Assembly (NCBI RefSeq): GCF_003991425.1
Contig: NZ_CP034346.1
Location: 1,587,501 to 1,651,500, forward strand
Origin: Paenibacillus lutimineralis
GTDB taxonomy: Bacteria; Bacillota; Bacilli; Paenibacillales; Paenibacillaceae
Length of the DNA stretch: 64,000 nucleotides
Direction of reading: 5' to 3'
In this document: positions 1 through 64,000 of the stretch, piece after piece
Layout: each line of letters starts with the position of its first letter
Numbering within the stretch: position 1 is the stretch's first letter
Program-made: the position numbers and the translations under genes
The notes under the pieces: model-generated
The model's input: only the letters and a program-made list of their open reading frames with translations
The model's database searches: none
Told to the model about the DNA's origin: nothing

Positions 1-1
1 A

Positions 2-556
2 GGTATTGATCCGCGAACTATCGGATATGTCGAGACCCATGGCACAGGAACCATGATTGGCGATCCAATCGAATTGAAGGCTCTAACCACCGTATACAAG
101 ACGTACACCGATGACATCGGATTCTGCGGCGTCGGCAGCGTAAAGACCAACATAGGCCACTGCCTGAGCGCAGCGGGGATAGCAAGCTTTATCAAGGCTT
201 CATTATGTGTTTACTACAAGATACTGGTTCCGACTCTGAATTGCAGCAAGCCAAATCCGCGCTTCGATTTTGAGAACTCGCCGTTCTACCCTGTCTTGGA
301 GACAACTGCATGGCGCAAACATGGAGATGCGAGACGGGCGGCCATCAGTTCCTTCGGCTTCGGGGGAACCAATGTGCACGCTATTATCGGCGAATGCACG
401 GAAGGGTTGCTATGCGGTTATTCGGAACGTAGAAAACCTCTGCCTGCGACGCGGTTCCAACGCGCCAGGGCCTGGGTTGACGGTAGGAAAGCAGCATGCA
501 ATCCATCCGGGGCAGATCAGGATCAATTGTCATTTTTGCAATTCGTAGAAGAATGA
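2..556 (+). CDS. Trans-AT PKS, C-terminal fragment (end of a KS domain), 5' partial
   Basis: The gene enters from the left edge already inside a ketosynthase (KS) domain. The HGTGT motif (first KS histidine) is at about 49-63, the NIGH motif (second histidine) near 150-160, and the FGFGGTNVHAI end motif near 357-390. The nucleophilic cysteine lies upstream of the window. After the KS only about 55 residues remain. They include KPLPATRFQRARAWV, which resembles the very end of a normal post-KS linker (PLPTYPFxRxRYW), so most of that linker is missing. The last residues, DQDQLSFLQFVEE, could be a short docking motif; that is inference. The matching DH, ACP and KR are at the start of the next gene, so this is a module split at KS|DH. 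The frame is open from base 2 to the TGA at 554-556. Confidence 0.9.
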   Translation, partial: GIDPRTIGYVETHGTGTMIGDPIELKALTTVYKTYTDDIGFCGVGSVKTNIGHCLSAAGIASFIKASLCVYYKILVPTLNCSKPNPRFDFENSPFYPVLETTAWRKHGDARRAAISSFGFGGTNVHAIIGECTEGLLCGYSERRKPLPATRFQRARAWVDGRKAACNPSGADQDQLSFLQFVEE

Positions 557-591
557 ACTTGAATATGGGGGAGCGGAAAGGTGTGCAGGAG

Positions 592-3500
592 ATGGACGCG
601 TTAAGCGATGTGCGGTTCAGCACAGTAATAAAAAACAGCAATTATATCGTCAGGGATCACAGGGTACATGGCGTCCGAATTATGCCCGGTGTTACTCTGC
701 TTGACATGATCTACCGATTTCTTCAGTCGAAAGGTATTGTGCTGCGTGATATCGAACTGCGAAAGATTCTGTTCAGCGAGCCGATCTCCACAAGCGAGTA
801 TTATGATAAAAAAATCCGCATTAGCTTCACGAAAAGAGCTGGATTCTACGAGGTTTTGGCGCAGAGCATGAGGGTAAAGGGAGATGAAGTACTAAGCGGC
901 GATTGGGATGAGAATCTCCGCTGCGAGCTCCATCTCCACCTTGCTTCAACCGCGGAACGCAAGACGATCGACATTGCTGCTATCAAGAATGAAAGCCAGC
1001 GTGTGGAGGACATGGATTATGCCTATAGCTATGTGCGCAAAATCGATATCCGGCACAGTGATTTCATGAAGGGACTAGGCAAGCTATATTACGGCAACCG
1101 CCGCATTCTAGCGGAGATTACACTAGGGGAGCTGGCTGGAGAGTATCTAGGCCATTATTACATGCATCCGTGCTATTTGGATGCCGCGACGCTGGTGCAA
1201 GGCTTCGTGGTACTTCAGGATCTTGATTTCTCCCAGGAGGTCCATGCCTCCATCCCGATGTTTATTGAGTCCTTCCGTTCCTATGAACCGATGAAGAAAC
1301 AAATCTACGTCTACATCAAGGACGAAGGATATCCTGACGGAGCGATCAAGGATTTAATGTACTTTGACATCGAGGTGTACAACGCGCAGGGGGAGGAAAT
1401 TGCTACTTTCAAGCGCTGGGGGCTCAAAAAAATCCGTTCCAAGGATTTGATCAGCAGGTTGAAAAAAGTGGAGCCTGCACAAGCCCTTCTAGAAACCGCC
1501 GGAGCGCCGGCTACGCTCCTGTTGCCTGAAGTTGCCGCGGCTCCGGCAGACCAGAAAGAAGCCATAGCTTCTTATTTGAAGGAACTGATCAGCAGCTTGT
1601 CCGGGATCCCCGGCGCTGGACTGCATGAAGCGGAAGGCTTTTACAGCCAGGGCCTGAACTCGCAGCATCTACTGGAGATCGTCAAACGGCTTGAGGATAG
1701 GCTCGGCGACAGCTTGTACCCTACCCTGCTCTTTGAATACGCTAATATCGAAGAATTAAGCCAATATATTCTGGAAGAGTACGGCTCCGTTTTTTTTGCG
1801 ACATTGGATGGGGGCGTGGAGCACAGGGGTGATGGATATCCGTCTTACCCGGGCACCAGTAGATCAGATGTCTGCCCTTCAGGTACGGAGAGTGCGGCAG
1901 TCCAAGCTTACGCGCCGGTGTGGTTTTCAAGCCCGCTTGAAGCCGCTGGACTGGTGGGGAAAACGGAGCAGGTACTGGTTTTTTGCAGCAGCCATGACGA
2001 ATTGTACGCCCTTAAAGGCACGGAAGCTGCCGAATGCTTCACCTATGTACTTCCTGGTGAGCGGCGTGGCACGGTTGAAGAGCGGGTATACCAATTAGCT
2101 TTTTCTCGGGAAGAGGATTATGTATGGCTCGCTGATGAGCTGAAGCGTTCAGGGTGTATGCCTGGGATTATCATCTATACTTTGCATTTGACCGTAGAGG
2201 CGAATCGGCTTGATCCGATCTTCTATATGCTGAGGGAACTGTTGCGCCGCAAGATCAAGATGGCGGCGAAGGTGCTTTATGTGTATGCCCGGGATAACGC
2301 AACCGCGCACCCGGGAGATGCTGCCATGGCCGGATTTCTGCATTGCGTCCAGTCGGAAACAGTTAAGGTGTCCTATAAATGCGTGGGACTGGATGAAGTC
2401 AGCCGTAAACAAAAAGTTCAAATTGTATTGGATGAGGCTTACGGGAGCTGGAACGATGAGCATAGCGTTAGCTACGAGCGAAATGAGCGTATGGTTAAAG
2501 GCTACCGTAAAGTGGGTACCGCTGTTCAGTCCTCCGGAGAATCCGTCATTCGCAGCAATTGTACCTATCTGGTCACCGGCGGAGCCGGGGGAATCGGCAA
2601 ACTTCTGGCGAAGTACATTGCAAGCCAGGGCGGACAAGCTATTCTTTGTGGAAGAGCCGGAAATCCGCCGGAAGGACTTCACGCCCTCCTCGAGTCATAC
2701 TCGAATCTGGAGTATGTGAGCTGTGATGTGACCGATCTTGCAGCGGTTCAACGTCTTCATCATCACTTGAAGCAGACATACGGGTCGGTACACGGAATTT
2801 TCCACTGCGCGGGGATTACGCGCGACGGATACCTAGTGCAGAAGGACAGAAGTGAGCTGGATCAGGTGCTCCGTGTAAAAGTAGAAGGCACAGCGAATCT
2901 CGATGAGGTATTTAAGCATGAGCCGCTGGCGTTCTTTGTCGCCTTCTCTTCGGTGGCGGGCATCTTGGGAAATCCAGGCCAAAGCGACTATGGATATGCC
3001 AACGGTTATATGGATGGATACATATACATGAGGGAAAGCCTGCGGGCCAAGGGGGAACGCAAAGGCCAATCATTGTCAGTCAACTGGCCGCTGTGGCGTG
3101 AAGGCGGCATGCAAGGCGGCAGTCATACCGAGCACACTTTGAGGGAACGATTCGGTATCACACTGCTGGAAACGGAAGCCGGACTCGGAGCAATGGAATG
3201 GGCGCTACGTCAGCAGGAAGCAGAACTGCTGATTCTGCCGGGCGATGAGAGCCGGATTGACGCCGTTATTGCAAAGGGAGAAGCGAAAAACCAGCCTCAA
3301 GGAGAAGCGTCTTTAACGCCACAATATACGCATGAGTTACCCGCTGAGGATACACTGTCTGCAAATCATAAGCTACCTGAAAAAGATTCGCTGCCCGCGT
3401 CACCGGCACATGCTTCGATAACGGCTGCGGAGGCGCTGACGAAGGATGATGATTTAGCAATCATTGGACTGAGCGGCAGATTCCCGGGTGCGGACGATCT

Positions 3501-6500
3501 TTTTGAATATTGGGAGGTCTTGAAGTCAGGAAAGGATTGTATTACGGAGATTGATCCAGAGCGCTGGAGCCATGAGGAAGTTCAGCGCATTGCGCGGGAC
3601 AGTTGGTCCAAGGATGCCTCGAAATGGGGAGGATTCCTCCGCGACGTGGATAAATTTGATTCATTGCTGTTTAATGTCGCTCCTTACCAGGCGGCGCTGA
3701 TGGATCCGCATGAACGAGTTTTTCTGGAGATGGCATGGGAAGCTTTTGAAGATGCGGGTTATACGAGATCGGCGCTGAAAGGCCGCAAAATTGGCGTATT
3801 TGCCGGAGCAATGTGGATGCAGTATCAGTTGTATAACAACAGCCGAAACGTGTCCACCTCGACCATTTCTTCGATTGCCAATCGGGTATCGTATTATTTT
3901 GGATTGACGGGTCCTTCGCTTGGAATTGACACGATGTGTTCTTCATCGCTTACGGCGCTGCATCTAGCTTGCCAAAGCGTCAAAAGCGGGGATTCTCCCA
4001 TGGCTTTGGTGGGGGGCGTCAATCTGTCGGTTCATCCTGACAAATATTTATTGTTGTCTCAAGGAAACTTCGCTTCTTCAGACGGCCGTTGCCGGAGCTT
4101 CGGCGAGGGCGGGGACGGCTATGTGCCAGCAGAAGCAGCAGGCGCCATCTTGATCAAGCCGCTGGGACAGGCAAAGCGCGATCAAGACCGGATATACGCG
4201 GTCATAAAAGGGAGTGCCATCAACCACGGTGGAGAATCCAGTGGTTTTACGGTTCCCAACCAGAAGGCACAGGAAGAGGCTGTAGCAGAAGCGATTGCCC
4301 GCAGCGGAGTGGATGCCGCCACGATCAATTATATTGAGGCGCACGGCACAGGAACCTCACTTGGCGACCCCATTGAAGTAAGGGCGCTGATGAAAGCTTA
4401 TAAGCCGTTCAGCACGGAAGAGTTCCGCTGTGCCATAGGTTCTGTCAAGTCCAATATCGGGCATGCCGAAGCGGCCGCAGGCATTTCGTCTATTGCTAAA
4501 GTACTTCTGCAGATGCAGCATGGACAACTTGTCCCTTCAATCCATTCGGAGACGCTGAACCCGCATATCCCTTTTGAAGATTCCGGATTTTATGTGCAGC
4601 GCAAGTTGGAGGAATGGAAACCGGTCATCACAACGGCGAGCGGCGTAACGACGGTGCATCCGCTTCGAGCCGGCATCAGCGCTTTCGGAGCTGGCGGCTC
4701 CAACGCCCATCTTATTCTGGAAAAGGTAGACGATGGCGCGGCGGAGACAATCCACGGTAGGAACGGAGCAGAGGAAGAGGGGCCGCATATTTTTGTGCTC
4801 TCTGCCCAAACCGCAGAACGGCTGCAGGCCTATGCAAGTCGGATGATGGTTTTTCTGGGCGGTGGAAGTAACCAAAGCGGTAAGGAGCTTCAAGATGCAT
4901 TAGCGCAAGTTAAGGTTGCGGTAGCAGACATTCAGGGTATACCGGCCGGACACATCGGAGAGGACAGCACCCTGGGCGAGCTTGGGCTCGGTCATGTGGA
5001 ATTCGTTCAGTTGTGCGGCAGGCTTGAAGCCGGCGGGCAGAGGTTGAACGCGTTGGCCTTCGACGGAGACTTTACAATGCATCAGATGGCATCCCTTGTC
5101 TCCGGATGGAACGGACAAGATGCCGCTCTATCCGCCTACAAAGGGAGAGGCGGGCATGACATTTCCTTGAGATCCCTAGCCTACACGCTGCAAACGGCCA
5201 GGGAGCCTATGAAGCACAGGATGGCCATTATTTATTATTCGCTGGATGAGCTGATTGGGGAGCTGAAGCTTTATCTCGATGGAGGCGCATCTGGACGAAT
5301 ATTCACCGGAGAGGGCGGAAAAAAAGCCGATCTGCAGCCCCAAACAGGATCTTACTCACTTAATCATGCCGGAACGTTGGCCAGAGCTTGGACTGAAGGC
5401 ACGGCTATCATCTGGAAAGAGTTGTACGGGGCAAAGTTGCCCTTGCTTCTCCGGCTGCCGCATTATCCGTTTGCGCGGAAGCGGCACTGGATCGAGCCAA
5501 TGGAACATGAGAACGGTGCTGTAAGATCGACAACTCCTGTTGCAAGCGCCGGAATTCATCCGGGCCAGTCTAAACGCCAAAGTCCGGAGGCTAGGCCTGC
5601 ATCTGCACAGTCGGATTTCCTGAAAGCGGCCAGCCATTCTTATCAACAGGTTGAATCGGCAAGCGGAACATCCAGGCCACCCATGGCTGAAACGCCAGGG
5701 GTTCCTTATACGGGCAGCGAGGTAGGGCTGGAGTATATAGATGGCAATATCGCTTTGATTCGAATCCAAGACTCACTACATAACAATACATTTACACATG
5801 AGGTTATCCAGGGTATCACTCACTGCTTCCAGCGGGTACAGAACGACGAACGAATCAAGGCCATCGTGGTGGCGGGAAATGAACGGATTTTTTCCATGGG
5901 TGGAACCCAGGAACAACTGCTCGACATTTCAGATTCCAAGTTGAGCTTTACCGATGCCCCCATTCTATACCGGGGAATGCTGGAATGTCCCGTTCCGGTC
6001 ATCTCTGCGATGGAAGGCCACGCCTCCGGCGGCGGCATGTTGTTCGGACTGTATGCGGATGTCGTGGTTATGGCCGAAGAGAGTGTGTATTCCGCGGCTT
6101 TTGCCAAATACGGGTTTACACCGGGCATGGGGGCCACATTTATTCTGGAGGATAAGCTGGGCAAGAATCTGGCCACCGAAATGATGTTTACCGCCAAAAT
6201 GTATACGGGCGAGCAATTGAAGAATAGAGCGGCCTCCGTCCTTTTCAGGACGAAAGCCAACGTGCTACAAGAGGCGATTTCGATAGCGCGGCTTATAGCT
6301 GAGAAACCGCGGACAACGGTCAGCGTACTTAAGCGCGAGCTATCAGGCCGGGTTCTGAACTCGCTGCAGTACTGTGTAGAGCGCGAGAATGAGATGCACA
6401 GGATTACTTTTACAACACCGGAAGTCAAGGAAAAAATATTGCATTTGTATCGCTCTTATGGGCAGGAGGGTACGGAACGCATTCCGCAAACGCAGAAAGC

Positions 6501-7011
6501 GGCGGCAGAGATAAGAGAAGTCTTTCCTTCAGGAGCGTCGCGAGCCGCGCCTCCGCTTGACGAAAGTTCCGGTGCAAGTTTGGCACAGCCAAGCTCTCCA
6601 TCGCAGCTAGCGCCGATGATTCCGCAGGCTCGTGGTGTTTCCCCGGCAGAAATACAGTCCGAGGTTGCACGGATCATCGCCAATCGTATTCAGCTGCATG
6701 AGGATGAATTGGATGAAGGAATGAATTTCAAGGACATGGGCGTGGACTCTATCAGCGGCGTCGAGATAGTACGCGACATCAATGAAAGCTTTGGCCTCCA
6801 ACTGGATACCATCGACATTTATGATTATTCCACCATACAGCTCCTTTCAGCCCATATCATCAACTGGCAGGTGTCGGAGAAGCCTGGCCCGGAATCGCGG
6901 GTAGCGGTAGAAAGCAACGAGGAGCGGGATTTGCTGGATCTGTTGACACGGATGAACGAGGATGAACTGGATGTCAATGAAGTGGCCCAGTTTCTGGAGG
7001 TGTATCTATGA
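592..7011 (+). CDS. Trans-AT PKS: DH-ACP-KR-KS-(LINKS-like)-ECH2-ACP
   Basis: A 2139-aa megasynthase that completes the module begun by the upstream KS and carries the beta-branching module. Approximate domains: DH 1-290 (HRVHGVRIMPG, complete HxxxGxxxxPG), ACP near 325-400 (GLNSQ, Ser357), KR near 655-850 (GGAGGIG, catalytic Tyr in SDYGYAN), KS 953-1385 (Cys1116 in DTMCSSSL, HGTGT, NIGH), an ACP-like insertion lacking serine near 1430-1520, an embedded ECH2 1710-1955, and ACP 2020-2095 (GVDSI). The C-terminal 30 residues look like a docking helix pair. No AT is present, so malonyl loading must occur in trans. I chose ATG 592 because AAAGGTG lies 8 nt upstream; ATG 553, which overlaps the previous stop as ATGA, and ATG 565 are alternatives. 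The last 4 nt overlap the next gene. Confidence 0.93.
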   Translation: MDALSDVRFSTVIKNSNYIVRDHRVHGVRIMPGVTLLDMIYRFLQSKGIVLRDIELRKILFSEPISTSEYYDKKIRISFTKRAGFYEVLAQSMRVKGDEVLSGDWDENLRCELHLHLASTAERKTIDIAAIKNESQRVEDMDYAYSYVRKIDIRHSDFMKGLGKLYYGNRRILAEITLGELAGEYLGHYYMHPCYLDAATLVQGFVVLQDLDFSQEVHASIPMFIESFRSYEPMKKQIYVYIKDEGYPDGAIKDLMYFDIEVYNAQGEEIATFKRWGLKKIRSKDLISRLKKVEPAQALLETAGAPATLLLPEVAAAPADQKEAIASYLKELISSLSGIPGAGLHEAEGFYSQGLNSQHLLEIVKRLEDRLGDSLYPTLLFEYANIEELSQYILEEYGSVFFATLDGGVEHRGDGYPSYPGTSRSDVCPSGTESAAVQAYAPVWFSSPLEAAGLVGKTEQVLVFCSSHDELYALKGTEAAECFTYVLPGERRGTVEERVYQLAFSREEDYVWLADELKRSGCMPGIIIYTLHLTVEANRLDPIFYMLRELLRRKIKMAAKVLYVYARDNATAHPGDAAMAGFLHCVQSETVKVSYKCVGLDEVSRKQKVQIVLDEAYGSWNDEHSVSYERNERMVKGYRKVGTAVQSSGESVIRSNCTYLVTGGAGGIGKLLAKYIASQGGQAILCGRAGNPPEGLHALLESYSNLEYVSCDVTDLAAVQRLHHHLKQTYGSVHGIFHCAGITRDGYLVQKDRSELDQVLRVKVEGTANLDEVFKHEPLAFFVAFSSVAGILGNPGQSDYGYANGYMDGYIYMRESLRAKGERKGQSLSVNWPLWREGGMQGGSHTEHTLRERFGITLLETEAGLGAMEWALRQQEAELLILPGDESRIDAVIAKGEAKNQPQGEASLTPQYTHELPAEDTLSANHKLPEKDSLPASPAHASITAAEALTKDDDLAIIGLSGRFPGADDLFEYWEVLKSGKDCITEIDPERWSHEEVQRIARDSWSKDASKWGGFLRDVDKFDSLLFNVAPYQAALMDPHERVFLEMAWEAFEDAGYTRSALKGRKIGVFAGAMWMQYQLYNNSRNVSTSTISSIANRVSYYFGLTGPSLGIDTMCSSSLTALHLACQSVKSGDSPMALVGGVNLSVHPDKYLLLSQGNFASSDGRCRSFGEGGDGYVPAEAAGAILIKPLGQAKRDQDRIYAVIKGSAINHGGESSGFTVPNQKAQEEAVAEAIARSGVDAATINYIEAHGTGTSLGDPIEVRALMKAYKPFSTEEFRCAIGSVKSNIGHAEAAAGISSIAKVLLQMQHGQLVPSIHSETLNPHIPFEDSGFYVQRKLEEWKPVITTASGVTTVHPLRAGISAFGAGGSNAHLILEKVDDGAAETIHGRNGAEEEGPHIFVLSAQTAERLQAYASRMMVFLGGGSNQSGKELQDALAQVKVAVADIQGIPAGHIGEDSTLGELGLGHVEFVQLCGRLEAGGQRLNALAFDGDFTMHQMASLVSGWNGQDAALSAYKGRGGHDISLRSLAYTLQTAREPMKHRMAIIYYSLDELIGELKLYLDGGASGRIFTGEGGKKADLQPQTGSYSLNHAGTLARAWTEGTAIIWKELYGAKLPLLLRLPHYPFARKRHWIEPMEHENGAVRSTTPVASAGIHPGQSKRQSPEARPASAQSDFLKAASHSYQQVESASGTSRPPMAETPGVPYTGSEVGLEYIDGNIALIRIQDSLHNNTFTHEVIQGITHCFQRVQNDERIKAIVVAGNERIFSMGGTQEQLLDISDSKLSFTDAPILYRGMLECPVPVISAMEGHASGGGMLFGLYADVVVMAEESVYSAAFAKYGFTPGMGATFILEDKLGKNLATEMMFTAKMYTGEQLKNRAASVLFRTKANVLQEAISIARLIAEKPRTTVSVLKRELSGRVLNSLQYCVERENEMHRITFTTPEVKEKILHLYRSYGQEGTERIPQTQKAAAEIREVFPSGASRAAPPLDESSGASLAQPSSPSQLAPMIPQARGVSPAEIQSEVARIIANRIQLHEDELDEGMNFKDMGVDSISGVEIVRDINESFGLQLDTIDIYDYSTIQLLSAHIINWQVSEKPGPESRVAVESNEERDLLDLLTRMNEDELDVNEVAQFLEVYL
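4880..5150 (+). other. ACP-like insertion without the phosphopantetheine serine, in the post-KS linker (LINKS-like)
   Basis: This segment sits inside the KS flanking linker of the 592-7011 protein, between the FVLSAQTAERL strand and the AYTLQTAREPM helix that are adjacent in most other KS linkers here. It reads like an ACP (DSTLGELGLGHVEFVQL), but the position of the modified serine is His1468. The location matches the three-helix LINKS (laterally interacting ketosynthase sequence) motif described for trans-AT KS domains. Equating the two is inference. Confidence 0.65.
5721..6460 (+). other. Embedded ECH2 (PksI-like decarboxylating enoyl-CoA hydratase-fold) domain
   Basis: About 245 residues of crotonase fold lie inside the 592-7011 protein. 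Signatures shared with PksI-type ECH2 are FSMGGTQEQL, PVISAMEGHASGGG (oxyanion loop) and KYGFTPGMGATFI. In beta-branching, ECH2 decarboxylates the 3-methylglutaconyl-type intermediate made by HMGS and ECH1. The cluster's separate cassette (50422-53970) lacks a free ECH2, so this domain probably supplies the step in cis. It precedes an ACP at the end of this protein and another at the start of the next. Confidence 0.88.
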
Positions 7012-9206
7012 GTAACGGCGAGTTGATCAAGGGAATTTTGCAGCAGATAAAGGATAATCGGATGGACGCCCGCGAAGGGCTGAAGCGACTCAATGAATTG
7101 AAGCAGCAGCAAGTTCCTCCTGTGGAGGTGCGAGTCAAGCCTACGGAGGATACCGTGAAGCTGCTGATTATGGATGTGCTGTGCCGCATCATCAAGATAC
7201 AGCCAGATGAACTGCAGGAGGATCTTTCCTTCAAGGAAATGGGGATTGACTCTATCAGCAGCGTGGAAATCGTTCGCGATTTGAATGATGCTCTGCATAT
7301 CCATATGGACGGCATTCAGCTTTATGACTACCCAAACATTTCAGAGCTTTCAAGCTATGTCTGGAACGAAGTACAAATGAACAGCCATATCACTGTGGAA
7401 GAGGATAAGCAACAGTCATTGGCGGCTAAGGAGCCTCCTGCGAAGCAGAGGCTGAACCACCGGTACGAATATATGAATGACCTTATCAGTCAATTTTCCA
7501 AAAACAATCCGAAACCGACGGCTCAAGAACTGCCGGTTTCTCCTCCGCAGAAAGCGGAGAGTCCTGCACCAGAGCCAGCGGTGAGTGCTTCACGGCCAAC
7601 AGCGGAAAAGCTTGCGTTGTCACCAGTCGAGAAATCTGCTGTGTCTGAGGCAGGTCAACCACTTGAGTCATTGAAACCAGCTTTGACTCGGCCATCGGCG
7701 CTATCATTAAAGCCTTTGCATTCGCCGGACAGGCGGGGAGATGAGAAGCAGAACACCGTACAGCCGCCAAGGCTAAAGCTTAAAGGAAATCACGCAGAGG
7801 AAGCGGCTTCCGGCCGGGCACAAGCGACTGCAGCGGAAGCTGGGGACGATGCTAGAACGGTAGAAAGCGTAGCCCAAACGATGATTCCCGCCACAGAACG
7901 TGCTTCTTCATTACCAGAGGGAATTGCCATCATAGGGATATCCGGAAGGTTCCCCGGGGCTTCTACAACCCGGGAACTGTGGCGGAATCTACGTGACGGT
8001 GTATGCAGCATAGGCGAAGTCCCAGAGGAAAGATTCGACATCCATTCCGCATATGACGAGGATCGCAAAGCCGTTCAAAAGACTTATTGCAAAGTAGCAG
8101 GTCTCCTGGACAACGTGGATGAATTCGATCCGCTTTTCTTCAATATCTCTCCTCGGGAAGCGGAAATGATGGATCCACAACAGCGAATATTTTTGGAGGA
8201 GGCCTGGAATGCCCTGGAGGATGCCGGATACTCGGATCGGGCGGTGCAAGATACACGTTGCGGCGTGTTTGTCGGATGTGCGCCGAGTGATTACACGAAG
8301 CACCTAGAAGCGAACAGCCTTGAAAATACGGCCGAGGCGTTTACGGGAACCTCTTCTTCAATTCTGGCTGCCAGAATCTCGTATTTTTTGAATTTGAAAG
8401 GGCCGAGTATTTCTATCGACACGGCATGCTCTTCTTCGTTGGTTGCCGTGCATCAAGCTTGCTCCAGCCTATGGAGCGGGGAATGTGATATGGCGTTGGC
8501 CGGTGGCATCCGCTTGATGTTTACGCCAGACAGTATCGTGCAGAGCAGCCAGATGGAGATATTGTCGAAGGAGGGTGTCTGTCGGCCGTTTGATAACGGC
8601 GCCGATGGCACGCTGCTAAGCGAAGGCACAGGTGTAGTGGTGCTGAAGCCGCTCGGATCCGCGATTCGAGACAGGGATTATATCTATGGGGTGATTCGGG
8701 GCTCCGGTGTCAACCAGGACGGAAGAACGAACGGCATTACCGCGCCAAGCGTAAATTCACAAATCCAGTTGGAGAAGACGGTTTACGAGAAATTTGACAT
8801 TGATCCCGCTGATATCAATTATGTCGAGTCGCACGGCACAGGCACATCGCTTGGTGACCCCATTGAGGTGAAGGCGTTGACGGAGGCGTTCCGTCATTTT
8901 ACCGCTGACTCCCATTACTGCGCGCTGGGCTCCATCAAGGCGAATATTGGCCATACCACGATGGCTGCAGGCGTCGCCGGTATTATTAAGATACTACTCT
9001 CGCTCAAGAGCCGGAAAATTCCGCCGCTGATTCATTACCGTGAACTGAATGAAAAAATCAAGCTGCAGGGCAGCCCCTTTTATATCAATACTGAACTAGT
9101 GGAATGGCCGGTGAACAAGAAAGGCTCTAGAATGGCTGCAGTCAGCAGTTTTGGCTTCAGCGGAACCAACTGTCACATTGTCATCGAAGAATACCGCTCA
9201 GTTTAA
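7008..9206 (+). CDS. Trans-AT PKS: docking-ACP-KS
   Basis: A 732-aa protein. Residues 1-33 form a docking-like helical pair (KGILQQIKDNRMDAREGLKR), residues 46-120 an ACP with Ser82 in GIDSI, then a long low-complexity Pro/Ala/Ser linker, and a KS at 305-730 with Cys474 in DTACSSSL, HGTGT and ANIGH. The ACP pairs with the last ACP of the preceding protein, giving a tandem ACP split over two polypeptides; its sequence class (DSISSVEIV, LYDYPN) matches that partner. The protein stops immediately after the KS signature (CHIVIEEYRSV), without the usual flanking linker, which is encoded at the start of the next gene. The start overlaps the previous stop (ATGA) behind a GGAGG, so translation is probably coupled. 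Confidence 0.93.
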   Translation: MSNGELIKGILQQIKDNRMDAREGLKRLNELKQQQVPPVEVRVKPTEDTVKLLIMDVLCRIIKIQPDELQEDLSFKEMGIDSISSVEIVRDLNDALHIHMDGIQLYDYPNISELSSYVWNEVQMNSHITVEEDKQQSLAAKEPPAKQRLNHRYEYMNDLISQFSKNNPKPTAQELPVSPPQKAESPAPEPAVSASRPTAEKLALSPVEKSAVSEAGQPLESLKPALTRPSALSLKPLHSPDRRGDEKQNTVQPPRLKLKGNHAEEAASGRAQATAAEAGDDARTVESVAQTMIPATERASSLPEGIAIIGISGRFPGASTTRELWRNLRDGVCSIGEVPEERFDIHSAYDEDRKAVQKTYCKVAGLLDNVDEFDPLFFNISPREAEMMDPQQRIFLEEAWNALEDAGYSDRAVQDTRCGVFVGCAPSDYTKHLEANSLENTAEAFTGTSSSILAARISYFLNLKGPSISIDTACSSSLVAVHQACSSLWSGECDMALAGGIRLMFTPDSIVQSSQMEILSKEGVCRPFDNGADGTLLSEGTGVVVLKPLGSAIRDRDYIYGVIRGSGVNQDGRTNGITAPSVNSQIQLEKTVYEKFDIDPADINYVESHGTGTSLGDPIEVKALTEAFRHFTADSHYCALGSIKANIGHTTMAAGVAGIIKILLSLKSRKIPPLIHYRELNEKIKLQGSPFYINTELVEWPVNKKGSRMAAVSSFGFSGTNCHIVIEEYRSV

Positions 9207-9257
9207 AGACGCATTGAACGTTGAATGCGACAAGGAAGAGAAGTGGAGGCTAGACGG
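9207..9257 (+). other. Intergenic gap marking a KS|linker gene fission
   Basis: Fifty-one nt separate two PKS genes that are in the same reading frame. Reading on in frame from the upstream gene meets TAA at 9204-9206 and TGA at 9222-9224, then an open frame into the next gene. A GGAGG at 9245-9249 serves the downstream ATG at 9258. Neither flanking protein ends in docking helices. Confidence 0.8.
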
Positions 9258-12200
9258 ATGAGCAAGAATGGCATACATAGCGGTGAGCGCCCTTATTATT
9301 TGTTTCTCTTTTCGGCACAGACCCGGGAGGGCCTGATTCAGAAATTGACGGATTTAAAAGCGTGGATCATCGAGGAAGAAAATGCGGATGTCGGCGATAT
9401 CGCCTATACGCTGTCAGCAGGCAGAAGTCATTTTTCGGAAAGGGCGGCACTAATCGCACCGAATATAGCGGATCTGGCGGTTGGACTGGAGCGGAAAATG
9501 AACGAGCTGGTCTCCAGTAACCATTCTGCCGCGCATGGCGGTAACAAAAAGCGAGGTGGGAAGGCAGACCAGCGCAGGCTCGATGAGTTGGCTGTTCAGC
9601 TTGGGTTGGAGCAAGACAATTCTCTCGAAGCCTTCCATCGGAAGCTTGAGGATATCGCGGGGCTGTATATCGAAGGTTGTGACTGTGATTGGAACGCCAT
9701 CTTTCGTGACCGGCCGTACTTCAAGGTTCCGCTGCCGACGTATCCTTTCCGCAAGGAAAAGTATTGGCTGGAGCTGAAGGCAGCGAAGCCGCAGCAGCAG
9801 TCAGCACTTGAAAGCGCGGGAATTGCGACGTTAGGGCCGGTACTCGACAGTAATCGCTCCACCGTGCACGAGCAGTTTTTTGAGAAGACGCTGACCGGTA
9901 AAGAGTTTTATCTGAATGATCATATTGTTTCCGGGCGCAAGTTGCTTCCGGGTGTGGTTCAGCTGGAAATGGCTATGTCCGCCGCCGCCGCTTCATTGCC
10001 CGGTGTCAATATCCATAGCCTGAGCCATGTGGTTTGGAGTAATCCCATTCAGCTTGAGGAAGGAATTGAATCGCAAACTGTACAAGTCCGTTTGTATCCT
10101 GGCGAGGAAGCATCGGAGCTGAGCTACGAAATTACGAGCCGTACGGGGGAAGAAATGGTTATTCACAGCCGGGGCAACGTCGGTTTTTCGTCCGAACCCT
10201 GCGCTGCTTCCAGGCAAACGATAGACATTGACTTACTGAGCCGTGGCAAAACGAAAATCAGTGGCACGCAGGTTTACGATAAGTTCCGACAGCACCAGCT
10301 GAATCTGGGGCCTTCATTCCAATCGATGACGGAGATGCTGGCCGGCGAATCGGAGGCTGTTGCTTTTATCGAGTTGCCGCCTCATCTGCAGGGAAATTTT
10401 TCGGAGTTTACGCTTCATCCTACGATTGTCGATGGGATTCTGGAGGCGGTCATCGGTCTAGTTAGCGCCACGGATACGGTGGAAGGTACGGTGGGGCTCC
10501 CCTATTCTTTTGACAAGATGGAGATTCATGGGGAACTTCCGGCCAACTGTGTGTCCTACGTGCGGAAGTTGGATTCCACGGACGGTGAGCTGGCATTTGA
10601 TGTGCTACTAGCGGATGAACAGGGACGAGTGCTGCTGAAATTTTCGCACTTCGTGCTGAAGGTATTCTACCAAGGAAAACAACAGAGCGCAGAAGAGCTC
10701 TGCTTTAGATATGAATGGAGAGAAATGGAACTAAGCGGGCTTTCCAGCATTGAAGGCGATATTATCATTTTCACAGAGCAGACCCATCAGTACCGTAAAT
10801 TCGCCGGAGAGCATGCAGGGAAAGTTTATTTGGTTGAGCCCGGGACGGGCTACAGCCAGGACGGAGAAGGGCATTACCGTATTAATCCCATGAATCGCAA
10901 TGACTATACCTTGCTGCTGGATAGGTTGAAACAGGATGGCTGCAAGCTGGAAACTATACTTTACGAAAGGAAAGGGGACTTCGGGTTAACAGCTAGTTCC
11001 TCCCAAGTAGCCTACCAGAGTCAGTTGTTCCTGGCGCAAGCGCTTATGGAGGCTCAAACGAACCGGCATACGCGCGTGATCCAGGTCGGACTGACGGAAG
11101 AGCTTGTTTCCCCTGGGCTTGGTGCGTTCAGTGGGTTTAACCGGACGATTTCGCTGGAGAATTCCAAGCTTCATTTCAGTGCTTTATATATAGAAGAGGA
11201 GCGCCTTGGCGATCTTTACCGGATCGTTGCTGCGGAACTGGATACCGGTGCAGCAGCCGAGGTCCATTACAGACAAGGTAAAAGATATGTCCGCACCCTG
11301 GTCGAGGCCGATTTCCCTAACCTGACGGCAGGATCTCATTCTGGAGTAAGCGCTGGGCTTGGTGAATTGCGTCAAGGTGGCACATACGTCATTACCGGCG
11401 GTCTAGGCAAGCTAGGTTGGATTGTGGCAAGGCATCTAGCGGAAAAGTATGCGGCTCGACTGGCGCTGATAGGTAGATCCGCTGTTTCTCTGGAGCAGAA
11501 ACGGGACCTTGCAGTGTTAAGGGCGCTTGGCGTGGAAGTGATGTATGTGCGCGCCAACCTTTCCAAGGAAAGCGAAACAGTCTCTGCTATTACCGAAATC
11601 AGGGCAAAATACGGCGCAATCCACGGCATTATACATACGGCTGGCGTGACGAGGGATGCCTTCATTGCCGCTAAGCAGGTGGAATCCTCTACAGAGGTGC
11701 TAGGTGTCAAGATTGATGGCCTACTCCATCTCGATAAGGCAACGCAAAGCGACAAGCTGGATTTCATCGCCTGTTTCTCGTCCATCGCCGCAGTCACCGG
11801 CAACTCAGGGCAAAGTGATTATGCCTTCGCCAACGCATTTATGGATTACTATGCTTCTTACCGCAACGCCATGGTGCATGCCGGACGTCGGTCGGGACGT
11901 ACCATCTCCATCAACTGGCCCTTATGGAAAGAGGGAGGGATGTCGGTAGATGACCAGACGTTGCGCTTCTTTAAAAATACAATCGGGCTGAAGCCGCTGG
12001 AAACGGTGGATGGCCTGGCTTATTTCGAGGCTGCTCTGCGCAGCGGCTACGAGCAATTGCTGATCCTTCAGGGCAACCGCAGCAAAATTTGCTACATTCT
12101 CAACTTGCAGGATCAAAAGGCAAAGGATTTCGCCTCCGTGGAATTGGACGAAGATTTGCCGTTCAAGGTTCAAGAAACGGTATCGATGTTGTTCGGCCAA

Positions 12201-15200
12201 CTGATGAAGTTGGGTACTACGGCCATTGATCCCGATCAGGATTTGGGCGAGTACGGCTTCAACTCCATCACGTTCACGGATGCGGCCAATGCGGTTAACG
12301 ATACATTTAAAGTCAGAATGACACCGGCCGCCTTTTTTGAGTATCCAACGGTGCGGGTGCTTTCGGGCTATTTATGCACGAGCTATATAGAGGAACTGAC
12401 AGCATATTTCGGAAATGACGAAATTAAGGCTCTATCTGGGGAGGACGTGGTTGATAAGAGACCAGCCAAGCTGGTGGCCAACGATACGCTCCAAGCCAAA
12501 AGGAGCTGGAAAAGCCTAAATCCGGTTATGGCCGAAACGCGCCGACGTGAGCCTATCGCCATTATCGGAATTAGCGGAGCGATGCCAGGCTCGAAGGATC
12601 TGGAGAGCTTCTGGGAGCATTTGAGCAAGCAAAAAGACCTGATCACGGAAATTCCAGTCAACCGCTGGGATTATCGTGAGCTGAACCGTCTGCTAGGAGG
12701 AAGCAAGCCAGTCTCAAACAGGGGCGGTTTTATGGAAGAGGCGGATCGATTCGACTCCGGATTCTTCAATATCAACCCGCGGGAGGCCGATCTGATGGAT
12801 CCGCAGCAGCGGATTTTTCTGGAGACGGTATGGTCGGCAATTGAAGATGCAGGGTACAAGGCATCAGCGCTGTCCGGCAAGAAGGTGGGGCTGTTTGTCG
12901 GTGTTTCGACCAACGATTACAGCACACTTTTGCAAGATAATGAGGTTGAGATTGAGGCTTATTCATCCACAGGCAGCTCGCATTGCGTGCTCGCCAACCG
13001 GATATCATATTTGTTCAACTTTCGCGGCCCAAGCGAGCCGATCGACACCGCCTGTTCCAGCTCTCTCGTCGCGGTTCACCGCGCTGTGGAAAGTATCCTG
13101 AGTGGCGACTGCGATCAGGCGATCGCCGGAGGAGTCAATGTGATTGCTGCGCCAACGCTGCATATTTCCTTCAGTCGCGCTGGCATGCTTTCCCCTGACG
13201 GAAGGTGCAGAACCTTTGATAAAAGCGCTAATGGCTATGTCCGTGGGGAAGGAACCGGGGCCATATTGCTTAAGCCACTAAGTCAGGCCGAAGCAGACGG
13301 AGACTATATTTATGCGGTCATCAAGGGAACGGCTATCAATCACGGCGGCAAGGTCAGCTCCCTTACGGTGCCGAACCCGAAGGCTCAGACCGAAGTGCTG
13401 GTGGAGGCATACAGCAAGGCGGGCTTTTCGCCAGATACCGTTGGATACATCGAGGCACACGGAACAGGGACGAGCCTAGGAGATCCGGTAGAGATCAACG
13501 CGTTGAAGGGCGCATTCAAGGAGCTGTACCAAAAGTACGGTATACCGGTGGAGCAGGAGCACTACTGCGGGCTCGGGGCCGTCAAGACGAATATCGGACA
13601 TCTGGAGGCCGCAGCGGGCATCGCCGGAATATTGAAGGTTATACTGGCCATGAAGCACAAGACATTGCCGGGAAATGTTCATTTCAATACGTTGAATCCA
13701 TTCATTGAGTTGGAGCATTCCCCATTTTACATCATAGAGCACACACAGGAATGGAAGTCGATCGGCCATGCCCCGAGACGTGCGGGTGTCAGTTCGTTCG
13801 GATTCGGTGGCGTCAATGCGCATGTTGTACTGGAAGATTATGAATCTGAATTTGTGCCGACCCAAAGTGATAACGCCAACGTGATTGTGCTCTCAGCCAG
13901 GTCGAAGGTTCAGCTGCAAGAACAGGCAAGGCGGCTTGTCGCCTACCTGGATACCTACAGCGCTAAGAAAGAACTGACGCTGCATAATATCGCCTATACG
14001 CTGCAAAACGGGCGCGAGGACATGACCGAGCGGATTGCGTTTGTTGTATCGGATCGCGCCGAACTAATGCGCGTGCTTACAGAGTACGTAGAATGTCCGG
14101 AAAAAGCGTCGGTATTCTACGGACATGTGGCCGGTTCAAGCACATCAAGGCATACTTCGAGCAAGGTGGGGAAAGGCACGGCAACGAGCCATGACAATGT
14201 GAAGAGTCTTGAGACACTTATGGAACGTTGGCTTATCGGTGAAGCGGTGGATTGGAGTGGACTGTATGAAAGACGAGAAGGTAGACGCATTCCGTTGCCA
14301 GCTTATCCTTTCGCACGGGACATCTGCTGGGCCCGCAAGGACAGCCGACCGATAACACCGAAGCTGGCTGCTGCCGAAGCTGCCTCCGTGCTGCATCCGA
14401 TGGTAGACAGCAATGTGTCCACGATGGAGGAGGAGAAATTCTGCAAGACGCTGCGTCTGGAGCAGTTTTTCCTGAAGGATCATATCGTTGGAGGCAAAGT
14501 TCTGCTTCCCGGGGTTGCTTATCTGGAAATGGTGAGGGCGGCGGCGGCATTGGCCGGAATCGAACCGGTTACAGGACTCAGCGAGGTTCGTTGGATCAAA
14601 GCGATCGAGCTAGAGGATGCACGAAAGGACATCTATATAACGTTCGAACTGTCGGCGCAGCTTGAACTGGTGTACCAAGTGTTCAGCGAGTATGAAGGAT
14701 CGCGAATGCTGCATTCCACAGGAAAAGTGCTGAAGGAAACGCCAGCGCCTGCAGAGCGCATCGATCCAGACCGTATTAAGGAGAGAAGCGTCTCGATACT
14801 GGAGCATCATGAATGCTACGATCATATTTTCAAAGGCGTTGGTTTTGATTACGGACCAGCGTTCAAGGTGACACAGCGGGCGTACTGCTCGGAGAATGAG
14901 GGCTTGTCGGAGCTATCCCTGCCCGAATATTTGGAGCTGGACTACAGCGAATATGTGCTTCACCCTTCGCTAATCGACGGGGCTGTAAGATCCATTTCCT
15001 GGGTCGGCAACCGCACGGAAGATGATCTGACGCTGCGCGTTCCTTATGCACTAGATCGCATGGAACTGCTCGGTTCTGTGCCGAAGAAGTGCTATGCCCT
15101 AGCCAGACCATCCGAGGGAACAACAGGAACAGATGATGAAGGCACGCGTAAATATGATATTCAAATCGCCGATATGGACGGGCTGGTAGTTGTACGGTTG

Positions 15201-18200
15201 TTTGGCTTCTCCATCAAGCAGTTTTCCCAAAAAAGCGCAGGAGAGCAGCTGCAGCCGGATCTGACGCTGTATGCACCAAAATGGATGGAAGTGGCGTTAG
15301 GCAAAGAAACAGCGCTTCCCCAAGTTATTCTCTTATTCGGTACGGATCCTCTCGCGGAGTCGCTACGCGGACAAGCAGCATCGGTTGGCATGGCAACGGG
15401 GTGCTGTATTCTGGTTCGGAGCGGAGATAGCTTTTACGAAGATGAAAACGGCGATTTCACAGTAGAGCCTGCGAAGGAAGATGATTACCTCCGCTTGTTT
15501 GCAGCCTTAAGCAGACGTGGGCTGGCTATCAGCCATGTTCTTCATGCTTGGAATGTACAGGAGGAAGCGAATTTGGGCGCAGTCGTACATGCGCTATCCC
15601 CACAGCAGGCTGAAACGGAGGCGGTGCTTGATCGTGGGCTTTATTCGCTCCTTTACCTACTGAAAGCAACGTCGGCGATGAAGAACAAAGCTAAAATCCG
15701 CTGTCTTTATGCCTACGGCAGCGTAAATTCGATGCATACGGCGCCGCTACATGAAATGGCTGCGGGCTTTGCCCGTTCCCTTGCGGCGGATCATCCATTA
15801 TTCCAGCTCAGTCTTGTGGAAGTCAGTGGGAAAGCGGCGAAGCGTCCAGCAGAATTCCTACTGCAAGAGCTGCTTCCGTCGCATTTGGCGAACGGGACAG
15901 AAATTAAGGCGGACGGAATGAACCGCTGGGTACGGAAGTTTGTGCCTCTGTCTCCGATGAGTGCCGCAAAGGAAAGCCGCTTTGAAAACGGAGGCGTATA
16001 TGTCATTACGGGCGGGACCGGCGCTCTGGGCATGATTCTCGCCACCGAACTGGCGGCCCGTTATCAAGCGAGACTGGTGCTTGCCGGAAGGCATGATACG
16101 GATGAAAGCGTATGTTCCAAGCTGGAGCGACTTCGGATTCTCGGGGCGGAAGTAATATACATCCGTGCGGATGTAGCAGTCAAGGATGAAGCTGAGCGGC
16201 TGATCATAGAGGCGAAAGCTACCTTTGGTGCGATCAATGGCATTATCCATTGCGCGGGCATCGGGGAAACGGCAAAAGCTGCCGAAAGCGGAAAGACCAA
16301 CTTCTCCCGGATTCTGGGGCCCAAGGTAGATGGAACGCTGAATCTTGACTTAGCCAGCAGTGGCGAGCCATTGGATCTCTTCGTTCTGTACTCTTCGACC
16401 TCTGCTCAGATTGGAGATATGGGTGCCGGCAGCTATGCCGCAGCCAATGCTTATATGGACCGTTACGCTGAGTATCGGAGCCGGCTTAAGGCAGAGAACC
16501 AACGCCATGGTCAAACCGTATCCATCAATTGGCCGATGTGGAAGGATGGGCGATACCGCCTTGAAGTGGCGCAAGAGCAGGCTCTAGCCGAATATTACGG
16601 CATGCTTCCGCTAGGAAGCGGAGACGGATTTGCCATCTTGGAGTCGGCGCTTAGAGAAGGAGCTGCGCAGGTTTTTGTTGGCTATGGAGATCAGCTGAAA
16701 ATCGCCCGCGCCATCGGTGCCGCAATTGAGGAGCGGCAATCGCCGACTGTGGAGAACATATTCGAAGTTGGAAGGGAATTGAAGGAACCAACAGAGGAGT
16801 ATCTAGCCTCACTGCTGGCGAAAACGCTGGGTGTTTCCAAGGATCGAATAAGTGCGGATTCCCCGCTGGACGCATTCGGTCTGGATTCCATCATGATTCT
16901 TGAATTGAATGAGGCGCTACAGCAGGAGTTTGCGGCCCTTCCAAATACGCTGTTCTACGAATTCAACACAGTCGAAGCGTTGGCCGGGTATTTTATGACC
17001 CATTACTCCGCCCGACTGGCAACTATGTTTGACCTGGAGCAGCCCCGTAAAGCGGACAAAGCGACTCATTCTTCTGCAGCCGCGAAATTCGTCGCTGCTG
17101 AGAATAACGAGTTCCCAACAAACGGGCGTTTCCAACCTAAAGCGCATGTCTCGCTCTCGCAACCAGCTACGGCGGCAAATGGTCTTATGGATATTGCAGT
17201 CATCGGTATGGATGGACGGTTCCCGATGGCAGGAAGTATTTCCGAGCTATGGGAGAACCTGAAGGACGGCCGCGACTGCATCACAGAGATTCCACCTGAT
17301 CGTTGGGACTACACTCAGGATTATGATGTGGAGAAAGGCAAAAAAGGAAAAATCTATACCAAATATGGCGGTTTTATCGAAGATGTCGATAAATTCGACC
17401 CGCTGTTCTTCCAGATGACGCCTCGCGATGCGGAGCTTACCGATCCACAGGAGCGATTGTTCCTAGAATGCGCCTACCATGCGGTGGAGGACGCCGGGTA
17501 TACGCGGGAGAGGCTTGCTCACGGCAAGGTCGGCGTATTCGTTGGGGTCATGTACGGGCATTATCAGCTAATCGGGACTGAGGGATATTCATCGGGTAAT
17601 CTCGTCGCGCCGAACTCTTCCTTCGCTTCGATTGCGAACCGGGTTTCCTACCTGTTCAATTTCCAAGGGCCGAGCATGGCGGTGGATACGATGTGTTCCT
17701 CGTCGCTCACAGCGATCCATTTGGCATGCGAGAGCATCCGCAGTGGAGAGAGCGACGCGGCTATTGCCGGCGGTGTGAATGTGACGATCCATCGCAACAA
17801 ATATGTTTTCCTTTGCAGCCAGCGGTTCGCTTCTAGCGAAGGAAAGTGTCGTGCCTTCGGCGAAGGCGGTGACGGCTATGTGGCCAGCGAGGGCGTCGGA
17901 GCAGTACTGCTTAAGCCGCTCAGCAGGGCGATTGAGGACGGCGACCATATCTACGGTGTGATTAAAGGAACGGCAATAAATTCCGGCGGCAAAACAAGCG
18001 GTTATACCGTTCCGAACCCCAACGCGCAGGCAGCGGCAATCGCCGATGCACTCCGCAAGTCGGGTGTCGATCCCCGTACGATCACCAGTCTGGAGGCGCA
18101 CGGGACGGGAACCTCACTGGGCGACCCGATTGAAATTGCCGGGCTGACAAAGGCGTTTGGGCAGTACACGAGTGATAAGCAGTTTTGTTCGATCAGTTCG

Positions 18201-21200
18201 GTCAAATCTAATATCGGGCATCTGGAATCGGCGGCGGGGATTGCCTCTGTCGCCAAAGTAATGCTGCAAATGAAGCACAAAATGCTTGTTCCTTCCATCC
18301 ATACGGATCAATTGAACAGCGGCATCCGCTTTGAGGATACCCCGTTCTATGTTCAGCGGACGCTGGGCAGCTGGGAAAAGTCCCCTAAACTTGGCCTAAG
18401 AAGAGCGGGCATCAGTTCCTTTGGGGCCGGAGGCTCCAATGTCCACCTGATTGCCGAGGAATTCGTGCTACGGCAGACTGCCGTGGAGCTGGATGGGAAG
18501 AAGCTGGTCGTGCTGTCCGCCAAAAATGGCGAGCGGCTTACCGAGAAGGTTCGAGATTTATCCCGCTTCCTAAGCGGGCCGTTGGATGAAGAATACACGC
18601 TTTCCAATATTGCCTTTACGCTCAGCGTGGGCCGCGAAGAGATGGAGGAACGTATTGCCATTGTCATCCAATCGCTAGATGAACTAAAGGTGGGTCTGCA
18701 AACCCTTCTAGATGGGAAAAGCACTGAAAATGTATTCAGAGGAAATACATCCGCAGCTTTCGAGAACGGGGCATCGTTCATCGGCAATACGCCTGAAGAT
18801 CAGGCTTATATCGCTGCCTTAGCCGGAAAGAACCGTCTGGAGCAAATCGCAAGATTATGGGTGCTCGGTACCCCGTTGAATTGGAGCCTGATTTATGGTG
18901 GTCATAAGACCCGCAGGGTATCGCTTCCGCTGTATCCATTTGCCAAGGAACGATATTGGCTGGATCGTTCGGCGACACAAGCGCCGGGCAGCTCGGCTAT
19001 AGTACCGGCTACGGAACCAGGAATTTCTGTGCTACACCCACTACTGGACAGTAACGTATCCACCTTACGCGAACAAAAATTCCGCAAGCGGCTTTCGGTG
19101 GACGAGTTCTTTTTGCGGGATCACATCGTTAATGGTCAGATCCTTCTTCCGGGGGTCGCTTATATTGAAATGGCAAGAGCAGCGGGAGAAATTGCCGCTG
19201 AAACGCCCGTCACCGCAGTGAAAGATATCGCTTGGCTGAAGCCTGTCGTGATGGATGAGGATTTCAAAACACTTGAAATCGTACTGGAGCCTGAAGGCAC
19301 TAGTGTCCGCTATGAAATTTCCGACGGTGAAGTAGGGGGTACGGTGCATTCCAGGGGTGTTCTCGAATTTGATGAAAATGATGTGGCAGGAGAGGATCGT
19401 TGGTTCGATATTGAGGCGATTAAAGGCCGCTGCCTAAGCCGCATTGGCAAGCAGGAATGCTACGGGAGAATTTTTAAACATATTGGATTTGACTACGGGC
19501 CTTCCTTCCAGGTTACAAATGAGGTGCTAAGCGGGGAGCTGGAGACGCTCGCACGACTATCTCTGGACGAGGAATTCAGAGGATCCCTGCACGAGTTCGT
19601 ATTGCACCCTGCGTTACTGGACGGAGCCGTCCGCTCCGTAGCTGCGGGTAGGGACGAGGAGGGGCGGATCACACATATTCCGTTCTCTCTTGGCAGCACG
19701 CGTATATTCGCACCCATTCCTTCCGAGTGTTATGTGTACACCCGAGTGAAGGAGCAGCCGGGGGGCGACAACCAGGGACTCAATATTTTTGATATTGCCA
19801 TTATAGATTTAAATGGTAACGAACTCGTACGGCTGGAGGACTTTATCGTTCGGCCCTTTGGTGGCAAGCCGGAGCGCCAGGATCAGGAGGAACTGCTGTA
19901 TTATACGCCAGTTTATGAAAGGGCCTCGCTGCCTAACAGCATGGCCGCCGGACTGCGAAACGTACTTGTGTTTACCGGGCATGAGAGTGATATCCTTCCT
20001 GAAGGGAAACTGCCGGCCGGGGCGGATGCCTGTATTTGGGTGATACCCGGCGGAAATTACCGGGGCTATGACGGAAACAGCCTGGTCATTAATCCTTCCC
20101 ATGAAGAAGATTATGAAAAAATGCTGGAGGAACTTCGGATTAACGGCTTTGAACCAACTCATGTGCTGCATCGCTGGACATGCACAGAAGTGTCGCCTCC
20201 CGCGGCGGAACTGAATGTCGATCGAATCGATACAGTGGTGGAGTCGATGCTGGCATATGGAGCGATGTCTGTGGTGTATCTGTTCAAGGCGTACATGAAA
20301 GTCTACGGGCAGCGGGCACTCAAGCTCTTGTTTGCCTACAATGGCGGGGAAGATAGCTTCACGGCATTGCATGAAATGCTAGGTGGCTTTGCTAATTCCA
20401 TTGTAACCCTGCACCATAAGTTTCAAATTGTTACCGTCTCGGTTGAAGACTCCGCCTGGTCTGACCACAATGAAGCACTCTACAAGGAGTTGTTCTCCGC
20501 AGCGGGTGGAGGACATTCGGAAATCCGCTATCAATCTGGGGAGCGGCTGGTTCGCAGAATCACGCCGTTCTCCCCTGGTGAAGCGGTGGATGTTGAACCA
20601 ATGTGCTTTAAAGAGCAGGGGGTTTACCTGATTACCGGTGGAGCAGGGGCACTGGGCATGATTTTTGCCAAATATCTTGTCCGCCGCTTCAGAGCCCGGG
20701 TGGTTTGCACGGGCAGACAGCCGCAAAGCCCTCGAACGGAGGCCTTGATGGACGAACTGAGAGCGCTTGGCGGCAGCGGAACTTACGTGCAGGCTGATAT
20801 CTCTAATACTGCAGACGTTGCGGCATTGATGGAACTCATTACCACCCAGTTCGGTGTCCTCGACGGGATCATCCACTGTGCGGGAACGGGTGCTTCGTTA
20901 CCGGTGACAGAATCAACAAGCGACACGGCCCATAAAGTCATGAGCGCCAAAGTTCAGGGTCTGCTGAACCTTGACCTTTTGAGCAGAGAATTAGATCCAA
21001 GCATCGTGATCCTCTTCTCTTCGGTATCCGTCGAGCTTGGCGACCTTGGGGTCGGCTACTATGCTATGGCAAACAGCTTCATGGATCGGTATGCACGCAT
21101 ACGGAACACGCTAGCGGCTGAAGGGTTGGTCAACGGAAGAACTCTCTCCATTAATTGGCCACTCTGGAGCGGGGGAGGGTTCGAGATTCCAGAGAGCGAA

Positions 21201-21482
21201 TCGGCTTTCTATTCTACTTATTTAGGAATGAAGACCATAGATGAGGAGATGGGCATCGCCGCGTTTGAAACGGTGATCCAAAGCCCTGCGGGCTCCGGTT
21301 GTGTCATTGTAGCCGCTGGCGATCCGAAGAAGATTGGACATGCGTTTAAGGTGGATGCAAATAAGTCGGCGCCTGCCGCCAATCTGGAAGATAAAGAGGC
21401 CATTGTCGATATGCTGGTTCGGATGCAGGCCGGCGAGCTTAGCGAATCAGAAGTGGAACAGTGGATGGGAGGGATACGATGA
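9258..21482 (+). CDS. Trans-AT PKS: linker-DH-KR-ACP-KS-DH-KR-ACP-KS-DH-KR
   Basis: The largest gene, 4074 aa. It starts with an orphan KS flanking linker (residues 10-175: FLFSAQTREGL ... PLPTYPF) belonging to the KS of the preceding protein. Then DH1 190-480 (HIVSGRKLLPG), KR1 700-900, ACP1 968-1045 (Ser1003, GFNSI), KS1 1097-1530 (Cys1266, DTACSSSL), DH2 1711-1990 (HIVGGKVLLPG), KR2 2244-2430, ACP2 2511-2588 (Ser2544), KS2 2645-3072 (Cys2813, DTMCSSSL), DH3 3258-3535 (HIVNGQILLPG) and KR3 3786-3975. The ACP for the third module is in the next protein. All three KRs keep the catalytic Tyr; KR2 and KR3 lack the B-type Asp. The last 30 residues are a docking-like helix pair. ATG 9258 has GGAGG 8 nt upstream; an in-frame ATG at 9225 has none. 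The 3' end overlaps the next gene as ATGA. Confidence 0.93.
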   Translation: MSKNGIHSGERPYYLFLFSAQTREGLIQKLTDLKAWIIEEENADVGDIAYTLSAGRSHFSERAALIAPNIADLAVGLERKMNELVSSNHSAAHGGNKKRGGKADQRRLDELAVQLGLEQDNSLEAFHRKLEDIAGLYIEGCDCDWNAIFRDRPYFKVPLPTYPFRKEKYWLELKAAKPQQQSALESAGIATLGPVLDSNRSTVHEQFFEKTLTGKEFYLNDHIVSGRKLLPGVVQLEMAMSAAAASLPGVNIHSLSHVVWSNPIQLEEGIESQTVQVRLYPGEEASELSYEITSRTGEEMVIHSRGNVGFSSEPCAASRQTIDIDLLSRGKTKISGTQVYDKFRQHQLNLGPSFQSMTEMLAGESEAVAFIELPPHLQGNFSEFTLHPTIVDGILEAVIGLVSATDTVEGTVGLPYSFDKMEIHGELPANCVSYVRKLDSTDGELAFDVLLADEQGRVLLKFSHFVLKVFYQGKQQSAEELCFRYEWREMELSGLSSIEGDIIIFTEQTHQYRKFAGEHAGKVYLVEPGTGYSQDGEGHYRINPMNRNDYTLLLDRLKQDGCKLETILYERKGDFGLTASSSQVAYQSQLFLAQALMEAQTNRHTRVIQVGLTEELVSPGLGAFSGFNRTISLENSKLHFSALYIEEERLGDLYRIVAAELDTGAAAEVHYRQGKRYVRTLVEADFPNLTAGSHSGVSAGLGELRQGGTYVITGGLGKLGWIVARHLAEKYAARLALIGRSAVSLEQKRDLAVLRALGVEVMYVRANLSKESETVSAITEIRAKYGAIHGIIHTAGVTRDAFIAAKQVESSTEVLGVKIDGLLHLDKATQSDKLDFIACFSSIAAVTGNSGQSDYAFANAFMDYYASYRNAMVHAGRRSGRTISINWPLWKEGGMSVDDQTLRFFKNTIGLKPLETVDGLAYFEAALRSGYEQLLILQGNRSKICYILNLQDQKAKDFASVELDEDLPFKVQETVSMLFGQLMKLGTTAIDPDQDLGEYGFNSITFTDAANAVNDTFKVRMTPAAFFEYPTVRVLSGYLCTSYIEELTAYFGNDEIKALSGEDVVDKRPAKLVANDTLQAKRSWKSLNPVMAETRRREPIAIIGISGAMPGSKDLESFWEHLSKQKDLITEIPVNRWDYRELNRLLGGSKPVSNRGGFMEEADRFDSGFFNINPREADLMDPQQRIFLETVWSAIEDAGYKASALSGKKVGLFVGVSTNDYSTLLQDNEVEIEAYSSTGSSHCVLANRISYLFNFRGPSEPIDTACSSSLVAVHRAVESILSGDCDQAIAGGVNVIAAPTLHISFSRAGMLSPDGRCRTFDKSANGYVRGEGTGAILLKPLSQAEADGDYIYAVIKGTAINHGGKVSSLTVPNPKAQTEVLVEAYSKAGFSPDTVGYIEAHGTGTSLGDPVEINALKGAFKELYQKYGIPVEQEHYCGLGAVKTNIGHLEAAAGIAGILKVILAMKHKTLPGNVHFNTLNPFIELEHSPFYIIEHTQEWKSIGHAPRRAGVSSFGFGGVNAHVVLEDYESEFVPTQSDNANVIVLSARSKVQLQEQARRLVAYLDTYSAKKELTLHNIAYTLQNGREDMTERIAFVVSDRAELMRVLTEYVECPEKASVFYGHVAGSSTSRHTSSKVGKGTATSHDNVKSLETLMERWLIGEAVDWSGLYERREGRRIPLPAYPFARDICWARKDSRPITPKLAAAEAASVLHPMVDSNVSTMEEEKFCKTLRLEQFFLKDHIVGGKVLLPGVAYLEMVRAAAALAGIEPVTGLSEVRWIKAIELEDARKDIYITFELSAQLELVYQVFSEYEGSRMLHSTGKVLKETPAPAERIDPDRIKERSVSILEHHECYDHIFKGVGFDYGPAFKVTQRAYCSENEGLSELSLPEYLELDYSEYVLHPSLIDGAVRSISWVGNRTEDDLTLRVPYALDRMELLGSVPKKCYALARPSEGTTGTDDEGTRKYDIQIADMDGLVVVRLFGFSIKQFSQKSAGEQLQPDLTLYAPKWMEVALGKETALPQVILLFGTDPLAESLRGQAASVGMATGCCILVRSGDSFYEDENGDFTVEPAKEDDYLRLFAALSRRGLAISHVLHAWNVQEEANLGAVVHALSPQQAETEAVLDRGLYSLLYLLKATSAMKNKAKIRCLYAYGSVNSMHTAPLHEMAAGFARSLAADHPLFQLSLVEVSGKAAKRPAEFLLQELLPSHLANGTEIKADGMNRWVRKFVPLSPMSAAKESRFENGGVYVITGGTGALGMILATELAARYQARLVLAGRHDTDESVCSKLERLRILGAEVIYIRADVAVKDEAERLIIEAKATFGAINGIIHCAGIGETAKAAESGKTNFSRILGPKVDGTLNLDLASSGEPLDLFVLYSSTSAQIGDMGAGSYAAANAYMDRYAEYRSRLKAENQRHGQTVSINWPMWKDGRYRLEVAQEQALAEYYGMLPLGSGDGFAILESALREGAAQVFVGYGDQLKIARAIGAAIEERQSPTVENIFEVGRELKEPTEEYLASLLAKTLGVSKDRISADSPLDAFGLDSIMILELNEALQQEFAALPNTLFYEFNTVEALAGYFMTHYSARLATMFDLEQPRKADKATHSSAAAKFVAAENNEFPTNGRFQPKAHVSLSQPATAANGLMDIAVIGMDGRFPMAGSISELWENLKDGRDCITEIPPDRWDYTQDYDVEKGKKGKIYTKYGGFIEDVDKFDPLFFQMTPRDAELTDPQERLFLECAYHAVEDAGYTRERLAHGKVGVFVGVMYGHYQLIGTEGYSSGNLVAPNSSFASIANRVSYLFNFQGPSMAVDTMCSSSLTAIHLACESIRSGESDAAIAGGVNVTIHRNKYVFLCSQRFASSEGKCRAFGEGGDGYVASEGVGAVLLKPLSRAIEDGDHIYGVIKGTAINSGGKTSGYTVPNPNAQAAAIADALRKSGVDPRTITSLEAHGTGTSLGDPIEIAGLTKAFGQYTSDKQFCSISSVKSNIGHLESAAGIASVAKVMLQMKHKMLVPSIHTDQLNSGIRFEDTPFYVQRTLGSWEKSPKLGLRRAGISSFGAGGSNVHLIAEEFVLRQTAVELDGKKLVVLSAKNGERLTEKVRDLSRFLSGPLDEEYTLSNIAFTLSVGREEMEERIAIVIQSLDELKVGLQTLLDGKSTENVFRGNTSAAFENGASFIGNTPEDQAYIAALAGKNRLEQIARLWVLGTPLNWSLIYGGHKTRRVSLPLYPFAKERYWLDRSATQAPGSSAIVPATEPGISVLHPLLDSNVSTLREQKFRKRLSVDEFFLRDHIVNGQILLPGVAYIEMARAAGEIAAETPVTAVKDIAWLKPVVMDEDFKTLEIVLEPEGTSVRYEISDGEVGGTVHSRGVLEFDENDVAGEDRWFDIEAIKGRCLSRIGKQECYGRIFKHIGFDYGPSFQVTNEVLSGELETLARLSLDEEFRGSLHEFVLHPALLDGAVRSVAAGRDEEGRITHIPFSLGSTRIFAPIPSECYVYTRVKEQPGGDNQGLNIFDIAIIDLNGNELVRLEDFIVRPFGGKPERQDQEELLYYTPVYERASLPNSMAAGLRNVLVFTGHESDILPEGKLPAGADACIWVIPGGNYRGYDGNSLVINPSHEEDYEKMLEELRINGFEPTHVLHRWTCTEVSPPAAELNVDRIDTVVESMLAYGAMSVVYLFKAYMKVYGQRALKLLFAYNGGEDSFTALHEMLGGFANSIVTLHHKFQIVTVSVEDSAWSDHNEALYKELFSAAGGGHSEIRYQSGERLVRRITPFSPGEAVDVEPMCFKEQGVYLITGGAGALGMIFAKYLVRRFRARVVCTGRQPQSPRTEALMDELRALGGSGTYVQADISNTADVAALMELITTQFGVLDGIIHCAGTGASLPVTESTSDTAHKVMSAKVQGLLNLDLLSRELDPSIVILFSSVSVELGDLGVGYYAMANSFMDRYARIRNTLAAEGLVNGRTLSINWPLWSGGGFEIPESESAFYSTYLGMKTIDEEMGIAAFETVIQSPAGSGCVIVAAGDPKKIGHAFKVDANKSAPAANLEDKEAIVDMLVRMQAGELSESEVEQWMGGIR

Positions 21483-24400
21483 AAGACGCCAGCCTTGAAA
21501 TAAGTCAGATTTTAAAATGGATCAAGCAAGGGGAAATTGATCCGGAGGAAGGATATGCCCGGATAAAAAGCTTGAAAAGCCCTGTTTCGGCAGTGCCATG
21601 CTCCCAACCGTCCGGTAGCTCTGATACCGGCAAGGGGCAGGAACTGATGAATTTTGCAGTTCAATACTTGAAACAGTTGCTCTCCCAAGTCATTGGCTTG
21701 GAGCCAGATCGGATTAATGCTAAGCAAAGCCTGGAGGATTACGGGGTCGACTCGGTGGCGATTATGGAGATCAATGCGCTCCTAGACAAGGACTTTGCTA
21801 ACCTTCCGAAGACGCTGATGTTTGAATATGGGAATCTGCACGATCTCGCTACCTATTTTATGCAACATCATCGGGAGTTACTGGAGGCTATGTCAGGCTT
21901 GCCTGATAAGAAGGCCGCCTCCGAGCCCCAGAGCGCCCCTGCACATGTAAAAGCGGAGGAGCCAAAGCGATTTCGGACCTTTGCCGAACCTGGCAAGAAG
22001 CGTAATTTTTCCAAGGAGAATCCGGTTCCCGAAAAGGATGACGGCATCGCCATCATAGGCATTAGCGGCGTCTTCCCAAACGCTAGAAACCTGGATGAGT
22101 TCTGGAGCAATCTGAAGAACGGAGTGGACTGCATTTCAGAAATTCCGGCAGAGCGTTGGGATCACAGCCGCTACTACGATCCAGAAAAGGGTAAGAAAGG
22201 AAAAGTGTATAGCAAATGGGGCGGCTTCATCGACGAATACAACTGCTTCGACCCGCTGTTTTTTCAGCTGACGCCACGGGACGCTGAACAGCTTGATCCT
22301 CAGGAGAGGCTGTTTCTGGAATGTGCGCACAGCGCCATTGAGGATGGCGGATACACTCGCCAATCCCTCTGGAACACGAAGACAGGTGTATTTGTCGGCG
22401 TCATGTACGGCCATTACCAGCTGTTTGGCGCGGAAGAAACGGCAAAAGGCAATACGATGACGCTCAGTTCCTCCTATGCTTCGATTGCTAACCGGGTATC
22501 GTACTTCTTTAATTTTGGAGGACCGAGCATTGCGTTGGATACCATGTGCTCCTCATCCCTGACAGCGGTGCATCTGGCATGCGAAAGTATTCACCGCGGA
22601 GACAGCGAGCTAGCCATCGCTGGCGGGGTGAATGTAACCATTCATCCCGATAAATATCTATTCCTCTGCAATCAGCGCTTCGCTTCGAGCGAAGGCAAAT
22701 GCCGCGCGTTCGGCAGCGGGGGAGACGGATATGTCCCGGGCGAGGGAGTAGGAGCGATTCTGCTCAAGCCGCTTGCCAAGGCGATTGAGGACGGAGACAA
22801 CATTCACGGGATTATCCGGGCGTCGTCTATCAACCATGGAGGCAAAACGAACGGCTACACTGTTCCTAATCCGAATGCGCAATCGAGCCTTATTTCCGAA
22901 TCGCTACTTAAGTCGGGGATTCATCCGAGGGCGATCAACTATATCGAGGCACATGGTACTGGAACGTCACTGGGTGATCCGATTGAAATCAGTGGGCTTA
23001 CCAAAGCGTTCCGCGCCTATACCACGGATAAGCAATACTGTGCCATCGGCTCAGTGAAAAGTAATGTCGGGCATTTGGAATCCGCAGCAGGCGTGGTCTC
23101 CATTATTAAAGTGCTCCTGCAAATGAAGCATAGGCAGCTTGTGCCATCGCTCCATTCCGAGGTGACTAATCCGAATATTGATTTTGAGGATACCCCATTT
23201 TACGTCCAGCACAAGCTGGAGGAATGGGAACCGGCGGTTATCCAGGAAGGCGGCTTAAGGAAGGAAATGCCAAGGTATGCATCCGTCAGTTCTTTCGGCG
23301 CGGGCGGCACCAATGTGCATATCATTCTGGAAGAGTATGCGCGGGAAGAGAACCAGACACCGCCAGAGAAGGAAAAGGGGGCAGACAAGCATGTATTCGT
23401 CCTATCCGCCAAGAACGGGGATCGGTTGAATGCATATGCCAAGCGTGTTCTTGAATTTATCGAACGAAATGCGATTGTCCAGGATGAAACGGAGGCGGCA
23501 GTGAGTCCAGCGGAGCTCAAGAAATATGTCACCGACGATATCATCGCCTGCTTCCTGCAATCTGCCACTTTGCCGCCGCAGATCAGCGCTATGGAGAGCA
23601 TCGAGGAATACGGACTTTCCATAGAAGAATGGATTGCCGTTACCGAGAGGATTTATGAGTTCTTTCCTGTTCGTATGCCGCATGCGCTTCTTACCGATGG
23701 CGGATCGATTGAAGACCTTGCCGATTATATACTGGACCAGATCGGCAGCGAAATTGCCTCCAAATATCAGGTAACATCCGTGCAGCCGGAGGCTGGAGAG
23801 AAGTATGGTTTTAGGTTGACGGATATGATTTACACACTTCAAACGGGTCGTGAAATGATGGAGGAGCGCTTGGCAATCATCGTCTCGGACATCGCCGATC
23901 TGAAGGGCAAACTGGAGCAATTTCTGGCGGGTAAACGCGGTGTGGCTGAGATATTCAGCGGAAACACCAGCATCGGCGGCGAAATCCGAGATGTATTCGC
24001 AGAGAATGAAAAGGGCGAGGCGTTTCTGTTATCGCTTGCGCATTCCGGTAATCTGAGCCAGTTGTGCAGGCTGTGGTGTTCTGGGATTCCATTTAATTGG
24101 AGGCTTCTCAGTCCTGCTGCTCTCCCAGCCAGAATATCGTTACCGACCTATCCGTTTGACCGTACGCGATATTGGTTCAACACGACGGAATCGGTCGCTG
24201 CCATCTCTGCTGTAAAGACTGAGGCGCTCAACACAGTTCTCGACTCCAATGAATCCGTTTTTGAGGAACAGTGTTATAAGAAAACGTTAACGGCGCAGGA
24301 TGCCTATCTCCGCGATCATGTGGTCCAGAAGCGGATGGTGCTTCCCGGCGTAGTTTACTTGGAAATGGCTTGGCGCGCCGGAATGATGGCGACGAGGGAT

Positions 24401-25213
24401 TGGAAGCTGCTCTCCTTAAGCGATGTAAGCTGGCGGAGAACACTTGAGCTGCCTCCGGACAGGGAGTCGCAGGAGGTATTCATAGGACTAGCATCTGAAG
24501 ACGGCGGAATCGACGCAAGCATCTATTCTATAAATCCGTCCGGTCTGAGGACAGTATACTGCACTTGCACTTTGCAGTATGGCGACGGTGCTTCGGAGTC
24601 GGAGAGGGACATCCCCGAAGCGGTGGATATCGAGCAGTTGATCGCAATTTCCAGCACCAGCGTTTGCGGCGAAGATTGCTATCGGGAATTTTCACGGCAT
24701 GGTATGGATTACGGTGTTAATCTACGGGTAATCGACGCGCTTTACAGCGGGGTATTCGGAACGCTGTCCAGAATGCGGCTCCCGGAACATACCAGTCTTC
24801 CTTTGAAGGACTATGTGGTTCATCCCGGCTTTGCAGATGGTGCAATGCAGACAGCGCTGTACTCTGTGCTTGTCACCGGAGAGCAGACGGGTACCTTTGT
24901 CCCCTTCTCCCTCCAGTCAGTCACGGTATATGGCGCGCTTACGTCCGTTAGCTATTGTTTGGTAAGCCCTATCTCTGAGGGAGTGAAGGAGGGGATGCAC
25001 TTTGATCTCCTGCTCATGGATGAATCGGGAACGCCGACGATCCGCTTCCAATGCTTGTCTGGGAGGGATTTGACAGCTGCACAGACTGTCCCTCAGGCAG
25101 AAACGGCAACGTCCGCTTTCGACGGCTACGACTTGCTGAACCAGATGCTCACCAAGCTGCTGGATGGGGAAACCGAAATTGATGAAGTTGAACGAATGCT
25201 GGAGGGAATCTAA
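21479..25213 (+). CDS. Trans-AT PKS: docking-ACP-KS-(LINKS-like)-DH
   Basis: A 1244-aa protein. N-terminal docking helices (SQILKWIKQGEIDPEEGYAR) pair with the C-terminus of the preceding protein. ACP 58-131 (Ser92, GVDSV), KS 188-622 (Cys357, DTMCSSSL; HGTGT; SNVGH), an ACP-like insertion without active serine near 671-760, the rest of the KS linker, and DH 918-1200. The DH motif reads HVVQKRMVLPG: the histidine is present but the conserved glycine is Lys. The second motif HPGFADGAMQ keeps Asp and Gln, so activity is plausible but unproven. The protein ends with another docking-like helix pair; the KR and ACP for this DH are in the next protein. Start ATG 21479 overlaps the previous TGA, with GGGAGGG just upstream. 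Confidence 0.92.
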   Translation: MKDASLEISQILKWIKQGEIDPEEGYARIKSLKSPVSAVPCSQPSGSSDTGKGQELMNFAVQYLKQLLSQVIGLEPDRINAKQSLEDYGVDSVAIMEINALLDKDFANLPKTLMFEYGNLHDLATYFMQHHRELLEAMSGLPDKKAASEPQSAPAHVKAEEPKRFRTFAEPGKKRNFSKENPVPEKDDGIAIIGISGVFPNARNLDEFWSNLKNGVDCISEIPAERWDHSRYYDPEKGKKGKVYSKWGGFIDEYNCFDPLFFQLTPRDAEQLDPQERLFLECAHSAIEDGGYTRQSLWNTKTGVFVGVMYGHYQLFGAEETAKGNTMTLSSSYASIANRVSYFFNFGGPSIALDTMCSSSLTAVHLACESIHRGDSELAIAGGVNVTIHPDKYLFLCNQRFASSEGKCRAFGSGGDGYVPGEGVGAILLKPLAKAIEDGDNIHGIIRASSINHGGKTNGYTVPNPNAQSSLISESLLKSGIHPRAINYIEAHGTGTSLGDPIEISGLTKAFRAYTTDKQYCAIGSVKSNVGHLESAAGVVSIIKVLLQMKHRQLVPSLHSEVTNPNIDFEDTPFYVQHKLEEWEPAVIQEGGLRKEMPRYASVSSFGAGGTNVHIILEEYAREENQTPPEKEKGADKHVFVLSAKNGDRLNAYAKRVLEFIERNAIVQDETEAAVSPAELKKYVTDDIIACFLQSATLPPQISAMESIEEYGLSIEEWIAVTERIYEFFPVRMPHALLTDGGSIEDLADYILDQIGSEIASKYQVTSVQPEAGEKYGFRLTDMIYTLQTGREMMEERLAIIVSDIADLKGKLEQFLAGKRGVAEIFSGNTSIGGEIRDVFAENEKGEAFLLSLAHSGNLSQLCRLWCSGIPFNWRLLSPAALPARISLPTYPFDRTRYWFNTTESVAAISAVKTEALNTVLDSNESVFEEQCYKKTLTAQDAYLRDHVVQKRMVLPGVVYLEMAWRAGMMATRDWKLLSLSDVSWRRTLELPPDRESQEVFIGLASEDGGIDASIYSINPSGLRTVYCTCTLQYGDGASESERDIPEAVDIEQLIAISSTSVCGEDCYREFSRHGMDYGVNLRVIDALYSGVFGTLSRMRLPEHTSLPLKDYVVHPGFADGAMQTALYSVLVTGEQTGTFVPFSLQSVTVYGALTSVSYCLVSPISEGVKEGMHFDLLLMDESGTPTIRFQCLSGRDLTAAQTVPQAETATSAFDGYDLLNQMLTKLLDGETEIDEVERMLEGI
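23490..23785 (+). other. ACP-like insertion without the phosphopantetheine serine (second LINKS-like element)
   Basis: Inserted at the same point of the KS flanking linker as the 4880-5150 element, within the 21479-25213 protein. The sequence IEEYGLSIEEWIAV aligns with EDYGVDSVAIMEI of the true ACP in the same protein, with Ile715 where the modified Ser should be. It is therefore a carrier-like fold that cannot carry acyl chains. Confidence 0.62.
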
Positions 25214-28200
25214 ATGAGATCGATAATCGAAGGGGTAGCCAGCGGAGCCATTTCCAAGGAGGAGGGACTTCGGCAGATTGCGGCGTACAAGCAGAAACAC
25301 AAGCAGGATCTCCTGTATTTCACCCAAACTTTGAGAGAGGAGCCGCTGCCCACTGTCCGGGCGAACGATCTTGGTCACGTACTGGTGCTGGCAGCGGACA
25401 AGCGCCTACAACCGCTTGTGAGCGACGCGCTTGATTCGAGACCATCCTCATTTACATTTGTCACCCCTGAAGAACTTGGTGCAGGGGTTGACGGCGGCCA
25501 TTCGTCCTTTGGACTTGAGCAAGCCTTTGCGCAGCTACTTGCAGAGATGGAGAAAAGGGGGCAATTTCCCGGCAGCATACTACATATGCATTCGCAGGAG
25601 GCAATGGATGAACGAGGTCATGGTTCGGCGATGGAAAGTGGGTTTTACTCTGTTTTTGCGTTGACCAAAGCTATTTTTTCTTTCAAAAAGCGCGCCAAGG
25701 TCAGTCTCTTGTTTCACTATAGGGAATCGGAGGACAGCGCTGTTCATGCTGCAGTCGCGGCCTTTGGCAAAAGCGCGATGATTGAAAATCCCGACCTGCT
25801 ATTCAAAACGGTCTCGACCGATTTTGGCCGGGAGGCATTCAACGCCGATTCTCTTCAGATGCTTCTCCTGGAGCTTGGTCATATGCAAAGAGGGCACCGG
25901 GTTGTCCATTACCGCAATTCCCGCCGCCTCGTACCGCAGCTGGAAGGGCAGGAAGCGCCCGCGTCCATCGTCCAAGCGTCAACTTCGGAAGCGCCGGCCT
26001 ATCTAATCACCGGTGGACTAGGTGCGCTTGGTTATATGCTGGCGAGTCATTTGGCGGAAACACAGCAGGCCGGACTAGTTCTGGTCGGCCGGACGCCGTT
26101 AAATGAGGCGGCTGAGAAGAAGCTGGAGGTACTCCGCCGGGCGGGCAGCAAAGTTACATACGTCTCTTGCGACATAGCCAACCTGATGGAAATGCGGCAG
26201 CTATCCGCGACTGTCAAAGCTCACTTCCCTCGTCTGCATGGCGTTTTACATTGTGCGGGAAAGACAGAGGATTCCTTTATCCTCCGCAAGTCGTGGGATT
26301 CTATGGCGGATGTACTGGCTCCTAAGGTCGCAGGCACCATTAACCTATATGAAATATTCCGAAATGAGCCTTTGGAATTCATGATGCTATTTTCCTCGAT
26401 TTCCTCGGTCATCGGGAACATCGGACAAAGCGATTACGCCTATGCCAACAGCTTCATGGATTGTTTCGCTGACGAGAAACGCGGTTTTGCAGGCTTCAGG
26501 CTGATTTCCGTCAACTGGCCACTGTGGGAAGCAGGCGGCATGGGCACAACAGCGGATAGCCTAGAGATTTTGCACAAAAATTTGGGGATATCACCGCTTC
26601 CGACCTCCCAGGGAGTAAGAGCGATGAGTGGACTCAGCCGTAGTTGGAATGCAAATGCCCTTGTGCTTTATGGCGATGGGGCGAAGATGGAAGAAGCCGT
26701 CCATCAGATGAACCATCCGGCTAATATCGGTGTCCTGGAAGAGGCTGCTACGAAGCCACAGTTGCATCCACAGTTGGATGCAACTGAGCTGAAGCAAGGA
26801 GCCGAGCAGTATTTGAAGCAAATTTTCATCAAGGTGACCAAAATTCCTCCGCATGCACTGGGTCTAGACGATTCGTTTGAAAAAATCGGATTTGATTCCA
26901 TTATGGCGATGAGTATTAATGAAGAATTGGAAGCTGTCTTCGGAGATTTGTCCAAGACGCTGTTGTTTGAATACCAAACCCTTCGGGAGCTTGGTGAATA
27001 TTTCGCGGAGCATCATGCGGGGGTTCTCGGCAAACTGATTGTTCCTCCTGCTTCCAAGAAACCTGCGGCTTCTGTGGCTGTAGGTATTGGTCAGAGCCCA
27101 GAGTTGCGGACAGCCAAGCTGCAAGCTCCCCGCAAAGTGATGCCTTCGCCCGCTTCGCCAAGTAAGACCGAGAGCGGGCAACGCACGCGGGAAATGCAGG
27201 ATATCGCCATTATTGGGCTTAGTGGCAAGTTTCCAATGTCACCCGACATGCGGGCGTTTTGGGATAATTTGCTCCACGCTCGGGACTGCATTTCCGAAAT
27301 TCCGGGGGATCGCTGGAGCATCGATGAATTCTATACGACGGATAAGAATGAACTTGGCAAAATGTATTGCAAATGGGGCGGCTTTCTGGATGATGTGGAC
27401 CGCTTCGATGCCTTGTTCTTTAATATATCGCCGCGCGAAGCCGAAATTATGGATCCGCAGGAGCGGCTGTTTCTGGAATGTGCCTACAGCGCTATCGAGG
27501 ATGCCGGGTACACCAGGGATTCCCTGGGAAGTCACAAGGTCGGCGTATTTGCCGGTGTTATGTACGGTCAGTACCAGTTGTTGGACGCCGAGGTTGACGG
27601 GCGCAAAATCGCTTTGTCTTCCGTTTATGCGTCCATCGCAAATCGTGTGTCTTATCATCTCAATTTGAATGGTCCAAGCATCGCCCTGGATACCATGTGT
27701 TCCTCATCACTGACTTCCATCCATCTGGCCTGTGACAGTATCCGCAAAGGGGAAAGCGACTTGGCCATTGCTGGTGGTGTAAACGTATCAATCCATCCCG
27801 ACAAGTACATCTTCCTCAGTCAGCAGAAATTTGCTGCGAGCGACGGACGCTGTAGAAGCTTCGGGGAAGGCGGAGACGGCTATGTGCCAGGAGAAGGCGT
27901 TGGAACTGTTCTGTTGAAGCCGCTGGATCGCGCTATCAGTGATGGCGATCATATCTACGCGGTCATCAAGGCTAGTTCCATCAACCATGGTGGCAAGACT
28001 ACCGGATACACCGTGCCCAATCCGTCTATGCAGGGGGCCGTTATCCAGGAAACGCTGCAGGCTGCGGGAGTGAACCCTCGCACCATCAATTATATTGAGG
28101 CGCATGGCACGGGAACGTCGCTGGGTGATCCGATTGAAATCAGCGGCCTAGTCAAGGCCTTTAAAGAAGGAACTGGCGACAAGCAATTCTGCGCTATCGG

Positions 28201-31200
28201 CTCCGTCAAATCCAACATTGGGCACTGTGAGTCTGCAGCAGGAATTGCTGCGATATCTAAAGTACTTTTACAGATGAAATATGGCATTCTAGTACCCTCC
28301 CTGCATTCGGAAGAACTGAATAGCCACATCCATTTTGAGGAAACGCCTTTTTATGTCCAGCGGGAAGTTTCCGCCTGGGATCGGGTTTCCCTGGGGGAGG
28401 GAACAGGCCGCAAGGAATATCCGCGCCGAGCGGGCATCAGCTCTTTTGGGGCGGGCGGGGCCAATGCGCATATCATTTTGGAGGAATACATACCTGCACA
28501 GTCTGGCGCAGGCGATTCGGCTGAGGAAGACGTGGAGCATATCATCGTGCTATCCGCCCGCTCCGAGGAGCGGCTGAAGGCCTATGCCGGGAAGTTGGTC
28601 GAGTACGCTCTTGAAGCAGAGAAAGAAGGTATCCTGCTGGCGGACATCGCTTATACGCTGCAAGTCGGCAGAGAACCATTCTCGGAAAGAGTGGCGTTGA
28701 TCGCGGGTTCCACCGCTGAGTTGAAGGAACTACTGAACGAATATCTTGAGGGCGAACTGAATCATGGCAAGCTGTTCCGGGGCAATGCCAAGGGCTTCAA
28801 GGAATATGCAGAGCTTTTGAGCAACATACAGCCTGGCGTCTCACTGACGGATATGCTACTGGAAAGCGGAAACATTGGGAAAATTGCCCAGTTATGGACA
28901 CTTGGACTTGAAGTTGATTGGGCTAGACTCCATAGGTCTGGCGATCGCAGCAGAATCCCGTTACCGACTTACCCCTATGCCCGGAACCGTTATTGGGTAA
29001 ACGAGGTGAAACGTCGGGAAATCAGCTATCCGGCCATCATTCATGAGACAGCGGGATTGGGACGGCTGGTCGAGCGCAATCTGACCACGATCGCTGGCTT
29101 TCGGTTTAACTCTCGCGCGGAAATCATCACCCGCCAGTATGGGCTTCTTTCGTTCGGGGGGCAACCCTGTCTGAATCCCTTTGGCATGCTGAGCTTTGCT
29201 CGTGAAGCACTTGAACTGGCTGGGTATGATGGAGAATCGATCATAGAGAACGTCGTCTGGTCAGGCATGGCAGCGCACCGGGATGGTCTGATGCTGGATG
29301 TCTATATTTATCCTGAAGATGGCGGGGCGCTATGCGAGATTAGGGATGAAGAAGAACGTGTGCTGCTCCAATGCAAGTTTTCTTCTAGAATTCATGCCGA
29401 AGAAGATAATCGGAAATCTGATTTGTCCCTGCTAGAGGCAAAAAAGCTCAAGGACGGGCTGGGCGAGCAGATTCGTCAAGATCTTCAATCGTTGTATGGC
29501 ATTACGGGAGTGCTAGAAGGCGCCCGTGTCGGGCGATCCGATGGCAGCGACCTGCTTGCCGTCATCGATTGCGGCGAACAGATGACTGATTCGCTGGCGC
29601 CTGAGGTGTTGAAACAGGCGAGCGAACTGCTTCTGGTCCTAGCTGCACAATCAAACGCGGGATCCCAGGTTATGCTTCAAGCCGTTGCAAATTGGACTTA
29701 TCGCCACGGTTTGGCCCGGCAATTTATTCTTAGGGTGGAACGCATCGCGGAGGATCAATATGTCCTGACCACGGCAAACGGTGAGGGCGACATTCTCTGG
29801 AGTATGCGGGCATCCGCGTCAGCCGGCTTCCCGGCGCACCATCCGCAAGTAGAAGCACAGGAATCAATCGGCGCAGCAACTATGCTATATTACACGACCG
29901 AATGGGCTCCAAGCGGCGTCGAAGATTTGAGTGGCGACAGCCTTGGTGGGGACGTGGTGCTGTTTCTGGACGATGCGTCAAAGCTTGCCAGCTTCAAGCT
30001 GAGCTTTGGATCGAGAGCTAGGCTGATCTTCGTCACACCGGGGGAGCAATACGCACAATCGGGGAACAGCCATTATATTGTCAATTACGCTGACAAAGGG
30101 TATTTGGCGATGCTTCTAAAGGCGCTGGGCGAGCGGGGCATCAGCATAACGCAGATGGTTTTCTTCGCTGGGGCGTCGGAGCTTCCAGCCGAAGCCAAGC
30201 TAAGCCACAGCCTGCATCCGCTGCTGTTCCTAACCCAGGCTCTGATGGAGAGCAAGGCGGCGGACAAGGTGCGGCTGGTCTATGCTTTTACCGATACCGG
30301 AAGCGAAACGGCGCTGCTGGACAAGGCGCTCGGTGGCTTCGTCAAGACGCTGCGGCTGGAAAGCCCCAACTACAGCTTCAAAACGGTAGCGCTTGAGACT
30401 TCCGTTAAGATGGAGGACGTACAGGGCATGCTGGAGCAGGAGCTTCGCCTGTCCAATGAAGAGCAGGAAGTCCGTTACAGCGGAACCGCCCGTTTTGTAA
30501 AGCGGCTCGTTCCGGCGCAATCCCAAGTGGATCTGCCGGGTTCACAAGACATATTACGGGAAAACGGCGTTTACATTGTCACCGGTGGGCTTGGTGGACT
30601 CGGCCGTTTGTTTGCGGCATACCTTGCGAGGACCCAAAACGCGCAGCTGGTTCTAACCGGACGGTCCGCCCTTGACGATACCAAGACGCTGCTGCTTGAA
30701 GAAGTGCGCTCCTACGGAGGAAGTGTAGAATATATCGTTTCAGATGCTGCAGAAATGCAGGATGCTATGGCGCTTGTAGCGCAGGTTAAAGCTAAATACG
30801 GGCGGATTGACGGCGTACTTCACTGCGCCGGCATCAACAATGATGCCTATATCCTTAAGAAGGACGTTGCTGATTTAGATCGTGTCATTTCCTCGAAAAT
30901 AATGAGCACCCTGAATTTGGATTATGTGCTCAGGGAGGAGAAGCTGGACTTCATGCTTCTTTTCTCTTCGCTGACGGGTGAAACCGGAAATCCAGGTCAA
31001 GCCGATTATGCCTATGCCAATCATTTTCTAAATGAATTTGCGGTATATCGCAAGCAGCTTGCTTCAAAGGGTGAACGTACGGGAAGGACAGTATCGGTGG
31101 CTTGGCCGCTATGGGAATCTGATGGCATGCAGTTATCGGAGGAGCAACGGAAAATTCTTGAACTGCAGACGGGTCTCGTTCCGCTGCCTGTCGAGAAGGG

Positions 31201-34200
31201 AATCTTAGCTTTTGAATATGCGCTGGGTCTGGATGCAGCTGGCCCGCTCATAGTGGGCTATGGAAAGCAGGATCGTGTACGAAGGCTGCTGGAAGGCGTT
31301 AACCGTAGGGGAACGGCGATAAAAGTTGTTAAGACTCATGTCAGCGACATCTCGGAACGTGAACCGGATGACTTGAATGGTTCAGCTATAAAAGAAGAAG
31401 TTCGTACCGTAGCAGACGATTCGGGCATTTCGGCCGCCGAGATTCGAAGCGAGGTGACGGAGGGGCTTCTGGAGCAGACTGTGCGCTATCTGATCGGTAT
31501 ATTTAGCGAACTGCTCAAGCTGGAACCCGATGAGCTTGATGTACACGCCGAATTTGAGGAATACGGTGTCGAATCAGTCATGATCGGTTATTTCAACGGC
31601 AAACTTGAAGAGGATCTCGGTGAGGTTTCCAAGACGCTGCTGTTTGAATATCAGACGATCACAACACTGGCCGTCCATTTAACGAAGCAATACAACCAAG
31701 CACTTATGCTGCTGTTCGGATCTGATGTGCCATCTCAGCAAGAGCGGAGGGCTGAATCAGTTGAGCCGGTCGATCCTAGTGCAGGGAAATGGTATACAGA
31801 GGCTACACCTTATGTATGGCAGGAACTGCCTTCGTTCGCGGGCCGGTTCTCCAGCCGTGCGGAGACAGCTCGTCCAACCTCGGATGATGCGATTGCAATC
31901 ATCGGATTAGGCGGAAAATATCCGTTGGCTTCCGATGTTTATGAGTTCTGGGATAATATCGCTGCGGGCAGGGATTGCACCGGTGAAATTCCGGCCAGTC
32001 GCTGGGATTACCGCAAGTATTTCGGTGGCAGCTTTGAGAAAGTTCAAGAAGGCAAGATGTATAGCAAGTGGGGTGCATTCGTTGATGATGCGGATAAGTT
32101 CGATCCGGCCTTCTTCAACATCGCCCCACGCGAAGCGGTCATAATGGATCCGCAGGAACGCCTTTTTGCTGAAACAGTATGGTCAGCGCTGGAAGATGCC
32201 GGTTATACGAAGAAGAAGCTTCAGCACTATCAGGAGGGGCATGGAGCGAATGTAGGGGTGTTCGCAGGAGCGACCACCTTCTCGTACCAAATGTGGGGGC
32301 CTGAGGAATGGGAGCGCGGCAATCTGTCGGCTATGCCGAATGTGTCGCCATGGTCCATCGCCAACCGCATTTCATATATGTTCAATTTTAGTGGTCCCAG
32401 CCTAGCAATTGATACAGCGTGCTCCTCTTCTTTGGCGGCAATCCACGCCGCCTGCGAGAGCCTGAGGAGTAGGGAATGTCGTCTCGCTATAGCCGGAGGT
32501 GTCAATCTTTATCTTCATCCTTACAAATATGTGCTGATGTGCCAGACCAAAATGCTCTCACCGACGGGGAAATGCCACAGCTTCGGAGACGATGCCGATG
32601 GTTTTGTGCCTGGTGAGGGCGTGGGGGCGATTCTGCTCAAGCCACTTCGCGAGGCAATACAGGACAATGACCATATCTATGGCGTAATCAGGGTTACGGA
32701 AGTCAACCATGGGGGGAAGGTCAGTGGGTATACCGTTCCTAATCCAGCCGCGCAGGTCAGCCTGATCTCAAAGGCGCTGAAAAAAGCCGGCGTCGACGCA
32801 GGCACTATTTCTTATATGGAGGCGCACGGAACGGGCACCAAGCTGGGCGACCCCATTGAGATCAACGCGTTGAACCAAGTGTTTGATGAATACCACCCTG
32901 CCAAGCAGTCCTGTCCGATCGGATCGGTCAAATCCAATATCGGCCACCTGGAAGCGGCAGCGGGTATCGCTTCTATCACTAAAGTGCTACTTCAGATGAA
33001 GCATAAACAGCTTGTCCCATCCATCCATGCGGAGAAGACGAATAGCAATATCGATTTCGGCAGCTCTTACTTCCGTGTGCAGCGGCAAGCTGCCCCATGG
33101 ACTGTAGAAGACCGGGAAACGCCAAGGCGTGCCGGGATCAGTTCCTTCGGCGCTGGCGGAACTAATGCATTTGTACTACTTGAAGAATATAAGGCTTCAG
33201 GCGATGGGTACAGAAACAGCGGGCCAGAAGATGATGGAAATCAGATTATTGTCCTTTCCGCCAAAACGCAGTATTCGCTGAAGCAGATGGCTATGAGAAT
33301 GAAGGGCTTTCTGGAGCGTTTTCCGGATACGGAGCTTAGTGACGCAGCCTACACGCTCCAGACAGGCCGGGAGGAAATGAACTGCCGTATGGCGTTTGTA
33401 GCGGTCTCCGTGCAGGAAGCGGTGGACAAGCTTACAGTCTATCTATCCAGCGTTAGCCGAGAGGATATCTATACAGGTACGGTGTCCAAGCGCAACCGGC
33501 CGGAAGTGGAGAAGTTGGATAATGACGGAAGGACAGCGGCGTTGTGGGTTCAGGGCGCAGCAATCGATTGGGCACTGCTATACAGCCAAGGTATGAGAAG
33601 AATCATTCCGCTTCCGACTTATGCTTTTGAACGGGAGAGCTACTGGATCCCTCGGACAGAGTCACGCGGATCGACTCGCGGATCTCACAAAATACATCCG
33701 CTTGTGGACGGTAACATCTCCAGCTTTAGCAGGCAGCAGTACGAGACGTTGTTAGGTGAGGGCTCCTTCCAAAGTTTCGGACATACTGCCTTCATCGAGC
33801 TATTCAGGGTCACTTCTGAGCTTGCGATGGAAGCGCCTTGCCGCATGATCGAAGATGTCGTCTGGGGCAAGCTGCCGCTTCTTACGGCGGAGTGCAAAGT
33901 GGTCACATCTCTGTATGAGAGTGGTCGTTACATTGAATGCGAAGCGGGCTTTGAGAATGAGTCCGGCGAGTACGTTGTATGCGCACAAGGTAAAGTGTCC
34001 ACGGTCGGATACAGACAACCCCAGGCTGTCGAAATGGATGATTTGGATGATTTACCTTCGCTTGAGCGGCTCCGGGACGACTTTATGGCTCCAGGAAGCT
34101 ACATTGAGTCCCTGCGTGATGTCCGGACAGGCGGTGGTCGGGCAGCGATGGGCATTGTTTTTAAGGATTTTGTCGAATCGCAAGCGGAACGAGTATTTAA

Positions 34201-34486
34201 CGATCTGGCAATGGAGGAATTGATCCGGAGCCTGGTGCGCATCACTTCGGATGCAGATGAAATAGAATTCCGCTCGCTGTTGCGGTGTACCGTGTATGGA
34301 GCGCTTGGACGCGAGGTCAAGGTGCTGGCATCCTGGCGCCTGCTTCAAGAGGGTAAGGCAGTCTATGAAATTACCGTGAACGATGCGCAAGGCAATGTAA
34401 TCCTGACAATGGAAGAGTTGGTTGTGAAACTCGTCTCTGTACCAGCAGAAGCCGTCGGCGTCCTGGAACACTCCGCTTCGGTCTGA
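25214..34486 (+). CDS. Trans-AT PKS: docking-KR-ACP-KS-psiDH-KR-ACP-KS-psiDH
   Basis: A 3090-aa protein. Docking helices 1-30 (SGAISKEEGLRQI), KR1 with its structural subdomain to about 445 (Tyr in SDYAYAN), ACP1 529-608 (Ser562, GFDSI), KS1 662-1090 (Cys829, DTMCSSSL), a DH-like region 1279-1550, KR2 1786-1973 (Tyr in ADYAYAN), ACP2 2084-2163 (Ser2121 in GVESV, with Glu for the usual Asp), KS2 2226-2661 (Cys2403, DTACSSSL) and a terminal DH-like region 2826-3080. Both DH-like regions lack HxxxGxxxxPG and the HPxxxD motif, so I call them pseudo-dehydratases; these two modules should leave beta-hydroxyls. The second KR module is completed by the KR at the start of the next protein. No docking helix is visible at the C-terminus. 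ATG directly follows the previous TAA, with GGAGGG 7 nt upstream. Confidence 0.92.
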   Translation: MRSIIEGVASGAISKEEGLRQIAAYKQKHKQDLLYFTQTLREEPLPTVRANDLGHVLVLAADKRLQPLVSDALDSRPSSFTFVTPEELGAGVDGGHSSFGLEQAFAQLLAEMEKRGQFPGSILHMHSQEAMDERGHGSAMESGFYSVFALTKAIFSFKKRAKVSLLFHYRESEDSAVHAAVAAFGKSAMIENPDLLFKTVSTDFGREAFNADSLQMLLLELGHMQRGHRVVHYRNSRRLVPQLEGQEAPASIVQASTSEAPAYLITGGLGALGYMLASHLAETQQAGLVLVGRTPLNEAAEKKLEVLRRAGSKVTYVSCDIANLMEMRQLSATVKAHFPRLHGVLHCAGKTEDSFILRKSWDSMADVLAPKVAGTINLYEIFRNEPLEFMMLFSSISSVIGNIGQSDYAYANSFMDCFADEKRGFAGFRLISVNWPLWEAGGMGTTADSLEILHKNLGISPLPTSQGVRAMSGLSRSWNANALVLYGDGAKMEEAVHQMNHPANIGVLEEAATKPQLHPQLDATELKQGAEQYLKQIFIKVTKIPPHALGLDDSFEKIGFDSIMAMSINEELEAVFGDLSKTLLFEYQTLRELGEYFAEHHAGVLGKLIVPPASKKPAASVAVGIGQSPELRTAKLQAPRKVMPSPASPSKTESGQRTREMQDIAIIGLSGKFPMSPDMRAFWDNLLHARDCISEIPGDRWSIDEFYTTDKNELGKMYCKWGGFLDDVDRFDALFFNISPREAEIMDPQERLFLECAYSAIEDAGYTRDSLGSHKVGVFAGVMYGQYQLLDAEVDGRKIALSSVYASIANRVSYHLNLNGPSIALDTMCSSSLTSIHLACDSIRKGESDLAIAGGVNVSIHPDKYIFLSQQKFAASDGRCRSFGEGGDGYVPGEGVGTVLLKPLDRAISDGDHIYAVIKASSINHGGKTTGYTVPNPSMQGAVIQETLQAAGVNPRTINYIEAHGTGTSLGDPIEISGLVKAFKEGTGDKQFCAIGSVKSNIGHCESAAGIAAISKVLLQMKYGILVPSLHSEELNSHIHFEETPFYVQREVSAWDRVSLGEGTGRKEYPRRAGISSFGAGGANAHIILEEYIPAQSGAGDSAEEDVEHIIVLSARSEERLKAYAGKLVEYALEAEKEGILLADIAYTLQVGREPFSERVALIAGSTAELKELLNEYLEGELNHGKLFRGNAKGFKEYAELLSNIQPGVSLTDMLLESGNIGKIAQLWTLGLEVDWARLHRSGDRSRIPLPTYPYARNRYWVNEVKRREISYPAIIHETAGLGRLVERNLTTIAGFRFNSRAEIITRQYGLLSFGGQPCLNPFGMLSFAREALELAGYDGESIIENVVWSGMAAHRDGLMLDVYIYPEDGGALCEIRDEEERVLLQCKFSSRIHAEEDNRKSDLSLLEAKKLKDGLGEQIRQDLQSLYGITGVLEGARVGRSDGSDLLAVIDCGEQMTDSLAPEVLKQASELLLVLAAQSNAGSQVMLQAVANWTYRHGLARQFILRVERIAEDQYVLTTANGEGDILWSMRASASAGFPAHHPQVEAQESIGAATMLYYTTEWAPSGVEDLSGDSLGGDVVLFLDDASKLASFKLSFGSRARLIFVTPGEQYAQSGNSHYIVNYADKGYLAMLLKALGERGISITQMVFFAGASELPAEAKLSHSLHPLLFLTQALMESKAADKVRLVYAFTDTGSETALLDKALGGFVKTLRLESPNYSFKTVALETSVKMEDVQGMLEQELRLSNEEQEVRYSGTARFVKRLVPAQSQVDLPGSQDILRENGVYIVTGGLGGLGRLFAAYLARTQNAQLVLTGRSALDDTKTLLLEEVRSYGGSVEYIVSDAAEMQDAMALVAQVKAKYGRIDGVLHCAGINNDAYILKKDVADLDRVISSKIMSTLNLDYVLREEKLDFMLLFSSLTGETGNPGQADYAYANHFLNEFAVYRKQLASKGERTGRTVSVAWPLWESDGMQLSEEQRKILELQTGLVPLPVEKGILAFEYALGLDAAGPLIVGYGKQDRVRRLLEGVNRRGTAIKVVKTHVSDISEREPDDLNGSAIKEEVRTVADDSGISAAEIRSEVTEGLLEQTVRYLIGIFSELLKLEPDELDVHAEFEEYGVESVMIGYFNGKLEEDLGEVSKTLLFEYQTITTLAVHLTKQYNQALMLLFGSDVPSQQERRAESVEPVDPSAGKWYTEATPYVWQELPSFAGRFSSRAETARPTSDDAIAIIGLGGKYPLASDVYEFWDNIAAGRDCTGEIPASRWDYRKYFGGSFEKVQEGKMYSKWGAFVDDADKFDPAFFNIAPREAVIMDPQERLFAETVWSALEDAGYTKKKLQHYQEGHGANVGVFAGATTFSYQMWGPEEWERGNLSAMPNVSPWSIANRISYMFNFSGPSLAIDTACSSSLAAIHAACESLRSRECRLAIAGGVNLYLHPYKYVLMCQTKMLSPTGKCHSFGDDADGFVPGEGVGAILLKPLREAIQDNDHIYGVIRVTEVNHGGKVSGYTVPNPAAQVSLISKALKKAGVDAGTISYMEAHGTGTKLGDPIEINALNQVFDEYHPAKQSCPIGSVKSNIGHLEAAAGIASITKVLLQMKHKQLVPSIHAEKTNSNIDFGSSYFRVQRQAAPWTVEDRETPRRAGISSFGAGGTNAFVLLEEYKASGDGYRNSGPEDDGNQIIVLSAKTQYSLKQMAMRMKGFLERFPDTELSDAAYTLQTGREEMNCRMAFVAVSVQEAVDKLTVYLSSVSREDIYTGTVSKRNRPEVEKLDNDGRTAALWVQGAAIDWALLYSQGMRRIIPLPTYAFERESYWIPRTESRGSTRGSHKIHPLVDGNISSFSRQQYETLLGEGSFQSFGHTAFIELFRVTSELAMEAPCRMIEDVVWGKLPLLTAECKVVTSLYESGRYIECEAGFENESGEYVVCAQGKVSTVGYRQPQAVEMDDLDDLPSLERLRDDFMAPGSYIESLRDVRTGGGRAAMGIVFKDFVESQAERVFNDLAMEELIRSLVRITSDADEIEFRSLLRCTVYGALGREVKVLASWRLLQEGKAVYEITVNDAQGNVILTMEELVVKLVSVPAEAVGVLEHSASV

Positions 34487-34539
34487 TTCGTAGGGATTGC
34501 CGAAAGATAGCATATCAAACAAGACAGGTGGTCAGCACA

Positions 34540-37500
34540 ATGAGTCTCGGTAAAGCGGACGGACATAAAGAAATAATCTATTTTCAGGAGCAGTGGGCGG
34601 ATTCCGCCCCTGCCCCACAGAACGAAGCGGCCGCCCGGCCCCTGGGAGTCCTACTACTTGTTGTGGAGTCGGACACCCCTGAGTCGTGGAGAACTGTTGA
34701 CGCTTTGACTTCCGATTTTACAGTGGTGAGCGTGCATCTAGGAGCGTCCTACCTCCGGGAGGGAGAACGTTGCTACAAGGTTAACCGGAATCTAGAGAGT
34801 GACTACGCCGCTATGCTTGCGGAGGTTATAACAAGCTTCCCGAAAATTGACTCCGTGGTGATGTTATGGGATCAGGAGCTGCCAGCGGGGAGAAATACGG
34901 ATGGTGCGTTAAGCAGCGTTTTTTATCTCATTAAAGCCTTCCATGCGTTAAAGCTAAGGTTGAACAATCGTTGGCTGTCCCTTTCCACCAGCGGGGGCGA
35001 GAGGCTGGATGTCGAGGCACTTGGCGCGCTTGGAAAGTCGTTGGAGCGCGTATATCCGCGCCTGCGCTTTACGCATGCGGAAGTACCCGGGGACGGCTCA
35101 AAAGTGGCGGATATATTGCGCGGAGAGCTGCTACAAGACAGTTATGCATTTTCCCATGAGGTCCGGTATGAACAAGGAATACGGAAAGAAAAACAGCTGC
35201 GAGAGGTTGTTTTGAGCAGAGAATGCATACTGTTGAAGCCGGGGGGCGTATACATAATTTCCGGCGGAGCGGGCTCTCTCGGGATGATTCTCGCTGGACA
35301 CTTGGCCCGTACCTACAAAGCAAGGCTGATGCTGCTCGGCAGGAGCACGCAAGATTCCGCACTTGAAGCGAAGCTGGATACGCTGCGCGCAATGGGGGCG
35401 CAGGCGGAGTATCTGGCGTGCGATGTTTCCGATCCGCTACAGGCGCAGCAGGCAGTGCAGCAGGCGAAGCGGTGTTTTGGAGATATTCACGGAGTTGTCC
35501 ACGCAGCGGGTAAGGCGAGCAGCAAACTTATTTTTCAAAAGCAGGCCCATGAGTTTTCCGGAATTCTCCAGCCCAAAATCGGCGGCGTTCTCGCTCTAGA
35601 TGAGGCAACGAAGGCGGAGGCGCTTGATTTCTTTATCGTCTTTTCATCTACCTCTTCGCTGATCGGAGATTTTGGGCAAGGAGATTATGCCGTGGCGAAC
35701 CGATATCTGGACAGATTTTGCGAGCGGCGTGATCGTCGGGTAGATCAGGGGCAACGCAGTGGCAGAAGTATCAGCATACAATGGCCGCTCTGGAAAACGG
35801 GAGGTATGCATCTAGATAGTGGGGCCGAGCAGTTGTACCTACAGGCCTCGGGTATCGGGCAATTGGAAGCCGAGCAAGGAATCGTCTGCTTTGAAGCGGT
35901 GATGGCGGGCGGATTCCCCCAGACTGCGGTTATATACGGAGAACGAGCCAAGCTGGAACTGCAATTGATGCTGGCGAAGCCGACCGAGCATAGTCAAGTC
36001 AAAGGAGGCGCAACCGAGTTGGATAAGCATGGTCAGCAACGATCCATAGAAAGTGGCTTGTCGCGGGTTATCCTCGTGGAAGAGCGGGTCAGGCGCGATG
36101 TGCTGCGATTAGCTGCGGAGGTTCTACAAACGCAGACAAGCAAGCTGGATATGGATGAAAATATGGGCGATTTCGGCTTTGATTCGATCTCGCTTAAGGA
36201 ATATGCCGACGCTTTATGCGAACTGTACGGGATCGAGCTGTCCCCCGCCGTATTTTTTGCCAAAACTACGCTAAAAGAGCTGGCGAATTTTCTTCTGGAT
36301 GAGGATTTCAGTGAGGAGGTCGCAGCTTATTATGCGGCTGAAGAGGGGCCAGAGCAGGCATTTATTGAATCTCCAGCTGAAGAAGGAGTGGCCGAGAAAT
36401 CTTCATTTACCGAACAACCAGAACCTTCTCCTCCGAGTCAGACTCCGGCTTTGCAGCCGCTCTCCCAAAAGTACCCAGAACGTAAAAAAACGGGCATGGT
36501 GCCCACCTCGGTACAGACAACCCGGGATGTGGCCGTTGTTGGCATTAGCTTCAAGCTACCTGGGGCGGATACGGCTGAAGAGCTGTGGGGACTTCTGGAT
36601 CGCCGCGAGAACCACGTGCGAGAGGTCCCCGATGACCGTTGGGACTGGAAGGCTTATTACAGTCCCGATGCGCAGGAAGACAACAAGACCAATTCTAGAT
36701 GGGGAGGATTTATCAGCGGGCACGATCATTTCGACGCGAAATTCTTTCAGATTTCACCACGCGAGGCCGAGCTGATGGATCCGCAGCAAAGGCTGTTTAT
36801 CCAGGCGGTATGGAGAGCTGTGGAAGATAGCGGCTATAAAATGTCGGAGCTTTCGGGCAAACGGGTAGGGGTGTTTGCAGGTGTGCAGTTCTCCGATTAT
36901 CAGCAGCTACTGTCCGCTAACATGGAGAAGGTACATGCCCAGTCCAGCATCGGCAACGCGACCGCGCTCCTCAGTAACAGGGTATCTTATCTCTTTAATT
37001 TCAACGGGCCGAGCGAGTCGATTGACACCGCCTGCTCGAGCAGCCTTGTGGCCCTTCACCGTGCGGTCAAATCGATCCAGCAGGGGGAGAGCGAGCTGGC
37101 CCTTGCGGGTGGCGTTAGCCTAATGCTTGATCCCAACACCTATGTAGGGGCAGGCGTCATGGGGGTCTTTTCTCCGGATGGGCAATGCAAAACGTTTGAC
37201 CGCAGCGCGAATGGTTATGTCAAAGGCGAGGGTGTCGGCGTGGTTGTACTCAAACCGCTTGAGAAGGCGGTGGGGGACGGTGACTATATTTATGGCGTTG
37301 TCAAAGGAACTGCCGTAAACCACGGCGGACGGGCCCACTCCCTGACTGCCCCCAATTCCGACGCCCAGGCGGAACTGTTGCTGGAGGCTTATACGGAAGC
37401 AGGAGTTGATCCGGCGACGGTGTCCTATATTGAAACCCACGGAACGGGTACTGAATTGGGTGATCCGGTTGAGGTCGGGGGCTTGAAAAAGGCATTCTCC

Positions 37501-40500
37501 GAACTGTACCGCCGCTGGGACAAAGACCCGGGAAGCGGACAGCCAATCGGGCTCGGCGCTTTGAAGACAAACATAGGGCATTTGGAGCCTGCCTCAGGTA
37601 TCGCTGGCTTCATTAAGACTCTGCTTGCTCTTGAGAAGAAGAAATTGCCAGGAAATGTACATTTCAAAGAGCTGAACCCGTACATACAGCTTGAAGGAAC
37701 CCCTTTTTATGTGCTGGACACTACAAGAGAGTGGGTGGCTACGCGCGATGAGTCCGGCGAAGCCCAACCCCGCTGTGCTGGCGTTAGCTCGTTTGGCTTC
37801 GGGGGAGCTAACGCTCACGCCGTGATTCAGGAGTATTTGCCGAGACGATCTGTTCCGCTATCAGGTACGGTTCAGGAACCCAAGCTGTTTGTCCTCTCCG
37901 CGAAGAATGAAGGGCGTTTGCGCGAATACGCGTTCCAATTACTTGATTATCTGGGTAAAAGTAAACCAGATCTATGCCGACTTGCCTATACTCTACAAAT
38001 GGGGCGGGAGGATATGGAGGAGAGGTTGGCTGCGGCTGCTTCCGACGTGGAGGAATTGCGGCTGAAGCTGACAGCTTACTGTGAAGGGCGGCAAGCAGAC
38101 GGACTTTATACGGGAAGCGTCAAGCAGCGCCGGGCCGGGAATATCGAGACTGTTGTAAACGCAAGCGAGGTTCGTAAAGCGTTGTCTTTGAACGACATCC
38201 CCGCACTAGCGAAGGCGTGGATGGCTGGGCAGAGGATCAACTGGGAGGAGCTTTATTCTGGGCGCCCGCTCAGGATAGCCGGCCTGCCAACATATCCTTT
38301 TGCAGAAACTCGCTATTGGATGCCGCAGAAGGAAAAGCCGTTTTTTGAAACTGCGGCAGACAGTGGCAGAAGCTCCGTCCCTTGTTTGCAGGTACTGATT
38401 GGCCGCAACGTTTCTACGCTGTACGAACAGGCCTTTGAAACGGATTTTCATGGCAGCGAGTTTTATCTTGCAGATCATGGGCATGTGCTACCTGGCGTGG
38501 TTTACCTTGAAATGCTACGGGCTGCCGGTGAGATGGCTGATCCTGGGCGCCAAGTATGTGTGATCCGCAATGTGATCTGGTCGAATCCGGTCATCGTTGA
38601 AGCGAAGGTGCGCACTGTAAGAACGGTGTTGCAGGCCGGTCCCCAGGGCATTGATTTCCGTATTTGCTCGAAACAGGACGGCCAGATAGCCAGCCATGCG
38701 CAGGGCAGGCTGGAGATGGGAAGCACGCTCGCTGGGGCCACGGAGAAGCTGGATATCGGGGCGTTGATAGCAAGATACCGCGGCGGAGAAAGTGACGCAC
38801 GAGCGTATTATGAGCTAATAGGACGTCTCGGTGCTGAGCTTGGCGAACGATTCCAAGGTATTCAGGCGTTGCATTGCGGCTCCGAAGAGGCGATAACGAA
38901 GCTTGCGGTTCTTGCTAGTCTGAATCCGACGCTTGGACAGTTCGGGCTGCATCCGACACTGACCGATGGTGGACTGCAATCGGCCGTGGCTTTTGCTTAC
39001 AAGACCGGACGGATCGATCAGAATGTGCTGTATGTGCCTTTTGTATTGGGCCAACTTGAGATCTTCGATGTTTCTGCTAAGCCCGCATATGCCCATGTGA
39101 AACCTTCCGAGGCCAAGGGGCTTAAATTTGATATTTCCTACCTTGGCGCGGGGGGAGAGGTGCTGGCAAGAATGAAGGAACTGACGATCCGGCCGTTTCA
39201 GGCAAGCGTGGTTCAATCTGCGCTGGAGTCCGAATCCGATGTGCCGAAAGAACTTGTCTATTTCATGCCGAAATGGGTGCCGTCTCCAATCAACTCGCCG
39301 GCGCTTGACCAAGGGGAGGATAGCCGCCTTGTGTTGGTCAACGTCTCCGGTGGCGAATTCGCTGCACTGGGTACCTTTGATTCAGGCGCGCCCGTCCACA
39401 TCGAATGGGGGCAGAAGTACCAGAAGCTGGAGGCCGGACGTTTTCAGATCAACCCGAACGCTGATGACGCCTTCAATAAATGGGGCTCTGAATGCAGCAT
39501 TACCGGAGAGACCCGTCTGCGTATCGTTTACATACTGAGACAACCTGGGGAAGAGACGCTGAAGGAGAGAATCCGTCGGGAAATTTATCCGTTGTTCCAG
39601 CTGTGCAAGTGGCTTGTGTCCTGGCGGTTCAAGCATGAGGTCCGGATCTGCTGCATTTATCAAGGAGGACAGGCAATCTCGGAATACAATGCATTAGCCG
39701 GGTTCTTCCACTCGCTTGTTCTGGAGCAGCCGAAGCTGCTGGGTAGCGTTATTCATTGCAAAGGTATCGCGGATTTAGACCGTTTGCTGATGGAGGAATT
39801 GGCAGGTACCGGGGCGCATGAAGTGAAATACGAGGACGGCAGACGTTATGCACGTCAGTTAGTTCCGGCCGAGCCTACGCTCAAACCAGAGCAGAAGCTC
39901 ATCCAGCGCGGCGCATATTTAATTGTCGGCGGCATGGGCGGTCTGGGCTATATTTTTGCCAAATATTTAGCGGCCTTCTTCCAGGCCCGGCTTGTTCTCT
40001 GCGGAAGAAGCACCCACTGCGACGGGGAGAAGCTGGACGAACTAAGGGGGCTTGGCGCCGAGGCGATGTACATTCCCATGGACTTGGCGGACCCGGCATC
40101 CGTAGATGGGGCAGTACGGACAGCAAAAGCTGCGTATTCTGGACTGAACGGTGTCTTCCACTGCGCAGGCGTCGTCCGGGATTCATTATGGGCCAAGAAA
40201 GATATGGCCGAAGTTGAAATGGTGCTGAATTCCAAAGTGTACGGGACAGCACATTTGTACGAGACGTTGTCTAGGGAGGAGTTGGAGCTGTTTGTACCGT
40301 TTTCCTCCTCCACTTCGCTGATCGGAAACATCGGGCAGGGAGACTACGCTTATGCGAACAGCTTCCTTGATCATTATGTCGCCAGCATGAATGAACAACT
40401 TGGCAGATCCGATACGGTGCTCAATTGGTCGGTCTGGCAAAATGGCGGTATGCAAATAGATGCGGCCACACGCGAGTTGCTGTGGAACAAGTTCGGCATG

Positions 40501-43500
40501 CGCCCACTGACCGATGAGGAGGGGATTGCCGCCTTTGAGCAGAGCCTCGCGCTTGGTGAGCAGCAGATTCTAGTGGCTGCAGGCGACCGGGCTAAGCTGA
40601 TCTATGCCTTTACCCGCCCTGTCCTCAAGGAGAGCGTCCGTCTTAAGGCGCATCCGGTTACGGCCGCTGCGGCGGGAAGGGATTTGATCTCACGGTTGGC
40701 CGATGAACTGATCGGCATTATGGCCGATATTCTGAAGAGCGACCGCGGTGAAATTGCAACTGATTCGGATCTGTCAGAGCTGGGGTTCGACTCGATTTCC
40801 TTCACGGAGCTGTCTAATGCGATCAACCGCGCTTTTAGCGTAGATATAACACCGACCCTGTTCTTTGAACAATCTTCTCCGCTTACGATAGCGGAGGCCG
40901 TCTATGGGGAGTACGGCGTTGTTATTGATCGGTACTTTGAAGCTGAAGAAGCTTTGCCGACACAGACGGCTAATGCCGAGGCACCTTTTGTGGCGAAGCA
41001 TTGGCAGAAGGTGCTGGCGGACAATTCGCAGAATGCGTTCCGGACGATGCTGCCAACGTTGGTCAATGAAGCGGTATCCGAATTAGTCCACTCCGATCGG
41101 GGCGGGAACGGAAGCTTGTTGGAGCTTACTTCTTCCCGTCCGGCTTCAGCCAGAGAGCCTATCGCGATTATTGGCATGAGCGGCATGATGCCAGGCGCGG
41201 ACAATCTAGAGCAATTCTGGGAGAATCTCGAGGCTAAGCGGGATATGGTTACGGATATCCCCGCGGATCGCTGGAGCTGGCAGGACCGTTATGGCGATCC
41301 TCGCACCGAGACAGGCAGAACGGATGTGAAATCCGGTGCGTTTTTAAATGAAATCGACACCTTTGATCCTTTGTTTTTTGGCATTTCGCCTATGGAAGCG
41401 GAGAAGATGGATCCGCAGGAAAGGCATATGCTCCAAATTGTGTGGCACACACTGGAGAATGCAGGCTATAAAGCGGACGCGCTAGCGGGTACGCGTACCT
41501 CGGTTTTCATTGGTGTCTCCAATGGGGATTACCAGGAGCTGCTGCTCAAGGATGAAATCGCCACAACGCTGACCCGCACGATGCTGACCAACAGGATATC
41601 CTATTTCTTCAATTGGAGCGGGCCTAGCGAACCCGTGGATACGGCTTGCTCCAGCTCACTCGTAGCGATACATCGGGCAGCGGAGTCCATTTGGCATGAT
41701 GAATGTACATATGCGGTGGCGGGTGGCATCAATTTGATCTCCAGTCCCAATCTATTCATTGCGGGTAGCAGCCTTGGCATGCTGAGCAAAGATGGCAAAT
41801 GCAAAACGTTCGATAAATCTGCCGACGGGTATGTACGGGGCGAAGGAGCCGGGGCACTTCTGCTTAAGCCGCTATCGGCGGCCATCCGCGACAAGGATTA
41901 CATTCATGGTGTCATTCGCGGAACGGCGGTCAACCACGGTGGCAAATCCAATTCGATTACGTCGCCCAATGCCAAATCCCAGGCGGATGTGATTGTTCAA
42001 GCCCATGCGCGAGCTGGGGTTGATCCGGCCACTATTACGTATATTGAAACCCACGGCACGGGGACTAGCCTTGGCGACCCCATTGAGGTGGACGGTTTGA
42101 AGAAAGCTTTTAAAACGCTGTTCCGCGCATGGGACAAACCGGATTCAGAGCTGCCGCAATGTGTGCTAGGTTCGGTCAAGACGAATATCGGCCATTTGGA
42201 ATCCGCGGCTGGCATGTCTAGCATCTTCAAGGTGCTGTTGTCCATGAAGCACAAAAAAATTCCGGGCAACCTGTATTTCAATGAGTTGAACCCTTACATC
42301 AAGCTGGAGGGAACCGGACTGAGAATCGCCGAAGAAACCGTTGCCTGGAAAGCGCTAAGCGACGAACACGGAAGTGAAATTCCGCGTAGGTCGGGTATCA
42401 GCTCCTTTGGCGTGGGGGGGAGCAATGCGCACATCATCATTGAGGAGTACCGGAATGATCCTTTTGTTCTCCCTACATCGAACCGGAGTAAGTCACTTAT
42501 CATTTTGTCGGCAAAAAGCCATAGCAGCCTGCTGGAGAATAGTCGCAGATTGCAGGCGTTTGCAGCCCGAAGTCTGAGCCGTTCCATAACGGCATCTGAG
42601 GCGGCAGCCGATTTGGAAGCTGCGTTGCGGCAGGAAACTGCCTCCCTTTTTGGAAATATGATGGGAATTGAACCTGAAAATATCGATCCCTATGTCGCAC
42701 TGGAAGAATACGGCCTCGATGCGGTCAAAAATGTGCAGTTGCTGGAGGCACTGAAAGAAAAATATCATCTGGAATTCAAGGATTCCCTGTACGGATTCTC
42801 TTCTTTAAACAGTTTGGTTATGTTTCTCCTTCAGCATGACCCTGAAGGAATTGCCGAATTTTATGCTGGAATGCCAAGCCATGGAGCAGAGCAGACCCAC
42901 GTTGACGCTTTTCCGGTAACGCTGGAGCAGATTGCTTACGGTTTACAGACCGGACGCTCCGAATTTGCAGAGCGCGCTGCCTTTGTTGTTGATAGCCTCG
43001 TAGGGCTGCATGTCCTACTGGAAGCCTATATCAGTGGAAATCGGGATATGCCGGGCATTTACGAGGGGAGAAGCAATGCACGATCGGCGCTTGGCAAATT
43101 GTTCGACGGGGAAGAAAGCCGTCTGTTTATGAACGAACTGATGCAAGCGGGCAAGCTGGACAAAATTGCTCAGCTCTGGGTTCAGGGGGTTTCTGTTGAT
43201 TGGTCGGCCTGGTACTCGAAAGACGTACACAAGACGCCGCTTCCAGAATACGCATTCGACAGGGAGCGCTATTGGCTTCCAGGACCAGACCGGCCACCAG
43301 GAAATGCGGTCCGGAAGGAACATTCTGAATCACCGCTGTACAATGAAGCATCTCAGCACGCCCCGGAAGGAGGGGCGTTCCAAGCCGCTGTAGACCATGA
43401 CTCACAAGAAGGTCGGGTGTCACTGAATGATGAGCAAATTCTGATGTGGCTGACCAAGGTGCAAAAAGGGGAAATCAGCGCTGAAAATCTAAATCTGTTG

Positions 43501-43521
43501 GTGGGGGATCTTTTGGAATGA
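34540..43521 (+). CDS. Trans-AT PKS: KR-ACP-KS-DH(degenerate)-KR-ACP-KS-(LINKS-like)
   Basis: A 2993-aa protein that opens with a KR structural subdomain and no docking helices. KR1 236-424 (Tyr in GDYAVAN), ACP1 514-591 (Ser549), KS1 661-1101 (Cys832, DTACSSSL), DH 1281-1561, KR2 1787-1971 (Tyr in GDYAYAN), ACP2 2047-2131 (Ser2085), KS2 2206-2637 (Cys2370, DTACSSSL), an ACP-like insertion lacking Ser at 2684-2781, the rest of the KS linker, and docking-like helices 2960-2993. The DH motif is shortened to DHGHVLPG, about five residues missing from HxxxGxxxxPG, although HPTLTDGGLQ is intact; dehydration here is doubtful. KS2 feeds an ACP in the next protein without reductive domains. I prefer ATG 34540 (AGGTGG 8 nt upstream) over GTG 34528. 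It overlaps the next gene by 4 nt. Confidence 0.92.
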   Translation: MSLGKADGHKEIIYFQEQWADSAPAPQNEAAARPLGVLLLVVESDTPESWRTVDALTSDFTVVSVHLGASYLREGERCYKVNRNLESDYAAMLAEVITSFPKIDSVVMLWDQELPAGRNTDGALSSVFYLIKAFHALKLRLNNRWLSLSTSGGERLDVEALGALGKSLERVYPRLRFTHAEVPGDGSKVADILRGELLQDSYAFSHEVRYEQGIRKEKQLREVVLSRECILLKPGGVYIISGGAGSLGMILAGHLARTYKARLMLLGRSTQDSALEAKLDTLRAMGAQAEYLACDVSDPLQAQQAVQQAKRCFGDIHGVVHAAGKASSKLIFQKQAHEFSGILQPKIGGVLALDEATKAEALDFFIVFSSTSSLIGDFGQGDYAVANRYLDRFCERRDRRVDQGQRSGRSISIQWPLWKTGGMHLDSGAEQLYLQASGIGQLEAEQGIVCFEAVMAGGFPQTAVIYGERAKLELQLMLAKPTEHSQVKGGATELDKHGQQRSIESGLSRVILVEERVRRDVLRLAAEVLQTQTSKLDMDENMGDFGFDSISLKEYADALCELYGIELSPAVFFAKTTLKELANFLLDEDFSEEVAAYYAAEEGPEQAFIESPAEEGVAEKSSFTEQPEPSPPSQTPALQPLSQKYPERKKTGMVPTSVQTTRDVAVVGISFKLPGADTAEELWGLLDRRENHVREVPDDRWDWKAYYSPDAQEDNKTNSRWGGFISGHDHFDAKFFQISPREAELMDPQQRLFIQAVWRAVEDSGYKMSELSGKRVGVFAGVQFSDYQQLLSANMEKVHAQSSIGNATALLSNRVSYLFNFNGPSESIDTACSSSLVALHRAVKSIQQGESELALAGGVSLMLDPNTYVGAGVMGVFSPDGQCKTFDRSANGYVKGEGVGVVVLKPLEKAVGDGDYIYGVVKGTAVNHGGRAHSLTAPNSDAQAELLLEAYTEAGVDPATVSYIETHGTGTELGDPVEVGGLKKAFSELYRRWDKDPGSGQPIGLGALKTNIGHLEPASGIAGFIKTLLALEKKKLPGNVHFKELNPYIQLEGTPFYVLDTTREWVATRDESGEAQPRCAGVSSFGFGGANAHAVIQEYLPRRSVPLSGTVQEPKLFVLSAKNEGRLREYAFQLLDYLGKSKPDLCRLAYTLQMGREDMEERLAAAASDVEELRLKLTAYCEGRQADGLYTGSVKQRRAGNIETVVNASEVRKALSLNDIPALAKAWMAGQRINWEELYSGRPLRIAGLPTYPFAETRYWMPQKEKPFFETAADSGRSSVPCLQVLIGRNVSTLYEQAFETDFHGSEFYLADHGHVLPGVVYLEMLRAAGEMADPGRQVCVIRNVIWSNPVIVEAKVRTVRTVLQAGPQGIDFRICSKQDGQIASHAQGRLEMGSTLAGATEKLDIGALIARYRGGESDARAYYELIGRLGAELGERFQGIQALHCGSEEAITKLAVLASLNPTLGQFGLHPTLTDGGLQSAVAFAYKTGRIDQNVLYVPFVLGQLEIFDVSAKPAYAHVKPSEAKGLKFDISYLGAGGEVLARMKELTIRPFQASVVQSALESESDVPKELVYFMPKWVPSPINSPALDQGEDSRLVLVNVSGGEFAALGTFDSGAPVHIEWGQKYQKLEAGRFQINPNADDAFNKWGSECSITGETRLRIVYILRQPGEETLKERIRREIYPLFQLCKWLVSWRFKHEVRICCIYQGGQAISEYNALAGFFHSLVLEQPKLLGSVIHCKGIADLDRLLMEELAGTGAHEVKYEDGRRYARQLVPAEPTLKPEQKLIQRGAYLIVGGMGGLGYIFAKYLAAFFQARLVLCGRSTHCDGEKLDELRGLGAEAMYIPMDLADPASVDGAVRTAKAAYSGLNGVFHCAGVVRDSLWAKKDMAEVEMVLNSKVYGTAHLYETLSREELELFVPFSSSTSLIGNIGQGDYAYANSFLDHYVASMNEQLGRSDTVLNWSVWQNGGMQIDAATRELLWNKFGMRPLTDEEGIAAFEQSLALGEQQILVAAGDRAKLIYAFTRPVLKESVRLKAHPVTAAAAGRDLISRLADELIGIMADILKSDRGEIATDSDLSELGFDSISFTELSNAINRAFSVDITPTLFFEQSSPLTIAEAVYGEYGVVIDRYFEAEEALPTQTANAEAPFVAKHWQKVLADNSQNAFRTMLPTLVNEAVSELVHSDRGGNGSLLELTSSRPASAREPIAIIGMSGMMPGADNLEQFWENLEAKRDMVTDIPADRWSWQDRYGDPRTETGRTDVKSGAFLNEIDTFDPLFFGISPMEAEKMDPQERHMLQIVWHTLENAGYKADALAGTRTSVFIGVSNGDYQELLLKDEIATTLTRTMLTNRISYFFNWSGPSEPVDTACSSSLVAIHRAAESIWHDECTYAVAGGINLISSPNLFIAGSSLGMLSKDGKCKTFDKSADGYVRGEGAGALLLKPLSAAIRDKDYIHGVIRGTAVNHGGKSNSITSPNAKSQADVIVQAHARAGVDPATITYIETHGTGTSLGDPIEVDGLKKAFKTLFRAWDKPDSELPQCVLGSVKTNIGHLESAAGMSSIFKVLLSMKHKKIPGNLYFNELNPYIKLEGTGLRIAEETVAWKALSDEHGSEIPRRSGISSFGVGGSNAHIIIEEYRNDPFVLPTSNRSKSLIILSAKSHSSLLENSRRLQAFAARSLSRSITASEAAADLEAALRQETASLFGNMMGIEPENIDPYVALEEYGLDAVKNVQLLEALKEKYHLEFKDSLYGFSSLNSLVMFLLQHDPEGIAEFYAGMPSHGAEQTHVDAFPVTLEQIAYGLQTGRSEFAERAAFVVDSLVGLHVLLEAYISGNRDMPGIYEGRSNARSALGKLFDGEESRLFMNELMQAGKLDKIAQLWVQGVSVDWSAWYSKDVHKTPLPEYAFDRERYWLPGPDRPPGNAVRKEHSESPLYNEASQHAPEGGAFQAAVDHDSQEGRVSLNDEQILMWLTKVQKGEISAENLNLLVGDLLE
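42595..42870 (+). other. ACP-like insertion with Ser to Ala (third LINKS-like element)
   Basis: Located in the flanking linker of the last KS in the 34540-43521 protein, at the same point as the two earlier insertions. It is the most ACP-like of the three (PYVALEEYGLDAVKNVQLLEAL), with Ala2728 replacing the phosphopantetheine serine of the usual GLDSV. Downstream the linker resumes with IAYGLQTGRSEF. Confidence 0.68.
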
Positions 43522-46142
43522 GCAGCTATTCAAGAATGCAATTGTTACAGATGGTCGAGAACGGACAGCTATCGCCGGAAGAGGCGTTGTCCTTGATCCG
43601 AGGAAATCAGCGGATGAGTCCAGATAACACGCAGGAGGATCCGCCAGACGCGGCTCCATCCGGCCTTGCTGGGCAAATCCGCCAGATCCTGGTTGAAGGC
43701 GTGGCAACCCTGTTGAAAGTGCCTGCCGCCAAGATTGACCTTGATACGGGTTGGAGCAGCTTCGGCTTTGACTCTATCAGCTTTACGGGCTTTCAAAGTT
43801 ATTTGGCTGAAAAGCTGAAAGTAGACCTCTCTATGAACGTCTTTTTAGAATATGGAACCATTAATGAACTGGGTGAGCATCTATTGGAGCAAACACCTTC
43901 CCTGCCTGCTGCAACTGCTGATCTTGCTCCTGCTTACGCGCACGAGGCTGCAGGAACTGCGGAATCCCCGCGAGTGGTTGGATCGCAAGTGGCTTACAGT
44001 GCGGGAAATGTAAGGCAGACGGCACTGGATAAGTCTATGTGGCAGAAGACGGATTCCTCGGAGAAGGCAGACACCGTTCCAGTCCGCGGCCCTGAAGTCG
44101 GGCAGAATCACCTGCGGCTGATCAGCAGCTCGGATCAATTTTTTACTCGGTTCTGGCAAGAGCTAGGTAGCCAAAAAGCATTCACAGGCAGCTACCGATC
44201 CTATTCGCTGGAGGAACTGGAGGAGGATCGGCACAAGTACATCCAACTGCTGGTGGGAACATCATCCGGAAAAAGCATGGAGGTTGTCGTCTCGGGCAAA
44301 GGCAGCCCGCTTGTTCTTGTAGGCGGGGTAGGCATGGCTTCGCCGATGGTTCTAAAGCAGTTTGAGCATTTCTCGCAAAAGCATAAAGTGATTTGTATTC
44401 ATAATCCAGGCTGCGGCCTGAGCGAGGACATTGAGGATTATACGCTAGAGGGCAGAGCTAGGATTATCGCGGAGGTGCTGGACGGCCTTGGGGTGAAAGA
44501 GCCGGTTGATTTTATCGGCTTCTCGTGGGGGGGACTTCTGGGGCAAACTTTCAGCGTAATGTATCCGAAGCGTATATCCCGTCTCGTACTGGTCAGTTCT
44601 ATCTATGAAATCGTCAATGAAAATCCGAAGATGAATGCTGATGAGGCGATGAGGCTGGATCTGGAGGCCGTGCCGGGCGGAGAGGATTATTCAGAGCTGA
44701 TGGAATGCGGCAAAAGTATCGATCAGCGGATTTTTACTAAATACATGGAATATTATCTGCCTGGAAACCAAAAGAGCTATTCGACGATGAACATCCTCAG
44801 GCAAATTCAAGCTCCTGTACTGATTGTCTTCGGAAGAAACGATACCATTATCAACACCCGGCAATCAAAAGTGATGGGAGCCACTATTCCGGGCGCCGCT
44901 ATGCTGGAACTGGAGGACGCGGCCCACTTTTTGTTTATGACGCATCACAAGCAGCTGAACCTCGCGGTAGAGGACTTCCTAGTGGGGAACACAAAGCCCC
45001 ATTTCTTCAGCTTGAAGGAATGTCGGGCGCAGATGCTCGAATTCGAGCGGTGCCGCTTGGCGGAGCTTCAGATTGCTGGGCTTGAAGAATACGACGGGCT
45101 CGAGGAGCGTCTCAACAACCTGTGCACTAGCTACGCGTTCCGTTTCTTGAAGGATTCAGGCATAGATGTAAGCGCGGGTGCCATCCATGACCGGAACGAA
45201 TGGGCGATGCGTCTGCGATTGCCAGCGGCCTATACCCGCCTGCTGGACTGCATGATCGACATGCTGGCCGAGGACAGGATCGTAAAGCTGATGGACAGCC
45301 GAGTGAAATTTGTTGCGGACGAGTCTACGGTGCCGGATCCAAAGGTACTGTACGAGGCGTGCCTGGAGAGCTATCCCGAGTTCAAGGGCATGCTTTCCTT
45401 CCTCGATTATTGCGTTGGAAAATACCAGGATGCACTTACCGGCAAGATTCCTCCGGTCAGTGTGCTTTTTCCGAAAGGAAGCTCGGATGCGTTGGAGCAG
45501 AGCAACCGGGATACGGTGGAGCATGGCAGGGAGCGGGTATATGCCGGGGTCGTACATGATACGCTCTCGCTGCTCATTGACGCAGGGGAAGGAGCGGAGA
45601 TCAATATACTTGAGGTCGGCGGTGGTACCGGCCTGCTGACCCGTCAGCTGCTGCCGCTTGCGGCGCGCGCTAACGTCAACTATTGGTTCACCGACATCGG
45701 GGAATATTTTATAGGCAAAGCCAGACAGAATCCCGAATTTGCTTCTCTGAACTTCAAGACATTCGATATCACTAAAGATCCAGAGGCCCAAGGATTTACA
45801 TCTGGCAGCTTCGACGCTGTGCTTGGCCTGAATGTGGTGCATGCCACTAAGGATATCCAAGGCACGGTGGATAATCTGAAGCCTCTTTTGGCTCCGGGAG
45901 GAATCATGATGCTGATTGAGGCCTGTAAACGGCAGCGCTGGGTGGATATGGTCTGGGGGCTGGCTGAGGGCTGGTGGGTCTTTGAAGATCTGCATCTGCG
46001 CCAGAAATCGCCAATTATCGATCCGTACGCTTGGGAGAAAGTGCTTGCTGCTTCCGACTTCAGGGAGTTTCATGTGTTTCCCGAAAAAGATAACCAGCGT
46101 TTTACTGCGGATTGTGTAATTGCCGCTGCCCAATACCGATAA
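43518..46142 (+). CDS. Terminal PKS protein: docking-ACP-alpha/beta hydrolase (TE-like)-methyltransferase
   Basis: An 874-aa protein starting with docking helices (QMVENGQLSPEEALSLI) that match the preceding C-terminus. ACP 51-126 carries Ser86 in GFDSI. Residues about 225-490 are an alpha/beta hydrolase with nucleophile elbow GFSWGG (Ser336), a probable acid in FGRNDT and a His in DAAHF; this is the only thioesterase-like domain at the end of the line. Residues about 500-870 are a class I SAM methyltransferase: motif I LEVGGGTGLL near 695, and GLAEGWWVFED near 815, a motif type seen in PKS methyltransferases. The hydrolase-methyltransferase order is unusual, since a TE is normally last. C- versus O-methylation cannot be decided from sequence. 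No gene follows for 141 nt, so this ends the assembly-line transcription unit. It overlaps the upstream gene as ATGA. Confidence 0.88.
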   Translation: MSSYSRMQLLQMVENGQLSPEEALSLIRGNQRMSPDNTQEDPPDAAPSGLAGQIRQILVEGVATLLKVPAAKIDLDTGWSSFGFDSISFTGFQSYLAEKLKVDLSMNVFLEYGTINELGEHLLEQTPSLPAATADLAPAYAHEAAGTAESPRVVGSQVAYSAGNVRQTALDKSMWQKTDSSEKADTVPVRGPEVGQNHLRLISSSDQFFTRFWQELGSQKAFTGSYRSYSLEELEEDRHKYIQLLVGTSSGKSMEVVVSGKGSPLVLVGGVGMASPMVLKQFEHFSQKHKVICIHNPGCGLSEDIEDYTLEGRARIIAEVLDGLGVKEPVDFIGFSWGGLLGQTFSVMYPKRISRLVLVSSIYEIVNENPKMNADEAMRLDLEAVPGGEDYSELMECGKSIDQRIFTKYMEYYLPGNQKSYSTMNILRQIQAPVLIVFGRNDTIINTRQSKVMGATIPGAAMLELEDAAHFLFMTHHKQLNLAVEDFLVGNTKPHFFSLKECRAQMLEFERCRLAELQIAGLEEYDGLEERLNNLCTSYAFRFLKDSGIDVSAGAIHDRNEWAMRLRLPAAYTRLLDCMIDMLAEDRIVKLMDSRVKFVADESTVPDPKVLYEACLESYPEFKGMLSFLDYCVGKYQDALTGKIPPVSVLFPKGSSDALEQSNRDTVEHGRERVYAGVVHDTLSLLIDAGEGAEINILEVGGGTGLLTRQLLPLAARANVNYWFTDIGEYFIGKARQNPEFASLNFKTFDITKDPEAQGFTSGSFDAVLGLNVVHATKDIQGTVDNLKPLLAPGGIMMLIEACKRQRWVDMVWGLAEGWWVFEDLHLRQKSPIIDPYAWEKVLAASDFREFHVFPEKDNQRFTADCVIAAAQYR

Positions 46143-46192
46143 ATATTCAATAAATTGAAACAAAATTTAACAATATACAGTACAAACATTCA

Positions 46193-46222
46193 TTGACAAT
46201 AAAGGAGTTATTATCTGATAAT
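46193..46222 (+). promoter_or_regulatory. Sigma-A-like promoter for the accessory operon
   Basis: TTGACA (46193-46198) is a perfect -35 element. GATAAT (46217-46222) is a near-consensus -10 after an 18-bp spacer. They lie in an AT-rich 141-nt gap, the longest non-coding stretch in the window, upstream of the strong AGGAGG and ATG of the 46284 gene. No hairpin followed by a T-run was seen between the upstream stop and this promoter. Confidence 0.65.
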
Positions 46223-46233
46223 CTAGTAGATTA
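46219..46233. promoter_or_regulatory. 15-bp perfect palindrome overlapping the -10 region, candidate operator
   Basis: TAATCTA-G-TAGATTA is a perfect inverted repeat around one central base. It starts within the -10 hexamer and covers the expected transcription start. A second short inverted repeat, TTATC-T-GATAA, lies at 46211-46221. No U-run follows, so it does not look like a terminator. Binding of a dimeric repressor is inference; no regulator gene is in the window. Confidence 0.5.
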
Positions 46234-46283
46234 ATAGGGGAATTTGTGGAAAAATGTCAATGAATCCCTTCTAGGAGGCGCAA

Positions 46284-46961
46284 ATGGAAGCAACCTATGA
46301 TTTGTTTACCATTAAGACTCAATGTATGACGTTTGTGAATTATTCTTATCTTGGAATCGACAAGTCCTCCCTCAAGGCTTTTGTTGTTGATCCATCCTGG
46401 GATGTCTCGCAGCTTGTACATAAACTGAAACTGCATAACGCTTCGTTGGAAGCGGTGCTGCTCACGCATTCCCATTTTGATCATACCAATATGGTGAACA
46501 AGCTGGAGATGCTTTACCAGCCCACAGTCTATTTATCCAAAACAGAGGCGGAATATTATCGGTACCACTGCACTCGTCTGAGAACAGTGGAGGATATGGA
46601 TATTATCCGTGTTGGCGATACCCCTATCACCTGTCTTTTAACTCCAGGTCACACACCGGGAAGCGTCTGTTACTGGGGGGGCGACAATCTGTTCTCCGGC
46701 GACACCGTGTTCATCGAGGGCTGCGGTATATGCGACAGCGAGGGTGGCTCTGCGGAAGATATGTACTACAGCATTCAAAGGCTAATCCAGCTGATTCCCG
46801 CGAATGTCCGTGTTTATCCCGGACATTCCTTCGGAGAGCCCCCCGGCAGGGAAATGAGCTATTTATACAAAAAGAACCTGTATTTTCAGATTGATGACAT
46901 CAATCATTTCGTCAAGTATAGAAATCGGAAGAGTAATTCCAAAATTTTTGATTTCAAGTAA
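46284..46961 (+). CDS. pksB: Metallo-beta-lactamase-fold acyl hydrolase, PksB/BaeB family
   Basis: A 225-aa protein with the metallo-beta-lactamase zinc motif HSHFDHTN (about residue 62), GHTPGS, FSGDTVF and a C-terminal YPGHSFG. Length and motifs match PksB/BaeB of the bacillaene cluster as I remember it (for example IEGCGIC and GGSAEDM). Members are glyoxalase II-like thioester hydrolases; BaeB has been linked to removal of acyl groups from stalled carrier proteins. It is cytosolic, with no signal peptide. It is the first gene after the promoter at 46193-46222, with AGGAGG 5 nt before the ATG. Together with the hydrolase-type AT in the next gene, the cluster has two candidate editing hydrolases. 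The symbol follows bacillaene naming by similarity. Confidence 0.87.
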   Translation: MEATYDLFTIKTQCMTFVNYSYLGIDKSSLKAFVVDPSWDVSQLVHKLKLHNASLEAVLLTHSHFDHTNMVNKLEMLYQPTVYLSKTEAEYYRYHCTRLRTVEDMDIIRVGDTPITCLLTPGHTPGSVCYWGGDNLFSGDTVFIEGCGICDSEGGSAEDMYYSIQRLIQLIPANVRVYPGHSFGEPPGREMSYLYKKNLYFQIDDINHFVKYRNRKSNSKIFDFK

Positions 46962-47017
46962 CCGGATAGCCGGCTGTATGGGCTGAACCGTCATGTTGGA
47001 TTACGGGAGGTACAAGA

Positions 47018-50000
47018 GTGCAAGACGAATTGGTATTTATGTTCTCCGGCCAGGGCTCCCAATACAGCAAGATGGGCCTTGAATTGTACGAAGCAAACGC
47101 TGTTTTTCGCCAAACCATGAATCAACTGGACGAGTCCTTCCAGGCATTGACCGGTGCAAGCGTTGTGGCAGAGCTTTATCTTGCCGCTAAGCGAAAAGGA
47201 TCGAGGTTTGATGATATTTTCTATTCCCATCCTGCCATTTTTATGGTTCAATACGCGCTCTCCCAAACGCTGATTGCCGCAGGCATCCGTCCACGTTACG
47301 TCATAGGTGTCAGCCTCGGCGAATATGTGGCGCTTGCGGTAGCCAAGGTTCTCTCTCCCACACATGTGCTTGAGCTGATTGTCAAGCAGGTGAATTTGCT
47401 GCAGGAGACATGCGGAAAAGGTGCGATGATCGCCATTTTGGACAACTGTCGTCTGTATGAAGAGAGTGCGGAGCTGAATGGTCGTACTGAGCTGATTGCC
47501 GTCAATTATGATAAGCATTTTACCGTCGCCTGCAGCGTAAAACACGCCAAAGATACTCAGCAATTTCTGAAAGAACGGAATATTGCTAGTTTGAAGCTTC
47601 CCGTAAATTATGCATTTCATTCGGCATCCATCGACAGGCTGAAGGAGCCCTATTGTGATGTCTTGAGGGGATGCGAATTCCGTTTACCTGAAATTTCTTT
47701 TGTTTCTTCCATGATGGGTGGTCCGGTAAAGCAGATTGGGGAGTCCTTCCTGTGGGACGTGCTGAGGGAGCCGATGAATTTCCAGGGAGCCTTAAAGGCA
47801 CTGGCCGACGGGAATCCCAAGGTTTATCTTGATCTGGGGCCCTCGGGAACATTGGAGAACTTCAGCAAGAAGCTCCTCGACCCGGCGCAAACCCGGGCTA
47901 TCAAATCTATCATTACCCCGATGGGCAGCGATATGAAGAAACTTAATGAGACGATCGTCTATTGCGGACAATTGAACCTTACAAGAGATGGGGAGAAAGC
48001 GAAGATGAAAGCTTATTTATTTCCGGGACAAGGCGCACAATCGGTTGGCATGGGGGACAAGCTATTTCAGGAGTTTCCGGAGTATACCGCTATCGCTGAC
48101 CGGGTGTTGGGCTATTCCATTGAAGAGCTATGCCTCAAGAACAGCAAGAAGTTGCTGGACAATACTGCATATACGCAACCCGCACTTTACGTAGTGAATG
48201 CATTGTCATATTTAAAACATCAGCAGGAATCCGGTGAAGCCCCCGACTATGTTGCGGGACACAGCCTTGGCGAATACAGCGCGCTGTTTGCCGCGGAAGT
48301 GTTTGATTTTGAGACAGGATTGCGGATTGTGCAAAAGAGAGGCGAGTTGATGAGCACGGCTACCGGAGGCGGTATGGCTGCTCTCATTGGCTTGACGGAA
48401 GAAGCGATCCGGGAAATTCTTGCCCAGCATAGACTGGATCGGCTAGACGTTGCCAACCTCAATACACCTACCCAAATTGCTTTATCGGGGCTGCAGGAGG
48501 ATATAACGGCTGCAAAAGAGATTTTTGAGAGCAGCGGCGTCTCCGCCTATGTGGTTTTGAATGTCAGCGGAGCGTTTCATTCCCGGTACATGCGTGATTC
48601 AGCAATACAGTTTAAGCAATTCCTCGAACAATTTACCTTCAAAGCGCCCAAAATACCAGTCATATCGAATCTGACATCTAGACCCTACACTCTGAAAAAT
48701 ATGATTCACTACATGACAGAGCAAATGGTCAGCAGCGTGCAATGGACGGAGTCAGTACGCTATCTAATGGGAAAAGATCCTGAAATGGAGCTGTTGCAGA
48801 TCGGTCCCGGCCATGTGATCGCCGGACTGGTCAGCAAAATCAAGAGAGAAGCTGAGCCACTTATTGTGGAAGACGATGCGCCTTCAGAGGATAATTTCTT
48901 CTTGGAAGCGGCAGCGGCTGTCGAACTGCCTGATATAGAGCCTATCTTGGAGGAAACGGCCACCGAAGAAGAAATTTATGCTGAAGAGATTATTTTGAAC
49001 GAGGAAGCAGTGCAAGAGGCCGGGCTGGAACAAACGGAAGTGCTTGAGGTTCCGGCGAATGCTGACAATCCAAAAGTTCTAGCTGGGGAGGGTTCCCCAG
49101 GAATGCAGCTCGGCAGCACCGGGTTCAAGCAGCGTTACGGTTTGGACTATGCATATGTCCTAGGTGGAATGAATGATGGAATTTCGTCCCAAGAGCTGGT
49201 TACGGCGGCTGGAAGAGCGGGCTGTCTGGCCTTTCTCGGTGCAAGCGGAATGCGCCAGGTAGACCTGGAGCATTCCATCCGCGGCATCCGCCAAGCTCTG
49301 GGGGCTGACGGTTCGTTCGGAGTAACGGTTATGTACCACCCGATTCATTCCGGCAGGGAAGAACGGCTGATCGAAACGCTGCTGCGGGAGAAGGTGGACT
49401 TGGTTGAAGCCACCTCGTATCTGACGATGACACCGGCGCTGATAAAGTATCGTATTCTCGGGCTGAGCCAGCGTCCAGACGGAACGATTCGAACCGCTCA
49501 TCGTATCATAGCCAAGGTTAGCCGCCCGGATATAGCCAAAATGTTCATGCTTCCTCCACCGGAACGCATCGTGGAGAAGCTGGTGGCCTCTGGAGATATT
49601 ACGCCCGAGCAGGCTCAGTTGGCCCGGCTTGTGTCGATAGCGGACGATCTATGCGCCGTTGGCGATTCGGCGGGACCAACCGACCAGGCGAATCTACTGA
49701 GCCTGCTGCCAACCATGATCCGCCTGAGACAGGAAATCGCACGGGATTTTGCGCCGGCGCGGGATATTCATATCGGTGCGGCGGGTGGTATTGGAACGCC
49801 CGAAGCCGCGGCGGGGGTGTTCCTGATGGGTGCCGAATTTATTTTAACGGGATCGATCAACCAGTGTACGGTGGAAAGCGGAGCGAGTGCTGAGGTAAAG
49901 GATATCCTCGAGCAACTCAACGTCTACGATATGGCCTATGTTCCGTCAGCCGAGCTGTTTGAGCTTGGCGGCAAGGCGCAAGTGGTCAAGAAGGGCCTAT

Positions 50001-50425
50001 TTTTCTCGGCAAGGGCGAACAAGCTATATGAGCTGTACCGGAATTTGTCCTCGATCGGACAATTGGATCCCAAGACCAAAAGCCAACTGGAGGAGAAATA
50101 TTTCGGTCGGACGATCACGTCGATCCTTGAGGAGTGTAAGAGGGACATGCCGGCAGAGGAACTGGCTTCATTAAATTCCGATTCGAAGCAGCAGCTCGCA
50201 GCCGTTTTTAAATGGTATATCGAGAATAGCAAGAAATCGGCCATTGCCGGAGAAACAGGTAATAAGGTCAATTACAGCATCATGTGCGGACCTTCGGTTG
50301 GCGCATTCAACCAATGGGTGAAGGGCACGGCGCTCGAAGCCTGGAGAAATCGCAAAGTCGCCATCATTGGCGCCAAATTGATGGAAGAAGCAGCCACTAT
50401 AGTCAGAGGGGAGATCGTCCAATGA
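47018..50425 (+). CDS. Trans-acting acyl hydrolase-acyltransferase-enoylreductase (AH-AT-ER)
   Basis: An 1135-aa three-domain protein. AT1 (1-300) starts FMFSGQGSQ and has elbow GVSLGE (Ser99) where extender ATs have GHSxG; this branch usually acts as an acyl hydrolase in trans-AT systems (PedC-like). AT2 (about 328-615) has FPGQGAQ, GHSLGE (Ser416) and GAFHS, typical of the malonyl-CoA AT that loads all AT-less modules. After a Glu-rich linker, residues about 695-1130 form a PfaD-type FMN enoylreductase (GAAGGIGTPEAAAGVF, FILTGSINQC), which can reduce enoyl intermediates in trans. No ER lies in the assembly line, so any saturated unit would need this domain. The GTG start has GGGAGG 7 nt upstream. 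The stop overlaps the next ATG. Confidence 0.93.
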   Translation: MQDELVFMFSGQGSQYSKMGLELYEANAVFRQTMNQLDESFQALTGASVVAELYLAAKRKGSRFDDIFYSHPAIFMVQYALSQTLIAAGIRPRYVIGVSLGEYVALAVAKVLSPTHVLELIVKQVNLLQETCGKGAMIAILDNCRLYEESAELNGRTELIAVNYDKHFTVACSVKHAKDTQQFLKERNIASLKLPVNYAFHSASIDRLKEPYCDVLRGCEFRLPEISFVSSMMGGPVKQIGESFLWDVLREPMNFQGALKALADGNPKVYLDLGPSGTLENFSKKLLDPAQTRAIKSIITPMGSDMKKLNETIVYCGQLNLTRDGEKAKMKAYLFPGQGAQSVGMGDKLFQEFPEYTAIADRVLGYSIEELCLKNSKKLLDNTAYTQPALYVVNALSYLKHQQESGEAPDYVAGHSLGEYSALFAAEVFDFETGLRIVQKRGELMSTATGGGMAALIGLTEEAIREILAQHRLDRLDVANLNTPTQIALSGLQEDITAAKEIFESSGVSAYVVLNVSGAFHSRYMRDSAIQFKQFLEQFTFKAPKIPVISNLTSRPYTLKNMIHYMTEQMVSSVQWTESVRYLMGKDPEMELLQIGPGHVIAGLVSKIKREAEPLIVEDDAPSEDNFFLEAAAAVELPDIEPILEETATEEEIYAEEIILNEEAVQEAGLEQTEVLEVPANADNPKVLAGEGSPGMQLGSTGFKQRYGLDYAYVLGGMNDGISSQELVTAAGRAGCLAFLGASGMRQVDLEHSIRGIRQALGADGSFGVTVMYHPIHSGREERLIETLLREKVDLVEATSYLTMTPALIKYRILGLSQRPDGTIRTAHRIIAKVSRPDIAKMFMLPPPERIVEKLVASGDITPEQAQLARLVSIADDLCAVGDSAGPTDQANLLSLLPTMIRLRQEIARDFAPARDIHIGAAGGIGTPEAAAGVFLMGAEFILTGSINQCTVESGASAEVKDILEQLNVYDMAYVPSAELFELGGKAQVVKKGLFFSARANKLYELYRNLSSIGQLDPKTKSQLEEKYFGRTITSILEECKRDMPAEELASLNSDSKQQLAAVFKWYIENSKKSAIAGETGNKVNYSIMCGPSVGAFNQWVKGTALEAWRNRKVAIIGAKLMEEAATIVRGEIVQ

Positions 50426-50661
50426 ACAAAGATCAAATTTTTGAAATTATGAGGGAGAAAATGCTAGACATCCTGCCGGACTTGGACGTCCAGCGTGTCA
50501 GCAGAGAAGAGAGCATGAAGGATTTGGGTGCGAACTCCATCGATCGCTTCGATATTATTTCCGACACAATGGGCGAACTGAATTTGAAAATTCCGCTCGT
50601 TAAGTTCGGTAGCCTCAAGAATATTGGAGAGGTAGTAGATTTCTTGTATGAAAACCTCTAG
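50422..50661 (+). CDS. acpK: Free-standing donor ACP of the beta-branching cassette (AcpK-like)
   Basis: A 79-aa acyl carrier protein with the phosphopantetheine site in KDLGANSIDRFD (Ser39). The GANS variant matches AcpK-type donor ACPs, which carry malonyl that becomes acetyl through the decarboxylating KS and is then used by HMGS. It is followed directly by those two genes. ATG overlaps the preceding TGA, and its own 3' end overlaps the next start by 14 nt. An upstream in-frame start at 50284 would lie inside the ER domain and is rejected. Confidence 0.92.
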   Translation: MNKDQIFEIMREKMLDILPDLDVQRVSREESMKDLGANSIDRFDIISDTMGELNLKIPLVKFGSLKNIGEVVDFLYENL

Positions 50662-51952
50662 CAGCGCTTCCTCCTACAGCTTTCGGCATTTCCACCCGGT
50701 CGTTGTCACCGGGATCGGCGTAGCCGGGGCGGCGGCGGTAGGAGCTGCCACATTCGAGCAGGTTTTGCGGGAAGGACGCAGCTCGGTGGGCTATCTGACC
50801 GGGATGGCCTACCCAAACGGAAAACCATTGATTGGCGCGGAGGCGGAGGCCCGGGAGCTTCAGGTGGGATTTCAGAGGTATGCCCCCGGTTTAAGCCGAA
50901 CAGCTGGCAGGCTGTTCAAAATCTCGGGTAAATCGGTTCAAGCGTCGTCCGTGGCCGCCGCTGAAGCATGGCAGCAGGCCGGGCTGGAGGAACGCAGCCT
51001 CAATCATGAGCGGATCGGGATCATCGTCGCGGGGAGCAACATATCGCCAGCGGTCAGCTATTCTGCTTACAAAGAGTACGGGGAGCAGCCTGAGCTGCTC
51101 CATCCCCGTTATGCGCTGAGCTATATGGATACCAATCAAATCGGCGTTCTTAGCGAGATGTTTGGTATCTGTGGAGAAGGAATGACAGTTGGTGGAGCTT
51201 CTGCGAGCGGCAATGCCGCGATTCTAAGAGCGTCGCAGTGGATTCAACTGGGTCTAGTGGATGTGTGCATGGTAGTGGGGGCCATGGCAGATTTGTCGCC
51301 TCTAGAACTGCAGGGATATCTCAATATCGGCGCCTATGGAGGAAGCGGCTTTGAGGGAGCCCCGAAGCAAGCGTGCCGTCCGTTTGACCGGCGGCATGAA
51401 GGCTTTATCTTGGGGCAAACCTCAGCCTGCTTGATTCTGGAATGTGCTAGCAGTGCGGCTGACAGCGGAGCAGAAGTGCTCGCAACTGTGATCGGCGGCG
51501 CAGCGGCGCTAGATGGGCACAGCCTCTCCAATCCCAGCGAAGACGGCCAGGTCCGGACGATGAAGGAGGCGCTCCGCAGGGCGGGGCTACCCACGTCTTC
51601 CATAGATTATATCAATGCTCACGGGACTTCTACGCCACTCGGCGATTTGACTGAGCTTGCCTCCATCCGGCGCGTATTCGGTGAGCATCTCGGACGTGTG
51701 CGGATTAATTCTACCAAAGCACTCACCGGACATTGCCTGTATGCTGCCGGCGTGGTGGAAGCGGCGTCTGTCATCATCCAGATGAAGGGTGGGTTTCTTC
51801 ATCCGCAGATCAATTTGGAGGAGCCGGTCAGCCGGGAACACTATTTTGCCACGCAGAAGGCGGAGGCGGCAGATTTTACATATGCGCTAAGCAATTCATA
51901 CGGTTTTGGGGGTATAAATACTAGCATTATTTTCAAGAAAGGATTGTGCTGA
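50648..51952 (+). CDS. pksF: Decarboxylating ketosynthase (malonyl-AcpK decarboxylase), PksF-like
   Basis: A 434-aa KSII-fold protein. At the nucleophile position the motif is GGASASGN, so the cysteine is replaced by Ser185, while both histidines remain (HGTST and ALTGH). This pattern is typical of the decarboxylase of HMG-synthase cassettes, which turns malonyl-ACP into acetyl-ACP without condensation. It lies between the donor ACP and HMGS genes. The start is the first ATG in frame; its ribosome binding site (GGAGAGG, about 16 nt away) is weak, so expression may depend on coupling to the overlapping ACP gene. Confidence 0.9.
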   Translation: MKTSSSASSYSFRHFHPVVVTGIGVAGAAAVGAATFEQVLREGRSSVGYLTGMAYPNGKPLIGAEAEARELQVGFQRYAPGLSRTAGRLFKISGKSVQASSVAAAEAWQQAGLEERSLNHERIGIIVAGSNISPAVSYSAYKEYGEQPELLHPRYALSYMDTNQIGVLSEMFGICGEGMTVGGASASGNAAILRASQWIQLGLVDVCMVVGAMADLSPLELQGYLNIGAYGGSGFEGAPKQACRPFDRRHEGFILGQTSACLILECASSAADSGAEVLATVIGGAAALDGHSLSNPSEDGQVRTMKEALRRAGLPTSSIDYINAHGTSTPLGDLTELASIRRVFGEHLGRVRINSTKALTGHCLYAAGVVEAASVIIQMKGGFLHPQINLEEPVSREHYFATQKAEAADFTYALSNSYGFGGINTSIIFKKGLC

Positions 51953-53185
51953 ATGCGGACAGGAATTGAAAGCATCAATTTTTACGGTGGCCCAGCGGTC
52001 ATTACAGCACGCAGTATTTTTGAGGGCAGAGGGCTGGATTTAAGTCGGTTCGACAACCTGATGATGGATCGAAAATCGGTGGGGGTGGCGTGTGAGGATG
52101 CTGTAACCAATGGTGTCAATGCCGCCAAGCCGATTATCGATGCCTTGAGCGAGGATGAAAAAAAACGGATCGAACTCGTGATCACGGCAAGTGAATCCGG
52201 GGTTGATTTCGGCAAATCCATCAGTACATATATCCATGATTATCTGGGATTGGGCCGGAACTGCCGCCTATTTGAGTTAAAGCAGGCATGCTATGGAGGT
52301 ACCGCGGGTCTGCATATGGCAGCGTGCTTCGTTGCCTCGAATGTGTCACCGGGAGCCAAAGCGCTGGTGATTGCAACGGATGTCGCCAGAGCAGCTGCCA
52401 AGAGCACTTACGGGGAGCCCTCGCAGGCCGTTGGCGCTATTGCCATGCTGGTTAGCGACAATCCGGAAATTCTGGAGCTGGATTTCGGTGCCACGGGTCA
52501 ATACAGTTACGAGGTTATGGATACCTGTCGACCGCTTCCTGAGATTGAGACGGGTAATCCGGATCTCTCGCTGCTGTCATATCTGGACTGCCTAGAGAAT
52601 TCCTACAAAAATTACAAGCAGAAGGTAGACGGCGTGCATTTTCAGGAAACCTTCGATTATTTGGCATTTCATACCCCTTTCGGAGGGATGGTGAAAGGAG
52701 CGCACCGCAAGCTGATGCATGAGGAGCTGAAGCTCCGAGGGCCAGTCGTCCAGCAGGATTTCGAACAGAGAGTGGCACCTGCCCTCACCTACGGCATGCA
52801 GGTGGGTAATGTATATTCTGCCGCGCTGTACTTAGGTCTGTGCAGCCTAATTGACCATGCGCAGGTTGATGATTACCGTCGGGTTGGATTGTTCTCCTAC
52901 GGATCAGGTTGCTCTTCGGAGTTTTACAGCGGGGTGATCGGGCCGGGGGCGGCGGTCAAATTGAGCCAAATGGACATTGGCGGGCATCTGAACAGCCGCT
53001 ATGAGTTGAGCTTTGACGAATACGAGCAGATTCTTGATCAGAATGTGGAGTGGCTATTCGGCATTCGTGACAAGAAAGTCGATTTCTCCGGCTTCAGCCG
53101 GGTCTACGACCACTTCTTCAAAGGCAAGGGATATCTCGTGCTTTCCGAAGTCGATGACTTCCACCGGAAATACGTATGGAGTTGA
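51953..53185 (+). CDS. pksG: Polyketide HMG-synthase (beta-branching), PksG-like
   Basis: A 410-aa HMG-CoA synthase family protein with the full catalytic set: Glu81 in ASESG, Cys113 in KQACYGG and His240 in AFHTPFGG. It should add the acetyl carbanion from the donor ACP to the beta-keto group of the PKS-bound chain, probably on the tandem ACPs split between the 592-7011 and 7008-9206 proteins. The start codon directly follows the previous TGA. The 3' end overlaps the ECH1 gene by 10 nt. Confidence 0.94.
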   Translation: MRTGIESINFYGGPAVITARSIFEGRGLDLSRFDNLMMDRKSVGVACEDAVTNGVNAAKPIIDALSEDEKKRIELVITASESGVDFGKSISTYIHDYLGLGRNCRLFELKQACYGGTAGLHMAACFVASNVSPGAKALVIATDVARAAAKSTYGEPSQAVGAIAMLVSDNPEILELDFGATGQYSYEVMDTCRPLPEIETGNPDLSLLSYLDCLENSYKNYKQKVDGVHFQETFDYLAFHTPFGGMVKGAHRKLMHEELKLRGPVVQQDFEQRVAPALTYGMQVGNVYSAALYLGLCSLIDHAQVDDYRRVGLFSYGSGCSSEFYSGVIGPGAAVKLSQMDIGGHLNSRYELSFDEYEQILDQNVEWLFGIRDKKVDFSGFSRVYDHFFKGKGYLVLSEVDDFHRKYVWS

Positions 53186-53970
53186 CCGAAATCGGAACCT
53201 ATTGCTGCCTGGGTGTAGGCCATGTGTTTGAAGGTATCTACAGTATTCGGCTTAGCCGCCCTGAGGACAAAAACAGCCTTACCGCACGGCTTGTGTCCGA
53301 GCTACTGCATGCTTTGGACGCCCTCGAACGGTTAGAAGATTGCAAGATGGTTGTGCTTGAAGGAGCAGGGGGATATTTCTGTACAGGAATGAACCTTCAA
53401 GCTTTCGAGGATAGAAGTGCGGACGGAAAAGATTATTCTACGCCCGAATCGCCTCAATTCATGTTTGTGATGAAAACCATCGCCGGGATGTCCAAGTTCG
53501 TCATTGGCAAGGTAGACGGGCAAGCCTTGGCCGGAGGGGTTGGTCTAGCGGCGGCCTGCGATTATGTAATCGCAACCCCCCGTTCTACGTTCGCGCTGCC
53601 GGAAGCTATCTGGGGACTTGTTCCCGCGCTGATCAGCCCTTATCTGATCCGAAGAATTGGCTACTGGCAGGCATATCAAATGACCCTGACTACATTACCG
53701 TTAGACGCGGAAGAAGCGCTGAAATGCCGGTTAGCGGACGAGGTGACGGCGGACCCCGATGCAGCGATTATGAAACTGTACCGAAGGGTTAGTCGCGTCT
53801 CTTCCCGAACTATGCGGGAAATCAAACAATATTTCAAGCAGATGTGGATCATCAACGAAGCGATGGAGAATGCCGCTATTGAAGAAATCGATAAGTTGAC
53901 TGCATCGCACGAGGTCAGGGAGTCGATTCAGAACTATGTACGCTACAAGCGGTTTCCCTGGGAGAAATGA
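53176..53970 (+). CDS. pksH: Enoyl-CoA hydratase-like dehydratase ECH1, PksH-like
   Basis: A 264-aa crotonase-fold protein. FCTGMNLQ and GQALAGGVGLA form the oxyanion-hole loops, and LPEAIWGLVPA carries the Glu region typical of PksH-type dehydratases. It should dehydrate the HMG-ACP intermediate to 3-methylglutaconyl-ACP. It differs clearly from the PksI-like ECH2 fused into the PKS. It overlaps the HMGS gene by 10 nt. With this gene the four-gene cassette (donor ACP, decarboxylase, HMGS, ECH1) is complete apart from ECH2. Confidence 0.92.
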   Translation: MELTEIGTYCCLGVGHVFEGIYSIRLSRPEDKNSLTARLVSELLHALDALERLEDCKMVVLEGAGGYFCTGMNLQAFEDRSADGKDYSTPESPQFMFVMKTIAGMSKFVIGKVDGQALAGGVGLAAACDYVIATPRSTFALPEAIWGLVPALISPYLIRRIGYWQAYQMTLTTLPLDAEEALKCRLADEVTADPDAAIMKLYRRVSRVSSRTMREIKQYFKQMWIINEAMENAAIEEIDKLTASHEVRESIQNYVRYKRFPWEK

Positions 53971-53983
53971 GGTTAGTCAGAGC

Positions 53984-54778
53984 ATGATCCAGAATGATTT
54001 TGCGAACCGCTATCCCGATTATTGGTCGCAAGGGGTATGGATTATCCCGCTTCAACTGGAAGGGACAAGTCCGCCGGCTTCTCTCAACCTAAGCGTCGTT
54101 GCTTTGCCGTCGGAATCAGTTGCTACCGATTTTTTAAGCTTGGTGGAGCAGGAGGAATATTCTCGCTTTCAATATCCGCGCCGTCGCAACAGCTATTTGT
54201 TGGGGAAGCTGGCGGCCAAATTGGCGCTTGCCAGGGGTGATGATGAGCTGTCTGCGATTGCAGTTGACCACGGAATTTTAAATCAGCCCATCGCATCCGG
54301 CAGATCCAGCAAGGTCACGGTTACGCATAGCGATACATTGGGTGCGGCGCTTGCTTATGACCAGCGGCTGCTTGCCGGCATCGATCTTGAACTCATCAAC
54401 GAGCAAGCGAGAGACGCTATGCTCAGGATTACTTCGGCGGAAGAGGAAGGACTTGTCAGGCGGCTTGGAACGGATATTGCGCCAACCGCGTTTCTTACCA
54501 TACTCTGGACGGCAAAGGAAGCGATTTCTAAGGTGCTGCAAACCGGATTCACGGTGGCCATGGAACTGTTCGAGGTAAAGTCGCTGGAGCGAAATAAATA
54601 CGGGGTTGTGGGGAGCTTTCGTCATTTTCCACAGCTCGTATCCGTCTCCGTTGTGCGTGAAGACTACGTATTCAGTATGGTGCTGCCCGCAAAGGCGTTA
54701 GCCGAAGGCGAGGAGTTCCGAATACTTGAACTTATGCATAACAGGCTCCCGGTCTGTTCAATCATCACAGTGGATTAG
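53984..54778 (+). CDS. Sfp-type 4'-phosphopantetheinyl transferase
   Basis: A 264-aa protein with both hallmark motifs, GIDLELI near residue 132 (Mg-binding acidic pair) and WTAKEAISK near 188. It activates ACP domains by adding phosphopantetheine from CoA to the conserved serine. The window contains 11 PKS ACPs plus two free ACPs that need this. An in-frame ATG at 53936 lies inside the ECH1 gene; I prefer 53984, which follows the stop and has GAGG 11 nt upstream. It closes the beta-branching part of the operon; a 56-nt gap follows. Confidence 0.93.
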   Translation: MIQNDFANRYPDYWSQGVWIIPLQLEGTSPPASLNLSVVALPSESVATDFLSLVEQEEYSRFQYPRRRNSYLLGKLAAKLALARGDDELSAIAVDHGILNQPIASGRSSKVTVTHSDTLGAALAYDQRLLAGIDLELINEQARDAMLRITSAEEEGLVRRLGTDIAPTAFLTILWTAKEAISKVLQTGFTVAMELFEVKSLERNKYGVVGSFRHFPQLVSVSVVREDYVFSMVLPAKALAEGEEFRILELMHNRLPVCSIITVD

Positions 54779-54834
54779 CGGGGTACAGGCAGTTCAGAGG
54801 AATTATGCTCACATAACTTTTAGGAGGTTCGCTT

Positions 54835-55347
54835 ATGAAAACATTGGTGCTTTATACGAGTGTCTATGGAAGTACGCAGCAATATGCGGAGTGGATTGCT
54901 CAGGAGCTTGACGCGGTTATCGGCGATATCAACAAATTCGATATGGCTCAGTTAGACGGGTATGACACCATTATTCTCGGAACCTATGTGCGGGTGGGCA
55001 AGCTGGTCGCCGGTGATTACCTGAAGAAAATCTGGCCTCGTATCCAGAATAAAAAAGTTGTTCTCTTTTCGGTCTCCAAGACGCCGGTGAATAGCGAGGC
55101 TACCTTTAAAAACTATCGGAAAAGCGTTCCCGAGAAAATCCGCGCTGCGATTCAGTATTTTCCGCTGGAGGGACGCTTTGTATTCAACGAGCTGGTGGAT
55201 AAGGACAAGACTACGATGCGCATCGGCCAGAAAATGACACGCATCTTCATGGGCAAGGCCATGGCGGAAGAAATGGTGCGGGATTGTGACGATGTGCGTT
55301 CCGAGAATCTCCAGCCGCTGTTCGCTGCGTTGCGAAGCATTTCTTGA
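54835..55347 (+). CDS. Flavodoxin-fold protein (HemG-like)
   Basis: A 170-aa single-domain flavodoxin fold. The N-terminus TLVLYTSVYGSTQQYA carries the FMN phosphate-binding T-x-Y-G-S-T pattern, and LGTYVRVGKL and LFSVSKTP are the following loops of the menaquinone-dependent protoporphyrinogen oxidase / flavodoxin family. It likely shuttles electrons or reduces a quinone-like partner. It precedes the two ETF genes and stands in one run with an acyl-CoA-dehydrogenase-like gene, so a shared redox chain is plausible. Strong AGGAGG precedes the ATG. Whether it belongs to the biosynthesis or is a passenger cannot be told from sequence. Confidence 0.8.
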   Translation: MKTLVLYTSVYGSTQQYAEWIAQELDAVIGDINKFDMAQLDGYDTIILGTYVRVGKLVAGDYLKKIWPRIQNKKVVLFSVSKTPVNSEATFKNYRKSVPEKIRAAIQYFPLEGRFVFNELVDKDKTTMRIGQKMTRIFMGKAMAEEMVRDCDDVRSENLQPLFAALRSIS

Positions 55348-55378
55348 TTCCGTCAAAGTTGCGAAAGGAGGGATTGGG

Positions 55379-56152
55379 ATGCGGATTGCTGTATGCGTCA
55401 AGCAGGTGAACCTTCCCCGCGAAGGCGCCGCTTTGAATCCGGCTGACCGTTTTGCGCTTGAAGAGGCGTTGCGTATCCGTGATGCGCAGGGTGGTGAAGT
55501 TACCGTCGTTAGCATGGGGGCAGATCCAGCGGCCAGAGTACTCCGGAGCTGTATCGCGCTGGGAGCGGATGAAGGCCTGCTTTTGTCGGATAAAACATTT
55601 GCGGGTGGGGACACGATGGCCACGGCCACCGTGCTCGCCCAAGGATTGATGGAGAAGATAAAACCGCTGCTGGTGATCTGTGGCAGCCATTCCGTCGACG
55701 GGGAGACAGGGCAGGTTGGCCCGGCGCTTGCTGATAAGCTGGATTATCCCCATACAACTCATGTATCTGAAATTCTGAGACTAGATGAACAGTGCATTCG
55801 CTGCAGGCGAATCACCGAAGATGGAGAAGAAATCGTAGAACTGCTGCTTCCAGCTTTGATAACGGTACACCATGGGATGAATCAGCCTCGCATGGCTACA
55901 GTCAAGGGGATACTCCGGGCTAACCAAAGTGGCATTCGACGTTTGAACGCCGCTGATCTCAAGTTGATGCCCGGAAGCTGCGGCCTTGCCGGATCTCCTA
56001 CCCGCGTAACACGCACGGTCCAAGCCGTTGCATCCATGCATAACCCATTTGAGGTGGGCGGTGACGATATGGAGGGTCAGATTGAGGCTGTCGTCGCTTT
56101 GCTGCTTCGACAGAACCAAATAGATGAAAGGAAACAACCGCTCCATTCATAA
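55379..56152 (+). CDS. etfB: Electron transfer flavoprotein, beta subunit
   Basis: A 257-aa ETF beta-type protein beginning MRIAVCVKQV, with GGEVTVVSMG, AGGDTMATA and the C-terminal stretch MNQPRMATVKGI. With ETF alpha it forms a heterodimer that takes electrons from acyl-CoA dehydrogenases. AAAGGAGGG lies just before the ATG. A possible upstream start at 55286 lies inside the flavodoxin gene and is rejected. The ETF-alpha gene follows after 18 nt, and a candidate electron donor (acyl-CoA dehydrogenase-like) is at 61301-62455. Confidence 0.9.
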   Translation: MRIAVCVKQVNLPREGAALNPADRFALEEALRIRDAQGGEVTVVSMGADPAARVLRSCIALGADEGLLLSDKTFAGGDTMATATVLAQGLMEKIKPLLVICGSHSVDGETGQVGPALADKLDYPHTTHVSEILRLDEQCIRCRRITEDGEEIVELLLPALITVHHGMNQPRMATVKGILRANQSGIRRLNAADLKLMPGSCGLAGSPTRVTRTVQAVASMHNPFEVGGDDMEGQIEAVVALLLRQNQIDERKQPLHS

Positions 56153-56170
56153 GGGAGGAAGGAGAACGAA

Positions 56171-57196
56171 ATGACGGAAGAGCAGGATCATAGCAACGTC
56201 GGCGGAATTATGATTATCGCGGAGTGCGGGCCAGCCGGCCCGAAGCCTGTGTTGTACGAGTTGCTTGGAGCGGCCTGCGGGTTGAATGCGAAGCTTATGG
56301 GTATCATCTCAGTGGCGCTCATCGGAAGCGGCTGCGGTGGATACAGCAGCAGCTGCATTCACCATGGCGCTCATCAGGTTTTTTTAATTGACCATCCTGG
56401 GCTTTGGCCGCTCAACGAAGAAGTATATACCGGACTGCTGCATGAGCTTGTCGTGGACTTAGAGCCCGAAATTGTGCTTATGCCTTCTACCATACATAGT
56501 AAATCGATTGCTGCCCGGCTTGCATCGCGGCTGGGTACAGGCTTGACCGCAGAGTGCACGAATCTGGATATTGACCTGCCGGAGCGGACACTATTGCAAA
56601 TTCGACCTGCCCGAGAGTGTTCATTGATGGCTACTGTGATCTGCCCGCAAGCCCGACCGCAGATGGCGACCGTCCGTCCCGGTGCCTTGCGGTCCAGCAT
56701 CCCTGATTTCCAGCGGAGTGGTATTGTCGTCCACCGTCCTGTCCTGTTTCCTGTGGACTTGCGTACCACCGTCCTTGAAACGTTGGCCGATAGGGCCGCA
56801 CGGCACTCATTCGGCGAAGGCGGCATTATTGTGGCGGCAGGACGGGGAATTGGAGGAAAGAACGGGTTGGAGCTAGTGCGGGAGCTATCGGATGTCTTGG
56901 GAGCAGATATTGGGGCTACCCGTCCGGTCGTGGATATGGGCTGGCTGGACGGTTCCAAGCAAATAGGGCTTACTGGCAAGCATGTTAAGGGCAAGATTTA
57001 CTTTGCCGTCGGTATATCCGGAGCCATTCAGCACACGGTGGGCATACGGGGGATGGATACCATTATCGCTGTGAATCCAGACAAGGATGCGCCGATTTTC
57101 AAGGAAGCGCATTATGGCATCGCGACCGATATGTTTACCGCCCTGCCGCTGTTGATTGATAAAGTAAAACAAACCATGAAGGTAAGCAGGTGGTGA
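56171..57196 (+). CDS. etfA: Electron transfer flavoprotein, alpha subunit
   Basis: A 341-aa ETF alpha. The C-terminal FAD domain shows GLTGKHVKGKIYFAVGISGA, a nearby HTVGIRGMD and AVNPDKDAPIF, the classical alpha-subunit signature. With the beta subunit it would carry electrons from the dehydrogenase encoded downstream, either to a quinone oxidoreductase or perhaps to the flavodoxin at 54835. GGGAGGAAGGAG precedes the ATG. A dedicated ETF pair inside a PKS cluster is unusual in my knowledge. Confidence 0.92.
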   Translation: MTEEQDHSNVGGIMIIAECGPAGPKPVLYELLGAACGLNAKLMGIISVALIGSGCGGYSSSCIHHGAHQVFLIDHPGLWPLNEEVYTGLLHELVVDLEPEIVLMPSTIHSKSIAARLASRLGTGLTAECTNLDIDLPERTLLQIRPARECSLMATVICPQARPQMATVRPGALRSSIPDFQRSGIVVHRPVLFPVDLRTTVLETLADRAARHSFGEGGIIVAAGRGIGGKNGLELVRELSDVLGADIGATRPVVDMGWLDGSKQIGLTGKHVKGKIYFAVGISGAIQHTVGIRGMDTIIAVNPDKDAPIFKEAHYGIATDMFTALPLLIDKVKQTMKVSRW

Positions 57197-57200
57197 GAAA

Positions 57201-57470
57201 ATGGAAGAAACAATAAGCTTTCTGCAGTTTCAGAGCATTTTTGCGGAGTATCTGGGGATTGATTCTTCCCGGCTTACCCGGGAGGTTAATCTGTTGCTTG
57301 AGCTGGGGGTGGATTCGTTGTCCCTGGTCAATGCGATGATTAGGTTGGAGCGGGAATATCAGGTCATGTTCAAACCGGAGGATGCCATCATGACTCGCAC
57401 CCTGGGTGAAGCCTATGATTTATTCGTCAATTACCGCAGCCAGGGGGAAGAAATTCAGAGCGGTATTTAA
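57201..57470 (+). CDS. Second free-standing acyl/peptidyl carrier protein
   Basis: An 89-aa carrier protein with Ser39 in LGVDSLSL, close in length to PltL-type carriers. It differs from the AcpK-like ACP at 50422, so it should serve another pathway. It starts 4 nt after ETF alpha and is followed by a KASIII-like gene. The logical partners are the adenylating enzyme at 62448 (loading) and the dehydrogenase at 61301 (oxidation on the carrier); this pairing is inference. Confidence 0.9.
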   Translation: MEETISFLQFQSIFAEYLGIDSSRLTREVNLLLELGVDSLSLVNAMIRLEREYQVMFKPEDAIMTRTLGEAYDLFVNYRSQGEEIQSGI

Positions 57471-57495
57471 TTGTCTGTTAAGGAGGCTTGTTTTC

Positions 57496-58569
57496 ATGTT
57501 GAATTTGTCTATTCGTTCCTTATCCTATGCGGTTCCTAGCGGACGCCTGACCAATGGGGAAATTGTAGATTTGTTTGCAGAAAAGTATTTCCGCAATCTG
57601 CCAAAGGATGATCTTGAACAACTGGTGTATGGCAGCAAGCGGAAGCTGGATTTCCTGGAAATTCGCACGCGTTCCTACTCACTGGATTACGCCGAAGAGG
57701 GCTCTGTCCAAATGGCTGCGAGGGTATCTCGGGAAGCGATTGCAAAGGCTGGGATGACGCCGGACGATATTGATCTCCTGCTTTTTGTCGGCGTGTGCAA
57801 CCCGTTCCGGGAGCCTTCCTATTCGATTATTCTGGCTCATGAACTAGGGATGACGCAGGGTAACTACTACGATATCAACGATACTTGTAACGGATTTTTG
57901 AAAGCGTTGGAGTTGTCCAGCCTATATATAAATTCCGGCAAATACCGCAACATTCTTGTGGTGACAAGCGAGAATCCTTTGGAGCTGCTGGAAGCCTCGA
58001 ACTTTACGGGCAGAGTGGATACGCTTGCGGAAGCAGATTACAAAATGAACCTGTTCTTCGCTGGAGCAGGCGCAGCGGCGATGCTGCTAACTGCGGACAG
58101 CGGGGAGAAATCGGCGCTTTACTACGGGGAAGAACGAAATCACGCAGACTGGGAGTTGTCGCTATACGTCTCTCCAAAAATCCATATGCCTACGCCTCGA
58201 TTCGAAGGAATGGACTTTATGAGCTGGGCGGACGGCAGAGGCATCGCAGCGCATGTGATTCGTGATATGCCAGCGTTTGTGCACCGCTTTCTGGATGAGC
58301 ACGAGATTGTGAAAGATGAGATTCGGTATATTTTTTCGCATCAATTGGGTCGCAATATCACGAACTCGCTGCTGAACAAGCTGGAAGTACGCACCGAAAG
58401 GGTCTTTCCGGTCAACACCTTTCCCGATTACGGGAATATGGGCAGCGCCAACATTCCTATCGGCCTGTGTATGGCGGAAGAGCAAGGACTGCTATGCAAA
58501 GGCGATTCCATTCTTCTGCTGGGCAGCGCCTGCGGCTTGACTTACGGAGCGGCTTATATCCTATGGTAA
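57496..58569 (+). CDS. KASIII/FabH-like ketosynthase or acyltransferase
   Basis: A 357-aa thiolase-fold protein with the intact KASIII triad: Cys131 (NDTCNGF), His282 (FSHQLGRN) and Asn314 (YGNMGSANI). It could prime by Claisen condensation with malonyl-ACP or act as a trans-acylase. KASIII-like proteins such as CloN2 move pyrrolyl groups between carriers in aminocoumarin pathways, a relevant precedent given the prolyl-type genes nearby. The start is ATG 57496 with AGGAGG 9 nt upstream; an earlier in-frame ATG at 57406 lies inside the ACP gene and is rejected. Confidence 0.88.
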   Translation: MLNLSIRSLSYAVPSGRLTNGEIVDLFAEKYFRNLPKDDLEQLVYGSKRKLDFLEIRTRSYSLDYAEEGSVQMAARVSREAIAKAGMTPDDIDLLLFVGVCNPFREPSYSIILAHELGMTQGNYYDINDTCNGFLKALELSSLYINSGKYRNILVVTSENPLELLEASNFTGRVDTLAEADYKMNLFFAGAGAAAMLLTADSGEKSALYYGEERNHADWELSLYVSPKIHMPTPRFEGMDFMSWADGRGIAAHVIRDMPAFVHRFLDEHEIVKDEIRYIFSHQLGRNITNSLLNKLEVRTERVFPVNTFPDYGNMGSANIPIGLCMAEEQGLLCKGDSILLLGSACGLTYGAAYILW

Positions 58570-58585
58570 TGCGAGGAGGAGAGCG

Positions 58586-59626
58586 ATGTTGACAGAGAGG
58601 AAGTTTCCAGTACCCAAGCTGATTGTGAAGGAGCAGTTGGACAAAGAAATCATCCGCAGGAAAGTGGCGTACGGCAACTACACCTGTATGGACAAAATCG
58701 TGCCCATGATTCGGGCACGGGGCACCAATCTGCAAGTTGATGAATCGGGCGACCTGCGTATCATTGGCTGGCAGCGCGATATTACGCGCATGCGCAAGCA
58801 GGATGTCTCCCTTTCTTTTATGATCCATTTGACGGTAAGCCCGGAAGGCATGATCAAGGAGGCGCTCGTGGACGATATGTTCAACGGCGGCAAGGGTGTG
58901 CTCTGTTCCAAGGACTACCTGGAATCAAAACTGAAGGAAGAGCTGGAGGGCCAGTTGTTTGACCGAAGGCTGGTTTCGCGGCTACGTTTCGACAAGTTCA
59001 AGTGCTTTCATATATTCGAAATTATGAGTGGTATCTACAGCTCCTATTTCATGTACAAGAACGAGCTGCAGGAAGGCAGCACCGAACGGCTTTTTTACGA
59101 AGAGGATATCGTCGATATCTACGCCTCTGAAGGCAATCTCTACCTTGCAGGGCTACAGGAATTTAAGGGAAAAGAGCCTGTTTCCTATATGGTTGTGCTG
59201 TATGATGTGTTCAACAATATTACCTTCGATGAAGATGGTTATATGAAGCTCAAGTCGCCAGTCCAAGCTGAATTTTATTTAAACGACGTGCTGGTTCACA
59301 GCAACGAGCTGTACCAGAAGGAGAAGGATTATATTTTTATACGGGTGCAAAAGTTCCTGTTCGTATGCGTCGAAAAACTGAAGGTTTCGTTGTTTCCAGA
59401 ATTTACTGACAAAATGATGAATACCAATTTGGCGCCGAGCGCATTTATCGGCATCATTATGCAGGCCATCGGTATCCGATCCTTTGCGAACAATTTCAAC
59501 TATATTCAATATATTATGACGGCTATGCAGCGTCCCCGCAAAATGCCGGGCTGCATCGGCGCGATCCTGAATGAGGAAGAAGCTGCGTGCCATTTCGAAG
59601 GCTTTGATTTATCTTATTTGAATTGA
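58586..59626 (+). CDS. Protein of unknown function
   Basis: A 346-aa protein I do not recognise. It has no signal peptide, no membrane segment and no motif of a nucleotide-binding, SAM or metal enzyme that I can see. The N-terminal third is basic (MDKIVPMIRARG, RDITRMRKQ), the middle rich in Tyr, Phe and acidic residues, the end ordinary globular sequence (QRPRKMPGCIGAIL, HFEGFDLSYLN). It is tightly placed between the KASIII-like gene (16 nt) and the acyl ligase (21 nt), with its own GAGGAGG site, so it is very likely co-expressed and translated. It might act on a carrier-bound intermediate of the same block; that is only a contextual guess. Confidence 0.75.
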   Translation: MLTERKFPVPKLIVKEQLDKEIIRRKVAYGNYTCMDKIVPMIRARGTNLQVDESGDLRIIGWQRDITRMRKQDVSLSFMIHLTVSPEGMIKEALVDDMFNGGKGVLCSKDYLESKLKEELEGQLFDRRLVSRLRFDKFKCFHIFEIMSGIYSSYFMYKNELQEGSTERLFYEEDIVDIYASEGNLYLAGLQEFKGKEPVSYMVVLYDVFNNITFDEDGYMKLKSPVQAEFYLNDVLVHSNELYQKEKDYIFIRVQKFLFVCVEKLKVSLFPEFTDKMMNTNLAPSAFIGIIMQAIGIRSFANNFNYIQYIMTAMQRPRKMPGCIGAILNEEEAACHFEGFDLSYLN

Positions 59627-59647
59627 GGAAGGAGCTTCGATCAACGG

Positions 59648-61276
59648 ATGATTGAATATAAGCAATTAACGATCGACTGTGTTTTGGATACCCTGCGGGA
59701 GGATTATCCCGATAAAGCAGCAGTTGTGTTTGAGCATGAATCGGTAACTTTTGCCCAGCTTCACAGGGTTTCGGTCACCATAGCCGCAAATCTACTGGAT
59801 ATGGGCGTGAAGAAGAATGATAAGGTGGCTGTGCTTCTGCCCAACAGCCTGGAATACCTCTATGTCTACTTCGCGTTGTTTAAGATCGGAGCCTGGATTG
59901 TTCCAATCAGCACCCGATATGAGCCGGATGAAATCCGTAGAATCCTTACGGACTCCGATGCAGAGACGGTCATTTATCAGGATGCGCTGGGTATATTCAA
60001 TTATGATGAAATCCTCTTGTCTGAACTGAAGCACGCTCTGCCGCAAATGAGGAATTATATTATGCTTGGCGAAGGGACTCTGACCGGCAGCTCGCCGTTT
60101 GCAGAGCTGCTGAAGCCTGCTTCGGTTCCGCTGGACGAACGAATCCTCGAACCAATTGACCCCGAAGATATCGCCATTCTGGGATACACCTCCGGCACTA
60201 CGGGACATCCCAAAGGCGTTATGATCTCTCATCGGAATCTGGTGGAAACCTCCTATTACGGCGGCAAGCTACTGGATATACAGGACGACATTGGCTTTTC
60301 CATCGCCCCATTGTATGCAGCGCAAGGCTTCAACGCCGTGCTTGTCTATTTCGTCTCTTGCATTACTATGAAATGGATTTCCAATTTTAATCCGAATGAT
60401 ATTTTAAGCCATGTCGCTAAAAACGGGATCAATCTCTTCCATACCCAACCTACGATGTGGAGCTTGATCCTGGCGATGCCTTATTGCAAGCCCGGTCTGT
60501 TCAAAGACCTGCGCAAGGTGGTGGTGTCAGGCTCCTTGTGTACGCCGTTTCTAGCCAATAAGATCGAGGAAATGACGCGCTGCACACTGATCAATGCTTA
60601 TGGCATTATCGAAGCGACAGGTCTGGTCACGATGACTCGACTGGATGATCCACCAGATGTAAGGCTGAACACCGTGGGCAGGCCGATTGACGGCTTCGAG
60701 GTGAAGATTGTGGATAAGGAGCGCAAGGAACTTCCTAAAGGGGAAATTGGCGAGCTGGCTATCAAAGGCTTTCTGATGAAGGGATATTACAAAAATGAAG
60801 AAAAAACCCGTGAAGTGATCGATGAGGACGGCTGGTTGTATACCGGGGATCTAGCCTGTTACTACGAGGATGGGGTAAACCTGTGCATTGTCGGGAGAAT
60901 CAAAGACATGGTGATCCGGGGTGGCTTCAACGTGTATCCAGTGGACATTGAGGAGTGTGTTCTGAATTTCGACAAGGTGGAGGATATTTCTGTGGTGGGG
61001 CAGCCCGACGAGATTCTGGGCGAATCCTTGACGGCCTTCGTGATCCCGAAGCCGGGCGAACTGCTCAGCGAAGGGGAGATCAAAGCCTGGTGCCGTGGCA
61101 AAATCGCTAACTATAAGGTACCCGATCGCGTGCATATGGTCTCTCAGTTTCCCGTGCTGGAATCCGGAAAGGTACAGAAAAATATTCTCCGGGAGTGGGC
61201 GGTGGAAGGCATCCCCGCAGAAAGCCAGTTTCTGCTCAACGACCGGATTGTGAAAGGAATGGCCGGACAGCTATAA
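59648..61276 (+). CDS. Acyl-CoA/ACP ligase (class I adenylate-forming enzyme)
   Basis: A 542-aa stand-alone ANL-family ligase. Core motifs: YTSGTTGHPKG near residue 180 (ATP loop), NAYGIIEATG, YTGDLA, GRIKDMVIRGGFNVYP (hinge) and a C-terminal SGKVQKNILRE with the catalytic Lys. The overall look is that of acyl-CoA synthetases rather than amino-acid A domains, so a carboxylic acid is the likely substrate, activated for CoA or for an ACP such as the one at 57201. It is separate from the amino-acid-type adenylating enzyme at 62448. The substrate is unknown. Confidence 0.88.
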   Translation: MIEYKQLTIDCVLDTLREDYPDKAAVVFEHESVTFAQLHRVSVTIAANLLDMGVKKNDKVAVLLPNSLEYLYVYFALFKIGAWIVPISTRYEPDEIRRILTDSDAETVIYQDALGIFNYDEILLSELKHALPQMRNYIMLGEGTLTGSSPFAELLKPASVPLDERILEPIDPEDIAILGYTSGTTGHPKGVMISHRNLVETSYYGGKLLDIQDDIGFSIAPLYAAQGFNAVLVYFVSCITMKWISNFNPNDILSHVAKNGINLFHTQPTMWSLILAMPYCKPGLFKDLRKVVVSGSLCTPFLANKIEEMTRCTLINAYGIIEATGLVTMTRLDDPPDVRLNTVGRPIDGFEVKIVDKERKELPKGEIGELAIKGFLMKGYYKNEEKTREVIDEDGWLYTGDLACYYEDGVNLCIVGRIKDMVIRGGFNVYPVDIEECVLNFDKVEDISVVGQPDEILGESLTAFVIPKPGELLSEGEIKAWCRGKIANYKVPDRVHMVSQFPVLESGKVQKNILREWAVEGIPAESQFLLNDRIVKGMAGQL

Positions 61277-61300
61277 ATTCGGACATTGGAGGGGCTAATT

Positions 61301-62455
61301 GTGGATTTCAGCTTAACTGAGGACCAAAAGCAAATTTGCGATTTAATGGAAGAGCTGAGCTTGCGGTATTTGAATGTCGGCGTGTATACAGACGATAAAC
61401 ACGCTTCCTTCCGCCGGGACAAGTGGGCCAAAATTGCGGAGACCGGCCTGCTGGGTCTTCCCTTTCCGGAAGCCTGTGGCGGAGCGGATCAAGGTATGCT
61501 GACCACCGCGCTGGCCATCCGCACGCTGGCACAGAAATGCCAGGACGAAGGGCTGGTCTTCTCCGTGTGCGCCCAAATGTCTGCGCTTCAGGTTCCACTT
61601 TGGCAGTATGGAACCGTGGAGCAGCACAATAAGTTCTTGGCGCCACTTATAGACGGCCGTTACATCGGTAGCAGCGTGATTTCGGAGCCGGGTGCTGGAT
61701 CGGATTCGGCTGCACTATCAACGCTTATCCGCAAAACGGCGGACGGCTATGAGCTGCACGGTATTAAAACCTTTGCCACGCTGGCACCCGAAGCGGATTG
61801 CCTGCTGGTCTACGGGAAACACCCGGGAGGTATTCCGGCGCTTGATGTTTCTGCTTTTATTCTGGAAAAGGAAGGCCAGGAATTTGAAATAGGCCAAATT
61901 TTCGAAAAGATGGGACTGCGGACGAGCCCGATGAGCGAAGTTATTCTGAACTGCACCTCGGTGCCGCCCGAGCGGCTGGTTGGGAGAGAACGGCAGGGGA
62001 TGAGTGTTTTTTTTAAAGCGATGCTGTGGGAACGGATTATGGTTGCTGCCTACCATGTCGGGGCGATGGAGCAGCAGTATGAGGAGGTCTACAAATATGC
62101 CTGCGAAAGGAAGCAGTTCGGACAACGGTTGCTCGACTTTGAAGGAGTATACGGCAAGCTGGTGAATATGCGGCTGCGGCTGGAGACCAGTCGACTGATG
62201 CTGTTCAAGACCTGTGATGATTTCGATCGGGGCTTCCAGGAGATGCACCGCGCTTCCATGCTCAAGCTGCACACCTCAGAATCTAAGGTTCAGAACAGCC
62301 TGGAGGCAGTGCAAATTTTTGGGGCATACGGTTATGTAAAGGAGAGCGCGGTGGAGAAGCAAATCCGCGACTCGCTGGCTGCAAAAATTTATTCCGGCAC
62401 GAGTGAAATGCAGAAGAAGATCATGCTTGAAGGACTGGGTGAACTGTATGGTTGA
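61301..62455 (+). CDS. Acyl-CoA dehydrogenase-like flavoenzyme (candidate prolyl-ACP dehydrogenase)
   Basis: A 384-aa full-length acyl-CoA dehydrogenase: N-terminal helical domain (VDFSLTEDQ), SEPGAGSDSAA and GIKTFATLAPEAD in the middle barrel, then the C-terminal helical domain with ERKQFGQ, FGAYGY and IYSGTSEMQ. The catalytic Glu of SCAD/MCAD (IYEGTS) is Ser365 here. A Glu at 244 (MLWERIM) occupies the place used by isovaleryl-CoA dehydrogenase. From memory, an IYSGTSE motif also occurs in PltE-like prolyl-carrier dehydrogenases. Neighbours support that: an ACP, an amino-acid adenylating enzyme overlapping by 8 nt, and ETF as acceptor. I prefer GTG 61301 (GGAGGGG 6 nt upstream) over TTG 61286. 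Confidence 0.88.
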   Translation: MDFSLTEDQKQICDLMEELSLRYLNVGVYTDDKHASFRRDKWAKIAETGLLGLPFPEACGGADQGMLTTALAIRTLAQKCQDEGLVFSVCAQMSALQVPLWQYGTVEQHNKFLAPLIDGRYIGSSVISEPGAGSDSAALSTLIRKTADGYELHGIKTFATLAPEADCLLVYGKHPGGIPALDVSAFILEKEGQEFEIGQIFEKMGLRTSPMSEVILNCTSVPPERLVGRERQGMSVFFKAMLWERIMVAAYHVGAMEQQYEEVYKYACERKQFGQRLLDFEGVYGKLVNMRLRLETSRLMLFKTCDDFDRGFQEMHRASMLKLHTSESKVQNSLEAVQIFGAYGYVKESAVEKQIRDSLAAKIYSGTSEMQKKIMLEGLGELYG

Positions 62456-64000
62456 TTTCCTGCTGCAGCATGATCTGCTGCGCAGCGCTGGCCGTGGTCC
62501 AGAGCAGACGGCACTCCGCTATATGGGCCGGAATATGAGCTATCGAGTGCTTCTGGAGAAGAGCCTTCTTCTCTCTGACGCGATGATCGTGTTGGGCATT
62601 CAGCCCGGGGAGACCGCTGCCCTCTGTTTGGAAAAATCGCCGCAGGCGGTAATCGCCATGTATGCAATGCTATTTTCCGGAGGAGTCTATATTCCGCTGG
62701 ACACGGCTTATTCCCCTGTACATCGAGTCTTGACCATTGTGGAACAGAGTGGCACGCGTTTTCTGCTTACCACTTCGTCCACACTGGAAAAATTGTGGAA
62801 TGGTGCAGAAGAACGGCACCGGCAGATGCTTAAAGGGCTCCACATTCTTGTGCTTGAGCAGGACGAAGCAAGGAGGGAGGGGGACGACTCCGCTTGTATA
62901 ACGATGGAGCTAGAGGGAGTCAATCACCATCGACCTCAAGCCGGTCAGTCTCCGCGCTACTTATACCGAAGCCGTAAGGAAGTTGTGAGTGACGATGTCG
63001 CTTATATTCTTTACACCTCCGGCTCAACGGGGATACCCAAAGGGGTAATGATCACCCACTTGAACGCCAGAACCTTTATCGAATGGTGCCATGCGTACTT
63101 CAAGCCGGAGCCGCAGGATATTTTTGCTTCTATTGCTCCTTTTCACTTCGATTTGTCAGTCTTCGATCTCTTCGTGCCGCTATCCATCGGGGCGTCGCTG
63201 GTGATCCTTCCAACGGATGTTGTCCAAAATCCTGGACGTTTCACCGCTGCCGTCAAGGAAGAAGAGATCAATTGGGTGTATTCGGTGCCATCCCTGTGGA
63301 CAGGCGTGATTAAGTACGCCAGATTGGCGCCGGGCGAGCTTACCTCGCTTCGCAAGGTGTTGTTCGCGGGGGAGGTTTTTCAGCCGAAATACTTGAGAAC
63401 TGCCATGGAGCTGCTGCCGAATGCCTCCTTTTACAATCTGTATGGATTAATTGAAACCAATGTCTGCACTTGTTATGAGGTAAGCCGGGCCGAAGCGGCG
63501 TGCGAGCAGCCTCTGCCGATCGGTTACGCCTGCGCGAATACCGAGGTTGTTGCTTTGAATGAGGATGGGCGTATAGCCATTGCAGGAGAAGAAGGCGAGC
63601 TGTGCGTAAGGGGTTCGATTGTGATGAAAGGCTATTATCGCAACCGTGCGCTAACCGCCGCAAGCTTTGTTGAACATCCCTCCTTTCCGGAAACCGGAAT
63701 CATGCTGTACCGCACTGGCGATATCGTCAGAATCAACAACGAAGGAGCCCTTGTCCTGATCGGCCGCAAGGATTTTCTTGTCAAGCGCTCCGGATTTCGG
63801 ATAGAGCTGCCCGAAATTGAACGGGTACTCCATGGCATGGAGGAAGTTGCGGCTGCTGCCGTTATGGATATCCGCGGGAAGGACGGCGAGGTGCTGCTAT
63901 GCACCGCGTTGGTGCCAAAGCAGCAGGGCCGGCTTACGGTGCTTGGAGTCAAACAGGTTGTTGGGACGATCCTGCCCCATTACATGATTCCGGATCTGGT
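62448..64000 (+). CDS. Amino-acid adenylating enzyme (A domain), 3' partial
   Basis: 517 residues before the right edge, frame open throughout. A-domain motifs: YILYTSGSTGIPKGV (A3), FHFDLSVFDL (A4), NLYGLIETN (A5), YRTGDIV (A7) and GRKDFLVKRSGFRIEL (A8). Reading the ten specificity positions by eye against PheA gives D-L-F-S-L-A-L-V-C, plus the expected Lys. It resembles, as I recall, the prolyl-AMP ligases of the PltF/RedM type (DLLYLALVCK) more than modular NRPS proline codes. Asp235 for the amino group is present. It probably loads an amino acid, perhaps proline, onto the ACP at 57201. The start ATG overlaps the dehydrogenase stop by 8 nt. Whether more domains follow is not visible. Confidence 0.85.
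   Translation, partial: MVDFLLQHDLLRSAGRGPEQTALRYMGRNMSYRVLLEKSLLLSDAMIVLGIQPGETAALCLEKSPQAVIAMYAMLFSGGVYIPLDTAYSPVHRVLTIVEQSGTRFLLTTSSTLEKLWNGAEERHRQMLKGLHILVLEQDEARREGDDSACITMELEGVNHHRPQAGQSPRYLYRSRKEVVSDDVAYILYTSGSTGIPKGVMITHLNARTFIEWCHAYFKPEPQDIFASIAPFHFDLSVFDLFVPLSIGASLVILPTDVVQNPGRFTAAVKEEEINWVYSVPSLWTGVIKYARLAPGELTSLRKVLFAGEVFQPKYLRTAMELLPNASFYNLYGLIETNVCTCYEVSRAEAACEQPLPIGYACANTEVVALNEDGRIAIAGEEGELCVRGSIVMKGYYRNRALTAASFVEHPSFPETGIMLYRTGDIVRINNEGALVLIGRKDFLVKRSGFRIELPEIERVLHGMEEVAAAAVMDIRGKDGEVLLCTALVPKQQGRLTVLGVKQVVGTILPHYMIPDL

Follow-up and report, generated by a model that had tools for sequence, protein, structure and literature searches.

We find that the DNA stretch of 64,000 nucleotides from Paenibacillus lutimineralis analysed here (the window, whose numbering is used throughout) probably harbours, beside a trans-AT PKS, a cassette that oxidises proline and has a low-oxygen electron chain to itself, a reading to which we assign a probability of roughly 60%. 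The argument builds on the following features:

53936–54778, + strand: phosphopantetheinyl transferase (PF01648), directly upstream of the run
54835–55347, + strand: flavodoxin of the Flavodoxin_5 type, 170 aa (PF12724, 67.6 bits), first gene of the redox block
55376–56152, + strand: ETF beta, resembling the bifurcating type (PF01012)
56171–57196, + strand: ETF alpha (PF00766/PF01012)
57201–57470, + strand: first free ACP (ACP1), with a DSL motif (PF00550)
57496–58569, + strand: KASIII-like condensing enzyme (PF08541/PF08545)
58586–59626, + strand: cassette protein without a known family, 346 aa (AlphaFold2 pLDDT 88)
59648–61276, + strand: acyl (AMP-forming) ligase (PF00501/PF13193)
61301–62455, + strand: predicted prolyl-carrier-protein dehydrogenase of the ACAD family (from PDB matches, Glu244 and the tree)
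62448–64000, + strand, with the ORF running to 64085: predicted free proline A domain, 545 aa, cut by the window end
64114–64380, outside the window: second free ACP (ACP2), directly after the A-domain gene
64377–67211, outside the window: Cys-coded A-PCP-BtrH-like protein
67208–68614, outside the window: HemN-like radical SAM enzyme

In the ORF list, nine ORFs, all on the + strand, form one tight run. Eight of them matched Pfam or NCBIfam families (flavodoxin, ETF beta, ETF alpha, ACP, KASIII, acyl ligase, ACAD and amino-acid adenylating enzyme) and the ninth had no match, which bears out the gene set named in the preliminary description. That description had also called the pathway possibly self-contained; the run goes on beyond the window to ~68614. 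From flavodoxin to radical SAM enzyme, twelve genes follow in identical order in all seven other Paenibacillaceae loci fetched, and the run is therefore more than a product of chance (counting L006 and L042, and likewise L007 and L044, as the same loci because their contigs are equally long, 273697 and 320611, distinct Paenibacillaceae loci number eight including the window). Promoter and terminator scans gave no excess over shuffles. The phosphopantetheinyl transferase could in principle prime the free ACPs.

The central chemistry is predicted from two overlapping genes, the A-domain ORF starting 8 bases before the end of the dehydrogenase stop. Reading the code positions by the PheA scheme, we obtained the specificity code DLFYLALVCK, the proline code expected of type II proline A domains (PltF/PigI/AnaC); family searches used the first 517 of the 545 residues. 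Because the strings DLFYLALVCK and DLLYLALVCK and their nine-letter forms did not occur in the literature text searched, the code was compared with the solved proline ligase 7thn_B, presumably PigI. The solved ligase reads DLFYIAWVC plus Lys in a printed alignment inspected by eye, so that eight of ten letters are alike and two differ. PltF and PigI are tabulated as L-Pro enzymes in a table of PMC11253843. Among A domains from loci with such a dehydrogenase, 16 of 19 carry DLFYLALVCK. The non-proline code DNFFVGVICK was read from an A domain near the L012 dehydrogenase, a member of the nine-row group. The proline reading of the A domain proposed earlier thus holds at the level of its code, which did not point to another amino acid.

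For the dehydrogenase, the top PDB matches were 4irn (a prolyl-ACP dehydrogenase, presumably AnaB), then 5zw0 (an L-prolyl-PCP dehydrogenase, presumably PltE). The protein has E244 at the AnaB/PltE glutamate position and S365 at the MCAD base position, two sites with catalytic roles in the respective enzymes. All 17 prolyl-type rows carry this Glu and none of five other ACAD rows does, in a count that excluded one wrong ORF (G633_1841k). In the tree, the 17 prolyl-type rows, AnaB and PltE among them, were separate from five other ACADs with a support of 100/99, whereas within the 17 the branching order of the window group, AnaB and PltE is not fixed. This tree holds the correct ORF for G633_1841k and leaves out the long row L061_other, so that its five others differ from those of the Glu count; locus L018 is in neither tree. 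Against curated equivalog models, the dehydrogenase scored below the cut-offs of both PigA (340.9 of 500; its best NCBIfam model) and RedW (269.4 of 650). The assignment to the prolyl-carrier type, on the AnaB/PltE side and away from aliphatic acyl-CoA dehydrogenases, nevertheless holds, and oxidation of prolyl-ACP is predicted. Together with the proline code, this supports the prolyl-ACP oxidation logic put forward in the preliminary description.

These two genes belong to a core that is found well beyond the Paenibacillaceae. ACP1, KASIII, the family-less protein, the ligase, the dehydrogenase, the A domain, the radical SAM enzyme and ACP2 are all present in loci L008, L009 and L010; the core reappears in Anaerobacterium and in two MAGs, one of Spirochaetales and one of Proteobacteria, and partly in a Bacillota MAG (the L011 contig stops before KASIII). 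A pattern-based genome scan returned 14 loci, and these must be a part of the existing total, as Clostridium felsineum was not returned though its protein is a close relative. Judged by these loci, the HemN-like radical SAM enzyme is part of the conserved core. It aligns with 1olt over nearly its whole length (E 9.6e-71) and carries the CX3CX2CXC motif, but remains below the cut-off of the HemN equivalog TIGR00538 (309.9 of 324.95). The acyl ligase is 47–58% identical in L008, L009 and L010. For the 346-aa protein, Pfam and NCBIfam gave no match and a further search gave one-member hits alone; 17 proteins, itself included, were found at E≤0.001 (1179 candidates out of 5.8 billion), a list that misses relatives near 34% identity such as that of L008.

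The gene order also bears on which ACP carries proline. The ACP at 57201 had been proposed for this role, but ACP2 directly follows the A-domain gene, small ACP genes come after A or radical-SAM genes in L008, L009, L010 and L011, and ACP1 adjoins KASIII in Paenibacillaceae, L008, L009 and L010. ACP1 is therefore probably not the proline acceptor, and ACP2 (64114–64380) is probably the likelier one; the ACP2 proteins of the distant loci are weakly similar to that of the window. ACP1, in turn, is the likely partner of KASIII. The KASIII start codon was picked by us, with searches run from 57490 onward. Its Cys-His-Asn triad, as in canonical KASIII, is intact in the window, L006, L008, L009 and L010, while its scores lie below the cut-offs of the NCBIfam FabH models (PRK09352, 135.4 of 249; TIGR00747, 125 of 292.1). 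With such a triad the enzyme could extend the product, as had been suggested, and condensation is favoured over plain acyl transfer.

The cassette adjoins a large trans-AT PKS, an assembly line of the antibiotic kind. That the unit feeds this PKS, with oxidised proline handed over by a free ACP to the leading ketosynthase of PKS1, is a possibility that we regard as doubtful. PKS1, the first PKS gene, opens directly with a ketosynthase, without a loading domain in a motif scan, and anatoxin is made via such a route in the account of PMC6053186. However, an indolepyruvate:ferredoxin oxidoreductase (IOR) pair, IORAB, shares 11 bases with PKS1, is its neighbour in the seven other cassette genomes and holds the sole IOR alpha above cut-off in all eight genomes, which suggests a 2-oxo-acid-derived acyl-CoA as a rival starter. 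Moreover, L008 and L009, the Spirochaetales and Proteobacteria MAGs, have the core with no PKS in view. The earlier designation as a starter pathway thus lost ground.

Flavodoxin lies upstream of ETF beta in 7/7 other Paenibacillaceae loci fetched. For ETF beta, whose start codon we picked, the nearest PDB chains were 6fah_B (CarD), 4kpu_B, 5ol2_B, 7qh2_B (LctB) and 7koe_A, and for ETF alpha 6fah_A (CarE); the five best chains of each subunit come from entries 6fah, 5ol2, 4kpu, 7qh2 and 7koe, which we take to be CarCDE and the complexes of C. difficile, A. fermentans, Lct and T. maritima, respectively. ETF alpha contains the motif GISGAIQH, presumably its FAD site, and lacks N-terminal ferredoxin-type cysteines. 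PMC12630350 gives the glycine that corresponds to Gly123 of A. fermentans EtfB as a mark of bifurcating ETFs. It is retained in all eight distinct Paenibacillaceae cluster ETF beta proteins, that of the window included, and in that of Anaerobacterium; since 18 of 21 rows from the window and the loci carry it, it is insufficient alone to define the class. Taken with the structural matches, the ETF resembles the electron-bifurcating type, with a second FAD and bifurcation predicted.

That this ETF serves the dehydrogenase is strongly suggested by elimination. In six of the seven other Paenibacillaceae cassette genomes, the cluster holds both the sole ETF alpha and the sole PF02770 ACAD found; further ETF and ACAD genes are present in the own genome and in G633. 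The earlier claim that oxidation is wired to ETF gains from this co-occurrence, but a picture of ETF acting alone is incomplete, since this bifurcating-type ETF has a flavodoxin at its side and the core includes a radical SAM enzyme resembling HemN. As to the electron sink, an ETF-quinone oxidoreductase was considered and set aside, as a search of the own genome with PF05187 at E≤0.001 came back empty. Outside the Paenibacillaceae, ETF was found beside the core in one of four loci, with none in the fetched flanks of L008, L009 and L011. The Anaerobacterium cluster encodes an ETF beta and an ETF alpha that are 46% and 41% identical to those of the window, ~20 kb from the core with two PKS ORFs in between; this organism has three ETF alpha, and its ETF alpha of 403 aa carries ferredoxin-type cysteines.

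It is unlikely, in our estimate, that the dehydrogenase relies on O2 in the manner of an ordinary prolyl-carrier oxidase, with ETF and flavodoxin serving the radical SAM enzyme or IOR as a low-potential electron source or sink. The HemN-like enzyme in the core, the IOR dedicated to the cluster and the lack of ETF in the flanks of three of four non-Paenibacillaceae loci are consistent with such an arrangement, as is the probable ability of the host, a Paenibacillus, to grow with oxygen; the anatoxin enzyme, too, is titled a prolyl-ACP oxidase in a reference of PMC6053186. Against it stand the single ETF alpha and single ACAD found in six of seven genomes, and the proximity of the ETF to those of acyl-CoA or lactate dehydrogenase complexes. 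In addition, core and ETF share one cluster in Anaerobacterium, a strict anaerobe. Very improbable is a dehydrogenase running in reverse as an ene/imine reductase, NADH-fed via the bifurcating ETF in the manner of acryloyl-CoA or caffeyl-CoA reductase: although ETF alpha scores best with AcrA (225.4 of a cut-off of 600) and ETF beta with the general model NF040731, then AcrB (149.6 of 475), all under cut-off, both subunits match CarD/CarE first in the PDB, and a bifurcating ETF with butyryl-CoA dehydrogenase reduces crotonyl-CoA as described in PMC12630350, the enzyme groups with AnaB/PltE, has their Glu and no MCAD-type base, and adjoins a proline-coded A domain in the core loci read.

In the proline-oxidation cassette with its own electron chain, which we prefer, the A domain (62448–64085) would load proline onto ACP2 (64114–64380, the presumed acceptor), and the dehydrogenase (61301–62455) would oxidise the ring on its carrier, taking 2 electrons to give a pyrroline or 4 to give a pyrrole. 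Electrons should pass to the bifurcating-type ETF (55376–57196), working with the adjacent flavodoxin, if flow runs in this direction. KASIII (57496–58569) may then draw the oxidised acyl group into a C–C bond on ACP1 (57201–57470); the acyl ligase, the cassette-specific protein and, at a putative step, the radical SAM enzyme (67208–68614) would complete the unit. Ldh-EtfAB oxidises lactate by confurcation, and we tentatively propose, as a rather speculative extension, that dehydrogenase and ETF oxidise prolyl-ACP with NAD+ while consuming reduced flavodoxin, the cluster IOR being a source of the reduced carrier. If true, pyrroline or pyrrole units could be built in the absence of oxygen by anaerobic and facultative bacteria, and the system would draw on a common low-potential pool together with the HemN-like radical SAM enzyme.

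Carrier-built pyrrole and pyrroline units are known mainly from aerobes, with a dehydrogenase able to give electrons to oxygen. That facultative as well as anaerobic bacteria carry this conserved cassette, with a dedicated bifurcating-type ETF in Paenibacillaceae, offers a testable answer to how prolyl oxidation might proceed oxygen-free. It would also bring electron bifurcation, hitherto associated with energy metabolism, into the biosynthesis of natural products, and the small-molecule product of the eight-gene core with its radical SAM enzyme and family-less protein can be sought directly. No paper describing the unit was among the literature matches listed (titles and abstract starts, on prolyl/ETF/polyketide, trans-AT Paenibacillus pyrrole, AnaB/PltE, PltF/PltL, HemN-like radical SAM, bifurcating ETF and Clostridium felsineum); as most subscription papers lie outside this scope, the result is not proof of absence.

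The cassette is a variant form of prolyl-carrier oxidation, and its parts are recognizable in several known systems. With AnaB/AnaC/AnaD it shares a free proline ligase, a free ACP and an ACAD-type dehydrogenase, including the small ACP gene after the A gene, and its dehydrogenase has 4irn, presumably AnaB, as its top PDB hit. In the anatoxin pathway, prolyl-ACP is oxidised to pyrroline and the ring is handed to a PKS (PMC6053186); ETF, flavodoxin, KASIII and radical SAM enzyme are not mentioned in the outline given there. PltE/PltF/PltL and PigA/PigI/PigG, which yield pyrrolyl-PCP for pyoluteorin and prodigiosin, follow the same trio logic, PigA being the best NCBIfam model, but the window dehydrogenase falls under the curated cut-offs and the 7thn ligase code differs at two of ten letters. 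We know of no dedicated ETF for either trio. In aminocoumarin pyrrole transfer (CloN1–CloN7/CouN), a KASIII-like enzyme stands between two carriers, and a CloN2-type enzyme moves pyrrolyl from PCP to ACP without condensation; the likeness lies in the pair of carriers and the KASIII-like enzyme, and the window enzyme has the full Cys-His-Asn triad. As in CarCDE, EtfAB-Bcd and LctBCD, which both ETF subunits match first, the beta glycine is kept and a flavodoxin gene adjoins, but the partner here is a predicted prolyl-carrier dehydrogenase in a biosynthetic cluster, theirs belonging to energy metabolism. Finally, the radical SAM enzyme resembles HemN, the oxygen-independent coproporphyrinogen III oxidase, in near full-length similarity and cysteine motif, and differs from it in its sub-threshold equivalog score and in its place within a biosynthetic core.

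All of the genes listed in the preliminary description were found by ORF translation and family searches. The adenylation (A) domain gene ends at 64085, past the window end, and three further genes continue the run beyond it. The window comes from one 6.5 Mb contig, and Paenibacillus was the source of the nearest named relatives for the two cassette proteins searched. The cassette lies in the neighbourhood of a trans-AT polyketide synthase (PKS) cluster, with ketosynthase motifs detected by motif scan in each of PKS1 to PKS8. PKS1 starts at -13943, upstream of the window, and the motif scan found no loading domain at its start.

Features of the cassette and of the adjoining cluster (window numbering)
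43518-46142: carrier protein-hydrolase-methyltransferase protein
47018-53970: free-standing acyltransferase, ACP, ketosynthase, HMG-CoA synthase and enoyl-CoA hydratase ORFs, read from translations
3' of the 47018-53970 ORFs: phosphopantetheinyl transferase gene, profile match
54835: start of the cassette, flavodoxin gene
55376-57196: ETF beta and alpha genes
57201-57470: first free ACP (ACP1)
57496-58569: KASIII-like enzyme
58586-59626: 346-aa protein without known family
59648-61276: ligase
61301-62455: dehydrogenase
64114-64380: second free ACP (ACP2)
64377-67211 (L003:577-3411): A-PCP protein with BtrH_N-like C-terminal region (PF14399, 28.9 bits, just below the cut-off of 29.7)
67208-68614: HemN-like radical SAM enzyme

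The last PKS gene and the acyltransferase gene are separated by a gene for a metallo-beta-lactamase-fold protein (46284-46961). Downstream of the radical SAM gene (L003:5072-9625), we read from the translations a two-component system of response regulator and histidine kinase, then a pair of ABC transporter genes, together resembling a peptide-antibiotic sensing/resistance module.

The specificity code of the free A domain, with the ten positions set by the PheA scheme, is DLFYLALVCK. This code is identical in 16 of 19 A domains from loci with a prolyl-type dehydrogenase, a set that includes some domains not directly neighbouring the dehydrogenase and omits L042 and L044 as equal to the Paenibacillaceae loci L006 and L007; the deviating codes are DLHYLALVCK (L013), DLLYLALVCK (L019) and DNFFVGVICK (L012). 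For 7thn_B, an L-proline--[L-prolyl-carrier protein] ligase by its PDB listing and presumably PigI, we read D, L, F, Y, I, A, W, V, C and the C-terminal Lys by eye from an alignment with the L014 A domain, giving agreement at 8 of 10 positions. When PDB matches of the window A domain were ranked by whole-sequence score, multi-domain LgrA and one other peptide synthetase came out on top, and 6o6e (PltF) was the top stand-alone ligase. PltF (6O6E) and PigI appear as L-Pro enzymes in a table of a published study (PMC11253843).

The top PDB matches of the dehydrogenase were 4irn, a prolyl-ACP dehydrogenase (E 8.7e-72), and 5zw0, an L-prolyl-PCP dehydrogenase (9.6e-65), with acyl-CoA dehydrogenases ranking below. 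We take these two entries to be AnaB and PltE, respectively. Among NCBIfam models, PigA and RedW ranked first, each below its own cut-off. Excluding the wrong ORF G633_1841k from the residue counts, the AnaB/PltE glutamate was present in 17/17 prolyl-type rows of the alignment vs 0/5 other acyl-CoA dehydrogenase rows, and the MCAD-type base position carried Ser in 16/17 prolyl-type rows (Ala in L012) and Glu in 4/5 others. In a 22-row tree, a branch with support 100/99 separated the 17 prolyl-type rows from the other five. Within a 9-row group supported at 100/100, the window protein was joined by two Paenibacillus proteins and those of Clostridium felsineum, a Spirochaetales MAG (L008), a Proteobacteria MAG (L009), Anaerobacterium chartisolvens (L010), a Bacillota MAG (L011) and an Arenicellales MAG (L012); the tree gives no branching order among this group, AnaB and PltE. 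We looked for the two outcomes singled out in the preliminary description, a code or tree placement pointing to another amino acid and a grouping with aliphatic acyl-CoA dehydrogenases, and neither occurred: the code is proline-type and the dehydrogenase lies on the AnaB/PltE side. Judged from sequence, proline activation by the free A domain and ring oxidation on the carrier are each very likely.

Using the 346-aa protein as marker, we located the cassette in 8 of 394 family genomes (2 of 19 genera), namely P. lutimineralis and seven genomes of another genus; the flavodoxin, both ETF genes and the remaining cassette keep an identical order in 7/7 of the latter. ETF alpha (PF00766) occurs in 223/394 family genomes, and many are without it. 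In six of the seven other cassette genomes, the cluster's ETF alpha is the only one found (coordinates checked against the fetched loci), as is the cluster's PF02770 dehydrogenase; cassette genomes are rated 99-100% complete. The seventh, G633, and P. lutimineralis have additional copies of both. With the genome's sole dehydrogenase and sole ETF encoded next to each other in the cluster, joint action of the two is very probable, and on the same grounds the earlier proposal that carrier oxidation is wired to ETF appears likely, with ETF accepting the dehydrogenase electrons.

Regarding the type of ETF, 6fah (CarCDE), 5ol2, 4kpu, 7qh2 (Lct) and 7koe rank above 1efv and 1efp, presumably the mitochondrial and Paracoccus ETFs, among the PDB matches of both subunits. 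In NCBIfam, ETF alpha is nearest to AcrA and ETF beta to a general ETF beta model, followed by AcrB, all below cut-offs. One report counts ETFs of C. difficile, A. fermentans and A. woodii among the bifurcating ones and describes a beta glycine (Gly123, A. fermentans) as invariant in these, canonical ETFs tending to a bulkier residue (PMC12630350). The equivalent glycine is kept in the window ETF beta, in 8/8 distinct cluster sequences and in the Anaerobacterium ETF beta, which is a weak test alone, glycine being found in 18/21 rows taken from the window and the loci, including ETFs outside such clusters. The adjoining flavodoxin would fit a role as low-potential partner, and a search of the P. 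lutimineralis genome for PF05187, the domain of ETF-quinone oxidoreductase, gave no match. Amine oxidation of the prolyl type is presumably too positive for NAD+ alone. Given the ETF type, the flavodoxin and this redox view, electron confurcation with flavodoxin and NAD+ would be a live possibility, with about one chance in four. The analogue is Ldh-EtfAB (PMC9232219).

A pattern-based scan of one genome per species (84,980 species) yielded 14 loci. Eight core genes, encoding ACP1, KASIII, the 346-aa protein homologue, the ligase, the dehydrogenase, the A domain, the radical SAM enzyme and a second ACP, are complete in L008, L009 and L010, the L010 ACP2 being read from a reading frame. ACP2 is the weakest core call: the window ACP2 matched by BLAST those of L011 (32% over 60, E 0.001) and L008 (27% over 49, E 0.003), nearly as well the L008 ACP1 (E 0.004), and the L009 ACP2 was matched by the ACP1 query only (E 0.005). 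Its identity in L008-L011 rests on position and size and, for L008, L009 and L011, also on alignment. L011, a short contig, holds 5/8 core genes with a partial ligase, and the 346-aa protein homologue is on another contig of its genome. The eight other loci (L012-L019) gave no hit to the radical SAM query at E 1e-5, the contigs of L012, L013 and L018 stopping close to the match. Ketosynthase and acyltransferase queries found no match in 15.5 kb of L008 or 21 kb of L009, and PKS-sized ORFs are absent from both ORF lists. In Anaerobacterium, presumably a strict anaerobe, the core is followed by two PKS ORFs and then by ETF beta and alpha genes, which lie ~20 kb from the dehydrogenase and whose products share 46% and 41% identity with the window pair; this ETF alpha carries ferredoxin-type cysteines. 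The fetched flanks of L008, L009 and L011 contained no ETF. The core is rare: of 398 genomes sampled from the phylum, the C. felsineum dehydrogenase query at E 1e-80 hit only P. lutimineralis itself, and the 346-aa protein homologue occurs in 2/58 genomes of Anaerobacterium's order.

The A-PCP module was kept out of the core as variable, since its code differs between loci: DLYNFSLVWK in the window protein and DILQMGMVWK in the Anaerobacterium counterpart, which we take to be Cys-like and Gly-like, respectively. Several other ORFs near these loci were noted. L008:14413-15351 and L010:6064-6969, near the core, look alike by eye. Adjoining the core, the ORFs L010:8543-9931 and L011:197-1571 start, as judged by eye, like FkbH-type HAD proteins; an extra ACP comes after them, and they suggest a glycerate-derived extender unit. 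On Bacteroidia/Bacteroidetes contigs (L016, L017, L019), a prolyl-type dehydrogenase, proline-like A-domain codes and KASIII-like matches occur with no radical SAM relative at E 1e-5, possibly representing an undescribed pyrrole pathway.

As to the remaining core proteins, ACP2 is by its position the likely proline carrier. The KASIII Cys, His and Asn are present in 5/5 sequences compared; this intact triad favours condensation, and we put the chance that this step takes place on ACP1 at about even. The radical SAM enzyme strongly resembles HemN (1olt, E 9.6e-71; 309.9 bits vs the HemN cut-off of 324.95), yet a housekeeping HemN role is unlikely, given its copy in the cassette and the lack of any HemN-model match above cut-off in the P. 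lutimineralis genome. Further ring oxidation, oxidative decarboxylation and SAM-derived carbon transfer are all possible reactions. Every 346-aa protein copy whose neighbourhood was read (8 Paenibacillaceae, L008, L009, L010) lies in the cassette; its predicted structure gave no telling fold match.

Whether oxidised proline primes the PKS has to be weighed against an indolepyruvate:ferredoxin oxidoreductase (IOR) alpha/beta pair at the upstream cluster end (-16281 to -13933; L005:3719-6067; TIGR03336, 681.5 bits vs cut-off 650.9). The pair overlaps the PKS1 start by 11 bases, IOR adjoins PKS1 in 7/7 other cassette genomes, and the cluster IOR alpha is the only one above the family cut-off in 8/8 genomes. 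Because the IOR family reaction yields acyl-CoA and reduced ferredoxin, this dedicated pair competes with oxidised proline as the origin of the PKS starter and might also supply low-potential electrons. An IOR-derived acyl-CoA starter is possible, and oxidised proline may be incorporated at another point or finish up in a small molecule of its own. Among the titles and abstract openings listed by our literature search, we found no description of the cassette enzymes conserved jointly with a HemN-like enzyme and a protein without known family; prolyl-carrier dehydrogenases, proline ligases, KASIII and bifurcating ETFs are of kinds already known.
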